A DNA stretch of 64,000 nt from Coptis chinensis (Eukaryota > Streptophyta > Magnoliopsida > Ranunculales > Ranunculaceae): NCBI GenBank assembly GCA_015680905.1, contig CM027383.1, positions 34,718,501-34,782,500 of the forward strand, in the 5' to 3' direction. The position numbers and the translations under genes are program-made. Of the stretch, positions 1 through 64,000 are shown piece after piece (within the stretch, counting starts at the first letter, position 1; every line of letters starts with the position of its first letter). The notes beneath the pieces were generated by a model. It was not told the origin of the DNA. It saw only the letters and a list, made by a program, of their open reading frames with translations, and did not search any database.

Positions 1-1028
1 TTGTACCCAGTCTCAACAGATTACTGCAATACGTACTTTAAGACGGAAATCATTAGCATCAACAAATGTTTGACCAACATGTTTGAGATTAAAAGCCCAT
101 AATCTACTCCTCAATTCTTTAATAGGCACTATTTCACTACCAGTCCCACTACCAGAAGCACAAGAACTACTATAAGAATTAGAAGAATTATCACCAGATG
201 TACTACCTTTACCTATTCCATAAGAACACAACATACTATCAAGTTTCAAAGAAACATCAATGTTAACTGTAAATAAGCCCTTTGCAAAGCTGTAGCACGC
301 TAAAGATTGAAGCTCTGCAATATTTTCTATAACAAATGCCTTCCTATCGCGAGTGAAAGAAATATCAAAACTTGATTGATTTAACTCGGGCCAATTCGTC
401 GAAATCTCATTTTTGACATCGATAATTGAAGAAGACGGACCAATATGACTCGTGAGAGTCAAATTTTTGTTGGATATAACTCCAAGAACAGTAAAATCCA
501 TCCTACAACACAAAATTGAAATGAAACTAAAAATTACAACAATTCCATTATCTCAAAAGAGTGTAGGTTATATTATTCAATAAAAAAATGATCAAATACA
601 GAGATGACGATAAGTTAAATTATCAGTAGTCAATTTCCATATTTTGCTTACCCTAGATAACATAATAATAGAAGTGTTGGTGTAAATAAATGTACCTTAG
701 TGGTAACAGTTCTAGAAAGTCCAGCAAAAGGATAACAAAGAAGAAAAGAGAAAAGACGATCTCAATTTTAGTTTAAAATCACGATATGAGAAATCACCAT
801 TGCCAATTGAGGAAGAAAGAAATTAAGTAACAACTTTCATATAAAAGGGTATGTAAGGTATTTTGAAAAAACAATAAAGGTGCGGTTGGTTTTTTCTCGC
901 AAACTCACCGAAAACGAAACCTTTATTTCGCACTTTTACAAACCGGGTGGGCTTTAGACATAATTCAAAAAGTCAATGGGTTTTAGGCTAATAAAGACCG
1001 AAATCAGGGTTTTGAACCTAGTTTTATG
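1..1028. repeat. MULE 5' region, direct-repeat copy A (pairs with 12087-13159)
   Basis: Positions 1-1028 align with 12087-13159 in the same orientation and at high identity by eye. The match covers the mudrA N-terminus, its 5' UTR and about 500 bp of upstream DNA. It stops sharply after CCTAGTTTTATG. The main differences are point changes, a 4-bp difference near position 34 and about 35 bp present only in copy B (around 12906-12940). The two copies are separate MULE insertions or a segmental duplication. Confidence 0.85.
13..513 (-). pseudogene. mudrA-type MULE transposase, N-terminal part (copy A)
   Basis: This 166-codon minus-strand ORF is the N-terminal region of a MuDR/mudrA transposase. 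It closely matches the same part of copy B (12120-12608): both begin with MCCRMDF and contain the motif NEISTNWPELNQS. The N-terminal domain of plant mudrA proteins resembles PB1/ubiquitin folds; the zinc finger and DDE core would lie left of the window. The frame runs into a stop at position 13. Copy A has four extra bases near position 34 (ACGTACTTT against ACTTT in copy B), so the reading frame is broken there. It is transcribed away from the Ulp1-like gene at 1321, giving a divergent pair. The family call is firm; activity is unlikely. Confidence 0.8.
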
Positions 1029-1320
1029 AATGGGCTTGAAGCCTAGTGTTCCAATTTAATTACGGAAAAAAGACGCAACTTTTTCTAATTATATCAAATG
1101 CCCATCCGGTTCATTTGTTGGCAATATTACACAATTGTCCTTTAAACAGAAATCAAAACTAGACAAATATGCAACATTCATGTTGCAGTCAACAACATAT
1201 GCAAATTTCAAAACCCTAGTTTCCCAAATTAAACCCAAATTTTGAAACCCTAACCCTAGTTCCCCAAATTAAACCCAAATTTTGAAACCCTAGTTCCCCA
1301 AATTAAACCCAAATTTCAAA
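514..1320. promoter_or_regulatory. Divergent intergenic region between mudrA and the Ulp1-like gene
   Basis: About 0.8 kb separates the two divergent MULE genes. The first 500 bp is conserved in copy B, as expected for a MULE terminal or promoter region. Close to the Ulp1-like start lie three imperfect tandem units (about 1203-1315) built on AACCCTAGTTCCCCAAATT. Each carries an AAACCCTA telo-box-like motif, a known plant promoter element. Promoter function is inferred from position only. Confidence 0.45.
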
Positions 1321-1798
1321 ATGAAGAACCCTAATGAAGAAAAAAGAAAAGATTCAAACGATAATGTGCAAGCAAACACAAGATCTACTACAAAAAAAGG
1401 AGAACAAGACGGCAAAAATGTTAGATACCAAATTTCATTGATAGTTTCGCAATTTTGATATATTAGGATTTTCATTTTATGAAAAATTGGTTAAAGTGTG
1501 TTGAATGTATTTATTGCAACATGAGTGTTGCATCGAATATACTTGGATTTTCATTTGCACTATCACTTACCACTTCAATATGGATGTTGCACTGTCAAAT
1601 CCTAATGCAACATGGATGTTGCAGTGTCAAATCCCACTTTAACATGAGTATTTTTGATCGAATGCAACATGAGTGTTGTTTGAGGTTTAAATTGGTGATG
1701 TTTGTTTGAGTTTTGAGGCATGTTTTCCACTGAAACATCCATGTTGCAGTAAAAAAAAGCACACTAGTAAATGTTGCAGTCGTAATTGGCTGAAACAA
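1150..1798. repeat. Palindromic GCAACAT minisatellite, cluster 1
   Basis: Dispersed to tandem units share the near-palindrome GCAACATGGATGTTGC, spaced by CACTGTCAAAT-like linkers. Examples lie near 1168, 1517, 1590-1625, 1667 and 1735-1775. Most fall in what I read as intron 1 of the Ulp1-like gene. Short ORFs on both strands here (for example 1595-1798 and 1479-1709) are by-products of the repeat. Confidence 0.8.
1203..1318. repeat. Short tandem repeat with AACCCTA motifs
   Basis: Three imperfect head-to-tail units of about 43 bp share CCCAAATTAAACCCAAATTT. They lie just upstream of the ATG at 1321. Confidence 0.8.
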
Positions 1799-1825
1799 GC
1801 TACTAATTCATTAGTTTTCTTTCAG

Positions 1826-2663
1826 GTTACGCAGCAAGGGAAGGCCGCTAAATCTAAACTGAGCCTTCCAAAACAAACTAAAGATGCAACTACCTCAACG
1901 AGCGAAAACCCAAAAATGAAAGGCAAAGAAAATATAGAGGAGAAAGGTAAAGAAAATTTGGTGAAAAGCGAGTTGTTGAATTATAGGTCCAGTTTAAAGT
2001 CAGTGATTGAGTTGTTGAATTATAGGTCCAGTTTAAAGTCAATGATTGAGATTATGCATTTGATTAGAGCCGATATAATGGAAGTGCATAAGGAAAAAAA
2101 TGATGGATACACCGTTTGCAAATCTTTTTAGTGTCTTTATTGAAAATAGGGTGAATGTTAAGACCACAATAAAAGCAAATATTGATGTTTGGTTAGTTTT
2201 GAAGACATACTCGGGACTAGATGATATGTTTAGTGTTGGGGGTAAGATTGTTAAATTTACCCCGGAAGATGTTGCATTGATTTTTGGGTTACCTTTGGTA
2301 GGGGAAACTGTGGTGTTGTATCCAAAAAATGTAGGAAAGAGTACCTTGTCGGAGTTTATGAAGACCTACTTTGGAGGAGAGGGCGAAATCAAATTGTTAT
2401 GAGTAAAGAGTGAGATTACAAGTGTTGTGAAGAAGATTGGGATGGAAGATGATTTTGTGAGGTTGATGTCCCTATACTTGACTACGACAATCTTCTTTCC
2501 GAACCCAACAAGAATCAATTGGTCTTTTGTTCCTCATATTGAAGATTTGAATGGGATGAGAAGAATCTCGTGGCCAAAAGTAATCCATACGGAGTTGATG
2601 GACCAGATAAGACGTAAAAGCGACAAGCTCTCGACGGTTTCTGGTTGTGTTGTTGCACTTTTG
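1826..2663 (+). pseudogene. DUF1985-like exon of the Ulp1-like gene
   Basis: The exon follows TTCTTTCAG and ends at a GTAAGT donor. It starts with a lysine-rich stretch and then the DUF1985-type core, marked by FTPEDVALIFGLPLVG (about 2250-2300). Three changes stand out: a perfect-frame 39-bp tandem duplication (1970-2047) that repeats a 13-residue block starting ELLNYRSS; a frameshift at the A-run 2094-2100, after which the frame starting MMDTPFANLF takes over; and an in-frame TGA at 2400-2402. Past that stop the same frame continues to KLSTVSGCVVALL and the donor. Confidence 0.7.
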
Positions 2664-2742
2664 GTAAGTTTCATTTTATTTTGTAAATGAATTTTGCTTC
2701 TAATACAATCCTTTTTGCTAATACTTTTGTTTCAAATTGCAG

Positions 2743-2883
2743 TATTGGTTGTGTGAGCATACAAAGATAATCACACCAATAAATGGATTTGAATATGCTG
2801 AGCCCAGAGTTTGTAGGTGGAGATTGGGCGAACTCAAAGAAGCCATGGAGAAGTGTCCTCTGAAAGAGATGGATCTAGAAAAT
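2743..2883 (+). pseudogene. Ulp1-like gene, exon with YWLCEHT motif
   Basis: This 141-nt exon is bounded by a TTGCAG acceptor and a GTAAGTG donor and reads without stops (YWLCEHTKIITPINGFEYAE onward). It continues the DUF1985-containing protein. The minus-strand ORF across it is a shadow. Confidence 0.65.
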
Positions 2884-2884
2884 G

Positions 2885-3125
2885 TAAGTGTCAAGGTTAT
2901 CCACTGCAACACTGCAACATGGTCAAATACCACTACAACATGGATGTTGCACTGTAAACTCATGCTGCTACAACATGGATGTTGCAGTGTCAAATACCAC
3001 TGCAATATGGATGTTGCACTGTAAACTCATACTCATGTTGCAGTGTCAAATGCCACTGCAATATGGATGTTGCACTGTAAACTCACACTGTAACATCCAT
3101 CACTGCAACATAGTATTACATTGAC
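2885..3125. repeat. Palindromic GCAACAT minisatellite, cluster 2 (intronic)
   Basis: Seven or more units of the GCAACAT..ATGTTGC type alternate with CACTGTAAACTCA or CAGTGTCAAATAC linkers. They fill the intron between the exons ending 2883 and starting 3191. The ORFs at 2737-3024 and 2888-3124 mostly read through this repeat. Confidence 0.85.
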
Positions 3126-3190
3126 ATCAAATAAATAAGATTGCATGTTAGTTTTGAATCTTAATTGTGTTTTTTGTGCATCATTTTCAG

Positions 3191-3801
3191 GTATTAGTCG
3201 AATTGGGTACTAAATCAAACAAGGAGGAAAATTTGTTAGATCTCAACTTCAAAGTTGAAAGAGAAGTTATTTCAAATGAAATATCCATGCGAATTAAAAA
3301 TGAAAATCTGAAAAGGTTAATTGATGAATTGAGAGATAATCAGAAGAAGGACAAGGAAGAGATCGAAAATCTCAAGAAGGAGATCCAAATTTTGGATGAG
3401 GATAATAAGAGGTTGAAGGAGGAGAAACAATTAGAGATTGTGCGGCACGATGATAGTGCTGTGCAAATTGACGAAGAAAATCAGATTAGCAAGAGAGGGT
3501 TGGAAAGAAAAAAGAATGAAGAAATAGGTTCATTTGTCAAAAGGGCAAAGAAGAGAACAATATTGGAAACAAGAAAGGAGAAAAAACCTAAGGACGGTGA
3601 TAACAAGAGCCCCAAAAAGAGGAGAAAGGCCGAGAAGAAAGAAGTAGATGCCATACCTATAACTGTGGATGAGTGGCCTACTCCAATAGTGGACCCAATG
3701 TCATTAAAAATGCCTGGTGTCACTACAAGCATGGCATGGCCTTATTTGGAGAAAAAAGAGAAAAAGATAGTTGAGCAATTTTTCAAGAATGCAAAACCAG
3801 A
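3191..3801 (+). pseudogene. Ulp1-like gene, coiled-coil and basic linker exon
   Basis: This open exon of about 204 codons lies between TTTTCAG and GTAAGTAAC. The first half is a charged heptad-like coiled coil (ENLKRLIDELRDNQKKDKEE). The second half is very basic (SPKKRRKAEKKE), a likely nuclear-localisation signal, before a Pro-rich stretch. It is the usual low-conservation linker between the N-terminal module and the protease domain. No lesion is visible in this exon. Confidence 0.65.
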
Positions 3802-3903
3802 GTAAGTAACAAAGCTTAAAAATTATTGCTTTTGTTGATGTGTTATCCTAGTGTGTGCGACAGTTAATAAACTGTTTTTCTTTCCTTTTTGTTTATTTTG
3901 CAG

Positions 3904-4622
3904 TACTATAGCGTGGGAAGATGAGTGGAAAGAGTTAACACTCAGTGCATCGATGGTTATGGACCTCATGTTGGGGAGATTCGTAGATAGTCAGGTAATG
4001 ATAACAATTATAGATTGAATTTGATTAAGCTTAGTAGCAAACATATAGATGAGTTTTGTTTTGCACTGGATATCCCAATGCAACATGAATGTTGCTCTGT
4101 TACCTCGCATGGCAACATGGATGTTGCATTGTTACAATGACATCAAATAAATGAGATTAATATGATAATTAGATGTTAATAATTCTTAGTTTTTCTCTGT
4201 AGATCATTAATTGGTATGGTCGATATTTGCAAAGAAATGTCAAGGGAGCTGAAAAAGAGACATTTTTCTTCTATTATTGTATTTGGGTAAAGTTTGAACT
4301 TGTACCGTCCTTTATTCTCTACAAATATTATTTTTCAAGGAATACGTCGAACTTTATACTTTCATTTGTATTCAAGACCTATGTAAGGGACAATCTCATT
4401 GCAAGCGTGGAAACACACTTGACTTCCAATATAGAATCTTTGGGCGACGACGTCACCTTGTACTTTTTCCCCATGATTCATGGAAAGTACAAGAATGACA
4501 AAGTGGGAAATCATTGGACTCTACTCATTTATAACACAATCTCAGACAAATGGACTCACTACAATTCACTGGTTCCAAGAAACAGCAAAGAAGGCATTTG
4601 CTTCCAAGATGCGGAACAATTG
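3904..4622 (+). pseudogene. Ulp1 (C48) protease catalytic exons (His/Asn)
   Basis: Exons 3904-3994 (AWEDEWKELTLSASMVMDL), 4203-4286 (IINWYGRYLQRNVKG) and 4377-4622 encode the first part of the C48 protease domain. NHWTLLIYN carries the catalytic His, and about 20 residues on, WTHYNSL has Asn where canonical Ulp1 has Asp; Asn also occurs in plant relatives. The exons have good GT/AG borders and no stops. The catalytic Cys lies in a later exon now displaced to about 6818. The intron at 3995-4202 carries more GCAACAT units (4076-4130). Confidence 0.75.
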
Positions 4623-4703
4623 GTGAGTTGACCTTAAATTTTGAAATTAAAAGTTCAATTATGTTATCTAGTATCTAAATGATTGATTTCACTTATATTG
4701 CAG

Positions 4704-4820
4704 CAAATCCGTGTGATGCAAGCGATCAATGACAAAAGGAGTATGGAAGGCATAAAATTAAAAAACCCCAAGGCAACGATAAAGTCAGCAGTTTGCACAC
4801 AACAAGATCTAGAGTCATAA
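4704..4820 (+). pseudogene. Ulp1-like gene, exon ending in a stop
   Basis: The exon follows an ATTGCAG acceptor and reads QIRVMQAINDKRSMEGIKLK, then KSAVCTQQDLES and TAA. In relatives the chain would lead on to the catalytic Cys, so the stop probably marks decay, or a missed splice site near CTQQ. Confidence 0.5.
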
Positions 4821-4843
4821 GTGACTTATGAATTACTCGGTTC

Positions 4844-4910
4844 ACTTTTGTTGTTAAATTTTGATGTAGAGTCGTAAGAGAAATGCTACTTGTGCCCTGG
4901 AGTAGTGTGA
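4844..4910 (+). repeat. 67-bp direct repeat, left copy (pairs with 6707-6773)
   Basis: 64 of 67 bases match 6707-6773. The core is TTTTGATGTAGAGTCGTAAG. It lies just after the exon stop at 4820; the right copy lies just before the Cys exon. The solo LTR sits between the copies. Confidence 0.85.
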
Positions 4911-5414
4911 GTTTTATCTGTTTGTTTTTTGGTTTGGCATACAGAGAGATCCAGATCTGAGTTGGTGGACTGGAGATTGTTCTTGGGTTTTTCTATGCTA
5001 TTAGAGCATTCCCAAGGATTTCCATCTCCTTCTGAGTGAAATGTAACTTCTGAGTGTGAGCAGCTTGTTCTTGGTATCTCTTGTTTTGTTATGATGGCCA
5101 AACTTATTACTTAAGTTATTGGATCTTTGATCCTAAAGTCCTAATATATTATATTTATTTCTAATGTTATGTTCAATGCAATTGTTAATTTTTAAATTGA
5201 GAGCGTGTCGTGGTGTTTATTTGTTTATATTAGTTGTGGATGTGTTCATGGGTGAATTTATGTTTTCTATTGTGTCTTCATGTGTGTTTCTTAATGGCCG
5301 ACCCTTTGTATACGGCATACCAAAGCTTAGTTTGGTGGCATGGAATCTACATATTAAAATGTGATTTTCTTTGCACATCCTTCGATGGTTTCTCTGAAAA
5401 TGTGTGGGGTGGTT
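4911..5414. other. Intergenic or intronic stretch, no gene recognised
   Basis: This is ordinary AT-rich DNA between the 67-bp repeat and the solo LTR. Overlapping ORFs of 60-75 codons on both strands (4886-5101, 5164-5364, 5217-5444) have no recognisable family and look incidental. Confidence 0.5.
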
Positions 5415-5419
5415 GATGC

Positions 5420-6667
5420 TGATAGGGTTATATACTAAAAGCATTACTTTTGTAATAACTCTAATTCTTTATATTTTGAATGAGAATTATATGGGCAAAT
5501 ATTATGCATATTATATATGTTATTAGTTATATGCATGCGTCTAATACTTTATGTTGTAGATGATATAGTGTGTATAATACACAGAAGATCATATCATCAG
5601 TACCTTATAAAGTATAAGTAAATGTTCACAACCTAGATGGATTTGGACAAACCATTGGTACAGTTGTAGTATAATCTGGTATTAATCTATCTTGACTACA
5701 GGATTACACTAGTACACTTTGTGTGTATTGAACATGACCAAGTGAGGTTGTTTCTCGTTATACTGACTATATAAGAGAACAAACACCTATGTTATTATGG
5801 ATGTTTGTCCTCTTAATCCGGATATAATAACGTGCACTTACGTGCATTGTACATTGCTTTAAATCATCAATGAGTGAGATTCATTTGTGAATCAACAAAC
5901 TCGATGAATTGGGTAATGATATTGTATGTAAGGTGTGCTGTTGATTATGGAAGGAATCCATGACCCGCAGGAAGTCGGGTTGATGATGTCCCCTTGAGGA
6001 GCTCATAAGGATTGTCATGTAAACCCTGCAGGTGGATTTAATCCAACATGACAATGAGGTTGAGTGGTACTACTCAAGGACATAAGAATTTGATTAATGT
6101 AGTTGTCAGTAACTTGACTTAATCAACGGGCATTCAATATCTTAAACACGGGTAGATCAACGAGCATATAATATGGAGCCCATAAACGTAACACATAATT
6201 TGGGATTAGGGCGGTAGTGCAACAATGGCCTTTATTGGAATAAGCCATTTGTTGACGGACTTGGGCCGTGTGTTCTGGGCGAACATGGGAAGCCCAAGCC
6301 CGTCAGGAGACCTAACCCTGAATTCTCCTCATGGTCCCTGTTGTAGCATATAAATAGAAACCTTCTTTCTCTAGCCGAAATTACTGATTAATTGCTCAAG
6401 ATAGTGAGTTAGAAATTTGGTTCCAACTTTGTGAGTGAGAGAGGCCAAGAGAGAAAGAAGAGGCTGGAAGATTGTTGCCCACACAACGTCCATTATAAGG
6501 ATAGGAATACAACAGAAGATCAAGAGGTTGCTGATTTCATAGATCTTGGATTCTCAGAGATATCACAGCTGATCTAAAGGTATAATTCTAAACAAAATCG
6601 TGAGAACCTTTATTCCCCTGCGCATGGTTTTCACGGTTTGTAAACTGCGACCATAACGGTTCCTATA
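5420..6667. mobile_element. Solo LTR, family undetermined (TSD GATGC)
   Basis: The 1,248-bp unit starts TGATAGGG and ends GGTTCCTATA, probably a decayed ..CCTATCA end. It is flanked by the 5-bp duplication GATGC (5415-5419 and 6668-6672). It has a TATA-like TATAAATAG (about 6349-6357) and no coding capacity, as expected for an LTR left by recombination. It lies inside the Ulp1-like gene. Superfamily (Copia or Gypsy) is not determined. Confidence 0.75.
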
Positions 6668-6706
6668 GATGCTTGCTAGAATTTATTGTTATAATCTTCT
6701 CGACTT

Positions 6707-6773
6707 ACTTTTGTTGTTAAATTTTGATGTAGAGTCGTAAGAGAAAGGCTACTTGTGCCTTGGAGTAGTATGA
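6707..6773 (+). repeat. 67-bp direct repeat, right copy (pairs with 4844-4910)
   Basis: The copy differs from the left one at three positions. It ends immediately before the ORF containing the Ulp1 catalytic Cys. Confidence 0.85.
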
Positions 6774-6970
6774 ATGTTGCACTAACTGTTCTTAATTTTT
6801 TATGTGGGAGGGCTGACTGCGCACTCTACGTGTGTCTCTTCATGGAAACTTTGGTAGCCAAGGAACAAATGCCACATGCAGTAGAAAGGGAAGCTATGCA
6901 TCGCAACCGGGCTTCCAAGGCATACAAAATTTTTTCTGACAAACCATATTGTTGGGTGTCGAAACCTTAA
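6755..6970 (+). pseudogene. Ulp1-like gene, catalytic-Cys exon (displaced)
   Basis: The segment reads GRADCALYVCLFMETLVAKE, matching the end of plant Ulp1 domains. The Cys of ADCALYV (codon 6818-6820) is the expected nucleophile, and the following charged helix is the usual C-terminus. The true exon probably starts after the AG at 6809-6810. It closes at a TAA at 6968-6970, with another GCAACATGAATGTTGC unit right after. It is cut off from the His exon by the stop at 4818 and the solo LTR. Confidence 0.7.
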
Positions 6971-7828
6971 TGCAACATGAATGTTGCACTATTAACTCAA
7001 AGTTATTTTGGTTTTGTTGTTCGCTAGCTAGCATCGTAGTTATTCGGGTCGTGGCCGAAGTGTCCTCTGTCTACACATTTTATGTAAAATTTCTTATTAG
7101 TGCTATCAGTTTGATGTGCAACATTTTAAGGAGACTACTATCTTGAATTGCTATCAGTATTTTTTTTGGTTTGAAATGAACCCCAACAAAGATTTGACAT
7201 GAAGTAATTTCCAAATGACTTGTTATTGCTTTGACGTGTAAATGAGCTATTGCTTAAATGGAGAATTAGTGTGAACTATATGAAGTGTGGCAATACTTGA
7301 ATCGGGTTATGTTTCAGTATTTTAGATGAGAAAGAAGCAAAAAAAGAGTTTGAGAAATGGCAGAAAAGGTTGATAGACGGAGAGAAAGAGACATGATCTA
7401 ATAATGTAATTTTTTTCCCCATTTTTCTTGCTTATAGACTTTGAGAGGTCAGGCCGCTAATATACCATGCAAGCTCTTGACTCCTCTTCTACTTCATTAA
7501 AGGTGAATGTATTCTTCTCTTGCGGTCTCTTTCTATAGCTCAAGGCAGTATGGAAAATTGCTCCTTTACTGCTCCCATGCTTTAACCTTGGATTTGTTGC
7601 AGTCGAGCCTTTCTTTCGAGTTACATAACGAATCACTGCTCTTCTAGTGGTTCATCGGGACCTTCAGAGTCAGTCTATATAGTATCCGAGCTCTGTTAAG
7701 GCTTGACAACTTTACTACTATTCTGATCCAATATTTTTTCCAGACTAAAATTCTCCGCACCTACATCAAGCTCCTTAGAGTCTGAACTCTTTTGTTTTGC
7801 TGGAATGAGTCTGAACTCTTCTCCTTAG

Positions 7829-7864
<36 letters not shown>

Positions 7865-8129
7865 ACATTGACATCAAACATTAAAATCCACAATTCAATC
7901 AGATTAAACACTTGAAACATTTAATTAAAGAATCTACTCAAAACACTAAGGTTAATTTAACAGATGTAGGAACTTCCAGCTGATGCTATGCCAGGAGAAT
8001 GTGGTGATTCTCTGCTGAGGATTTCTTATAAGGCAATTTTTGTATGAAATTTTCATCTTTTTTTATTAAACAAGTTATTTAGTTTTACATTCATGTCAGA
8101 GTGAATTTCTTAAGAAAAAAAAAATGTAG
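6971..8129. other. No gene recognised; ATT microsatellite
   Basis: AT-rich DNA. One exon-like stretch (about 7322-7396) reads LDEKEAKKEFEKWQKRL and stops at a TGA, but I cannot assign it. An (ATT)n microsatellite lies at about 7831-7862. Confidence 0.5.
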
Positions 8130-8134
8130 GAAAG

Positions 8135-9861
8135 TGATAAGCACCCAAAACTGTAATATTAAACCCCGAGAGATATAGCATTTTGGTCGATTATGTGTTT
8201 AATAATCATGTAATAATTATATTTTCATACTTTTGCAGGTTTCCGCAATTAAAATGAATATAATGATAAAACATGCATCGAAGTACAGGAATACGGGAAT
8301 ATTTGAAGTTTCCCACTCAACCCCTGTGAAGCCCAACAAAGCCTGACTAGAGCCGAAGTTTCCAAAAGAACAAAACCAGTACAGAACGGGTCCACATATA
8401 AAGAAGCAGCAAACTTCCAAAGCTCAAATCGGATAAATCTAGATGCCGACGTTGGCTAGTGAAGCTGCCATAGCGACCCGGGCGACGAACTCTACGCAAA
8501 GACAGAAAGTCGTAAAAATGCCAAAATCGATGCCGCCACTGGACACACTAAGTGGACCCACTCTGCGGGTCCAGAAGGCATGACGAGTCAGCATAGGTAG
8601 GTGGCAAAGGATGGTTTCAATTTGGTACCACCTGGCAAGAGAGAAGACACGTACCAATTCAAACCAGGTGGTTTGAATTGAAATGAGCTACAAAACAAAA
8701 ACTTAAAAAGCAAAAAGACAAAAAGCTAAAGTAAAACAGATCAAAACAAAAATTTGATTCTCAAAGTTTTGAACAAATCAATTAGCTAACGAACAAAACT
8801 CAATTAAAGGCTTCACAAGCCATCCAACCTATATATATGAGGGGTCGCCTTCATTATTTCCCTTTCAGCATTTTATGCTTTAGCTTCTGCTTAGTTTAGT
8901 TCGTTTCCTTCAGTACTTACATTCTGTCATTTTCATTCCAGCAGCTTAAATACTGTAAGTTATTTTACCCTTAATAACATTCAATTCTTTTCTAGTTTAA
9001 TTCCTGTCCTGCATTTATTTACTTAATGTATACAACAAGTTTTATTATTCCTTCTATGACCATGAGCTAATCCCCCCCCTCAGGGGGAGAGTTATGCTGC
9101 TCGTGTGAAAATCCAGATTGACTCTTTAATATTCTAGAATCACTACTTAGGAATTAGGCTTAGATTAGACATCCGGTCCCAAAATGGCTCGAGATTACAA
9201 AAGTTGAATTCAGCGATGCTCGGAAACAGTCTCTCGTCGCGACCAAAATGTCTTCATACGTGACTTTTCGGTGTCGACAGCTCTCCAATTTGTCCAGCTA
9301 ATGTAAAATCGAGCTAGGAGCTGAAATGATATACCAGAGATGAGATATTAGTTAAACTCCTTATGCTAGTGCAATACGACCTAGAGATGTGGGCATGCGC
9401 CAGGGATCAATACCCGACGTCGTCTCCGAACACGAGACGAATTAGAGATGTAGTGATGTGTGGTAATATAAACTGTTGAAATATAATTCTTGCATGAGCA
9501 TGATTAACTCTCTCCCTGTTTTTCAATCTTTGTTTACCTACATAAAAACCACCGTAGTAATTTACATTATTTGTATTACCGTTATTTTAATAAAACCAAC
9601 TAAAAAAAAACTTAAAATCCTACTCACCATAAGTTGTAATTCCAGTTGTGAACCTATCCGAGCCCTAAGGTTTGGACGATCCCTTACTCGACCTATCCTA
9701 CCAAACCCACGTGAGTAAGGTAACTTGACTAAAACGTACGACTAATACGGACTTTGGACTTTAGACTTTGGTCTTCGGACCTCGGACTTCGGACTGTGGA
9801 CCTCGGACTTAACTAAGTATAAAATCCAAATAAACGCGTGTAATAAAAAGCGTGTTAATCA
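8135..9861 (+). mobile_element. Solo LTR of an Athila-like element (TSD GAAAG)
   Basis: The 1,727-bp unit starts TGATAAGCACCCAAAA and ends GTGTTAATCA. The 5-bp duplication GAAAG lies at 8130-8134 and 9862-9866. Its first 100 bp matches the start of the LTR of the full-length element at 18580-36501 when that is read on the minus strand (TGATAAGCACCC.., ATTATGTGTTTAATAATCATG), so it is the same family or a close one in opposite orientation. It contains TATATATATGAGG (about 8830) and no coding sequence. The ORFs inside it are incidental. Confidence 0.85.
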
Positions 9862-9866
9862 GAAAG

Positions 9867-10372
9867 CAAGGCCATCTTAGATTCTTAGATGGGGAATAAG
9901 AGGTGTGTTTCTCAACGTTTTTGCATCAGCAGTTTGATCCATAACCAAAAAACGCCAAGTACACAAAATTTAAATCCAAGTTAACAAAATATGGGAGAAC
10001 TGCCAGCATTTCTACAGGTTTAACAAATTGGGGCTCACGCATGGTTCTTGTGAAATATCCCACTACAACGTGGATGTTGCACTCTCAACTCCGACTGCAA
10101 CATAAATATTGCACTGTCAATTACAACTGCAACATGAATGTTGCACTCTCAAATTCCACTGCAACAACTGCAACATTAATCATTTCACAGACAAATGAAA
10201 AATAAAAACAAACCGACCTAGCGAATAATCTCAAATGAGTATTAACATTCAATACAAGTATACAATGAGTATCAATATCTCATTAACAAATGTCAGATTA
10301 CGAAACTTAAAAATCTAAATTAAAATAACAAAAAAAATATGGTTTGCCGAGAACATCAAAACTGATCATAGA
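9867..10372. other. mudrA copy B 3' flank with GCAACAT minisatellite
   Basis: The sequence downstream of the mudrA gene. From about 10050 to 10190 it carries four to five units of the GCAACAT..ATGTTGC minisatellite (TGCAACATGAATGTTGCACT), the same repeat as in the Ulp1-like introns. No gene is seen. Confidence 0.6.
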
Positions 10373-12608
10373 CTAACGAATCACACCGGTGCTTTCAATT
10401 CTTTTCTTCTTGGGCCTACTAGGACCAATCTTCGGACTACACGGATAAACCGCAGGAGAATCAAGCATACGTCTTGACATAGAACCATTCAGAACTGGCT
10501 TGATCGAATGTGAGTAGCATTGCCTGAACGCGATCACTGTATATCCTTCATCAATGTAGCCATAAAAGGAATCACCCTTACTACCAATACAGGCGATAAC
10601 ATGTATGCAAGGGAAATTATCAATACGCCAATAGTTACAAGCAAGTACATGTTCTATTCATCAAATCAACTGAATGAATAACGTCATTATGAACTAGAAA
10701 CTGATTTTCATTGGATCTAACCACCCTCAAAGTCCTTGCAGCTTCAATCTTACTAGCCAATACTATCTCCATTTTTGGACATAAAACGGAATTCCATTTC
10801 ATAGACTCCTCCAATCTGTTCCAACTCATTTCCATCATCTTTTCCATGATTCCAAAAAGCATAGGAGTAATAGGCAGGAAGCACTCCTTAGTGATCCATG
10901 CATTGAAACATTCAGCTAGTGTAGAGCACATCTCACCGTATCTAGCACCACGGAAGTATGTATTTGCCCAATTTTCCAAGCTAATACCTATCAAAAACCT
11001 TTGCACAGGAAGACCGCCATGTTTCTTCAAGTTTTCAGCACAAGTCAAAAATTCATGATGAGAAGTTGCATAAGCACAATCAGAAAATAGCTTCACAACA
11101 TATTTCCTTAACTTATTATCTTTCCGTATAGTAGAACCAACATTGTTCTTCAAGTGCCAAAGACAATATGAATGAAATGACCCCGAAAACACAATTGGAA
11201 TATTCTTAACCAGTCCAACATGCCGATCACTAAAAAATGTCAAAATTCTATCACTTAACTTAACAAGTTTCAACTGTTCTAGGAACCAAAACCAATTTGC
11301 ATCAGTTTCACTAACCACTATAGCAATAGACAACGGAAAAATTCCTTCAAGAACAACAAAAAGAGAAAAGAGAAATAAAAATGGTTAGTCTAATATGCAT
11401 TAACAAACATTATTACTAGGTAAGCTTCTCAATAACAATATAATACTATTTCATGTTTATATAGATAACAAATAATCAATGCTTATTCTTCAAAAAAGTT
11501 ACCTTGATTTCCATTTTTGGCGGTTGCAGCTAACAAACATCCCTTATGCTTATTCTTCAAAAACGTACCATCTAAGTACACCATAGGACGACATTGGTTA
11601 AAACCATAGCTGGAAGCCTCAAAACATATGAACATTCTTTCAAACTTTTTCATAGAGTCAATATCCAGAATAATACGACTTCCAGGATTACTTTCTATGA
11701 TTGCATTCTTCAAACATTTCAACTGATGAAAACACAGTCCATCTATACCATGAATCTTCTCCAAAGCCATTTTTTTAGCCGTGTATGCATAGTAATATGT
11801 AATGTCAAGCCCGTAGTCAGTCTTCAACGTAGTAATCAAATCTGTTGGCTTTACCAAAGGCATACCACGCACAATCTCTAAAATAAGATTTTCCACTAGC
11901 TTACTCGACATCAAACAACTATTAACATCTTTACAGACGAATCCACAAGAGTGCTCAGAATGCATAGTTTTTATCACATAAGAGTCAAACTCAGAAACTG
12001 CATGTACACGCCACGAACAATCAGTACTCTCCTTCTTAGCACAATAAACGGTAACTCTCCTCGGATCATTCTTTAAAAACTTATATTTGTACCCAGTCTC
12101 AATAGAATACTACAATACTTTAAGACGGAAATCATTAACATCCACAAATGTTTGACCAACATGTTTGAGATTAAAAGCCCACAATCTACTCCTCAATTCT
12201 TTAATAGACACTCTTTCACTGACAATACTACTAGTCCCACTATCAGAAGCACAAGAGCTACCGTAAGAATTAAAAGAACTACCACCAGATGTACTACTCT
12301 CATCGGCCTACTCCATAAGAACACAACATACTAGCAAGTTTCAAAGAGACATCAATGTTAACTGTAGATAAGCCCTTTGCAAAGCTGTAGCACGCTAAAG
12401 ATTGAAGCTTTGCATCATTTTCTATAACAAATGCCTTCCCATCGCGAGTGAAAGAAATATCAAAGCATGATTGATTTAACTCAGGCCAATTCGTCGAAAT
12501 CTCATTTTTGACATCGATAATTGAAGAAGACGGACCAATACGACTCACGAGAGTTAAATTTTTGTAGGATATAACTCCAAGAATAGTAAAATCCATCCTA
12601 CAACACAA
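10373..12608 (-). pseudogene. mudrA-type MULE transposase, near full length (copy B)
   Basis: Read 12608 to 10373. The N-terminal PB1-like part is MCCRMDF to about 12300. A zinc-finger region follows (YCAKKESTDCSW, then HSEHSCG, about 12045-11940). The catalytic core has YLDGTFLKNK (first Asp, about 11570), an intron of about 165 bp whose donor lies in CAAGGTAACT near 11500 and which resumes at GIFPLSIAIV, FFSDRHVG (second Asp, about 11230), and STLAECFNAW (probable Glu, about 10920). The C-terminal SWIM finger starts CTC and, one base out of frame, continues NFPCIHVIA and ends with PKKKRI and a TAG at 10373-10375. Lesions are a stop before YSIETGY near 12110, a stop near 12300, and the frameshift near 10635. 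All family landmarks are present, but the copy is dead. Confidence 0.85.
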
Positions 12609-13159
12609 AATTGAAATGAAACTAAAAATTACAACAATTTCATTATCTCAAAAGAGTGTAGGTTATATTATTCAATGAAAAAAATGATCAAATACAGAGA
12701 TGACGATAAGTTAAATTATCAGCAGTCAATTTCCATATTTTGCTTGCCCTAGATAACATAATAATAAAAGTGTAGGTGTAAATAAATGTACCTTAGTGGT
12801 GACGGTTCCAGAAAGTCCAGCAAAAGGAGAACAAAGAAGAAAAGAGAAAAGACGGTCTCAATTTTAGTCTAAAATCATGATATGAGAAATCACCATTGCC
12901 AATCTCTGTTTCCAAATACAGGATAATAAAAACCTAAATTGAGGAAGAAATAAATTAAGTAACAACTTTTATATAAAAGGGTATGTGAGGTATTTTGAAA
13001 AAACAATAAAGGTGCGGTTGGTTTTTTCTTCAAACTCATTGAAAAAGAAACCGTTATTTCGCACTTTTACAAACCGGGTGGGATTTAGACATAATTCAAA
13101 AAGTCAGCGGATTTTTGGCTAATAAAGACCGGAATCAAGGTTTTGAACCTAGTTTTATG
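12087..13159. repeat. MULE 5' region, direct-repeat copy B
   Basis: This is the counterpart of 1-1028 in the same orientation. It includes the mudrA N-terminus and upstream DNA. Homology ends at CCTAGTTTTATG, beyond which copy A continues into the Ulp1-like gene and copy B into unrelated DNA. Confidence 0.85.
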
Positions 13160-13509
13160 TGTTATATATCCAACTAAATTTGTAGTCTTGTTTAGCAGCT
13201 GCTAAAATTATGTTTGGGGAGACATACAATACAATTTTTGCCGTCCGTGCGTTAAATTTCGACAAACGGCAGAAATTGTACTGTCTGTCCAATAAAATTC
13301 GATTTAAACTTACAACTAATGGCCAAAATTTGACTTAAACTTGCAACTAAAGGATGCCACCATGGGAAAGGTTTGTGTGCTTGGCGGCTACCAAATTTGA
13401 CACTTCTACCATAAGGCCAAAAAAAACACTGACGTTGGCATCCTTTAGCAGCTCATTTTGGCGTCGTTTGGACTTGCTCTTATAAAGGACGTAAGGCTTA
13501 AGTCTGAAT
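13160..13509. other. No gene recognised
   Basis: AT-rich DNA between the MULE homology border and the tandem repeat. A minus-strand ORF (13347-13658) partly covers it but resembles nothing I know. A short inverted pair (GGATGCCA near 13352 and TGGCATCC near 13436) is visible. Confidence 0.4.
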
Positions 13510-14066
13510 TGCCTACTTTTCCATATTTCCAAGTTTGCCCATGCCCAAAATGAATATTTCCAATGTACTTTGCTTATATTCATGGTCAATAATGAAATTA
13601 ATGGGGGTACAACTGTGAAATAAAATATTAAAACATTTTCTAATACTTTTTCAAACAAGTAGGGCGTACCGTGGGGATCATATGTCTAATATTTTCTAAT
13701 ACTTTTGACATGCTTCCAATTTTGCCCATGCCGAAATTGATATAGTAAATAAATAAATTAAAGGGGTACAATTTTCAATTAGAATACTAAAACATTTTCT
13801 AATACTTGACATATTTGGAATTTTGGCCATGCTCAATTTTAACATTTCTAATATAATTTACTTCTATTTATGGTAAATTATAAAACTAAAAGGGTACAAT
13901 TGTAAATTAAAAATGTTAAAACATTTTCTAATACATGACATATTTCCAATTTAGGCCATGCCAAATTTTAATATTTACAATATACTTTTCTTATATATAC
14001 GGTAAATAATGACATTAAAGGGAGTACTATTGTAAATTACAATATTAAAACATTATCTATCGGAAT
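13510..14066. repeat. Tandem repeat, about 115-130 bp unit, four diverged copies
   Basis: Each unit holds three landmarks in order: CATATTTCCAATTTNGCCATGC, GGTAAATAATGA-like, and ATTAAAACATTTTCTAATAC. The landmarks recur near 13515, 13705, 13810 and 13940. Copies differ by many substitutions and short indels. Confidence 0.75.
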
Positions 14067-14880
14067 ATTGGCCAATCATTGTTTTTTTTTTGTTTTTTTT
14101 AAACAGAGTCAAAAAATTGTAAAGTTAAAAATTTATCAGAATCTGTCGGAATACTGGCAGCTTAAAATTTACTAAATGTTTTAAGGATTAGTGGGAATAC
14201 CATCCGGAATAGCTTTCTGAGAGATTAAAAAAAATATAATATACAATCGAAAATTACAAACTTTGAAATTTAACGGAATACCAGTCAGAATAACTTTCAA
14301 AATGTTTCAAAATTTATCAAAGTCGATTAGAATACCGTCCTGAACTGTTATTTGAAAAAGTACAAAACATAATCTAGAGTAACAAAATTATAAATTTCAA
14401 AATTTATAATACAAGGTGGAATAATTTTCTAATAAATGAAAAAAAAAACAATATAGAGTAGAAAAAATATAAATTTCAAAATTTATCATAATATAGAGTT
14501 TTTTTTTTTTTTTTTTTTTTTTTTGAAATATTATAAATTTCCAGTGAGAAAGGGTTTTGAAATATTTCAAAATTTATCAGAATAGGTGCCATAGCGGTTT
14601 TTTGAAAAATATTAAAAAAAATACAATATAGAGTCGAATTTTCTTAAATTGACGAATATATATTGACAAACCATATAAAGAGGGGTTACATTCAGGGTCT
14701 ATTTGGCATCACGAATGGGCCAACCTGTACATGGGTTAGGGTGCACTATCCGGATTTTTTCTGTTTGGTTCATATATTTTGGATCCTATATTGTGGACGG
14801 CTACTAGTTGGTTGGCCCAACCCCAAAAGTTTGTTTATCGATATCTATTGGTATAGCTAGGATTCCGTTATTCAGTAGTA
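14067..14880. other. AT-rich degenerate repeats, no gene
   Basis: Loosely periodic phrases (CGGAATA, AATATAGAGT, AAATTTCAAAATTTAT) recur every 100-130 bp, and a long T-run lies near 14500-14523. No coding signal was found. Confidence 0.5.
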
Positions 14881-14889
14881 AAACTAAAA

Positions 14890-15807
14890 GGGTTAATTAG
14901 ACTAAACCCCCTATTTTATATACATGTTTAGACTAAACCCCCTATTTTATAATTCCTTAGACATAAACCCCCACTCTGTTTTCTCCCCGTCACACCAACA
15001 TTAGTATTTCACTTAATACCCTTACAGATTATTTTAGATTTTTTGGGTAAGTTACGATACAAAAGTTGTTTTTAGATCCCCCCCCCCTGTCGGTTTTTTT
15101 TATTAATGGAAGCTCAAATTCAATGCCAGGACCCGGGTCTTCTTAGGCAATAATTTAGGCATCTTTCTACAAGTTCCCCAATTGCACAACCTCATTGTCG
15201 GTTTTTTTTTTATTTATTTTTTATTTATTTATGGAAGCTCAAATTCAATGCCAGGACCCAGGTCTTCTTAGGCAATAATTTAGGCATCTTTCTACAAGTG
15301 GTTTCATGGATTTACGAGTATTTTTTGTTTTTTTTGTTATTATCTTTAATAGCTTTGGTTTAGATCAAATGTGCACAGTGATTAGGTGCTATGTGACATT
15401 GCTTATGATTATCAATCAATGTTTTGTTAATTTTTTAGTTTGTATTTTGTATTACAGCCATGTGTGAAATGGTTTTATACAGTTATGTGTTATGCATTGT
15501 TTATTATTAATGTGTTCCTATGCATTAATGACCTACGTTTGGTTGGTATATATGTATTGCTAGATTTATATAGAAAAGGGAGTGTGAAACAGAATGGAGG
15601 TTGTTAGATTTATATAAAGTTGTAGAAGGTGGACTGGTGAAAAAACTATAACGGATCTATGTAAGGGCAATTAGGGTATTAAGTGAAATACTAATGTTGG
15701 TGTGATAGAAAAAAAAAACATAATGGGGGTTTATGTCTAAGGAATTATACAATAGGGGGTTTAGTCTAAATATGTACATAAAATGGGGGATTTAATCTAA
15801 TTAACCC
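14890..15807. mobile_element. MULE-type MITE with long TIRs (9-bp TSD AAACTAAAA)
   Basis: A 918-bp element with terminal inverted repeats of about 130-150 bp: GGGTTAATTAGACTAAACCC at the left and its diverged reverse complement (TTTAATCTAATTAACCC) at the right. The arms include the matched phrase GTATTTCACTTAATACCCTT. The 9-bp direct repeat AAACTAAAA (14881-14889 and 15808-15816) is typical of Mutator insertions. It contains no ORF of note. The centre has a tandem duplication. Confidence 0.88.
15088..15299 (+). repeat. Internal duplication inside the MITE
   Basis: Two direct copies (15088-15174 and 15196-15299) share GGAAGCTCAAATTCAATGCC and end CTTTCTACAAGT. The second has an extra T/A-rich stretch after GTCGG. 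Confidence 0.85.
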
Positions 15808-15816
15808 AAACTAAAA

Positions 15817-16152
15817 TAAAAACCATCGATTAACACCCATAAAAGAAGGAATAAGAAAACATAAAATACGGTGACTTCTTTTTCTTCTTCTTCTTCTTCT
15901 CTAGCCATTAAGCTCTCAACCCCACCGGAAATTTAAACACTCACAATCTCTCTAAACCCATCTCTCTCTATCCATCACCTCTCCCTTTTCTCACAATATC
16001 TTTTGGCCAAGAACTCTTGAGGATGAGCTATGTAGAAATTGGGGTTTCTTAAACCCATGTTATATCTTAATTTGTTTGATTTGGATGAATTGGAGGGTGG
16101 GTATTCATATAGAAACTCTCACTTGTATAAACATACTCTTTTGAGTAGTAAA

Positions 16153-16195
<43 letters not shown>

Positions 16196-17222
16196 ATTGT
16201 TGTTTTTTTTTGGATTTTAGTTAGGGTTCTACAATGTAAAATTACCAATGTAATGGATATAATGCTTTGGTATGCAATTTCAAATGGTGAATTTTTTGAT
16301 AAATTTGTGTTATTTCTTGATCCTACAGTGATTCAATTTCAATGGTTATTTTTCTTTCTTTCTTTCTTTTTTTTAGTGGATTGCCAAGAGACTACAACAA
16401 AAATGATACCAAACACCTTCCACATTGGTTTTGAGTTGTTCATACATCAACATACTTGTTTATACATCTATTGTATATGGACAACCTAACGCAGGGTAAA
16501 CAGCTCCTGCCAAACAGAGCCTCACTCAAGTAAATTCAGTGAAACCCAGCCTATATAACAATATAGTGGACTGCTCAATATGGTCAGGCTCTGTTCAACA
16601 CACACTATCCCTTTAGAGATCACGTGCGTACATGCTAGTGAAAATATAATGAACCGATATTGCATCCTACCTATATTAATATTTGTTCTCCCACGATGCT
16701 CATAGGAAGCCACGTCAGTTCAAGTTTTTGAAAAGTTCCTATTTAAAATATAATTAATACATAGATTACATATTTAACCTTATTATTGGTGTATTTTGAA
16801 ATTTAAAAAAAAATCGTTTTGGTCTTTTTTACGTGCTTTTGAAATATGAAAAGCAAATACATGCTCTTTGAAGTTTGAACTATACGCCGAGGGTAATTGA
16901 GTAATTAACTACGGAAAATAGAAATAAAACCCCAACTCCCTTTGCGAAACACTCCAAACTCTCTCACAAAAATAACTCTTCATCAAACTCGCCCTAAGTC
17001 CAAGTATTTTCAAGGTTGAAGTTTCTCTCGTTAGTACGTAGCAACTATCTTCTCTTTTAATCACAAATCATCTAATTACCAAAAAATTTGATTCATGCCA
17101 AAGGTTTCCCAACAAATATGTTTTTAGTAGAATTCCTCAGGTGCATTTGAGGTATTTGAAGTTTCTTTTTCAAAATTTGGTTATGTTTGATGAAATTCAA
17201 AAACCCAACACAATACTATTTC
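15817..17222. other. No gene recognised; CT-rich tract and TGT microsatellite
   Basis: A pyrimidine-rich leader-like tract (TCTTCTTCTTCTTCT, about 15880-15900, then CTCTCTCTATCC) precedes (TGT)n at about 16153-16200. The latter creates a poly-Cys ORF (16039-16224) that I do not regard as a gene. The rest is AT-rich. The last 300 bp could be the leader of the MLH1-like fragment. Confidence 0.5.
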
Positions 17223-17570
17223 GAACAATTAGTTGTGAATAGCATCGCAGCAGGTGAAGTGATTCAAAGACCAATTTCGACTGTCAAAGAACTCATCAAG
17301 AATAGTCTTTAGATGCTTCTTATTTTTCTATGGATAGGTTTCTTCATTATAGGTTCAAATTTGTTACTGAAAAAGTTTGATTGGTCGATCACTTCAATCT
17401 AATTCATTGCAGGTTTATTTATTTCTTTATAACTTTTAATTGATCTTGAAATAGGTTTTTGAAACTGAACTATTTATTTCCAAATGTTCATTGTTCTTTT
17501 TCTTCTTACTTGACAATGGAAATTCATTTGGAACGACAGTGGTATAAGTGTTATTGTGCAACAAAGTATG
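17223..17570 (+). pseudogene. MLH1-like DNA mismatch-repair fragment
   Basis: The frame from 17223 reads LVVNSIAAGEVIQRPISTVK then ELIKNSL and TAG. This matches the first ATPase motif of MutL/MLH1 (VVNRIAAGEVI..VKELVENSLDA), keeping the Glu and Asn of the N-box. A small change at LDA creates the stop at about 17310. A second exon-like bit (SGISVIV, about 17538-17560), preceded by ACAG, fits the next MLH1 segment. Nothing downstream is recognisable before the retrotransposon at 18580, so this is a short relic. Confidence 0.65.
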
Positions 17571-18574
17571 ATCTTTCCATCCATTAGAACAATAATTTGT
17601 GGTATGGTATTTGCATAACTATTTATGAATTCTTTCCTTTCCTTTTTGTACAATGCCCAACTATTATTAGCTAGAATCTCACTGAAAACCTTAGAGAGAA
17701 TATGATTTAATATTGTTGCTAGTTGCTACTATACTTGCTAGAAATTAGTATCCCATGCAGTAGTTATACATAACCAGTTTCCTTATTATGAAAAGCATGA
17801 TCATAAGAACTACCCATACAGTTATTGAAATGCACTCCTTCATTTTCTAACTTGATGTGAATACACGTGATTAATTTTTTTGTCACCTAAGACCATAAAA
17901 TTAGTAGGTAGCTCCCAGATATTGCCTTCTTAGCAATGTATATCTCAATGCTGATTTATTGACTTCAAGTGCTTTTACAAATAAATTGTAAAATCCTTTG
18001 AAACAAATCACAAGATTCTGATTTTGGTTGAAACAAATGTCATCATAAAAGAGTCTTTGGTTGAAGTAGAATGCTATGTGGTCTCTACTGCCTTTATCTT
18101 TTTATATGTAAGTATGTTGATTTTCAACATATTTTAATTTTCATTATAGGATTTCTAGAATCTCAAGTGCTCTCGATACATGTTCTCATAATTCATCAGT
18201 CGCTCCACTTTAAGTAATCGGCTTATGAATGTGAAAATATGGATGCAACAGCTTAGTATTGTCGCAAAAAATACATGATCTTTGTGTTTGGTATTTGTAT
18301 TTGAATGGACTCCTCAAGAGCAAATTATCTTTGACGAAGCCTTTATCAAGTAATTTCCTGTCCTTTCTATTTACCTTTCTATATTATGTTATTGATTAAT
18401 GAATCGCTACTTCTTCTTTTGTCTTCTTTAATTATTAACTTTGTTGTTCATTTCAAATACTGGATGGTTTTACAATTATTAGGCAAACTACAATTTTTTA
18501 ATCTAATTGTTCAGCTAAAATCGATATCTAGACGAACTGAATAATTTTTTTTCTGTGGAGTCCCATGATTGATG
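17571..18574. other. No gene recognised
   Basis: AT-rich DNA, possibly decayed intron sequence of the MLH1-like relic. No open frame of interest. Confidence 0.5.
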
Positions 18575-18579
18575 AGAAC

Positions 18580-20017
18580 TGATATTGGCCTTTTCCTACG
18601 TTAGAGATTGAATTCTCTAATTTGGTATAAAAGCAACTCAAAGTTCCTTACTCACGATCTTCGTTTTCGTGAAGTTGGAATAAGGATTCGAACCAACCTA
18701 AAGTCTAGGACAACTACAAATTGGTTGTTACTCTTAGGGAACTAGTGAGTAAGTTTACTACAAATGCTAGGTTTCTTTCCTACACAAACATTAAGAAGAT
18801 CATTAAGACTTGAAATCATGCAATCAATACAAAAATACAAATTACTAAAGAAAAAGTGGAGAGCTAATCCTCCTCATGTGAAACTAACATTTAGTTGTTG
18901 ATTTGAAAAGGTTTATTTGATTCTTCCTAGACTCATAGACAAGCCCTAATGGAATAGAACTTGATCCCTAACATGTATGGCTCATTAAAGAGCTCATACA
19001 TGCTAGCAAGTGGAACCAAGCAATGACTTATCTCTAAGCTCATTGCTTTGATTCCTAACTAGACACTACACCAACTATCATTTTGGGATAGGATGTAGGT
19101 CTAGTTGTTCTTCCTAACAACCTACCAAGCCAACAACAAATATTTCCCTCACATGAGTTGGATTAACTCCCCAAAAGGGAAGTTAGCTAATGATCCTTGG
19201 GACAAGAAATTACAAACTAGAAGAACAAAAGAGAGAGAAAGAGGAAGAAGAAAAACCAATTAAACTCACTTGCTTTTTATTTTCTAGAAGAAAACTAAGG
19301 TTTCCTCCATTAAAACTATTACAAGCTTTCTTACAAAATTAAAAACTAAATAATAATTTTCACTAAGGAACTAAAATAATACCATGTAAGGAAAAGAAGT
19401 CAAGGGAGTAAATGGAGTGTCCCCCACCCTTGTCCATTTTCTTCTCCATTTGAGAGAAATCCCATTTCCTCCCATGTGAAACATCAAATCACATTTACTT
19501 CATTTTTATCTACCACATTAAAACAAAGTGACACCTTGCCTTTTTTTTCACTATTAACACCTAATCTAATTTATTACATGCAAGGTGTCAACTTTGCACC
19601 AATAATTTTTTATTTTTGTCTTGACATGCTCCATGATTGATGACTCATCCAATCTTATGGCCCCGCATAGTGGGTCCATGTGCAGTCCAGTGGCGGTCCG
19701 GTATTTGGGCAATTTTACAACTTCCTGCCTATGCGTAGAGTTCATCATACGATTATGCGAGCAGCTCTCTTTGTCGCATTCGAGTCCCGGTTCAAGAGGT
19801 AGGAGCTTTGGAAGTTTGATGCTTCAGGGCGGATTTGGAAGAATTCATATATACGTCGTTCCTCGTGCTTTATTGCAGGTTTAACCAGTATTTTCATGTT
19901 TACTGCAAATACCTGCAAAAGTATGAAAACATATTTATTTCATGATTATTAAACACATAATTAACCAAATTTATATGTCTCAATGGGGTTTCATAATACA
20001 CTTTTGGGTGCTTATCA
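18580..20017 (-). repeat. 3' LTR of the Athila-like element
   Basis: 1,438 bp. On the plus strand it starts TGATATTGGCC and ends GGGTGCTTATCA. It matches 35057-36501, with a few dozen substitutions and small indels (for example TTACAAGCTTTC against TTACAAGCGCGCTTTC). The ORFs in it (19566-19748 and 19621-19884) are not genes. Confidence 0.95.
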
Positions 20018-20032
20018 CACTACCCCCAAACA
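20018..20032 (-). promoter_or_regulatory. Polypurine tract (PPT)
   Basis: On the minus strand GTTTGGGGGTAGTG lies directly before the 3' LTR start TGATAAGC. This is the expected plus-strand priming site for reverse transcription. A similar GTTTGGGGGTGC lies internally near 21510. Confidence 0.8.
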
Positions 20033-21789
20033 GCCCTTTGCTTGTCCTCAAGCAAAGAAGAGACATTAAACAGATAAGTGGCCAATAATGTGTAGTCCTA
20101 ACTAATTCTCGTTTCGCAGAGTGCGGTTGCATTGACCATATGCAACAAGGCCTTAAACCACTAGGAATTTCCTAGTGGACGAGTTATAGCCTCGTGAGAG
20201 TTTTCCAGAGAAGATACTCACAAACTTCATTTATACTACAACGACTCAGTGATAAAAACTTGTTTCCTAATTTAATCTCAGATATCCATACATCTCCTTA
20301 GCAGGGAGCGAGGATTCATTTCTTTGAAACTTAAGGTAATATGTATTCAATAATTAAAACATCTACATATGACCATGCATGCAGTGAACTTTCCATTAAA
20401 ATGTACTAGCAGGGTTGTTTCTGGATCCTTCGGAGAGCGTACCTAAATGAGTTCTCACAGGTATGTGTCGAAACACAATTCCACTCAAAATTTTACCACT
20501 CAGGTTTTGTTAACTCCAGTATGCAGTGGGCATATGTTTCCTCACATCTCAATGACAGTCAGAGGAGCCGATGTCGATCAATCACGTCTACTACTTATTA
20601 TCACACCACCCTACTCCTAATTGAGCTAGAGGTCTTTATTAGGCATTGTGGGGATTAGGTGATAGTGTACAAGAAAATGGAAATAGATAATCAAAGTTTA
20701 CAAGTATGAGAGAATAGGTCTTCATATATTTACACTAGAGAAATCTTTGTTTTCTTTCCTTCTTCTAACTGAGTCTTTCCAACCTTGTTCTTAAGCCTCT
20801 GGATACTGATGATTTTTTTTTTTTTTTTTTATGGCTTAAGAACATGATTCTATTTTTATTTTCTGAAGCAAGTAACTGACTTTTATTTGTGACAAGTCTT
20901 TCTCTTTATTCTTCCACATTTCATCCTATTTCTCATACTCATCACTTAGGTAGGTTCTTTTATTTGGTTTAATAGATGGGTAAGGAATTTTTTTTGGTGA
21001 AAGTGAAAGGTTTGATGAAAGGTTCAGTGGAGTGACTAGCGGTAAAATTTGTAACAGGTAAGAATTTTTAGCTATGTCGATCCAAAGAAGGCCTAAATTC
21101 TCGCCTAGGGTTCGGGTGGTGATCAAGTAAGTCGATGCGTGATTTCCTCTAATTGGAAAAATTACTCCTCTGTGTCATCACACACAAATCACTCATGTCA
21201 AGGCTTTTGGTTAGATTCTCACAGGATTTATAGTTTAAGTAACTAACCCTTGGTTCCAGAAACTTACTGCTATGTACAATCGATGATACTCAGTGCATGA
21301 ATTTTCATGAAAAGATGTATAAACTATTACATACGTATTATCTTAAGTTTCTTAAAAACAAATCCTAATTCAGATACTTATGTGAGATTTCTAGACAATT
21401 TTCATCATTGAAAAGGAAACAAGACTTTGTCACTAAGTACAATTATTAACATGAAAATAAAAACTATATACATGATACAATATGCCTAATTTTTGCTACA
21501 GGTTAAAGCACCCCCAAACAGAATGATGCTTAGTCCTCGAAGGATCAATAAATAAAGAGAGAAAGTACCTGAGAACCGTGAGCAAAATTAGGGCTAGATT
21601 GCTGGAACAAAAAGGTTGGAGAACATAATATATTATTCAGAAAGAACAAGAAAATGTTCAATAGCACACTAAATATAGCACACGAAATAATGAAAAACAA
21701 TAGCATACGAAACATGAAAAACAATAGCACACCAAATATGAGGTTTAACTAGATATATGTACAATGGCAAACTCAAGTTTACCATCCAG
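20033..21789 (-). other. Retrotransposon 3' noncoding region
   Basis: About 1.75 kb between the last extra ORF and the PPT holds no convincing ORF. It has a T-run near 20813-20831. Long noncoding 3' regions are usual in large Athila-type elements. Confidence 0.6.
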
Positions 21790-22778
21790 CAGGATGTGAA
21801 GGTCTGGCGTCCTCATTAAGGAAATGCATTTCCTTAGCATCGCGCCAAAAGATAATAGTCTGCCAAATTTCTGCCCATTCTTCGTCTCCAGATTTCCTCA
21901 AATGTGTTTTCATATTTTCATCCTTCGGGTAACAACAAACATGCCTCGTGTACCGAAAAGGGGGCCTTCCATTGCCGAAACCTCAATGAACGAATAATTT
22001 TGTTTGCTGGGCACATAGAATCTACCTTGACCCAATCATGAAAAGTAGCTGCAAACTGTGGAAAATGTGTCTTCATGATTCGGCAAGCAGTGACTGGTAA
22101 AAGTATATACTGATCCTAAAATGTACGAGCTCGTTTTAGGTTGGAGATAACACAACCTAAGATGTTAAATAATGTATGACCTTGAGCTAGTGCACTAAAT
22201 ACAACGCAAGCAGCCTCATTGGCAGTAGAAAAATGCCAATCTCCCATAATGTTCAGGAGTACAAATAACATTGCAGTCCCCATGTTCATGGTCATACTTG
22301 CTAAGGGAATGGTGACATCACGCCATGCCACATGGCCATTTCCTTCTCGTTTAATCTCAAGACCATCACCATAAGATTTGCGAAACGCTTGCCACTGAAA
22401 GGAACAATAAGAATTATGATAGATGTAATGCCATGACGCAACAGGTTCGTGATATGGAAGATCCAAAGTTAGGGCAAGTTGTTGTTCAGAAAAGATATGA
22501 GGTGTGTCACCAACTTGGATTGTGAACCCGTCTAAATAGAAACCATGCGCATGGTTGAATGCTGGTGTGTCTTCCATATTAGCATAAAAGTATGCAGCCA
22601 AACTCGGAGAATAAATTTGGTCAGGTTGAAGAATTAGGGAAGACCACCCAATATTTGTAATGTAGTCACGGAAGAGATGGCCATAGGTATTGGAATCCAT
22701 CATAGACTGAAAGGATTGCTCAGGAATGAGTTTGGGAGGTATCATGTTTGATGAAGATGCAATTGATGAAGATGCCAT
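21790..22778 (-). pseudogene. Extra retrotransposon ORF 3 (env position, unknown function)
   Basis: An uninterrupted 220-codon ORF (22778-22116) starts MASSSIASSSN. After a stop near 22116 the homologous-looking frame runs on (about 22110-21790) with phrases such as ILLPVTACRIMKTHFPQFAA. Its layout resembles the other two extra ORFs: N-terminal Ser/Pro-rich start, a globular part with FYLDGFTIQVGDTPHIFSEQ, then LPYHEPVA. No transmembrane segment, signal peptide or nucleic-acid motif stands out. It may belong to the plant-mobile-domain-like families carried by retroelements; I cannot assign a function. Confidence 0.5.
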
Positions 22779-23011
22779 AGTGGATGAAGTAAAGAAATAT
22801 GTAACGACAAAGGCAAATTGGATGGAAAAGTGAGTATGTAAGAAAATAGACCCTCATGTAGCACATGTTAAAATAATATTAGTCACAACGGAATTGATGA
22901 CAATACTACTAAGCATTTCATACAAAAGAAAACAAAAAGATAAGACAAAATACATAATACGACGGAAAATGTAATAACATATATGATTATAGACTTATTG
23001 ACTTAGTAATA

Positions 23012-24170
23012 TCATGGATTCTTATTTTGATCTTGGAGACGCATATTTTGCACCAGACTGTTTAGGCCTTCTATTTGTTGGCCGAGCTGCATCTGAATGT
23101 CCCCTTGGCTGGCGGGTAGAGAGTGCAGTTTGATTCTCCATAAGGAGAGCGTGATTCTGCAAGGACTGAGAATGAATTCCCAATATTTCCTCCTGTTCAA
23201 CATCATGCATTGTTTGACGTTCTTAGAAATCCTTAAGTGTTGTAATGATGATATTTTGACGAGCGTGTAGTTCCCTCAAGCCCTGATGAAGAAGTTGAAT
23301 GCCTTCCATGGGATTAAAAATATTAAACATGGCATTCTCATCAAAGACATGGTCAGAATTTAGGCTTGGGTCGTTCTGTTCATCTATCTTTGTATCAGGA
23401 GTCCAAAAACCAATGGAGTAGTCTATTTGGAGTACATTTATATGTGCTCTTTGAAGGGGTGTCTCTGGAGAAATGACTGGATAACCCCAACGCATCATAA
23501 TTTGCGTGACTAAAGTGGGTAGAGGTGCTGACCTTCTTGTTTTCTTGGTGATTACGTTCCAGAGGTGTTGGATTAAACAAAAGTCATCTCTTTGAGTCTG
23601 CAAAATCCAAAGCAGGTGAAGTTGAGTCTTTGTGACTTCTGATTAGTGAGATGTACCTATCACATTGTGTCCCAACCAGTGGAGTACAACACGTTGATTC
23701 TGTTTCAAAGAGCATTGAAGAATAATGTGATGTGTATTTCCGACTTCGTTATGAGATACGGTAGCTCGTAGTAAAGATTTGGCGGAATCAAATGATGACT
23801 CTGGAAAAAGGGACTCCTGGGTATTCATTGGGATTTGAAGTATGTCGGAGATCATTTCCTTAGTCAATTCCAATCGTCGTCCATAGGCATTGAAGTAGAA
23901 TTTTCCATTTTCAAATCTGCTAAATTGGTAGAACATCAAAACCAATTCTCGGGAATAACCAGTTGCTGAGTGATATAGAAGAGGCGTCCATCCGCGACGT
24001 ATGATTTCGGTGTCAAAATAAGGAGAAAACCGGCCCTCTTCGAAATTTTTCAGGTAGTCTTGCTCAGCCGTTATTTTTCTTGGTTGATTCATTGGTAGTA
24101 TTACTGAGGGAAGGATAGTGAAAATAGTTTGAATAAGAATGGCTGAAAAAAAGAAGAGATTTATAGCCAA
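23012..24170 (-). pseudogene. Extra retrotransposon ORF 2 (paralogue of ORF 1)
   Basis: The first part (24170-23643) contains RKITAEQDYLKNFEEGRFSP and ELTKEMISDILQIPMNTQE and ends after LHWLGHNVIGTS. A short gap leads to 23603-23223 (RRSAPLPTLVTQIMMRWGYP) and then a Gln-rich tail (about 23210-23012). It aligns along its whole length with ORF 1 (RRITVERNF; LTLELISNTAQIPIN; QWLAYNVIGTSK; RSAPLAVLVTQLMLNLGF). The likely start is the ATG in the MNQPRKI context near 24090. It is interrupted by at least two stops or frame changes. Function unknown. Confidence 0.55.
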
Positions 24171-25398
24171 TCAATGAGTCTGTACCAATCTGAATTCCGA
24201 GTGTAGTTAATGACCCATGTGATTATGAACAACATCAATGGGGATCTATAGTAAGTCTTGTCATGTCAGATTCCCAAAGACAATTAATGAGATTGGTCAA
24301 TGTTAGAAAATATGGAGGAAAGTTTCACAGGGTAGTTAGACTTACACGTAATTTCAGAAATGATGATCATACCTCAGTAATAGAATATGGATAGAATAAT
24401 TGAGCTGCATGTGTGACAAGCGTTATGCGTACCTTGTAGCGTGCGCGATCTTCTCTGAACACCATGCATCTAATAATTATTTTGGTGAGTTTTGGATGGC
24501 CTTTGTTGTTATGGTTTGTTTATGTATTATTATTTTTTTTTAATTTTTTTTATTTATTATTTTTTAATTTTTATTATTATTTTTTAATTTTAAGAAAAGG
24601 GAAGAAAACAATTAAAATACACAAATATTTAAGACGAGACTTCTCCATTTAATACGTAACTCGTACAAATGTGTGAGAATTATTTAACACACCATAGTAA
24701 TATACAAAATGACAGACGGAAATAGAGATGGTTACATAGATCTAAATATTCTGGATCATGTTATGCATGAGTGACAGCAGAACAATGATAAACACTGTTA
24801 TCACGAATATTGTGATAGCCCATTCGCGTTGCTCCTTTTCCCATCGCTCTATCGGATTCATTAGGTTCAAGAAATTGAGAATTTTTTAAGAAGAGTTTGT
24901 GAAGAGTGAGAGAAAGGGATGAGTGAAAGTGGAAAAGGAAAGTTGTATTTATAATTAGATTTCTGACCGTTGGGCATCTGACCGTTTGGATCATTCCGTT
25001 GGGTTCTGACCGTTGGGCTTTGAGATTAGGCCCAATGAATTAAGGAACAAACTAATATTTTAGAAAGTACCATATTTGCATAACATAAATAATTTCTCAT
25101 TCAAACCGACTGGAGATACAAAATTATGAGAAATAAACCGATATATAATTTTATCACTAGAAAAATAAAAATGCAATGCATAAGGGAAATAAATGACATA
25201 GTCATTTTTAAACCAAGGGAAATAAACAGCTACTGGGAATCCTCCGGGGTAGCAGAAGATGAACCCGGGTTTCTACGTCTTCGACCCGCGAACGAACTTA
25301 AAATTTGGTAGTGCGGAATGTGGCCTATAGGATCAGAGCAATTGATTTTGGAATTGCTGCTGATTTGCCATCATCATTCTCTGAAACGGCCTTGGCGA
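24171..25398 (-). other. Spacer between extra ORFs 2 and 1
   Basis: Noncoding, with a long T/A-rich low-complexity stretch (24525-24600). A minus-strand 77-codon ORF (24761-24994) contains NEPNES-like text but has no family. Each extra ORF is separated by about 1-1.3 kb, as if each has its own leader. Confidence 0.45.
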
Positions 25399-26295
25399 TT
25401 AGCATTTCTTCTTTGGGAAGTCATTCTGGGAAGTAAGCATCTCTTCCTGACGAAGAAACATCCTGCGCATACTAGTATTCATGTGCCTCAAGACTTCCAT
25501 GGGAGTGTTGATTCGGCGCATGGTAGCCTCATTAAAACAGTCTGGTGGTGAAGGAGGAGGAGGAGGTACGTTATCATGCTCAATGTCATCTCTAGCTACT
25601 GGGTCCCAGTGGTCCAAAACACAAGTCTCAAAAATTCCAAAATTCTCGAAAGACCTAGTTTCAATGAAAGGAGTAGGGGACTGGAATCCTAAGTTAAGCA
25701 TAAGCTGAGTAACAAGTACCGCAAGAGGAGCTGACCTGTTTGACGCGGTCGTAAGAATATGGCCCAGGAAATGGACCATACAGAAAGTGTGCTTCCTCTC
25801 CTGGAGGATCCACAGAAGGTGCAAGAAAGTCTTGTTCACGTAAGACGTCTTTGAAGTTCCAATGACGTTGTACGCCAGCCATTGAGTGACGGCTAGTTGG
25901 TTACGTCTGAGCGAATGCTGGTACACGCAGTTCGAGCCAGTGTTGAACTCTCCCTCGAGAAGTGTGTCAAACATCAAATCCCTCGTGGTCGGATACTTTG
26001 ACAATAACAGGGTCGGACTATCAGAGTTTATTGGAATCTGTGCGGTATTCGAAATCAACTCCAGCGTGAGTTCACGTTCCAACCCATCCGCCGTAATCCA
26101 AAATTCGTCACCCCGGAAACCTCCATCGTTGTAAAATTTCAACACTAAATCTTCGGAGTACTAAGCTGGAATTCGATGCAATAGATATTCCCACTCTCTA
26201 CTAGCAATTTCTCCATCGAAAAATGGGTGAAACATCCCGGAATTGTAGAGATTTCCGAAATTTCTCTCAACTGTGATTCTCCTTCGTGCTGCCAT
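25399..26295 (-). pseudogene. Extra retrotransposon ORF 1 (paralogue of ORF 2)
   Basis: Starts at the ATG 26295-26293 (MAARRRITVERNF) and is open except for one TAG at 26163-26161 (codon 45). It then runs to the stop at 25399 as 248 codons. Landmarks are ELTLELISNTAQIPINSD, QWLAYNVIGTSK, RSAPLAVLVTQLMLNLG, a PPPPPSPPDC stretch, and a Met/Arg-rich end. Length and motif order match ORF 2, pointing to an internal duplication. No retroviral env signature (signal peptide, furin site, C-terminal membrane anchor) is seen. Function unknown. Confidence 0.6.
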
Positions 26296-27326
26296 AGCGC
26301 GGTGTAGATGATATTTTGAGGGTGGAAATAGCTAGGATTGGTGGAGGAGATGGTGCTGGAGGAAGGGGATTCAGTTTGGTGGACTTTGGCCCGCGTGCGC
26401 GGGTCGAATGCACTGTTACCTAGTCGCGCGCGCGAGGGGTGTGTGGGGGAGACCAAGATCCGATTTTTGTGGGAGAAGAAATGAGAGGGTTGGACGCATG
26501 GGTGCCTCGCGCTTGGGCTTTGTACACAGATCCGTGATTTTGGGTCGGGTCAATTTTTTTTGCCTAAGCCCAAATGAATATAAGAAATTCCCCTTATGTC
26601 CCGAAATGTTCCGAAATTTCAAACGTGGAAATTTGATTCGTTTCAACTCCAAATTTAACGGATGAGATATCAAAACGATCGGCATTAAAAATGCCATCCA
26701 CTAGAATATGACAAAATCACATTCAAACTTTTTTTTTTAATATATTTATTTATTTATTTATTTACATTTTTATATACAAATGTACAAGTCGAGAAGAACG
26801 TGTCAACAACACCGGCAGTCCAAACAAAACAACATATCACAACAGCTTAAATCAGGCAACTTTCATGTTGGCTCTGGGGCAAACCCAATCCAGCCAGACT
26901 GTGACTTAACCTTTATGTTTTGGGGGCCTAGGGTTCAGAACGGTACCATCCTTGACTAATGTGCAATGGTCTAATAATAATATTACCCTTAGTACATATG
27001 GTATAGCCTCAAACCGCCCCGAAATCAGTCACATAGAAAACCGATCGGGGTTGGCCTGGGTGGAATCCATTGCCCGCACAAACTAGGAAATATCCGATGT
27101 TACATATCACGACTCTCTTTGGGCACCATGCTGGGTGCTAAGGAAAAATACAAAAAAAAACAAATGAGTATATACATGTTGAGTCTTTTTACGTCAGATC
27201 CTCAAGACGAATGTGAGTCTTTTAACGTCAGATCCTCAAGACGAATGTGAGTCTTTTAACGTCAGATCCTCAAGATGAATCCCAACCTGTGGGAATAACG
27301 GGGCGACGAAGAAGTTTATCCATTTG
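26296..27326 (-). other. Retrotransposon noncoding spacer
   Basis: It holds a purine/pyrimidine low-complexity tract (26720-26775) and a 34-bp tandem repeat (27181-27280). Small ORFs overlap on both strands (26145-26697) with no family match; part of this was probably the leader of ORF 1. Confidence 0.5.
27181..27280. repeat. 34-bp tandem repeat, three copies
   Basis: Units start GAGTCTTTTAACGTCAGATC at 27181, 27215 and 27249. The last is slightly short. Confidence 0.95.
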
Positions 27327-27614
27327 CTACGGTGTCAGACAATAATATACCTTATACCGGCTCATCTCGGATAATAGATCAAGACCTGGACAGAAGCGTT
27401 GTTGACAATTCATACACCACCCCATCCTTCGTGCACGTCGCTTTCGAGCAAAAGTACTACGACCATTACCAATTCGAGATGGATGAGATTTACACCAAAT
27501 GATGAGTTGGAGTTCGCGAGGAAGGGAATAGAAAAGGGAAAAGAAAGAACGATTTGAAATTTTTGGTACCCATTGTTTTCCAGGAGGCACGTTTGCTCGT
27601 TTATCAGAAGACAT
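27327..27614 (-). CDS. Small ORF downstream of integrase, unknown
   Basis: A 95-codon ORF starts MSSDKRANVPPGKQW and contains a basic stretch (FARKRRARR) next to GWCMNCQQRFCPG, a possible CxxC finger. It lies in the element's env-side region on the coding strand. An overlapping minus-strand ORF (27410-27676) is in another frame. It could be a real accessory peptide or chance; no family recognised. Confidence 0.3.
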   Translation of the reverse strand: MSSDKRANVPPGKQWVPKISNRSFFSLFYSLPRELQLIIWCKSHPSRIGNGRSTFARKRRARRMGWCMNCQQRFCPGLDLLSEMSRYKVYYCLTP

Positions 27615-27854
27615 TTATACTCAGTTCTAAAGTAGAGTTTTTGTGGACTAAGGTTCCGGCGCTTGCAACCACACACTCTAGAGATTTGTAGAAAAGAAAA
27701 TAGAAGAGAGCCCGGCTACCCTAATGGCATACTTTCCCTGTTTAAATAAAAGGAAAGAAGTACACCAACTAATTTATTAGTCTGTGTAGACTGGATCATT
27801 GAGAAGAGTTTCTTCAACATCTGGAGAGCGCAACTCATGATAATGTTTAAGGCG

Positions 27855-28227
27855 TTAGCCATTTACTTGAAATTCGCTATCATCATTTACGTTTTTCACA
27901 GAGATAGCCCCATAAGGGGTGACAGCAGAGACAGTGAAAGGACCAGACCATCGAGTTTTTAATTTTCCTGGAAAAATGTGTAATCTTGAGTTGTACATCA
28001 AAACTTTTTGACCTACTTTGAATTCTTTTCTCAATATGTGCTTGTCATGCACTCTTTTCATGTTGGCTTTATAGGATTTCGAGAGATCATAGGCATCACT
28101 CCAAATTTCCTCAAGCTCATTTAACTGTAATTTTCTCTTTTAAAATGCGCCACGTTAGTGTTATAATTGAGGCTTTTGATGGCCCATAGAGCCGCGGTGC
28201 TCAAGTTCAACCCGGATGACCGGGTTT
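27855..28227 (-). pseudogene. Integrase C-terminal part with GPF/Y-like module
   Basis: The ORF 28061-27855 carries KLKTRWSGPFTVSAVTPYGA, the Gypsy integrase GPF/Y-type module that follows the catalytic core. It is out of frame with the pol ORF. The intervening 28062-28227 still encodes recognisable linker in shifted frames, so at least one or two indels broke the integrase tail. It ends at a TAG near 27855. Confidence 0.75.
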
Positions 28228-30486
28228 TCAAAAAACGAGGCGATACGGTGACATCCCTATCGGTGTCTTAAAAGTCATTACAGATGCCCACAAGGCATCA
28301 GATAATCGTAGAGACCAGTCTTTTCTAGATGGATTGATAGTTTTTTCCAAAATGGATTTGATTTCTCTATTAGAGACTTCGACTTGACCACTGGTTTGAG
28401 GATGATACGGAGTTGCTACTTTGTGCGTGACTCCATATTTCTTTACTAAAGATTCAAAAATTTTATTGCAGAAATGTTTTCCCCCATCACTAATTATAGC
28501 TTTTGGAACACCAAATCGAGAGAAAATATTTTCTTTTACGAACAAAACGACCGTTTTATGATCATTAGCACGACATGCCAATGCCTCAATCCATTTTGAT
28601 ACATAGTCAACTGCTACAAGTATGTATAGGAAGCCATGAGAATTTGGAAATGGACCCATGAAGTCGATGCCCCATACATCAAAGATTTCCACAATTAAAA
28701 TGGGATTTAAGGGCATCATATTGCGTTGAGTAATGCGACCTAATTGCTGGCAGCGATTGCATGCTTTGCAATGCTCATGTGCATCTCTAAACAGTGTTGG
28801 CCAATAAAATCTACATTGTAGAACCTTGGCCACAGTTTTCTTACCACTAAAATGACCACCACAAGATTGTTCATGGCAGAAGGATAACACGTCTGTGTGT
28901 TCCCAGTCGGGAATGCAACGGCGGATTAGTTGGTCGGAACAATACTTGAAGAGGTAGGGATCATCCCAGAAATAAAATTTCACAGTGGATAAAAACTTTT
29001 TTCGGTCATTATGAGACCAAGATAAAGGAACTTCCTCGGTAACTAAGTAATTTACTATGTCGGCGTACCAAGGGGACGAAAAAATAGAGTACAAGTGTTC
29101 ATCTGGAAAGGAATCATAGATAGGTTCGGTATCAGTATCAACATCACGGACAAGTCGTGATAAATGGTCCGCAACTACATTTTCGCAACCTTTTTTATCT
29201 CTAATTTCGAGAGTAAACTCTTGCAAAAGGAGAATCCATCGGATCAACCTTTGTTTTGCATCTTTTTTCGCTAATAGATAACGAAGTGCCGCATGGTCAG
29301 TGTAAACAATAGTTGGAGAACCCACTAGGTAAGGACGAAACTTATCCAAAGCATATACAACGGTGAGAAACTCTTTCTCAGTGGTGGTATAGTTACATTG
29401 AGCTTCATTAAGGGTTTTACTCGCATAGTAAATCACAACTGGCTTATCTTCTCGACGTTGCCCTAGTACAACTCCAATAGCATAGTCGCTCGCGTCACAC
29501 ATTAATTCAAAAGGTTTAGACCAATCGGGTGGTTGAATTATGGGAGCGGTAGTTAATGTGGTTTTTAAAATCTTAAAGGCTTGTTTGCAATTGAAACTGA
29601 AGTAAAAAATGGCATCTTTAAGCAGGAGATTGGTTAAAGGTCGAGCAACCTTTGAGAAATCTTGAATAAATCTCCTATAGAAACCTGCGTGTCCTAAAAA
29701 TGCGCGAATGTCGCAAACTATTTTTGGTATAGGAAGTGAAGCAATTTTTTCTATCTTAGCTTTGTCGACTTCGATTCCGTCCTTTGAAATGATGTGTCCT
29801 AAAACTATTCCTTTTGTAACCATGAAATGACATTTTTCCCAATTAAGAACAAGGTTTTTCTCTTCACAATGTGTAAAGACCTTTTCAAGATGTGATAGAC
29901 AGCTATCGAAAGAATCTCCATATATTGAGAAGTCATCCATGAATACTTCCATAAAACGTTCAACCATATCACTGAAAATGTGAAGAATGCAGCGTTGGAA
30001 AGTACCAGGTGCATTGCAAAGGCCGAGTCTATATGCAAATGTACCAAATGGACAGGTGAACGTGGTCTTTTCTTGATCAGCAGGGTCTATGACTATTTGA
30101 AAATAACCTGAATAACCATCAAGAAAATAGTAATAGGCATGACCTGCTAAATGTTCGAGCATCTGATCAATGAATGGAAGTGGAAAGTGATCCTTGCGAG
30201 TGACGGCATTAAGTTTGCGATAGTCAATGCATATTCGCCATTTCACTAGGATACGAGCGGAAATGCATTCATCTTTATCACTTCGCACAACTGTAATGCC
30301 AGATTTCTTTGGAACCACGTGTACAGGACTCACCCAAATACTATCAGAGATAGGGTAAATAATACCCGCATCGAGTAATTTTAACACTTCCTCTCGTACC
30401 ACATCTTTCATGGTAGGGTTTAGTCGACGTTGCGGTTCACGCGATGTCTTAGCATTTTTGTCAAGGTGTATGCGATGGGTGCACAC
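28228..30486 (-). CDS. pol: Retrotransposon pol: RT, RNase H, integrase
   Basis: A 752-codon uninterrupted stretch. [48 protein letters not shown] and the catalytic FMDDFSIYG. RNase [16 protein letters not shown] and [11 protein letters not shown]. Integrase: an HHCC zinc finger (HEQSCGGHF and CKACNRCQQ), then the DDE triad in [18 protein letters not shown] and [10 protein letters not shown]. Residue order fits Ty3/Gypsy. The M at 30486 is not the native start: the same frame runs upstream into protease, interrupted by a TAG near 30522 and a TAA at 30628-30630. The long intact frame implies recent origin. Confidence 0.92.
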
Positions 30487-30627
30487 AGTAGGTTCAATGC
30501 CTTTAATGTCATCTAGGGACTATCCAATAGCAGAACGATGTTGTTGAATGACATTAATTAAACGAGATTCCTGATCGTCAGTCAATTGTGAAGAAATGAT
30601 AACTGGGTGACGACCATCTGGATCAAG

Positions 30628-31800
30628 TTATACGTACTTTAATTCTGAAGGAAGAGGTTTTAATTCAGGGGTGGGCGGAGTGGGTATTAAAGATTCTTGA
30701 GGAAAGTCATCGTCCAATGAGTAAACAAAATTATGATCATCCAAGTTAGTGGACACCACAGTAATAGGGTCAAATAATGGTATTGACTCTAATAACTCAT
30801 TTACTTCTTGTGTATAATCATCGTCCTCAAACTCGGATTCACTAAAGGAAAGAAATTGGTACACTTCATCTTCTGGAAAAGAGTTTGTTAAATACTCTTG
30901 CGGAATGCTGTCAACCCTGTTCACCTCACCATCAATGTCAGGCTCTGGAATTTGTTTCATCAACTTGAACACATTCACTTCGACCGAAAGATTCCCGAAG
31001 GACATGGTCATGGAACCATCCCTACAGTTAATAAGAGCATTAGCAGTTGCTAGGAACGGACGTCCTAAGATGATAGGAATGGAATCACATACAACTTCTA
31101 TATCCAAAATAACAAAGTCTACAGGATAGAAGAAGTCTTGGACTTTTACAAGGACGTTTTCCACAATTCCTTTTGGATACTTTATGGAACGATCAGCTAA
31201 CTGTAGAGTCATGGTGGTAGGCTTGAGCTCATGAAGACCTAGTTGTTTAAATAAGTAATATGGAAGTAAGTTCACACTAGCTCCTAGGTCTAGTAGCGCA
31301 GTAGCCGTATATTTGTCACCTAAGGTGCATGGAACCGTTGGTCTACCAGGGTCCTTGTATTTGACTATACCATTGTGTTCGGTGATTGAGGGAAATTGTT
31401 CGGTGAGGAACGCTTGTTGAGGAACATTAGTTCTCCTTTTTGTGGTGCACATATCTTTCAGAAATTTTGCATGTTTTGGTAATAGCTTTAAGGCATCGAG
31501 AAAAGGTAAGTTGATTGTCAAATTTTGAAAAGTCTCTCAAATTTCAGCAAAATTCTCATCAGGTTTATTCTTTGCCAAGCATGCAGGAAACGGTGCCTTA
31601 GGTTGGAATTTGGCAAAGGGGTCTACTTGCATGTTTCCTACATTCGGAGTTGCAGACTTTGTTGGAGTTGTGGACTCCTGCGTAGGTTTATTATTAGAAA
31701 TAGATTCATTAGAACCTTCGGATTCCTTTGGTTGATCATCTGGCATACGTATTTGATTGTCTACAGTTTTTCCAGATCGTAGAGTAGTGATTGCATGCAC
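30628..31800 (-). pseudogene. Retroviral-type aspartic protease region
   Basis: Two ORFs in one frame (31800-31537 and 31521-30628) are separated by a TGA just before NLTINLPFLD-like sequence. The protease core is TATALLDLGASVNLLPYYLF, with catalytic Asp in DLGAS and the following IPIILGRPFLATANALINCR flap-side motif. The C-terminal 100 residues are acidic linker to RT. The frame is shared with pol; gag is in a different frame. The homologous region of the second remnant (52841 onward) has Asn in place of this Asp. Confidence 0.85.
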
Positions 31801-32054
31801 CTCACCTTGGTTGTTTGTGCTTGTACCCGGTGCATTGGTGAGTTCAAAGGCTGTGTTTGCTGGTTTAGGGTTTGGAACTGCTTATGCAGGAAACACGCCT
31901 TTCTGACTCTTTTCTTGCGCCAATTGTTGAAGTGATTGTTGGATAGACGTTAAAATTTGAGACTGTTGGTTCATGTAAGCTAAGAAAGTCTCGTTTGTCC
32001 TATCCGTAGCGGGTGGCGCTTGTTGTGCAACAGGTAGTAGTTCACGATTATTGC

Positions 32055-33374
32055 TTAGAAGTTGTTGATTATAGTTGGGATCTGGATTAGCTGGAACAAG
32101 ACTGCGGTTGGTTTGATAATTAGCATTGGAATTATTTTGAAATTGACCTTGTTGGTATTGTTGATTATTTCCTTGGCGGTATGGAATAAAGTTGTTGTTT
32201 GACGAATGAGCAGTGGATTAGCAAAACCTGGAGGAGCCCCCATCTGTTGGTTATTTTGGCGCCAAGCGAAATTTGGATGCTGTCTCCAAGGTGCATTAGG
32301 AATGTTGAATGCACATGACTCCTCCGATTGTTGAGAAGGGGAGGCATATAACAAGGGACAATATACATCAAGATGGTCAGGACTAAGACAAAGAACACAT
32401 GGGGAGGTGTCAACGTTCATGACTGGTTTTGGAAGTTGATCGTTTACTTGAACTGCAAGGGCATCTACTTTTTTAGTTAGGGATTCTATCAAATTTTTTA
32501 ATTCGGGATCAGGTTTTACCTCAAAAATAGATGTAGCCTTTGTAACAGTGTCCTTTGATGACCTAGACGACTCAGTGTTACCCCAGTGTGTACCTTTTTT
32601 AGCTTGTTTTTCAAGAAAAGTATAGGCTTCAATAGCTCCTTTGTCCATAAAGCAACCTCCGTTCATTATATCAAGAGTTTCCTTTTGATGATCAGAAAGA
32701 CCATTAAAGAATGAACGAACAAGGACAGCTTTGTCTAGTTGGTGATGAGGACATTCTAAAAGAAGATCAGTAAAACGACTCCATGCTTCTGTAAAGGATT
32801 CATGAGGATTTTGACGAAAGAATTGAATTTTCTGAAGCATTTCAGTTGTTTTCTTCTGAGTGTAAAATTGAAGCATGAAAGCTTGAACTAGTTTATTCCA
32901 TGTGTCTATGGATTGTGGCTGTTGTCTTGCCAACCAAATTTATGCTTTCTCTGCTAAAGTGAATGGAAACAGCCGAAGCAAGAGTTGTTCCTTAGAAACG
33001 GCTGGGTGGTGAAATGTTGTGGCTACTTGTTGAAGCTTACGAAGATGATTGTAAGGTTTTTCGTGATCCAACCCATGATATATAGGTAACAAACTAAAAA
33101 CATTAGGGGGGATACGAAAATCACCGACAATGTCCTCAAGTTTGATGCAGGAAGAAGGTCCTTCCTGTAATGCAGTATAGAAGTCCGACAGGGGCTTCCC
33201 CGCTGGTGGAGGATCGTCGGCCATAACGACAGAAGTTAATGGCAACGAAGGATCTTGATGAAGGTAACTAACAGAAGAACAATTTTTAGGTGATAACTTA
33301 CGCAATTGCTTATCGTATTTTCTTCGACGATAGGTATGTTCCAATTCTTTAGTGGAACCAGACCTTAATCTCAT
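32055..33374 (-). pseudogene. gag: gag polyprotein
   Basis: Two in-frame ORFs (33374-32940 and 32933-32055) are separated by a single TAA at 32937-32939. Landmarks are FRIPPNVFSLLPIYHGLDHE (Athila/Tat-type retrotransposon gag), LVQAFMLQFYTQKKTTEMLQ, and CVLCLSPDHLDVYC, a CX2CX4HX4C zinc knuckle for RNA binding. A frameshift near 32215 displaces the Gln/Asn-rich tail. The most likely native start is one of the Met codons near 33374 (MRLRSGSTKE) or MADDPP near 33225. Confidence 0.85.
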
Positions 33375-35035
33375 GCAAACATAAAGTTAGATCTAGAAGA
33401 AATTTATTATTACTTGAATTTTATTATTATTTTTAAGCATTAGAGTTAAACAACGTAGGCCTATGCTGCTGCTAACTTAGTAGGGAAGCTAGGAATACGT
33501 GTGCATAAACCAACAGCTAGGTTACAAGAGAGATATGAGGGAGGCTTTCAGTGCGAGCACGGTTCTAATTAAGTAACCTCAATCTTTCAAGTTTCCTAGA
33601 CACCGTTGGAATATGATTAAGATTTATGGAATTAAAATTTATGCAAAGTCGGTATTAATTTTAATTTTATTTGTTTTTTTTTATTTTTATTTTATTTTTA
33701 TTTTTATTATTATTTTATTTTATTTATTATTTTTTTTTAATTTTTTTATTTATTTATTTTTTTAAGATTTATGCAAGGGTGGAAATACAAACATGCAAAT
33801 ACGATCTACTCATACAATACTAGGTGCAGTAGCATGTGAAGATACTCTACGCATACGTATAGCTATACGAATAGGCAAGCTTGTGTCATTGATAAATACT
33901 TCCATACGTACAGGCAAATATACATCAGTAATACGTATATGTATGCTAATTTGTAAATCGATATTATGTAGACGTATATCAACAGTAACTAGCAAATTTG
34001 AATCACTCATACGTATCTAAATATATGAGCATGCGAATCTAGTATACGTACGCAGATAAATACGACAAAACTAAACATGCAAGGTATTATACAGAAACTA
34101 AAATACGACTCTTGTATTGCATAATAATTTGATTTCAACAATACTCATTGAGATTGCGGGTGTCATATAGAGAGCATCTTCACCCCGTAGGGTTTAGAAA
34201 CAACTTACCCAACTCAGATTTTAACCCTCGTTGGAATGTTCTCCTCTTTCTTGACAAAATCGACTTATTAAACAATACCTTGTACTTATCGTGAAAATAC
34301 TAAACATGCAACAATAGACACTTATACGTAGAAAGACATATAACCATGCAAAACAGTACCATTTATATGTATATAGACATTGATATGCAATTCATACCCA
34401 GTTAAACGTATATAAATATTTACCGGTGTACGAATTTGATTCATGCATAATTCTAGGCTAATACGTAAATAATAATCCATAAATTTTTCCTAATACTACA
34501 TACATAGCATTCATGCAGAAAAAATGAAAAATAAAAATAACACTGAAAATTTGGAACCTGTAGCTTCCCGCTAGTCCGCCTTTGAACTGAAACAGACGTT
34601 TCAATCCATCGACGCGATTAATCCCAAAAGAGATTCGAATTATCAGGTACAAGGCCAGATAGTTAGGCCTGGATAAAGATCAGGGTGTACCAGTGGATGT
34701 TGGTGGTTGAACAATGGCAGCAAACAAACAATTAAACCCGCGGATGTGGGTCACACCTGCGGACGCGACTTCACACCCGCGCACGCGTGTCAAGCAATCC
34801 ACAATGAGTTCAAATTTTTACAGAACTCTTATAATCGCCTGAAATTTACTTTCCCAGTCCTAACTTTTGGTACCTGGAAGTACAGCCAAAAATCCGTGAG
34901 CTTACAAGTCTATTGCGAGACAAAAATACGAAATTTGACAAAAAACGTAAGAACGAACGAAAAGGAAAGGAAGGAAGAGAATGGGGGTTCCCCCTTGATG
35001 CAACTTTCGATCTGTAGCACCAGTCCTATGGCTTT
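33375..35035 (-). other. Retrotransposon leader, low complexity and ATACGTAT-rich
   Basis: The untranslated leader between PBS and gag. 33664-33770 is T/A-rich low complexity. 33790-34460 is unusually rich in ATACGTAT-like palindromes. 34735-34795 has short GC-rich repeats around ACCCGCGGATGTG. Overlapping 60-110-codon ORFs on both strands here are by-products of composition. Confidence 0.6.
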
Positions 35036-35053
35036 AGAATAGCAGCGGCGCCA
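35036..35053 (-). promoter_or_regulatory. Primer-binding site (PBS)
   Basis: Three bases inside the 5' LTR the minus strand reads TGGCGCCGCTGCTATTC. The first eight bases fit the 3' end of tRNA-Asp-type primers used by Athila/Tat elements; the match is imperfect after that. Confidence 0.7.
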
Positions 35054-35056
35054 TTT

Positions 35057-36501
35057 TGATATTGGCCTTTTCCTACGTTAGAGATTGAATTCTCTAATTT
35101 GGTATAAAAGTAACTCAAAGTTCCTTACTCACGATCTTCGTTTTCGTGAAGTTGGAATAAGGATTCGAACTAACCTAAAGTCTAGGACAACTACAAATTG
35201 GTTGTTACTCTTAGGGAACTAGTGAGTAAGTTTACTACAAATGTTAGGTTTCTTTCCTACACAAACATTAAGAAGATCATTAAGACTTGAAATCATGCAA
35301 TCAATACAAAAATACAAATTACTAAAGAAAAGGTGGAGAGCTAATCCTCCTCATGTGAAACTAACATTTAGTTGTTGATTTGAAAAGGTTTATTTGATTC
35401 TTCCTAGACTCATAGACAAGCCCTAATGGAAGAGAACTTGATCCCTAACATGTATGGCTCATTAAAGAGCTCATACATGCTAGCAAGTGGAACCAAGCAA
35501 TGACTTATCTCTAAGCTCATTGCTTTGATTCCTAACTAGACACTACACCAACTATCATTTTGGGATAGGATGTAGGTCTAATTGTTCTTCCTAACAACCT
35601 ACCAAGCCAACAACAAATATTTTCCCTCACATGAGTTGGATTAACTCCCCAAAAGGGAAGTTAGCTCATGATCCTTGGGACAAGAAATTACAAACTAGAA
35701 GAACAAAAGAGAGAGAAAGAGGAAGAAGAAAAACCAATTAAACTCACTTGCTTTTTATTTTCTAGAAGAAAACTAAGGTTTCCTCCATTAAAACTATTAC
35801 AAGCGCGCTTTCTTACAAAACTAAAAACTAAATAATAATTTTCACTAAGGAACTAAAATAATACCATGTAAGGAAAAGAAGTCAAGGGAGTAAATGGAGT
35901 GTCCCCCACCCTTGTCCATTTTCTTCTCCATTTGAGAGAAATCCCATTTCCTCCCACGTGAAACATCAAACCATATTTACTTCATTTTTATCTACCACAT
36001 TAAAACAAAGTGACACCTTCCCCTTTTTTTTCACTATTAACACCTAATCTAATTTATTACATGCAAGGTGTCAACTTTGCACCAATAATTTGTTATTTTT
36101 GTCTTGACATGCTCCATGATTGATGACTCATCCAATCTTGTGGCCCCGCATAGTGTGTCCATGTGCAGTCTAGTGGAGGTCCGGTATTTGGGCAATTTTA
36201 CAACTTCCCGCCTATGCGTAGAGTTCATCGCCCTGATTGTCTGAGCAGCTCTCTTGTTGCATTCGGAGTCCTGGTTCAAGAGGTAGGAGCTTTGGAAGTT
36301 TGATGCTTTTGGGCGGATTTGGAAGAATTCATATATACGTCGTTCCTCGTGCTTTATTGCAGGTTTAACCAATATTTCCATGTTTACTGCAAATACCTAC
36401 AAAAGTATGAAAACATATTTATTTCATAATTATTAAACACATAATTAACCAAATTTATATGTCTCAATGGGGTTTCATAATACACTTTTGGGTGCTTATC
36501 A
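35057..36501 (-). repeat. 5' LTR of the Athila-like element
   Basis: 1,445 bp, the partner of 18580-20017. The ORF 36049-36381 inside it is incidental. Confidence 0.95.
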
Positions 36502-36695
36502 AGAACTATGAATCTATAACACGTTTCTACAAATTTCGAGATATTTGGTTATAGTATACAATTTGGTTATCTATAACCAATTGGTAATTTATCTATAACA
36601 TGCATTTCGTATAACTGTATATGCACTTATTAGAAGCTCTAATAATTCCTAATCTAATGGATTAAATCAATTAATGTGAAGTAAGAGGCTTAAAG

Positions 36696-37477
36696 TAGGG
36701 GTGTGCATAAATCCGATGTGCTAGACAAAACTGACCGACCCGACCCGAACCGTGCTACATGAGTCGGTTATCCATTTAAGACCGGTTAGGATCGGTTTGA
36801 AATATTGCAAAATCGACAGGGTCGGTTCGGTGCTCAGTTTAGATTCTTGATAACCGAAATTAACCGACCCGATCCAACTTTAAAATTTGCTATACTAAAT
36901 CTCAACCGTTATATGTCAAGAATGAAGTTAATCTTTGAAATAAAAGAAAACTAAACCTAGAATTCTCACCATCAACCCTTCAACCTTTTCTCACTCACCC
37001 ATCTCCTCTCTCAACACTATTCACATCTATTTTCTATTGTAACAATGAAAAAAACTATTCCCCCACCCCACCCCACCTCTCTCAATCATTTTTCTTTTCA
37101 ATTTGGTTTTATGACTTTTATCTTTGGTAAAAATGATAAGGTTTGAAGGAGAAATGTCAATGTGGAGGATTTTGAGTAGACTCAATATAGTATAATGTTT
37201 AAATTGGATAGATATTCCCTCTTATTCATAGATCTGATCCAAAAGTTCAACTTTTGTCTAAGTTATTCTTTTAATTTGTCTAAAATTAGTGACTTTTTTC
37301 TTATTTGGTTGAAAACTGAAAAATCGGCACAACTGATCCATAATATCGGTTTGATTATGGATCGGTTTTTGCCACACTACGGTTCGAATTAGTTTCTCCT
37401 CTTCCAAAACCGAGCAGGTCCGTTCGTTGGTCGGTTTTAACCCAAACCCAACCCGAACCGACCCGTGCACACCCCTA
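36696..37477. mobile_element. Non-autonomous hAT element / MITE (782 bp)
   Basis: The terminal inverted repeats are TAGGGGTGTGCA (36696-36707) and TGCACACCCCTA (37466-37477). The flanking 8-mers GCTTAAAG and TCTTAAAG differ at one base, consistent with the 8-bp TSD of hAT transposons. Subterminal DNA near both ends is full of CCGACCCGAACC and GGTCGGTT motifs, in inverted arrangement, likely transposase-binding repeats. No transposase is encoded; ORFs 37195-37392 and 37258-37470 are incidental. Confidence 0.85.
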
Positions 37478-39179
37478 TCTTAAAGCTTAGGAGCTAGGAA
37501 AACAAACCAAGGGTTAGGGTTTTTAGTGATAAATAACTAAAGAAATAGAAAGAGCGCAATGCAAAACACAATTTACAAATATTTTTAGTGAGGATTTTTG
37601 TAGAATTGGTTTCAAGAATCTTAAGATAGACAACGTTATAATCCCTAATCCTGTTACAAGTGACCTTAGCATAATTTTCATTTCATAGGCATTTATTTTG
37701 TTTAATATTAGAGGAACAAAGAAACTCAAAACCAACTTCATAATATTAGATGCACAACTTCATATGCTTAGTTTTGTTCACTATCAAATGCACATATAGT
37801 GTAACTCCAATTTTTTATTCAGCCTTCTACCGCTACTCCTTTAGCTCACTTGAAGTATTAGTTGGGACTTTTACTGATTTAGAGAAATTTTAGTACCTGC
37901 TTCACACAGTCCCTAAGGAAAGCAACTGTAAAAGTAAAACATATATGCTCAATATATTTTTTGTTATGTATTTATGTGACAATATATTGGTTTAAGTGCT
38001 GCTTACGGAGTAAAAACATGTCGGGGGACAGTCTTATATGATTGTAATTTTATAGATTCATATATTGTGTTGTGTGGTTGATTTGATATTCTCGAGCCCA
38101 TCCTCGTGGAAATTATGGAATTTCTTGAAGCTTTGCAAGAACTAAAGTCTGAAGCATGTGTGGAAAAAGATTGGGCACTACCAAATGAATGCAGGCGGTT
38201 TCCTGGCTTTAATGAAGCCATGATTAACAATTTTGTCCATCATAGCCATTGTTTTCTAGACGAATCTATCTCATTGAAAATGATTGTGCTGGAATGAGCT
38301 CATTGGATGTGGTCAAGTTTGACGTGAAGGTAAGCATTATTCTTATTTATTTTACCACATATTATTGAACCATTGATTTTGAATTTAGGTGGGCAGAAGA
38401 ATGCAATTGGAGTTCTGCAGTAGTTCTTGGGTGCTAAGGAAGTAGAATTTTGGAAGAAGGTTCGGTCAAGACATTTATTCTATTACAACTGTTGTTGTTG
38501 TTGTTGTGTGTAACTTTTTGTGTAGATTGAGACGGATCGAATTAGCAGTGAAATTTAGAAGAAAAAAGAATTAGAGCAAGAAAAGCAGAGAAATATTTTT
38601 ATTTTCATTTGTTCTGTGCCGATTTTTATTTTTATAGGAGTATGACCTTTTTGTGTTGATTGCATTTGTGTTTGTTATGGCGTTAAGCTTGCCTCTACAA
38701 ATAATCTAGGTTCATATCCTTTACCTCAAACTATTGTAGGACAATGAGCTTCATGCTGCAAAGGTTGTGGCTGATGCATTTAAAGCGGCTCTGAAGTTTT
38801 CTACTGCTCAACCTAAAGATGACAAAGGGTCTGGCGAACAGAATGGTTTGAGAGGCAATAACAGTATAGAACACAAGCTAAGTGTTTCTTTTTTCTTTTA
38901 ATAGGTTTTTTTGCATTGATTGTTTAACTTTTAGTTTGTGTTTTAAAACAAGTATACATTGTTCTTGAAAATAGGTATTTTAGTTTTTTATATATATATA
39001 TTCTTTCTTCAATATAGTCCTCCAATTATGAGCCACAAACCATCATTGTTGCAGTGGAGCTTGGTTGAATTTTACTATGACAACCTACCCCTGTAGTTAG
39101 CTGTTTATGTACTTTAAGCAACTAGACATACACGTTGACGCTCCTTTGATACATAGATAACCTGCTTAATTATCAAACT
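37478..39179. other. Unassigned DNA with exon-like segments
   Basis: Two plus-strand pieces look like exons of decayed genes. About 38106-38330 (FLEALQELKSEACVEKDWAL) is followed by GTAAGC. About 38742-38870 (NELHAAKVVADAFKAALKFS) follows TTGTAG. I cannot name the gene or genes. The piece just before 39180 may belong to the leader of the next retrotransposon remnant. A (GTT)n microsatellite lies near 38491-38507. Confidence 0.4.
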
Positions 39180-39621
39180 TTGTTCTATAAACCTGCTTTA
39201 CTTGTTTACCGTAAACGCAATACCACACGCCTATCTAGAAATTCACACACCACATCTGTAGCAATGGCTCAAGAGACAGAGAGACCTCTCTCTGATTTTT
39301 ACAAAGTATTGAATGATGCACCACAATCTTGCATCGTTCTTGCAGATACAACGGGAGATTTTAGAATCCCCCCTAATATCTTTAACTTACTACCTATTTT
39401 TCATGGGTTAGACCATGAGAAACCCTATCAACACTTACATAGGATATAACAAGTTGTTACTACATTCCATCATCTTAACGTAACACCTGAACAAATAAAG
39501 CTAAGGGTGTTTCCTTTCACCCTAGTTGACAAAACAGCAGCTTGGCTAACAGCACAAAAGCCAAACTCTGTCGACACATGGGAAAAACTAGTTGAATTAT
39601 TTATGGAACAATTCTACCCAC
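39180..39621 (+). pseudogene. gag: gag N-terminal half of a second Athila-like remnant
   Basis: The frame starting MAQETERPLSDFYKVL at 39264 contains GDFRIPPNIFNLLPIFHGLD, the same gag motif as the full-length element. A TAA at 39447-39449 interrupts it, then FPFTLVDKTAAWLTAQKPNS follows in frame. The frame is cut at 39621 by the outer CACTA element and resumes at 51197 with MLQN.IHFF.C-type gag sequence, so the two halves join across the insertion. Confidence 0.85.
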
Positions 39622-39890
39622 CATTACACCATAACAGGCTATTTGTAACGGCAAAAAACCATTGCAAATATGGCGTGGGTAAAGTGTTGGAAATTTTTGC
39701 AACGGTTAATAAGCGTTGCAAACAGAAATTTCCAACGCTTATTAACCGTTCCAAGAAAAACTTTCCAACGGTTTTTAAGCGTTGCAAATTATTTGTAACA
39801 CTTGTTTATGCCTGTTTCGTACAAAATTTTAGCAACGTTTTTAAATTTGTAACTGTAATGAACCGTTGCTGATGGGTTGCAAATAAAAAA

Positions 39891-40850
39891 AAAATCTCAT
39901 ATTTTGTAGCAACTAGCTAAACCTGCCCCATTTTATTATGACACACTTAACCTGCAAAAATAACACTACTTGTTCTATATTGAAACAAACATCTCATTTC
40001 CATATTGAAACAAACATCTCAATTCCATGATAAAATCCCCATTGCCTTTTCATACCATTTGACAAGTAAATAATAGCAAACACAATCAAAAGACTGAAAA
40101 AAATAGGATATTCGTTAAACCATGTATGCAATATAACTTCAAAATATTTTCTAAGAGTTACAAATTCATATTCACAAATAAGGGTAACATATTCAATACG
40201 ATTTTCCAAGCAATCTCGGATCATTGCAATACCAAGTATTGGTGATGTCTTCACTCACTATAAATCCTAGTACGGCTCCACAAAGTCCATCTAATTCCTA
40301 AAAATTCACAAAACAAATAATGAACTTAGAAATACAATAGTACTAATTAAACTCATGTAATTAATTAAATATTTGAAAATCCACCTAAAGGAAGTAAAAA
40401 GTTGAACAAATGAGAAAATAGAGGGTGGAATTTTAAGCTTTTACCTTGACGATGAGCTTGAGGTGAGCATGATCATTTGATTGGGGAGCAATTATTTTGG
40501 TCTGCTTCTTGCTTTTCCCTCCATCAAATTGATACCCTACACAACACACTGAACAACACATTGAACGACAACAAAATGATCTATCTAGCTATTCTAAAAG
40601 GCTTTGAAACACTTTATATATAAACAAAAGCACCACTTCTATAAACCTAGAATTGTCCAAAAATATTGTCCTGCATCAACATGTACTAGCAAGCCATGGA
40701 CCCAACATAACTCTAAAAAGGAGGGGTCTGAACATAACAATGTATAGAGCAGGTCGACCTACTTTGTACCAAGTGAAATTCAAATTTTCAAACAAACACT
40801 TGTGTCCAATGATAATATATAGAGCAAATAATGTGGATTCTCTAACCATG
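39891..40850. other. Outer CACTA, left internal part
   Basis: AT-rich. The minus strand has one ORF of 86 codons (40254-39994) and an exon-like piece near 40535-40440 (QFDGGKSKKQTKIIAPQSND, followed by a GTAAAAG donor), possibly another captured gene. I cannot identify it. Confidence 0.4.
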
Positions 40851-40853
40851 ACA

Positions 40854-41215
40854 CACTACACCATAACAGGCTATTTGCAACGGCAAAAAAGCGTTGCTAA
40901 TAATTTTCGCAATGCTTTTTAAGCGTTGCAAATATGGCGTGGGCAAAGTGTTGGAAATTTTTGCAACGGTTAATAAGCGTTGCAAACAGAAATTTCCAAC
41001 GGTTATTAACCGTTGCAATAATGATTTGTAACGCTTTTTATAACTAATTTGTACACAAATTTAAAACCTTTGCAACGCTTTTTAAGTGTTGGTAATTTGT
41101 TAAAAATATTACCAACGGTTCTTAACCGTTGCAAAATTGTTAGTTAATTTAAAAAAAAAATTAATTTAAAAGTCGTTTGTAATGGTTATGAACCATTGCT
41201 GATGGGTTGCCGATA
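40854..41215. repeat. Inner CACTA left TIR and subterminal repeats
   Basis: The unit GCAACGGTTAATAAGCGTTG and variants recur in both orientations from 40875 to 41200. The arrangement closely matches 39640-39890 in the outer element. Confidence 0.85.
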
Positions 41216-41859
41216 AAAAAAAATAATAATTTCTCATATTTTGTAGCGACTAGCAAAACCTACAAAAAGATGCCCCCTCTTGCACCATATACATAAATCA
41301 TAAATTCTTATTTAAGCTAAATTTATCCTGTACACAATACATTTTCATACTATTTTACAAAGAAACCATAATATACATGGAAAAAAAAACTGATAAAGTA
41401 CAAAACTAATCCAACCATATACATTCACAACTTTGAGCGATTTTCTAAACCTCACAAACTTATTGTTAGACTATCACCATAAAAAAAGTTTTCATACTAG
41501 GATCCTAAACAAGAGATAACAGCTTGCATTGTTGAAAACCCTACGCCCATTTACTTCCACAAATGCTCCAAAAGAGATCCTAGCATTAAGATAGAATAGT
41601 CGACCAAGAAAAGATCATGAAGCGGACAATAAGGGGATCAAGACCAATTCAAAAGCTACATACTGATAATCTAAGGTATAGTGGATTGAGCTTAACAGTA
41701 AAGAAGGACTAGGGATTCTCACCTCTGCATCAAAACCCAAATGGAGATTCATGAAAGATTCACATTATCAAGCACGAACTTATCTCTCAACAGCAATGTC
41801 TAGAACCGGTTAATACCCTACAATTGTAGATGATAGGGCTACAATATTTTGCTTCTTAC
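41216..41859. other. Inner CACTA, no gene recognised
   Basis: AT-rich DNA between the subterminal repeats and the NRAMP exons. It probably includes NRAMP intron sequence; no further NRAMP exon is recognised. Confidence 0.4.
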
Positions 41860-42072
41860 CAGTGGATACGCCAAGATTAACAGCTAAATACTGGATTATA
41901 AGCACAAAAATCAATCCAATGAGAATTACCCATAAAAGCTGGCGCAATGGAGCAAAATATAATGTTATCATAACTTCAATAATATTTCAACAATTAAAAG
42001 CAAAACTTTGTTTAATCTTATAGTATATTACCTCATATCTGTGTTTAGCTCCAGCTTGTAAATCAGTTTCCA
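41860..42072 (-). pseudogene. NRAMP metal-transporter fragment (two exons)
   Basis: Exon 42072-42032 encodes ETDLQAGAKHRYE and exon 41938-41860 [20 protein letters not shown] then NLGVSTG, joined in frame through a GTAATA..CCAG intron. This is the conserved region after the DPGN motif of plant NRAMP divalent-metal transporters and the following transmembrane helix. The first exon begins mid-codon after TTACAG, and the DPGN part before it is missing. The later helices are also absent. Borders are intact, so it was captured as genomic DNA, not cDNA. Too short to act as a transporter. Confidence 0.85.
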
Positions 42073-42783
42073 CTGTAATCAAGAAGGCTTCACTAAATTA
42101 AAAAGAAAACTGGGCTGAAGGCTCACCAATTTCCCAGTCAACTAATTAAATTATGATAGACAGGGCAACCTCTTTTTTAATAAAGGAAACATGTTTGGCC
42201 AATTTCACAACGTCTCGTGTAACTTGAAAACAGGCATTACCACGTCGTCGGCCTCTTTACCGACATTAAGGAGGTTTTGGGTCATTTTACATGCTTTCAT
42301 ACAAAGTAAAAAGTCGCTGTGAAGATTGATTTTACATTAGGAAAAACTATTAAGTGCAAACTCTACTTTACAGTGGGAGTTTGGACTGCGAATTCTACTT
42401 TACTATGGAATTTCGGACTACAAACCCAAGCTTACAGTGTCAAAACTTGATCCTGGCATGGCCAAAAGTGATTGCGCTTTAGAATCATCTAATCAAGCGA
42501 CCAGAGCTAGAAAGGGTGAAATGCACGCTGTATTTGCAAGCAGCATAGTTTATAATGTGATAAGAAACCTAAAGGAAGGGGTAATGGTTTAGGTATCTAT
42601 TACATGTGGCATAGGCACTATCGAAAGCAAGCAATGGAAATCAAATCAGGTATCTAAAATATAAAACAAGGGAACCAGACACACCATCTACCAAAAGCAT
42701 GACTAAAACTGAGCCAAACATAGGCCTATATCCTAGAATAAGATACTAGGTTTTCTGTGATCAAACAATAGAAAAATCATTAC
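42073..42783. other. Junction between NRAMP and GGP fragments
   Basis: It holds no recognisable exon. The last GGP exon, C-terminal to LLPQ, is not found here, so the fusion point lies within introns of both donor genes. Confidence 0.45.
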
Positions 42784-45031
42784 CTGGGGCAATAGGAAGA
42801 TCCTTTTTCCAGAATCAGCAATGAGCACATTGTAAGGAATGTTGTTTTCTTGAAGGGAAATGGACGAATCCGATACAACAATAGATAAATCTTCAATAGA
42901 ATTCCCGCTCTCAAAGACAAGACCTCTGACAGGATAATTTAGCAGTTTAGAAATTTTCATCCCGCCACCATTTATGGTTATTTTTTGGGTAGGAGCCTTC
43001 TCAATAGGGAAGGGAACCGACAAGTAATAAGCCTGTTGTCATTGACTAGATTAGTCTTCCCACTACAAACTGATTACAATTTTTTTTACAAATTGACCAG
43101 AGCAAGAAATACAAACTTGGAAATGGAGGTGATTGATTGTTGCAAATGCGCCCAAGCTGTTTTAACCCAATCAAAAGTATGGGTTTCCTCGCTTACGCAG
43201 CCATGTTGAGCAAGTAAGAAGCTCGACGATCCAATCCTTTGAGGAAAGCGCTCGAGAATTTTAGGGATCAGAAGTACATGTCCATATTCAATGGGACTCA
43301 CCTGAGAAATTAAGTTAAACATGATCAAACACTTGTCGCAATCTCACATAAAGCTTAATAAGAATCCTCCAAGATAATCACAAGACATTACCAAAATGTA
43401 ATATACATATCCAAAGAGTTCATCAGAAAGGAAAAGATGCATTGCAGGCTTTTATATATAACATTTCAAGAACCTCAGAGAAGAGGTCGCTCCTTACCGT
43501 AGTTTGTAGTTCTCCAGAAAGCAAAATTTCAAGTTACCTGTTTCTACAACTTGGGTTTATTTTTACTTTTATTTCCATCATTTTTTATTGAGTTCTTATT
43601 TAAGAACTCCACCCATACCTTGCATGAGCGAGTAACCGTTTAACTTATTGACGTTAAATATAAAGTAAACTTCACTTATTTACTGTAAGGAAGCTTACAT
43701 TAATAGCAACAACATTGGGGAATCTTCAGTATCAATTGGAGCACTTGGGAAGAACTGAGTTTCATCAGTGTCACTCTCTTCAAATTGGAATAGCACCTCC
43801 TCTTGACCAACCTTGGTAAAATTGAACTTGTTCTCATCAAACGGTTGGAGGACCTTATCAACCTGAAACTCATTAGGCCTCTTCTTAAGGTGACGACCTT
43901 CGTTCAACTGGGCAATGAAACCATATTCCCCAGGAATCACCTGCACAGAATGCAAAGCAATTTTAGAACAATGGCATGGTCCACATTTTTATCTCTCGAC
44001 ACCCCGAGGTCATTTCTCATCCCGACAAAAAATTCCCATGAAGGATCTACGACAAAAACAAAAATGGGAAGGAATCTGATCAAACCTTAGTCTCACAAGC
44101 AGTGGCATCGTAGCGGAAGAGCCCTCTCTGCACAAGATCTTCCCACTGCAATCAAGTACTATATGTTAGCTAGATTATAGTTAAAGGTTTATCTTGAATA
44201 TTAATAGTGCAAATTTTATGAAGCCCCTTTACCTCTCCGAGAAGAAGGGAATCCAGAAAGGCAACTAGAGACTCTTTCATCTTGCCAATAGATTCCTTTT
44301 CGTTCATTCTGTTCTTCATCCTCTTAAATGTATACAAAGGGAGTTTTGCCCCTGTTCAAGAGAAACATATATCAAAATGAGAAATACCCAAATTCCAAAA
44401 ATCAAGAAAGCTAAAGTAGAGCAAAACAACAACACTTACACATCAAAGATACTAGAATTATGTATCTATCGTGCCAAACTCACGTATATAACAGGTAAGT
44501 GACAAATACCCAAAGATAAAATAAGCTAAGGTTTATCGAATATAGTAAATTCACGACTACCAAAACATGAAAGATTCGTAAGGCATGTCAAATAGAGCAA
44601 GTTGACTAACACCCAACTATCACACATGCTAATAATAAGTTTACGTGATAAACCTTAAAAGTCACTATTATGAAAACATGAAAGGATCCTCAAGGATGTC
44701 AACTATAGCAAATTGACTAATCCCAATCATCATAAAAAAAAAAAATAAAAGAAAAAAAAAGACTAATTATGCCAAAATCAGTGAATTGACTAATACCTAA
44801 ACATCAAAGATGCTACAAGTAAATATTCTAAAGTGTCAAAACAAACAAACATATATCATGCCACAATCAATAATTGACTAGTACCTAAACATGAAATATG
44901 AAAAATTTATGAATAATACCTTGAACACAACAATTGCGAAAACAATTACGTCCACAGCCGGTAATAGGAGCTTCCTCTGAATCTTTCTGGTAATTAGAAA
45001 CAACAGTAGGAACTCTCTTGATCCTCAACAT
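42784..45031 (-). pseudogene. VTC2-like: GDP-L-galactose phosphorylase (VTC2/GGP) fragment, six exons
   Basis: GGP is the key step of plant ascorbate synthesis (GDP-L-galactose to L-galactose-1-phosphate). Exons: 45031-44920 (MLRIKRVPTVVSNYQKD), 44351-44233, 44145-44086 (WEDLVQRGLFRYDATACETK), 43940-43699 (EYGFIAQLNEGRHLKKRPNE), 43301-43117 (VSPIEYGHVLLIPKILERFP) and 43032-42784 (VKISKLLNYPVRGLVFE-type sequence). All have GT/AG borders. The HLHFQ catalytic HIT-type motif survives in the fifth exon. Lesions: the fourth exon is 242 nt, one base short of the in-phase 243, causing a frameshift, and the fifth exon has small indels plus TGA and TAA codons around NPYF..LG..NSLGAF. The C-terminal exon is missing. 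Identity is near certain; it is non-functional. Confidence 0.93.
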
Positions 45032-45069
45032 CTTCTTTGATGATGGTTTTGATGAAAAGAGGATCTAAA

Positions 45070-45192
45070 CTAAGCTAGTAAAGAAAAGAAAAGACAACCA
45101 CAATCGGCAAGAAAGAGGAGATCAGAAGGTGAGCCGCCTTCAGAAGGCAAAGCACCACGTCTACCGTGGGGAGAAGGACTAGTTAAATACAT
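45070..45192 (-). promoter_or_regulatory. Probable conserved uORF of the GGP 5' leader
   Basis: A 40-codon uORF (ATG 45192-45190, TAG 45072-45070) ends 38 bases before the GGP ATG at 45031. It contains GRRGALPSEGGSPSDLLFLA. From memory, this strongly resembles the conserved uORF peptide in plant GGP/VTC2 leaders that lowers translation when ascorbate is high. In other plants that uORF is described as starting at a non-AUG codon, so the AUG here may be secondary. If right, the element captured the regulatory leader as well as the coding exons. Confidence 0.65.
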
Positions 45193-45194
45193 AC

Positions 45195-45715
45195 AACCTT
45201 TGCGTCATACACTACGGACATGAATTATAACAACATAAACCAAAACTTTGGTTATTGCCATGATTTCTACAACTCTCCTAACACTGGGTTTCACCCCCTT
45301 CAATTCTACTTGTTCAAACTTTAAACTAAAAACAGCCCCAACACTTTACAATTTGGAGATGATGATGATGATATTTGAGGATAGTGAGGAGGGTAGCACA
45401 CTAGCACAATCAAATATTAACTTCATGAGTTTTTATCTGATTATGCTATTAGTGTATTGAGCTTTAGAGAGGGAGGGCCACCTATGTCTAGTCTTTTCAG
45501 TGCCTGTTTCACAACTCTTGCTTTCAAATACAAGTGGTTTATGGGTCTGTGGGATGATATGAACAATGAGCAAGATGCTTGGGTTACTAGGTACATATTA
45601 TTAATTGATTCTTATTAAAATTTTAACTATCAAGACAAAAAAAATAAAGTTGGGCAAACAAAGAAAGTCAATATGTTGCAATAACTGGGGGAAAAAAAGG
45701 AAAGAAAAGACATAC
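45195..45715. other. Junction between GGP and RRM fragments; plus-strand exon-like pieces
   Basis: Two plus-strand open pieces stand out: 45248-45460, and about 45465-45590, which reads SLFSACFTTLAFKYKWFMGL in frame between TTTAG and GTACAT. They could be exons of a sixth captured gene in the opposite orientation; no family recognised. Confidence 0.35.
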
Positions 45716-46134
45716 TTGTTTTCCATTGATAACATGAGTTTCCTCAATGACAATATCAACAACAGATGGATCAGCATAAGTAATAAATCCAAAACCCCTT
45801 GGGTGTCCCGTGTATTGATCTTTTATTATAACAGAATCAGTAATTCCTCCATACTTTTCAAAGTAGTTTGTAAACGTAGCTGAAAATTAACCAACAACAT
45901 CACAACTCAACCTCAAACATAACATAATAAAACTAAAATAATAAAAACAAATAAATTAAAGAATATGTTTTACCTAAAGTGGTGTCCTTAGCTAGACCAC
46001 CAATGAAAATTTTCCTGAAAAGAATAATACAAAGAGTTAGATAAACACTAAATAAAAAAAGTGAGAATGTGGTGTAGAGAAACGAACCCAGGGCTGGCTT
46101 TCTCATTGTCAAAGGACTTTGTTTTCGAACCCAT
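45716..46134 (-). pseudogene. hnRNP-type RRM protein fragment (three exons)
   Basis: Exon 1 (46134-46088, MGSKTKSFDNEKASPG), exon 2 (46014-45974, KIFIGGLAKDTTL, the RNP2 motif) and exon 3 (45879-45716, containing HPRGFGFITYADPSVVD with RNP1) join in frame through GT/AG introns. They encode the start and most of the first RNA-recognition motif of plant heterogeneous nuclear RNP 1-like proteins. The chain ends at a donor after HVINGKQ; the second RRM and Gly-rich tail are absent. The reading frame is intact, so a short single-RRM peptide could still be made. The ATG start fits the family. Confidence 0.87.
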
Positions 46135-46204
46135 TGTTATTGTGTCAGAGAATTAGGAATTGAGTTAAACAGTTGGAGGTACTTTGACTAGATATCTAGA
46201 ATGA

Positions 46205-47738
46205 AAATAACTAACTCGGTAAGATGATTCAATTGATGATGTTTCGACGTTCTGGTTTGCCCTCTCCGTTGTTTTCAAATGAAACTCCTGAACAGAATAT
46301 ATTTACTTTATGGCCTTAGCCATATATTTTCATTCCTATCCTAAAGATCTATAGAAAACTAGATTACCTGAAACTCTGGCAGTTGAGGGGTACTTCTGGG
46401 CAATGCAGGCAATGTTGAAGCTTCCAACATCTGTAACCAACAAAGATCAATTTAACTGAAAACTATAAAGTAGACCACAGAAGATAAAAAAACATGTCAA
46501 AGTTAACAAACCTTCTTGTTAACTGGTCTGGCCTTAAACTTTGGAATATTAGCCATCATCTCTTCCTCAAGCTCAGCACAACTTTTCACCCTGACATACT
46601 GAGCACAGTGAGATGCTTCCAGGTCAGGCTCCTTAGGTCTCATCAATGTGAGTTTTGGCTTAGAAGTGGCGTTTACCTGTACAGAAATACCCACACAATT
46701 TACATTAGGTTGAACATGCTAGTGACGGGATGAAACAGTTAAGCGGGAAACACAAAGTTAGAAGTCGATTATTACATGCAAGATCGAACTGTCCCTTGTA
46801 CTGGACTCGAATTTCCTCACCATTTTGGTTATAGAAATGAAAGGTGCTGGTGCTGCTCCTTCCCGAACATAAAGCTTAATAGTGAAAGAGAATTTCATAC
46901 AAATTAGTAACCCCCACAAAAGTGGATATTTGACATATGTACAAAGTTGTCATTCCAATGCAAACCTTTCGATCCTCTTTACGAGGTTTACTAGTAAGTA
47001 GAGGGACACATATTGGTAGCACCACTGGTTAAACCCAACCTTGATTTGTTGTGAAGTAGATTTTGAGGCTTGACATTTAGGATCTGAAATTCAAATTTAT
47101 GTACCCATTATTAATACACAACAAAATAAACTCAACTTAGAAATGTAACAAGACTAGACATGAAAATTGTAGTTACTTGTCTGGATTGTCCTCCATCCAG
47201 TTTCTTACGTTTAATTGCTTGATTTTCTTGTGCAAAATCAGGAGCTGTGACGGTTTTCTTTGCAGTAATAGCACTATAAAGTTAACAGGAAGTATTAGTT
47301 CATTGAGTACATTTATTTGAAAAATAAAATAAAACTCAGTAAGAACATGAACATGGTTATACAATGCTAACCTTCTTGTAATCGACCAATTTTCACTTTT
47401 AACTTGTGATCATTGGGATTGATTTTTCAGCTTTAGAGTCGATGGATTTCTAACCAAACTAGCAATCTTTTTAGCTGTTTGGGTTTTCTTCAAACCAGTG
47501 AGGAGTTGGGGATCAACTTTCTGTTTAACCATCTGGGGTTGTGGAGTGCATACTTCTGGTCCTGCCAATCCAGTTAGTTAAAACAATGACTTAAAACAAC
47601 TAAAGTGTCAGCATAAGGCTATATAGCTGAATATTTAGAAAGAAAAGACACAAACCTTGGACTACAGAAACCTCAGTGGTAGCCATCACCTCAACTGGTT
47701 TCGTATTCTCCTTGGCAAGAACCGCCCTTACAGTGCCA
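46205..47738 (-). pseudogene. TPX2-like: TPX2 microtubule-associated protein fragment (several exons)
   Basis: TPX2 activates Aurora kinase and nucleates spindle microtubules. Minus-strand exons: 47738-47656 (AVLAKENTKPVEV), 47561-47372 (TQTAKKIASLVRNPSTLKLK), about 47275-47175 (APDFAQENQAIKRKKLDGGQ), about 47090-47040 (ILNVKPQ), about 46860-46785 (APAPFISITKMVRKFES), about 46690-46510 (SCAELEEEMMANIPKFKARP), about 46437-46370 (LEASTLPALPRSTPQLPEFQ) and about 46275-46205 (EFHLKTTERANQ). These cover the central TPX2 region in correct order. The N-terminal Aurora-binding part and the C-terminal repeats are missing. I did not verify every border; some exons look open and others uncertain. Confidence 0.87.
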
Positions 47739-47953
47739 CTGAAACCAGCGACATATATAAGCAAGATTACCATAACGAAAGAAAAAAAAAAACTGTCTTT
47801 GATTCTATTCACTAATAATATATCTCTGCCCTGCCCCCTTTAAATTAATTTATATTAATTAATTAGTGTAAAAACAAGTTTTTTCTTCAGAAATGAGGAT
47901 AAACAAACAAACTCGCCAAGTCAAAAACCGTTTCTTTATTTAAAATTGCTTAC

Positions 47954-48265
47954 CGGAACAATGAGTTCGCTTTCTGGAACGGAACCAAACTCATTCTTTA
48001 TAGAAGGACCATCAGAACAAGTTTTCAAGTCGTGTTCTTGAGAAGAAACAGAAGAATACCCTTCTTCTTCTTCGTCATCATCTTCAACAACAAAGTCTTT
48101 CTCTTTCTCTTGAACATCTTCATTTGAAAAGTTTAGAAGACCATTAGTTCCATTTCCACACCATAAATCTTCATTGAAAACTTGCTGGGTCATTGTTGTT
48201 GTTTTCAAAGCAGACATCTCAAGCCAAAAACTGGTTTTCAAAGCTTTGGTTTCAACACAATCCAT
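47954..48265 (-). pseudogene. GATA5-like transcription factor, first exon
   Basis: A 104-codon open exon starts MDCVETKALKTSFWLEM and ends ..SVPESELIVP at a GTAAGC donor (47953). Landmarks of the plant class-A GATA family (GATA5/7 type) are the ALK.S start, LLNFSNEDV, an acidic DDDEEEE stretch, VSSQEHD, and FGSVPESELIVP. The DNA-binding GATA zinc finger, encoded further on in the gene, is absent. It is the first captured piece in the transcription direction and carries its own ATG and 5' DNA, so it could supply a promoter. Joining it directly to the next TPX2 exon would be out of frame. Confidence 0.82.
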
Positions 48266-48369
48266 TTGTTGGGAATTAGAAAAGGAAGAAGAAGGTAGGA
48301 AGTGATTGTTCTGGGGAAGAGGAGGAGGGGTTGAAGGAGAGAAAGAGGAACCCTAACCTAGCGGCTGTG

Positions 48370-48644
48370 AGAGAGAAAGAGAGGTTTTCTATTTTTACAT
48401 ACCGAGGGCGATTTCTTTTTTGTTTCCCTCTTTTCGAAATTTCGATGTTGTTTTGGTTTTTTGGATTTGTAACACTTTTCAAACGATTTTCAAGCGTTAG
48501 CAATTAATTCCGGAAATTCATGGAAAGAAAGTAATGCTTTACAACATTGCTAACGCTTATATAGCGTTGGCAACTTACTAACGGTAAATAAGCGTTGCAA
48601 AACAAAATAGGTGTGTGTTGCAAATATCCTATTATGGTGTAGTG
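48370..48644. repeat. Inner CACTA right subterminal region and TIR
   Basis: It shares about 265 bp with 50935-51196 (outer element), from GAGAGGTTTTCTAT to GGTGTAGTG, with AACGCTTATATAGCGTTGGC and TAACGGTAAATAAGCGTTGC motifs. Confidence 0.88.
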
Positions 48645-48647
48645 ACA

Positions 48648-50929
48648 CCCAACTAGAAGCATCTAGTCATCAAGACATTAGTTTCAAACACGGAGATAAA
48701 TGGGGCAGAGAAATTGTAGATAAAAAAAAAGGTAAGAAGGAGTTGTATGAAAGATTTGTCTAACCTGTTTTATATTTCTTAAGCACAATGCAAACTCAGA
48801 TACCGAGTAGTTCACCAATAGGGAAAACCAAACCTAAAAGGTCAACAAATAATGATAAATTGTGAAGACATTGACACGTGGTCGAGCCACGCGTCCTTGT
48901 AGAGTTAGTATAGCGGGTCATAAAGAACAATGAGGGTCATGTGCTCCATTGCTCTGTAATATATATAAAGTATTCATTCCATGACTAGCTATGTATGTAG
49001 TAGTGCAACTGTGCAAGTTATGAATGAAACAAAACTTATGTGCCTGCGTACTTAGTCAAATATGCACAATATATTACTTCCCAATAAGTGGAAGCTCAAA
49101 AGGAATTAATTGTGTGGAAGAAACATACAAGATCTTAATAGTATTTAGCTTCATTTGCAGCTTTAACATGTGACTCTAAGTTGTGCTCATCAAGAGAAGA
49201 ATTAAGGCTTTGAACATGTGCCCATGCTTAATATTCCAAATCTCTAGCTTCTAGTACCTCTCTGTAGAACTAACAAAGACATATAATTAAATTAATCACA
49301 TTCTTTATATAGCTATTTTCAATTGCAAACACTAAACTCAGCACAGAGAAATCCACTGCGTTTTCTACTTTTCTTTTCCACTACATGATAATAGTGTAAT
49401 CGTGCTCACACAAGCAGGGACACACGCACACGCAAAAAATAAAAAAATAATAACACATATCTTGTTATGGTATAGTTAATTCATGAGGAAAAGTCGTCCA
49501 TCCACCCCCCAAACACATTCATCACATATCTTGTTATGGTATAGTCAATTCATGAGGAAAAGTCGTCCATCCACATTAAACTAACAAAGAATCCCACAAC
49601 AGTGCACAACACCGTAACTTTAATCAAAGCTACTTCAAACAACAATGTATATAGAGTATAGACACTTAACAACTAATCTTTTTCCATAGGAAAATGCTAT
49701 AAATAGGAAACTCATTGCAAGTTATCAGCAAAACAAACACATCAATGCACATAAAAATTTACCTGAAACTAGTTAGTAGACACTGTCTTTCCAAACTCCC
49801 TAGTATTATGAGCAGAAAAGTGAACAAGTGATCCTAGCCTTCAACAATTCATGTGGTAACTTTTCCATTCTCCAAGTAATGTTGTGGCAACAGTACAACA
49901 TACGAAATCAAAACAAAACCTATAAGTGAAACAGAATTGCAAGCACACACTTCTTCCACTATACCGAATCAAACAAGCAGTACAACGAACGGGGAGGGGG
50001 GAGGTAAACTAAAAGAAGTGAACTACTAGTGAAATTAGGAATCTAGTGATTCATCTTGGATCTCAAGAAGTTCGCATTTTATGAATATAACGGGCAAACT
50101 ATGAATGCACTAAATAATCCCACATTTAATATGGCTATGTTCTGTCACCAATATACTTTAAATACCGAGTAAACTTGTAATAAGTTTAGAGATCGAGAGA
50201 GGGAGAAGAAGAAGAATATATTGAAGCTAAATCAGTAAATAGAACAGATGATGCCTCGTGAAATTAGAATGTATATTTCCCAAGATTTATCTTTAGCTAT
50301 GCAGCATTCATAAAATCTCTACAAGTCTACAACGAATGAGCAGATGGCTTGATGGTACGTAAGTTGTCTAGAATAAGGAAAAAGAAAAGGGTAGATTAAC
50401 TTGTGAATCATGAGCTGTTATATCGAGGTGTTTACTAGTATTGTAGGCAATGATCATTGATCAACACAAATTTACATACCTGGGGCACGACGACAATTTG
50501 TAAGAGAAACAAACAAAATATGAGTAAACCTAAAACATCTGTAGGAAATAATGAACAAAATCTCTCTCCCACACACACAAACACAAAATCAATGATTTTG
50601 GTGGTTCAAGAAAAGATTATTAAGAGCATATAATGAATGTGACTCGGTGTGTAAATCTCATGCATATCAAAAACCAACCATTATGCAGCACTGCAGCAGT
50701 AGTCTTGCTTCACAGATCAAACACTAATGGCTAGTGCTTTTCCACTAACCAGATAATCAATCAAGTTTTGCAGGTTTGCATATAACATTTTGTAATTTCA
50801 GTTGTTTGTTTCACGCGTTTCTTTTTAGTTTTGCACCTTTTGTTTTTTAAATGAGTTATCTACCCAAATGTTTGGAGAAGTCCACATCAAAATTCCAATA
50901 GCATAGTCATTCTATATACCGATAGCAGT
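48648..50929. other. Outer CACTA, right internal part; no gene recognised
   Basis: About 2.3 kb of AT-rich DNA with no ORF over 60 codons on either strand. It contains a promoter-like patch (ACACGTGG near 48874 and TAATATATATAAAG near 48957) and a 52-bp direct repeat (49454-49505 and 49523-49574, CACATATCTTGTTATGGTAT..). It may derive from captured noncoding host DNA. Confidence 0.5.
49454..49574 (+). repeat. 52-bp direct repeat, two copies
   Basis: 49454-49505 and 49523-49574 differ at one base (ATAGTTAATT and ATAGTCAATT), separated by 17 bp. Confidence 0.92.
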
Positions 50930-51196
50930 GTTGAAAGAGAGGTTTTCTATATACCGAGCGCAATTTCTTTTTTGTTTCCCTCTTTTTGAAATTTCGATGC
51001 TGTTTTGGTTTTTTGGATTTGTAACACTTCTCAAACGATTTTCAAGCGTTAGCAATTAATTCCAGAAATTCACCAAAATAAAGTAACACTTTACAACATT
51101 GCTAACGCTTATATAACGTTGGCAACTTACTAACGGTAAATAACCGTTGCAAAGCAAAAAAGGTGCGTGTTGCAAATATCCTATTATGGTGTAGTG

Positions 51197-53779
51197 CACC
51201 ACAGAAGACTGATGAGATGCTACAAAATATTCACTTCTTTTGCCAAAAGCCTCAAGAATCTTTTTCTGAGGCTTGAAATCATTTCACTAATCTTCTAGTA
51301 GAATGTCCCCATCATAATCTAGGTAAAGACACACTAGTTCGTGCTTTCTTCAAAGGCCTATCCCAACACCATAAAGAGACTTTAGATATCATGAACGGAG
51401 GTAATTTCTTAAGTAAATGAGCCACATATGCATATAACTTCTTAGATAATCAATCCAAGAAAAGTAACAACTGGGGAGGTAACGATTACTCCCGCTCCAT
51501 CCCTTCTACTTCTATAGCTAAGGCAGCCAGTATGTTTGAGGTTAAACAAGACCCGGAACTTAGAACTTTAATTGAATCCCTCACTCGTAAGGTAGATGCC
51601 CTCTCTGTACATAAACAATAAGCGAAATCCACTCTAGTCATGAATATAAACTCTCCTCGTTGTAATTTCTGTTTTAGTCCTGAGCATTCTGACTTCTATT
51701 GTCCTCTTGTCTATGAACATCCACCACCACAGCCAGACAATGTCTGCACTTTTAATAACAACCCTAACATACAATGGAGGCAAAACATTATTTATAATCA
51801 ACAACAACAAGCTACACCTCCAGGTTTTAATAATCAAAATGTTAGGCCTACTACAGACTTCCACCAATTTAACAAACATCTAGGACAGGGAGATTTAGGT
51901 GACCAGAATAGAAGTTTAGTGCATGTACCTCAGTACTATCAAAATCATAACATAAACACTCAACAAATCTTAGTCCCAGTCACCCCTCCTATTATCGCAC
52001 AACCGGCTAATCCATCAAAAGATGACTGATTATTAACCATGATACAAAACCAACAACAACAAAATAATATGATGCAGCAATGTGCCAAAAGGTACTTGAG
52101 CTGTCTTCTAACCAAAATAATAACCCAACAGGCGTGTTTCCAGGTCAAGCAGTGCCAAACCCTAAGTCAACAAACACTGTCTTCGAAGTAAACAGTATTC
52201 AATGTAATGGTAATATAAACCAAGGGGACCTACTGGTGATACTACCCTTCGTTCGGGTAAGGTAGTTGATAACCAAGTGACTATGCCTAAAGATCACCCG
52301 CAAACTAAGAATGAAACCATACCAAATACTGTCATAGAAACTGAAGACCCTACAACTGTAGAAGTACCAGTTAAACCATAACCAAAAGGGAAAACCTAAC
52401 AAGACCCCATAATAGAAGTTGATGATCCTACACTTGTAGAGGTTCCAATATGGAAACCTAGTTGGAAAATGGCAAAAGATAAAAACAAGGTTAATACTTA
52501 TGTTGACCCATATGCTAAGTATAGAGAAAAATCATCGTTTCCCCAGAGACTAGTTGTGTCTAAAAAGGACGAGAATTTTGATGAGATTAAGGAAGTGTTT
52601 ACAAATCTGACTATAAACCTACCTTTTCTAGATGCTATAAAAAGTCTACCTGGACACGCCTAGTTTCTAAAAGTGTTGTGCACCACGAAGAGAAAAACCA
52701 ACATACCCTATGAAGCCTTTTTAACTGAATAATATCCCTCTTTATCTAAACAAAACGGAATTGTTAAGTACAAGGACCCTGGTTGTCCAACTGTACAATG
52801 CACCTTAGGCGATAACTTCATAACAACTGCACTATTAAACCTCGGGGCGAGTGTTAACTTACTCCCATTTTATTTATATAAACAACTAGGTCTCAATGAA
52901 CTTAAACCAACCAAAATGACTTTGCAGTTAGCCGATTGTTCTATTAAGAATCCCAAGGGTGTAGTTGAAAATATTCTCGTTAAAGTTCAGGATTTTTACT
53001 ACCCAGCCGACTTCGTTATTCTTAAGACAGAAATTGCTCATGATTCTATTCCTATAATCTTAGGGTACCCTTTCTTGGCAATCACCAATGCACAAATCAA
53101 TTGTCGGGATGGATCAATGACTTTTTCCTTTGGAAATCTTTTTGTGAAGGTTAACATGTTTAGACTCAGGCAGGGACAACTAAGTTTGCCTATAGAAGGA
53201 AAAGTGAAGTCCATAGAGAGTTTTGTATATCATATTAGTACGGTCGACGACCTCGTCCCCACACTAGTAGATACCCCTCTTAGGGAAGAAGATAAAGATC
53301 ATAATTTTGACTCCTTAGATGTAGATAAAATCGAGGAAGATTTTCTTCGACTCTTTTGCAACCCTTCTTTGCCACCTCGCGAGTCCCCTCCTATTAACAT
53401 CCATTCATCCCTTAACGCCATGACGGAAAAAGAAATTTTCACCCTCTATCCTAGTGATTCCTCTGACCCACCTATTGATGAATGTCTTGCATATCTCAAG
53501 ACCTATGATGATATAGAATTAAGAACACTAGCTGAACACCATTCACCCACCTCACATCATCCAGTCACTCATTCACCTTCCATCACCAATGTTCCCCGCC
53601 TTCCACCTTTTCAAAGGAACCTTGAGTTTGCACTTGACCTTCTTCCTTCTCCTGTGCTTCATGACTTTCTAAACCCATCTGGTGAAGAAGTAATACCCAA
53701 GGACAAGCCACCTGACACTTTCTCATTTTTTCCATCCCTTCCCTCTAACACTTATCCATATTCCACTTATTTTCCATAA
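51197..53779 (+). pseudogene. gag C-terminus and protease of the second Athila-like remnant
   Basis: This continues the gag frame cut at 39621. Landmarks are HHKETLDIMNGGNF, a zinc knuckle CNFCFSPEHSDFYC (about 51660-51700), a Gln/Asn-rich tail, then protease sequence NLTINLPFLDAIKSLPGHA (about 52605-52662) and TALLNLGASVNLLPFYLY (about 52830-52880). The catalytic Asp of DLGAS is Asn here. The frame 52916-53779 holds PIILGYPFLAITNAQINCRD and a Pro/Ser-rich tail ending at a TAA. Many stops interrupt it. RT, RNase H and integrase are absent; noncoding DNA follows directly. So this is a deletion derivative or a gag-protease-only element. Confidence 0.85.
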
Positions 53780-53892
53780 CCATTCTTTTTCTCACAATCA
53801 TTCACAAAGAAACCCTTTCGTTGGAGGAAAAAGAAGAAATTGCATGCTCAATTAGGTTCTAAATCCATCAGTCTTCAATCTCATCCCGCTAA

Positions 53893-54275
53893 GCCATGTC
53901 ATAGAAAGTCTTGATGCCTAATTCTGTTTGAGGGTGCTTTATGTGTTAATTATTTATGGAAAGACCGACAACTCTTTTGGATTGTTGATATATGGTAAAC
54001 TGCATGTTAATACTTGTTTTAGATAAAGTCTCGAGTATCTGACTATAAATGACTCATTTCATTTCAATTCGTCGTAATTTTGTTTTTTTTACGTCATAGA
54101 AATTCTTGATGCCTAATTCTGTTTGAGGGTGCTTTTTGTCTTAATTATTTATGGAAGACCCACAACTTTTTAGATTGTTGATATATGGTAAACTGCATGT
54201 TAATACCTGTTTTAGATAAAGTCTTGAGTATCTGACTATAAATGACTCATTTCATTTCGTCGAAATTTTGTTTTA
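53893..54275 (+). repeat. Tandem duplication of about 190-200 bp after protease
   Basis: Two copies (about 53893-54083 and 54097-54273) share TTGATGCCTAATTCTGTTTG and TAAAGTCTNGAGTATCTGAC. They lie in the 3' noncoding part of the remnant. Confidence 0.88.
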
Positions 54276-54990
54276 AAAAAAAAAACCTATAAAAATTATA
54301 AAATTAAAACATAAATATGTATTAGTAAATCTAGGGAATCTGACTTTTAAAGACCCATATAAGTTTTTGTAAAATACCACCTTAATGGAGTATAGGCCAC
54401 AATTTTTTTCAAACTTAAAAAGAGTTTTCAAATTTTGTTTGGGGGTGTGGCGTATTTTGGTCTTTCAACTCAAATCTTTTTGACACCCTTTGCCTGTCAT
54501 ATTTACTCAAGTAGAGTCTAGGTTAGGTAGTTACGTAATTTAATTATGCTATTGAATTATTTTATGAACCCTCTTATCCCAAATTGTTTGGGGGTGGTAT
54601 ATTTAATTGTAGCACATTATACGTTCACGTTATAAAATTGCATGTATAAATATCAAAATATGGAAACCATGGGCCTTGTTGATTTAATAATGTAATCAGG
54701 CACCTTAATTTCGTGAAATTCCACTATTTAGCGGAATTTCGGAAGCTAATCTTATTGGAGCCACGATATGTGCATGCTAGATTTGTGAGCGCATGATATT
54801 ATTTTATTTCTGTTAGAGTCCGTTTATGTCCCAAGCACTATTTATTATTTCTTGTTATCTCCATAATGGATGGAACTCATATAGGAGTCGCGTATGTTTT
54901 TATTTCTTGATATTAGTATAGATTAAACTTCTTTTTACATCTCCACGTTACAGATACATTCAAATCTTACCGAAGCAAAAAAATAAAAAA
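54276..54990 (+). other. Retrotransposon 3' noncoding region with PPT-like tracts
   Basis: GTTTGGGGGTGTGG (about 54439) and GTTTGGGGGTGGTA (about 54589) resemble Athila PPTs, so an LTR may start nearby. I could not find a matching LTR on the 39-kb side, so the element ends are undefined. Confidence 0.45.
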
Positions 54991-57394
54991 TAAAAAATAA
55001 ATCACAGATTACAGATTGAGCTGAGCACAAATTACACTTGATCTCACTCACTAACTAACAGTTTTACTATTAAGATTGTGTTAGCAGTATCTGTATAGAT
55101 TACTTTATAAATCAATTTCAAAAAGGAAGTAAATTTCCAGGTAGCAACGACAGTACCAGCCCCAACACCAACACTACTTCCAATGCCGATTCCAATAACT
55201 CCATCGCCAACGGCAATGTGAGAGGTGTAACAGTCAAGTGAATATATTTGATAATAGTATGCCAAAGTACAAAAGTACCTAAGTAAGAACCAACAACCAC
55301 CAAAATCAAAACAGACGACTCCTAAACATACGCAATAAATGCATAATTTTAGACTGTTAGATGAAAACAATATATGCACTAAGTAGCAGTCAAAGGTGTA
55401 ACATATATCAATTTATTAACTGTGCCTATATTGCTAGCAGCATAGCTATCGAGGATCGGGAACAAATGTAACAAAATATATGTTGCTTGGTCAAGCGGTT
55501 TGATCTACAAATCGTGTAAAGTTTCACAACAGTGGAAGAATTTTTAAGCAACACACTATGCCCCAAAGAACAACCTATAAATATGCCACATTTCCATGAA
55601 TAATTAAAATGAAAATAATGGGAAAAAATATATTTGCCATGCAATACAACATGTCTGAACCTTAGCAAGAAGCAAAAATAACAAAAACCCAACAAAATGC
55701 TAAAAAATTCTTATTAAAGACCATATATGATTCTTACTATGCAAAAATGGAATAAACATATCTGTTATCCTACACAACTTTTCATCTAATCGTTGCATGT
55801 GTAATGCGCTTAGCTGAGATAGTCTTCACTAAAAGAGCAATGAAATGCTTATAAATAGTCATGCCAAGTATACATAGATTGGTGTCTTGGCATCAATAAT
55901 GTAAATTTGATGAACATAAAATCAGTGCACATTTGCAATTTGGTCAAGAGTGGCTTTGCCATACCGCTATAAGTGTACATTTTCCCTAGGCATTACAACC
56001 TTTTTTTTATGCATTTGCACCTCCATTTTAAAACACAACATGAAAATAAAATAAAATACCCTAATAAGGCGTACCTATGTAGCACCTCCTTATTGCTTAT
56101 AGAGCCTGCAATACAAACTCCATTCGCCGGTGAAAGAATTATAGAGTACCATACAAATGGAAGAGAATAGTAATAGAAACAACAAACACAGCAAGTGCAA
56201 AACTTAAAACGAAAACAAAAATAGCGGAAACATACAAACACAAACAAACAACGGTTCCTCAGTTGGGAGGACAAAGAACTAAAATTAGGTACATAGAACT
56301 TAGATTACTTTTAGAATTAGTGTGGAATGATTGTTGGGTCAACTTGGGATTGACTAAAGAAGTTACACAATCGAATGTAACTAAATGAAAGAAACAAAAA
56401 TAGATGAAAAACCTACAATGTAAAACTATCACCGTCTAAAAACAAAGATGAAAGAACAAAGTGCAAGGTTAAGATAAACAAGGTGCAAAGTTAAGAGAAA
56501 GGCACTGGAGCGTTAATAGCATGAAAATGATATTACCTTGGCGCAGTTAACCCAAATGAAAGAGATGTGACTTCAAAGTTCTGCAATTGGCAATGAAATT
56601 ATATCCATCTAAGTGTCTTAAAATGAGGGTACAATCCGTTAAGCGTGCGTATAAATTTTAAAGGGATTACAGAAAGGTATAATACCTCAAGTGTAATCAA
56701 TGTCTACCTCAATGACATAACTGAAAGCCAAACAAATTTTTTTACCAAATTGGTCTAAATCTTAACACACACGATTATGCAGTAAGAAATTAAGTTTAAT
56801 ACAGAGTCCAAGGAACAACATGGATTTACGATTTTCTTTTTTAGGAGGGGAAAATATCAAAAGCTAAAAGAGAACAAAGTGGTAGACATGGGTAGTTGGA
56901 GAATATTTCAATTCAATAGGAATGTATATGCAATATTAGCATAATTACCAAGAAATTCCTGAGAAGATTTATATGAAATTCAATAAGAAAGTACCACCAA
57001 GCAAAACCCAAAAAAATCTACCAATTATTAAGCTTTGTAGCCCATTTGGTATGGACTACACACTTAGAAATGGTGTTTAGCCAACTGATTGAAAGGGTCG
57101 TTAAAAAATGACAAAATAATCAACATGTTGGGTTGTTACATTTCAACGGCACAAATGTTGGAAGCATATCAACATCCTTATGGGTGTTGCTTGTGCCAAA
57201 AACCTGTTAAAGAACAGTATGCAATAATTATTCTAGATAGCCTTTTTAATCATTTGTAAATGGACCTTTTTTTTGTGAAAAGGCATTCAATGAGTTGTAT
57301 CATAAGTACATCCGAGAGGCTAAAAAACTACGCCCTTCATTACCAAATACCAAGGGGAGGTTCCAAAACAACTACGCGAAATGTCATTAACAAA
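54991..57394. other. No gene recognised
   Basis: AT-rich. Minus-strand ORFs 55044-55379 (with GVIGIGIGSSVGVGAG) and 55993-56274 (Cys/Phe-rich) lack recognisable domains. Exon fragments cannot be excluded. Confidence 0.4.
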
Positions 57395-58204
57395 TAATTT
57401 GTCCACAAAGTTAAAAATGTGGTAAAAAACAAACAGGAAAATGTGGTATCACCATACGAAGGATCAAGCATCAACAAAAAAAGGGCAGAAGAAACCGATT
57501 TGTAGTAACCACCAACCAAGAAGAAAAGAATCCTTGGTGGCATAATGTCATATGAAAAGGATTGATTTGTTCAAACTAATAACAAAGTAAGGGAAAAAAA
57601 TTGCACCGTCTACAGTATACCTCGATTTCAAGAACCTTGTGCCCTTTAACGCTGTACTAAACAGAAAAATGTAATGACAACCGTAAAACACGCTAACAGA
57701 CAAAGTTGTTTGAACGCACAACAAATCTAGGGGGAAAAAACACACTCAAAGGGACACCTAGACTTAAAAGGTAAAGAGAAAGAAACCATAGTTATCCTAA
57801 AGTTTTAATAGAATCAAAACGTAATGTAACGAAATTTGTCCACAAAGTTAGAAATGTGGTAAAAACAAACAGGAAAATGTGGTGTCACCAGACAAAGGAC
57901 CAAACATCAACAATAAAAAGGCAGAAGAAACCGATTTGTAGTAACCACCAACCAAGAAGAAAAGAATCCTTGGTGGCATCAATGCCACATGAAAAGGATT
58001 GATATGTTGAAACTAATAACAAAGCAAGGGAAAAAAAAATTGCACTGCCTATAATATACCTCGATTTCAAGAACCTTGTGCCCTTTAATGTTGCACTCAA
58101 TAGAAAAAGGTAATGACAACCGTAAAACACGCTAACAGACAAAGTTGTCTGAACACACAACAAGTCTAGGGAGAAAAAACATACTCAAAAAGACACCTAG
58201 ACTT
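57395..58204. repeat. Tandem duplication of about 370 bp
   Basis: 57395-57765 and 57832-58204 are diverged direct copies, 437 bp apart, both with ACCAACCAAGAAGAAAAGAA and CTCGATTTCAAGAACCTTGT. Each contains on the minus strand a possible mini-exon (IKGHKVLEIE or VKGHKVLEIE) followed by a GTATA donor, of unknown origin. The ORFs named from this repeat are its by-products. Confidence 0.85.
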
Positions 58205-59349
58205 TTATGGCAGTGTGCGCTTCCAATCGATCCAGCGTACATCTATGAGGAGTCACAAAAAAATGATAAGAGAAAAAAAAAACGAAGGAAGAAAGAAATG
58301 AAAATTGACCAAAGCCCTTAAGTAGCACATAAATTAAATGAAAATGACATCTAAGAAAATGTGGTTTGAAAAAGAACAGAGATAAAAAAACAGTATAATA
58401 CTTTTTGTTGTCTAGTTAAAGTAGGGTATAGTTGTTTTTTGCATGGTGTGGTACGGTGTCCTAAAACAATAGCCAATGCAAATATCTAGTATCAAACTAC
58501 ATATGCAAATAGACCTTAACTTAATTAAAAACTCTGATTTGATCTGTGATGTTAAAACTACATGAGGTTAACCCAAAATTGATGAGAGGAGAAAAAAAAA
58601 GTTTCATAAAGCAGTATGATCAAGCTTTGGCTTCCAATGTCCTCAACAAAATAAATTGACTGCATAGAAACAATAACAAAAAAAGAAAGGGTAAAAATGA
58701 TAGAATATGAGAGCGACCATACCCGATGTAGTTTTCCTTCTTGCAACTGGAGAGGAGGAGAACTGATGAAGATATAATGGTCTCTGCAAGTGATTAGGAG
58801 ATGGCTAATTTAGAGGAATTGATTGATGAGAGAAAAATAAGTACGAAGATATAAACAATTGTCTGGGAATTGAAAATAAAAAGAAATACCACAATTGATG
58901 AAGCCCTTCTAGAGAAATCAGAAATTGACATGCAAAAGCCACTGTTGTATCATGTGCCTTCCCCCCCCCCTGGAGAATGAAGGGTTCTTTTGTTCATTTT
59001 CATGATTAAAGCTTTGGAGAACTTAACCTAAAGGTTCCTTAATTTCACAATTAAGCTCTTTAATTAATTCCTAATCCACACCTTTTATGTAACAAAGAGT
59101 GGCCTAAATTCCTATTCGACGCAACAATATAAGCAAAGAATTAGGGAAATAATCATGAAAAGTTTAGGGGAAACAATGTAAGTAGAGAAATAAAAGAAAT
59201 GCACTGAAGTGAAGGAACTTAATAAATTAGGTGGTCAAGGGCTCTTACCTTTGAACTGTGGCTGGTTGGTCGAAGTGCAAGAGATTCCAAGCGGTGCGAT
59301 ACATGCCTGATGATCTGCTCAACAAAAAATGAACTATATGCCGGGTCTT
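58205..59349. other. No gene recognised
   Basis: AT-rich with a C-run (58961-58970). A minus-strand ORF 58558-58746 is unassigned. This stretch could include the 3' flank of the UBC relic. Confidence 0.4.
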
Positions 59350-60371
59350 CTTGCAACTGTGAGCCCTATCGCAGCCCATGTGAACAGCCGATCATCTGAC
59401 TATTTTGAAACTTTGACCTCTGGCCTTTGTGGCTGTTCACCATGCTCTGCTGCTGGGACACGTCTTGATACATTCACTGTATGAAAACTGACACTCAGAG
59501 GACCAGCATTGGCATGGACCTCTCGAACGTCAATCTTGTCTTCAGCTTTGGGGGTTCATCAGGAGCCGCTATGTTATCACCATCCAGAGGAGCAACATGT
59601 GCTTAACCTTCTGCATTGGTTGGGTGTTCATCAGATGACTCTTGTGCAACAAGTTGAGGAACTGGGGGCACTTTGCTCAGCATATACTGGTGAATCTGCA
59701 AGTAGTCTAGTAAGTTCAAAGCATACTGGTCACAACTTATAAAAGATGTTTATGGGGGATTCAAGTATAGAATTTAAACATACCTCATCAATTAGTCTTT
59801 GGTGTTCAGACGTTCCAAATTTTGGCGCTGCCCCATGCGATTTAATTACCAAACATCGCCTTTCTTCTTTCTTGTAATCTAGTGAGCCCAAGGCACCATT
59901 TGGATTTGTGGGCATGAATGCAATCAATGCAACTAAGGCTGTTCGAATTGCCATTAAAAGTGGTGGATCATGATATGAAAAACATGTCAAACTTTGGTAA
60001 GACAGTAACATACTCATTCAATTGGAACTCTTTATCCAACTCAAACATCCTTGTATTTCATATATACATTAATCAAAACAACAACTCCAGTTATGTTTAA
60101 CACAGAAGGATAACAGGAAAGACAAACAGAAAATTATCAATTACACCATGTTCGTAAAACATCACATCTAAAAGGAAGAACCTAAAACTAAAAACTTAAT
60201 GGTAAGAGAGTCAACTATTAACAGTCTCTCCAATTTAATCTTTAAAATGATGGAAAATAATTAAATGCACATTGTATAAAACTTACCGCTCCATGATGGC
60301 TGCCAATGCTCAGGATGATAATTTGATATGCTAAGACAGATCTTGGTTTGTGTCTCAAAACGTCCATTTGG
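59350..60371 (-). pseudogene. ER-type E2 ubiquitin-conjugating enzyme relic (UBC32/33/34-like)
   Basis: Exon 60371-60287 reads PNGRFETQTKICLSISNYHP then EHWQPSWS, with the active-site Cys in KICLS. Exon 59947-59784 reads RTALVALIAFMPTNPNGALG and ERRCLVIKS. The last exon, from 59695, reads IHQYMLSKVPPVPQLVAQES. Near 59390 comes DDRLFTWAAIGLTVA, the start of the C-terminal membrane anchor typical of the ERAD-linked UBC32/33/34 group. Lesions: the acceptor before the middle exon is GCAA rather than GCAG (59949-59948), there is a TAA near 59603, and the anchor is cut off. The N-terminal UBC exons are missing. Family is certain, paralogue uncertain. Confidence 0.88.
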
Positions 60372-61500
60372 CTGCAAAAATAAAAAATAAAAAATAATGT
60401 TATATAAAAAATAATGTGGCACCAACACGATGTGAGGAAGAAGAAGAGGTAAGAGGCGAAGGGGTTTTTTTTTTTTTTTTTTTGTCTTTAGATATATATT
60501 ATAGCTATACCGTCTTAGATCTATTTTTCAAAGCTTCATAGAGTCTCCAATTTTTTGTAAACTCTAATACTAATTACGAAAAAAAATGAATTCCAGATCC
60601 TTAGATATATATTATAGTTATACCTCTCACCAATCTATTTTTTTTTTTGGAACACTCACATAGACTCCAGTTTTTTCTAGACTATATAGCTAATTACGGC
60701 AAAAAAAAAAGGATATAAATAAAGGACCAATCCCATCTAGAGTTTCACAAAGTTTCCAACTTTTCCTAAACAATATAGTTAATTACGGCAAAAAAATATA
60801 TACAAAAAACTAAATTGCTAAAAACAATAGTTTCAACCAAAAACGATTTTCCTAATACCCTTACGCGACAAAGAATAGTTTCCACACTAATCTCAGGTGA
60901 AATTCAACATAACAAAATTTCTTTCTAGAAAATGACAATGAAACTATGAAAAAATAAAAGACAAAATAAATTGAGTTGCTTGAACATTTACTTTATGCAT
61001 TTGTTAACTACACATGTGATTGGGAAAAAAAAAGTAAACTAATCATAAAATAAGTAACAGTACGGGTGTACACCCAAAACAAATAAAATTGTATTGTATG
61101 TACTATATATATGGGCCTAACAAATAAAGTTGGATCAATTTGATGTGCCATCTACTGTGAGATTTAGACATTTAGTTATAGTTAAGGATTTCAAAAACTA
61201 CAATTCCACCCACAATAATTATGACATATTCCAATTAAATTTTTGAATTTTATAATTTCCAATTTTAGCGGAATAACGAGATTCAATTAAAGCGGACGTT
61301 GACTTAAATAAATTATATAACTATTGATTTTGTTAAAGTGGACGTTGGGCTTAAATAAATTATATACCAAACCAAAACAAATTACATGTGGAAAATTAAA
61401 TTATACAAAAAATAACATCACAAAATATATAATAGAAAATGAAAAAAATAAAAAATAACGGCAAACCAATAATGACAAATATTATATAATATATATAATA
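60372..61500. other. AT-rich, degenerate repeats, no gene
   Basis: Three loose copies of a unit of about 115 bp (TTAGATATATATTATAG..; AATTACGGCAAAAAA) lie at about 60487-60790. Two copies of AAGTGGACGTTG / AAGCGGACGTTG..TAAATAAATTATATA lie at 61293-61366. No coding sequence. Confidence 0.5.
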
Positions 61501-64000
61501 TTGCATGAAACTAACGTCAAACAACAATTAACGGGAAATAGAAAACTAGATACAAATGTATCGAATTAATCTCAAATAATATTTAACAGAAAATCGAAAA
61601 TTGGATGCACATGCAAGTATTAAACTAATCTTAAAAAGTAATTAATGGACAATCGAAATATGGATACAACTACATTAAACTAACCTCAAAGAATAATTAA
61701 CGAGAAATCAAAACTTGGATGCAAATACATCGAACTAACATAAAAAAAATAATTGTCGGGAAATCGAAAATTGGATGCAAATGCATTGAACTAACTCCCA
61801 GAAACTAAATTAAAAGAAAATCGGAAACTGGATGCAATTGTATTGAACTAACCTAAAAAAAATTAACTATAAATTGGAAATAGGATGCAAATGCGTGAAA
61901 CTGATCTTAAAAAATAATTAACAGTAAATCGGAAACTGGATGCAACTACACTGAACTAATTTCAAAAAATAAATTGGATGCAAAACATTGAACTAACCTC
62001 GAGAAATAATTAACGGAAAATCGAAAACTGGATGAAATTCATTGAACTAACCTCAAACAATAATTAATGTGAAATCAGAAACTAGATGCAAATGCAACCT
62101 CATCGAATAATAAATGAGAAATCGGAAACTGAATGCAAATGTAATAAACTAATCTCAAAGAATGATTAACGGGAAATCGGAAATTGGATGCAAATATATT
62201 GAACTGACCTCGAAGAACAATTAATAGAAAATTGGAAATTGGATGCAAATGCATTGAACTAACTGCAAAGAATAATTAACAAGAAATCGGAAACTGGATG
62301 CAACTGCATTGAACTAACCTCAAAAAATAAATAACAGAAAATCAGAAACTTGATGCAAATGTATTGAACTAACCTCAAAATATAGTTGTGTTATATGTTG
62401 TGGTAATGTCTCAATAAGTATAGTTTTGTATTTAAAACGGTGTTTATCTTATCTTCTTTTTTTAATGATTTGGAACACCTTGCTATTCAAGTAGCTTCAA
62501 TATGAACTTCGTCTTATTAGACAATCTCACAAAACTTCAATCAAACTTCTATTATTAAATAACAAAATGAAGTTGAAGGATTTTATCAATGGTGAGTTAA
62601 TTTTTTTTAATAGAGAGTACGTGGGGTTTTCATGTTATAAGAAATTTGGATGAGTGATCAATACAATATTTGTATATAATAGTTTTGCATATATAATTAA
62701 TATGATAGGACCCGTTCATAGATAATCTTTGAAGATCCCACATAGTGAGTCAGGTATAATTTAAAGAATAATTAACAGAAAATCGGAAACTGGATAATCT
62801 TTGATGATCCCATATAGAAAATCAAGCATAATTTATTTTTATATCATGTTTGCAATTAAGGACACTACAGATGGATTAGTAGAAAGTTGGTATTACACAC
62901 CACATTAGATAATTAAAAGGAAATCGAAAACTAGATTCAAATGCATTTAACTGAGCTCAAAGAGTAATTAACTGGAAATCGAAAACTTTATGCATATACG
63001 ATAAACTAAACTCAAAAAGTAATTAACTAGAAATCGAAAATTGCTGCAACTGCATTAAACTAACGTCAGAGAATAACTAACGGGAAATTAGAAATTGGAT
63101 GCAAATCTTTGAAAAATATTTATTGGGAAATCAGAAACGGTATGCAAAAATGCATCAAACAAACCTCAAATAATAATTAACGGAGAATCGGAAACTAGAT
63201 GCAAATGCATTGAACTAACCTAAAAAAATAATTAACAGGAAATCAAAAACCGAATGTAACTTTATTGAACTAACCTCATAGAATAATTGGCGGGAAATCA
63301 GAAACTAGGTGCAAACGCATTGAAATAACCTCAAAGAATAGTTAGAAGAATCAGAAACCGGATGAAATTGCATTGAACTAACCTCAAAGCATAAATAATT
63401 AGAAATCATAAACTAGATACAGATGTATTGAACTAACCTCAAAAAGTTATTAATGAGAAATCGAAAACTTGATGCAAATGCAGTGAATGTACTAATCTAA
63501 AGACTAATTAACAAAACATCAAAAAATGGATGCAACTTCACTAAACTAACCTCAATGAATAATTAACGGGAAATCATAAATTTGATATAACTGCATTGAA
63601 CAAACCTTAAAAAATAATTAACGGAAAATCGAAAACTTGGATGCAATCTCCTTGATGAATATTTAATAGAAAATCGGAAACTGGATTCAAATGCATTAAA
63701 ATAACCTCAAAGAATAGTTAACTGGAAATCGGAAACTAGATGTAACTGCATCGAACTACCGTCAAAGCATAAATAACCAGAAATTGGAAGCTAGATGCGA
63801 ACTAATCTCGAAAAATAATTAACGGGAAATCAGAAACTGGATGCAGATGTATTGAACTAACGTCAAAGAGTAATTAACGGGAAATTGGAACTTGGATGCA
63901 AATGCAATGAACTAATCTCAAAGAGTAATTAACGAAACATTGAAAACTATATGCAATTGCACTGAATTAATCTTAATGAATAATTAATCTGAAATCATAA
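61501..64000. repeat. Satellite-like tandem array, unit about 55-58 bp, running off the window
   Basis: The unit is approximately GAACTAACCTCAAAGAATAA, then TTAACGGGAAATCGGAAACT, then GGATGCAAATGCATT. It repeats head to tail with substitutions and indels from about 61501 to 62385. After about 500 bp of other DNA that holds a lone unit fragment near 62763-62795, it resumes at about 62900 and continues to the end. Roughly 35 to 40 units are present. Confidence 0.9.
62386..62899. other. Interruption within the satellite array
   Basis: About 0.5 kb of unrelated AT-rich DNA. The phrase GAAAATCGGAAACTGGATAA (about 62779) shows that part of it is still derived from the array. GATAATCTTTGAAGATCCCA recurs as GATAATCTTTGATGATCCCA. 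No TIR or TSD identified. Confidence 0.55.

Follow-up and report, generated by a model that had tools for sequence, protein, structure and literature searches.

How did one transposable element come to hold pieces of several unrelated host genes, all reading the same way? The question is raised by a locus on contig C7 of Coptis chinensis, within a stretch of 64,000 bp (the window; C7:34718501-34782500 of the 935.6-Mb genome). An initial annotation had recognized there a CACTA element with fragments of five donor genes in a single orientation, and had ascribed the arrangement either to selection for read-through or to stepwise capture with a bias. The element is a real, well-formed Pack-CACTA of a known kind, for which the evidence of assembly is unusually full. 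The fresh point, in a small sample, is that the direction of capture is shared across family members.

A CACTA element and its captured pieces

The segment from 40854 to 48644 is one CACTA transposon. It is bounded by 28-nt terminal inverted repeats (TIRs; 40854-40881 and 48617-48644, 93% complementary) that open CACTACACC... (first bases CACTAC), and it is flanked by a 3-bp target duplication, ACA, at 40851-40853 and 48645-48647. The TIR pattern (≤3 mismatches) matched six times in the window against 0.11 expected, and a subterminal motif matched 16 times across the window (≤3 mismatches) where none was expected, with repeat families lying close to the ends. Because copies of the composite elsewhere carry different target duplications (see below), the TIRs belong together. 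Chance TIRs or ends contributed by two separate elements, the latter a possibility raised in the initial annotation, are ruled out by the matching duplications and by these copies elsewhere, and the reading as a single capture element holds.

Genome searching with the left 547 bp returned many matching places (859 candidates, of which the best 40, window included, were scored). Both ends were found in 14 of the 20 family loci fetched, 13 of them with identical 3-bp duplications as read by eye. No transposase was found among the ORFs of the inner element that were scanned, a part of the total, and none of the best 150 of 2715 Transposase_21 candidates in the genome lay within it. As part of the overall explanation given below, we consider it likely that this Pack-CACTA is non-autonomous and comes from a large C. 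chinensis family.

Table 1. Features of the inner element and of the element that encloses it (window positions)
Feature	Position	Strand	Evidence and content
Outer CACTA element, same family, encloses the inner one	39622..51196	.	TIRs, duplication CAC, similar ends
Inner Pack-CACTA element	40854..48644	.	TIRs and target duplication
Left terminal region (TIR, subterminal repeats), common to family members	40854..41796	.	Full or near-full-length match in fetched copies, several stopping at 41796
NRAMP piece	41797..42075 (coding match 41810-41986)	-	Pfam Nramp, E 1.4e-5 (below Pfam's own cut-off); exon-sized genome matches
Captured block X	42072..42644	.	Matches C8:24842027-24842588 (92%, L035), sharp ends
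VTC2 (GDP-L-galactose phosphorylase) piece	42639..45393	-	~360 bp upstream of start codon, exons 1-6, part of intron 6
RRM/hnRNP piece	45389..46167	-	Pfam RRM_1, E 2.1e-8
TPX2 piece	46161..47776	-	Pfam TPX2_importin, E 5.3e-13
GATA-like first exon and 5' region	47783..48374	-	ORF 47936-48352; exon 1 at 47939-48265
Right terminal region, common to family members	48458..48644	.	81-88% match in most of the complete copies fetched

From right to left, GATA-like, TPX2, RRM/hnRNP, VTC2 and NRAMP pieces follow one another on the minus strand (Table 1), in agreement with the five unrelated donors in one orientation originally described. To these is added a sixth captured block, X, which was absent from the initial annotation. 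The first exon at the right we take to be GATA-like by resemblance; its sole match in a protein search was an uncharacterized Coptis protein. The VTC2 exons were not recognized by PDB and Pfam, but a protein search of their source locus did name the family. The GT donor is kept in five of the six VTC2 exons and lost in exon 5. Introns are retained and DNA upstream of the VTC2 start codon is present, which confirms capture at the genomic level, as first proposed, and rules out capture from cDNA.

Intron 1 of the VTC2 piece (44497-44900) contains short, diverged tandem repeats, and 44687-44878 is missing from the source locus. A candidate plus-strand gene at 45421-45618 was rejected: it gave no Pfam or PDB match, and its ORF lies inside the stretch matching the RRM source.

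Source loci, copies elsewhere and decay

The captured interior was searched against the genome, and the best 40 of 264 candidates were scored. The VTC2 source is at C9:29086913-29089370, the RRM source at C2:70732540-70733221, with a second RRM-like stretch continuing beyond, and the TPX2 source at C9:50820255-50821885 (92%). The VTC2 source (L030) comprises seven exons or more, and exon 7 was not captured; a search with the protein of this source gave named GDP-L-galactose phosphorylases, most of them at 78-86% (120 of 1407 matches listed). For NRAMP, exon-sized matches of 81-91% were found at C4:2.71-2.83 Mb (32 of 32 candidates scored), and this cluster is likely the source. No native GATA gene emerged from the best 40 of 88 candidates, the three loci fetched belonging to or resembling elements. 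Of the donor loci that the initial annotation had expected, widely separated ones are thus mapped for VTC2, RRM and TPX2, with a likely cluster for NRAMP, but that of GATA was not found. The initial annotation had also held open that the genes might be contiguous elsewhere in this order; this is ruled out for the three fetched sources by their separation (C9:29.09, C9:50.82 and C2:70.73 Mb).

The VTC2 source carries one in-frame TGA. The window copy is likewise interrupted by a stop codon there, so this stop may predate capture. In L033, L034 and L058, which are elements or likely elements, the GATA module and a second gene-like stretch lie side by side in one orientation; none of five ORFs in the second stretch was named by Pfam. 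The locus C3:42690067, tried as the native GATA gene, was rejected, as it shares the second stretch of L033 and L034 and looks like another element.

The composite is also present at C2:8319738-8342198 and C3:72841594-72853433, flanked by TAA and TAC, respectively. Both copies lack 41880-42407, 45346-45398 and 46945-47719, have NRAMP reduced to 83 bp, and are split by later insertions. Because it is found at these two other sites with their own duplications, the captured unit has itself moved, as judged from sequence comparison.

Several family members carry only part of the composite. NRAMP is found without VTC2 in L011, L012 and L022, and in L033/L056 and L034/L057 the GATA module adjoins the right end, with TPX2 missing from the stretches fetched. 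Because both occur without the rest, NRAMP and GATA look like older, outer modules. The three pieces between them are similarly diverged from their sources in the window (VTC2, 5.1%; RRM, 3.5%; TPX2, 5.2%), suggesting that they may have come together. None of the fetched copies of the composite has the VTC2 5' end without RRM, and on this ground the middle block may represent one capture event. The stepwise capture initially proposed is therefore supported for the NRAMP and GATA modules, whereas the middle block may have entered at once.

Other partial copies have different limits. In L019 (duplication ATG), the left half up to 45758 is followed by 78 bp of TPX2 and then by other DNA (Y), and the right end is less similar; L029 spans 45526-48643. 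Six copies, among 40 scored of 264, have VTC2 up to ~44996 followed by Y; a role of these as precursors was not established, since the VTC2 source is continuous past 44996. Among the same 40 of 264, pieces also stand alone, TPX2 in at least five places, VTC2 at C7:84776362 and X in at least two, so that transfer between elements, and not capture here, may account for some modules. The TPX2 piece of L059 (C8:5562700-5567700) extends past the 46161 junction into source sequence and hence is a separate event or a paralogue. It lies ~3 kb from a Transposase_21 match at C8:5559273, in the same direction, much like the TPX2/Transposase_21 pair at C6:61710388/61714264. This transposase (region L059, L060) was considered as the autonomous partner and rejected, no family TIR being present in the 8.5 kb fetched.

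Between copies, exons diverge more (0.067) than introns (0.036; repeat-rich 44400-44900 excluded), and on this ground coding constraint on the pieces was rejected. Frameshifts are private to single copies of the composite, and the copies appear to be decaying independently. C-to-T changes relative to source reach 8-18% at CG, 4-11% at CHG and 2.6-4.4% at CHH, an excess such as is expected for silent DNA that was presumably methylated. Given the private frameshifts and this methylation-like excess, a coding function of the captured pieces appears unlikely; nothing supports the making of a protein.

Direction of captured genes across the family

Eleven other family members, read left end first, contain 218 minus and 172 plus stop-to-stop ORFs of ≥50 aa. 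The minus Pfam scan covered 108 ORFs of ≥61 aa (12 of the top 120, most of them in element ends, were dropped) at E ≤0.001. The plus scans covered 101 ORFs at 0.001 and 58 at 0.01, two overlapping sets that amount to about 140 distinct ORFs of the 172 (139 by exact match). SNAP, NDK, PPR, DNA_ligase_A_N and Patatin were recognized on the minus strand; no Pfam match was obtained among the ~140 of 172 plus ORFs. Grouped minus scans assigned Patatin to L009/L022, the ligase and NDK to L014/L015, and SNAP to L018/L021, with the PPR ORF in one of the five remaining members. Weak minus matches at 0.01 (Spatacsin_C, ABC1, TPR_8 and DUF5676) were left out of the count.

In this independent sample, all five genes are thus on the minus strand (two-sided P 0.06; one-sided, 1/32). 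Together with the five of the window, 10 of 10 point one way (P 0.002), the window having been chosen for this feature. The directional bias suggested initially is accordingly supported at family level, by a small sample with five genes minus and zero plus. One-way packing may be a habit of the family, not luck. A limited literature search found no paper on orientation bias of CACTA-captured genes, which does not imply absence elsewhere.

Two explanations of the common direction can be set against each other. It is possible, and we put this forward tentatively, that direction is selected and not mechanistic: pieces captured in sense to an element transcript would splice out or do no harm, and those in antisense would be lost because they silence host genes or disrupt the element's transcript. 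All recognized genes pointing one way is what such selection would leave, and the captured pieces of soybean Tgm-Express1 do give spliced chimeric transcripts, as described in the available part of PMC1947982; the silent and decayed look of the copies argues against it. Chance coupled with ascertainment seems unlikely to us. It would draw on the two-sided P of 0.06 for the five genes of the window alone, a window picked for the feature, and on the equal two-sided value for the independent sample, just five genes in 11 elements, but it has to accommodate ten different genes with zero opposite and the lack of any Pfam match in ~140 of 172 plus ORFs.

Junctions and mode of assembly

Module borders are sharp when compared with the sources. 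As read by eye, the flanking sequences share ACTG (4 bp) at the NRAMP/X junction, AATCAA (6 bp) at X/VTC2, GG (2 bp) at VTC2/RRM and TGAG (4 bp) at RRM/TPX2, and there is 0 bp of microhomology at TPX2/GATA; for the NRAMP and GATA junctions, family elements stood in for the native genes. Simulated random breakpoints reach the sum of 16 bp over five junctions with P 0.00015. Between modules, the TIR pattern (≤3 mismatches) had no match. Because junction microhomology exceeds chance and no TIR match separates the modules, template switching is favored over the fusion of neighboring elements.

Taken as one joint proposition, it is probable in our judgment that template-switching repair assembled the composite, that it moved in trans and was then silenced, and that its direction reflects a bias of the family. 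Gaps would have arisen in family elements from excision or breakage, and gap repair would have proceeded by synthesis that switched among unrelated genes at short matches, the new DNA being placed between the NRAMP module on the left and the GATA module on the right, both of them older. Transposase acting in trans would then have mobilized the composite as a whole, which would have become silenced under putative DNA methylation. The common direction would represent a family-wide bias, either in capture or in retention. Several observations weigh against this explanation: the native GATA gene did not turn up, family elements had to replace native NRAMP and GATA genes in the junction comparison, two junctions share 0 and 2 bp, TPX2, VTC2 and X pieces also stand alone elsewhere, and no autonomous partner with these ends was identified.

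The rival to assembly by repair is brought into focus by the setting of the element. The inner element is nested in one of the same family, itself inside a Ty3-like gag, as indicated by the outer TIRs at 39622 and 51196, the CAC duplication on both flanks, right ends that are 91.5% identical between the two elements over 270 bp, and a gag frame that runs across the insertion point when the outer element is left out (a stop lies further on in frame). This nesting was absent from the initial annotation. The listed ORFs of the outer element, one of which was scanned by Pfam, revealed no clear gene piece belonging to it. The rival holds that two family members insert close together and that their outermost ends are then mobilized jointly with the intervening DNA. 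The nested pair, whose four ends are compatible, would represent an intermediate of this kind and shows that fusion intermediates exist; moreover, the Pack-TYPE model, in the portion of PMC8903248 available, finds new DNA to be internal, as here. Against these points stand the missing TIR match between modules, the several rounds that five genes from distant places would need, and the above-chance junction microhomology, and we regard fusion of neighbors as rather improbable.

Within repair-based assembly, capture in the family might even be intrinsically directional, a reading that we consider decidedly doubtful. Repair from the left end would prime by microhomology on the displaced coding strand (R-loops) of transcribed genes, the R-loop step being conjectural. 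Every gene would then enter 3'-to-5' from the left, and a single repair event could thread in several, which in this element would be X, VTC2, RRM and TPX2. If this were true, gene capture by transposons would report on template switching that depends on transcription. The Coptis family allows capture direction to be counted. If the skew holds, the count would discriminate between mechanisms: a direction is predicted by repair linked to transcription and by selection acting on transcripts, but neither by neighbor fusion nor by template switching without bias. As for the locus itself, a single genome yields source loci, junctions, partial copies and decay for one worked case.

The comparisons that follow refer to the available parts of the reports cited. 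Five donors in one CACTA element, regarded as unusual in the initial annotation, have a precedent in soybean Tgm-Express1, a non-autonomous CACTA element in which five unrelated host genes are represented by fragments that retain exons and introns (PMC1947982). It resembles the Coptis element, itself probably non-autonomous, in all these respects; it differs in being 5.7 kb long and lying within an F3H intron, with spliced chimeric transcripts shown, and the directions of its fragments are not stated there (PMC1947982). Pack-CACTA and other Pack-TYPE elements are likewise TIR elements that contain coding DNA of several loci, with new DNA internal, maize Pack-CACTAs holding the most distinct loci among them, but the route proposed for them is fusion of neighbors, and the orientation of their captured genes is not taken up there (PMC8903248). 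The Tpn1 family of Ipomoea nil is a large, non-autonomous CACTA family, as the Coptis family probably is, with captured host sequence inside conserved ends and 3-bp duplications; its TIR family and host are different (PMC5105172). Breakpoint microhomology, read as template switching in gap filling, is also described for Pack-TIRs of animals, although these are mostly single captures with a median microhomology of 2 bp (PMC8277862). Maize Helitrons, too, have several donors each and a capture order derived from related copies, but they are rolling-circle transposons and not TIR elements (PMC3288121). CACTA elements of Chenopodium (PMC8978399) and wheat (PMC4290129) contain host gene fragments as well, short or single in the former and reported as whole-chromosome counts in the latter.

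Elsewhere in the window, a pair of ~1.44-kb repeats at 18580-20017 and 35057-36501, 97% identical, likely represents the LTRs of a young retrotransposon (span, 18580-36501), and a tandem array with a unit of ~55 bp occupies 61502-64000.
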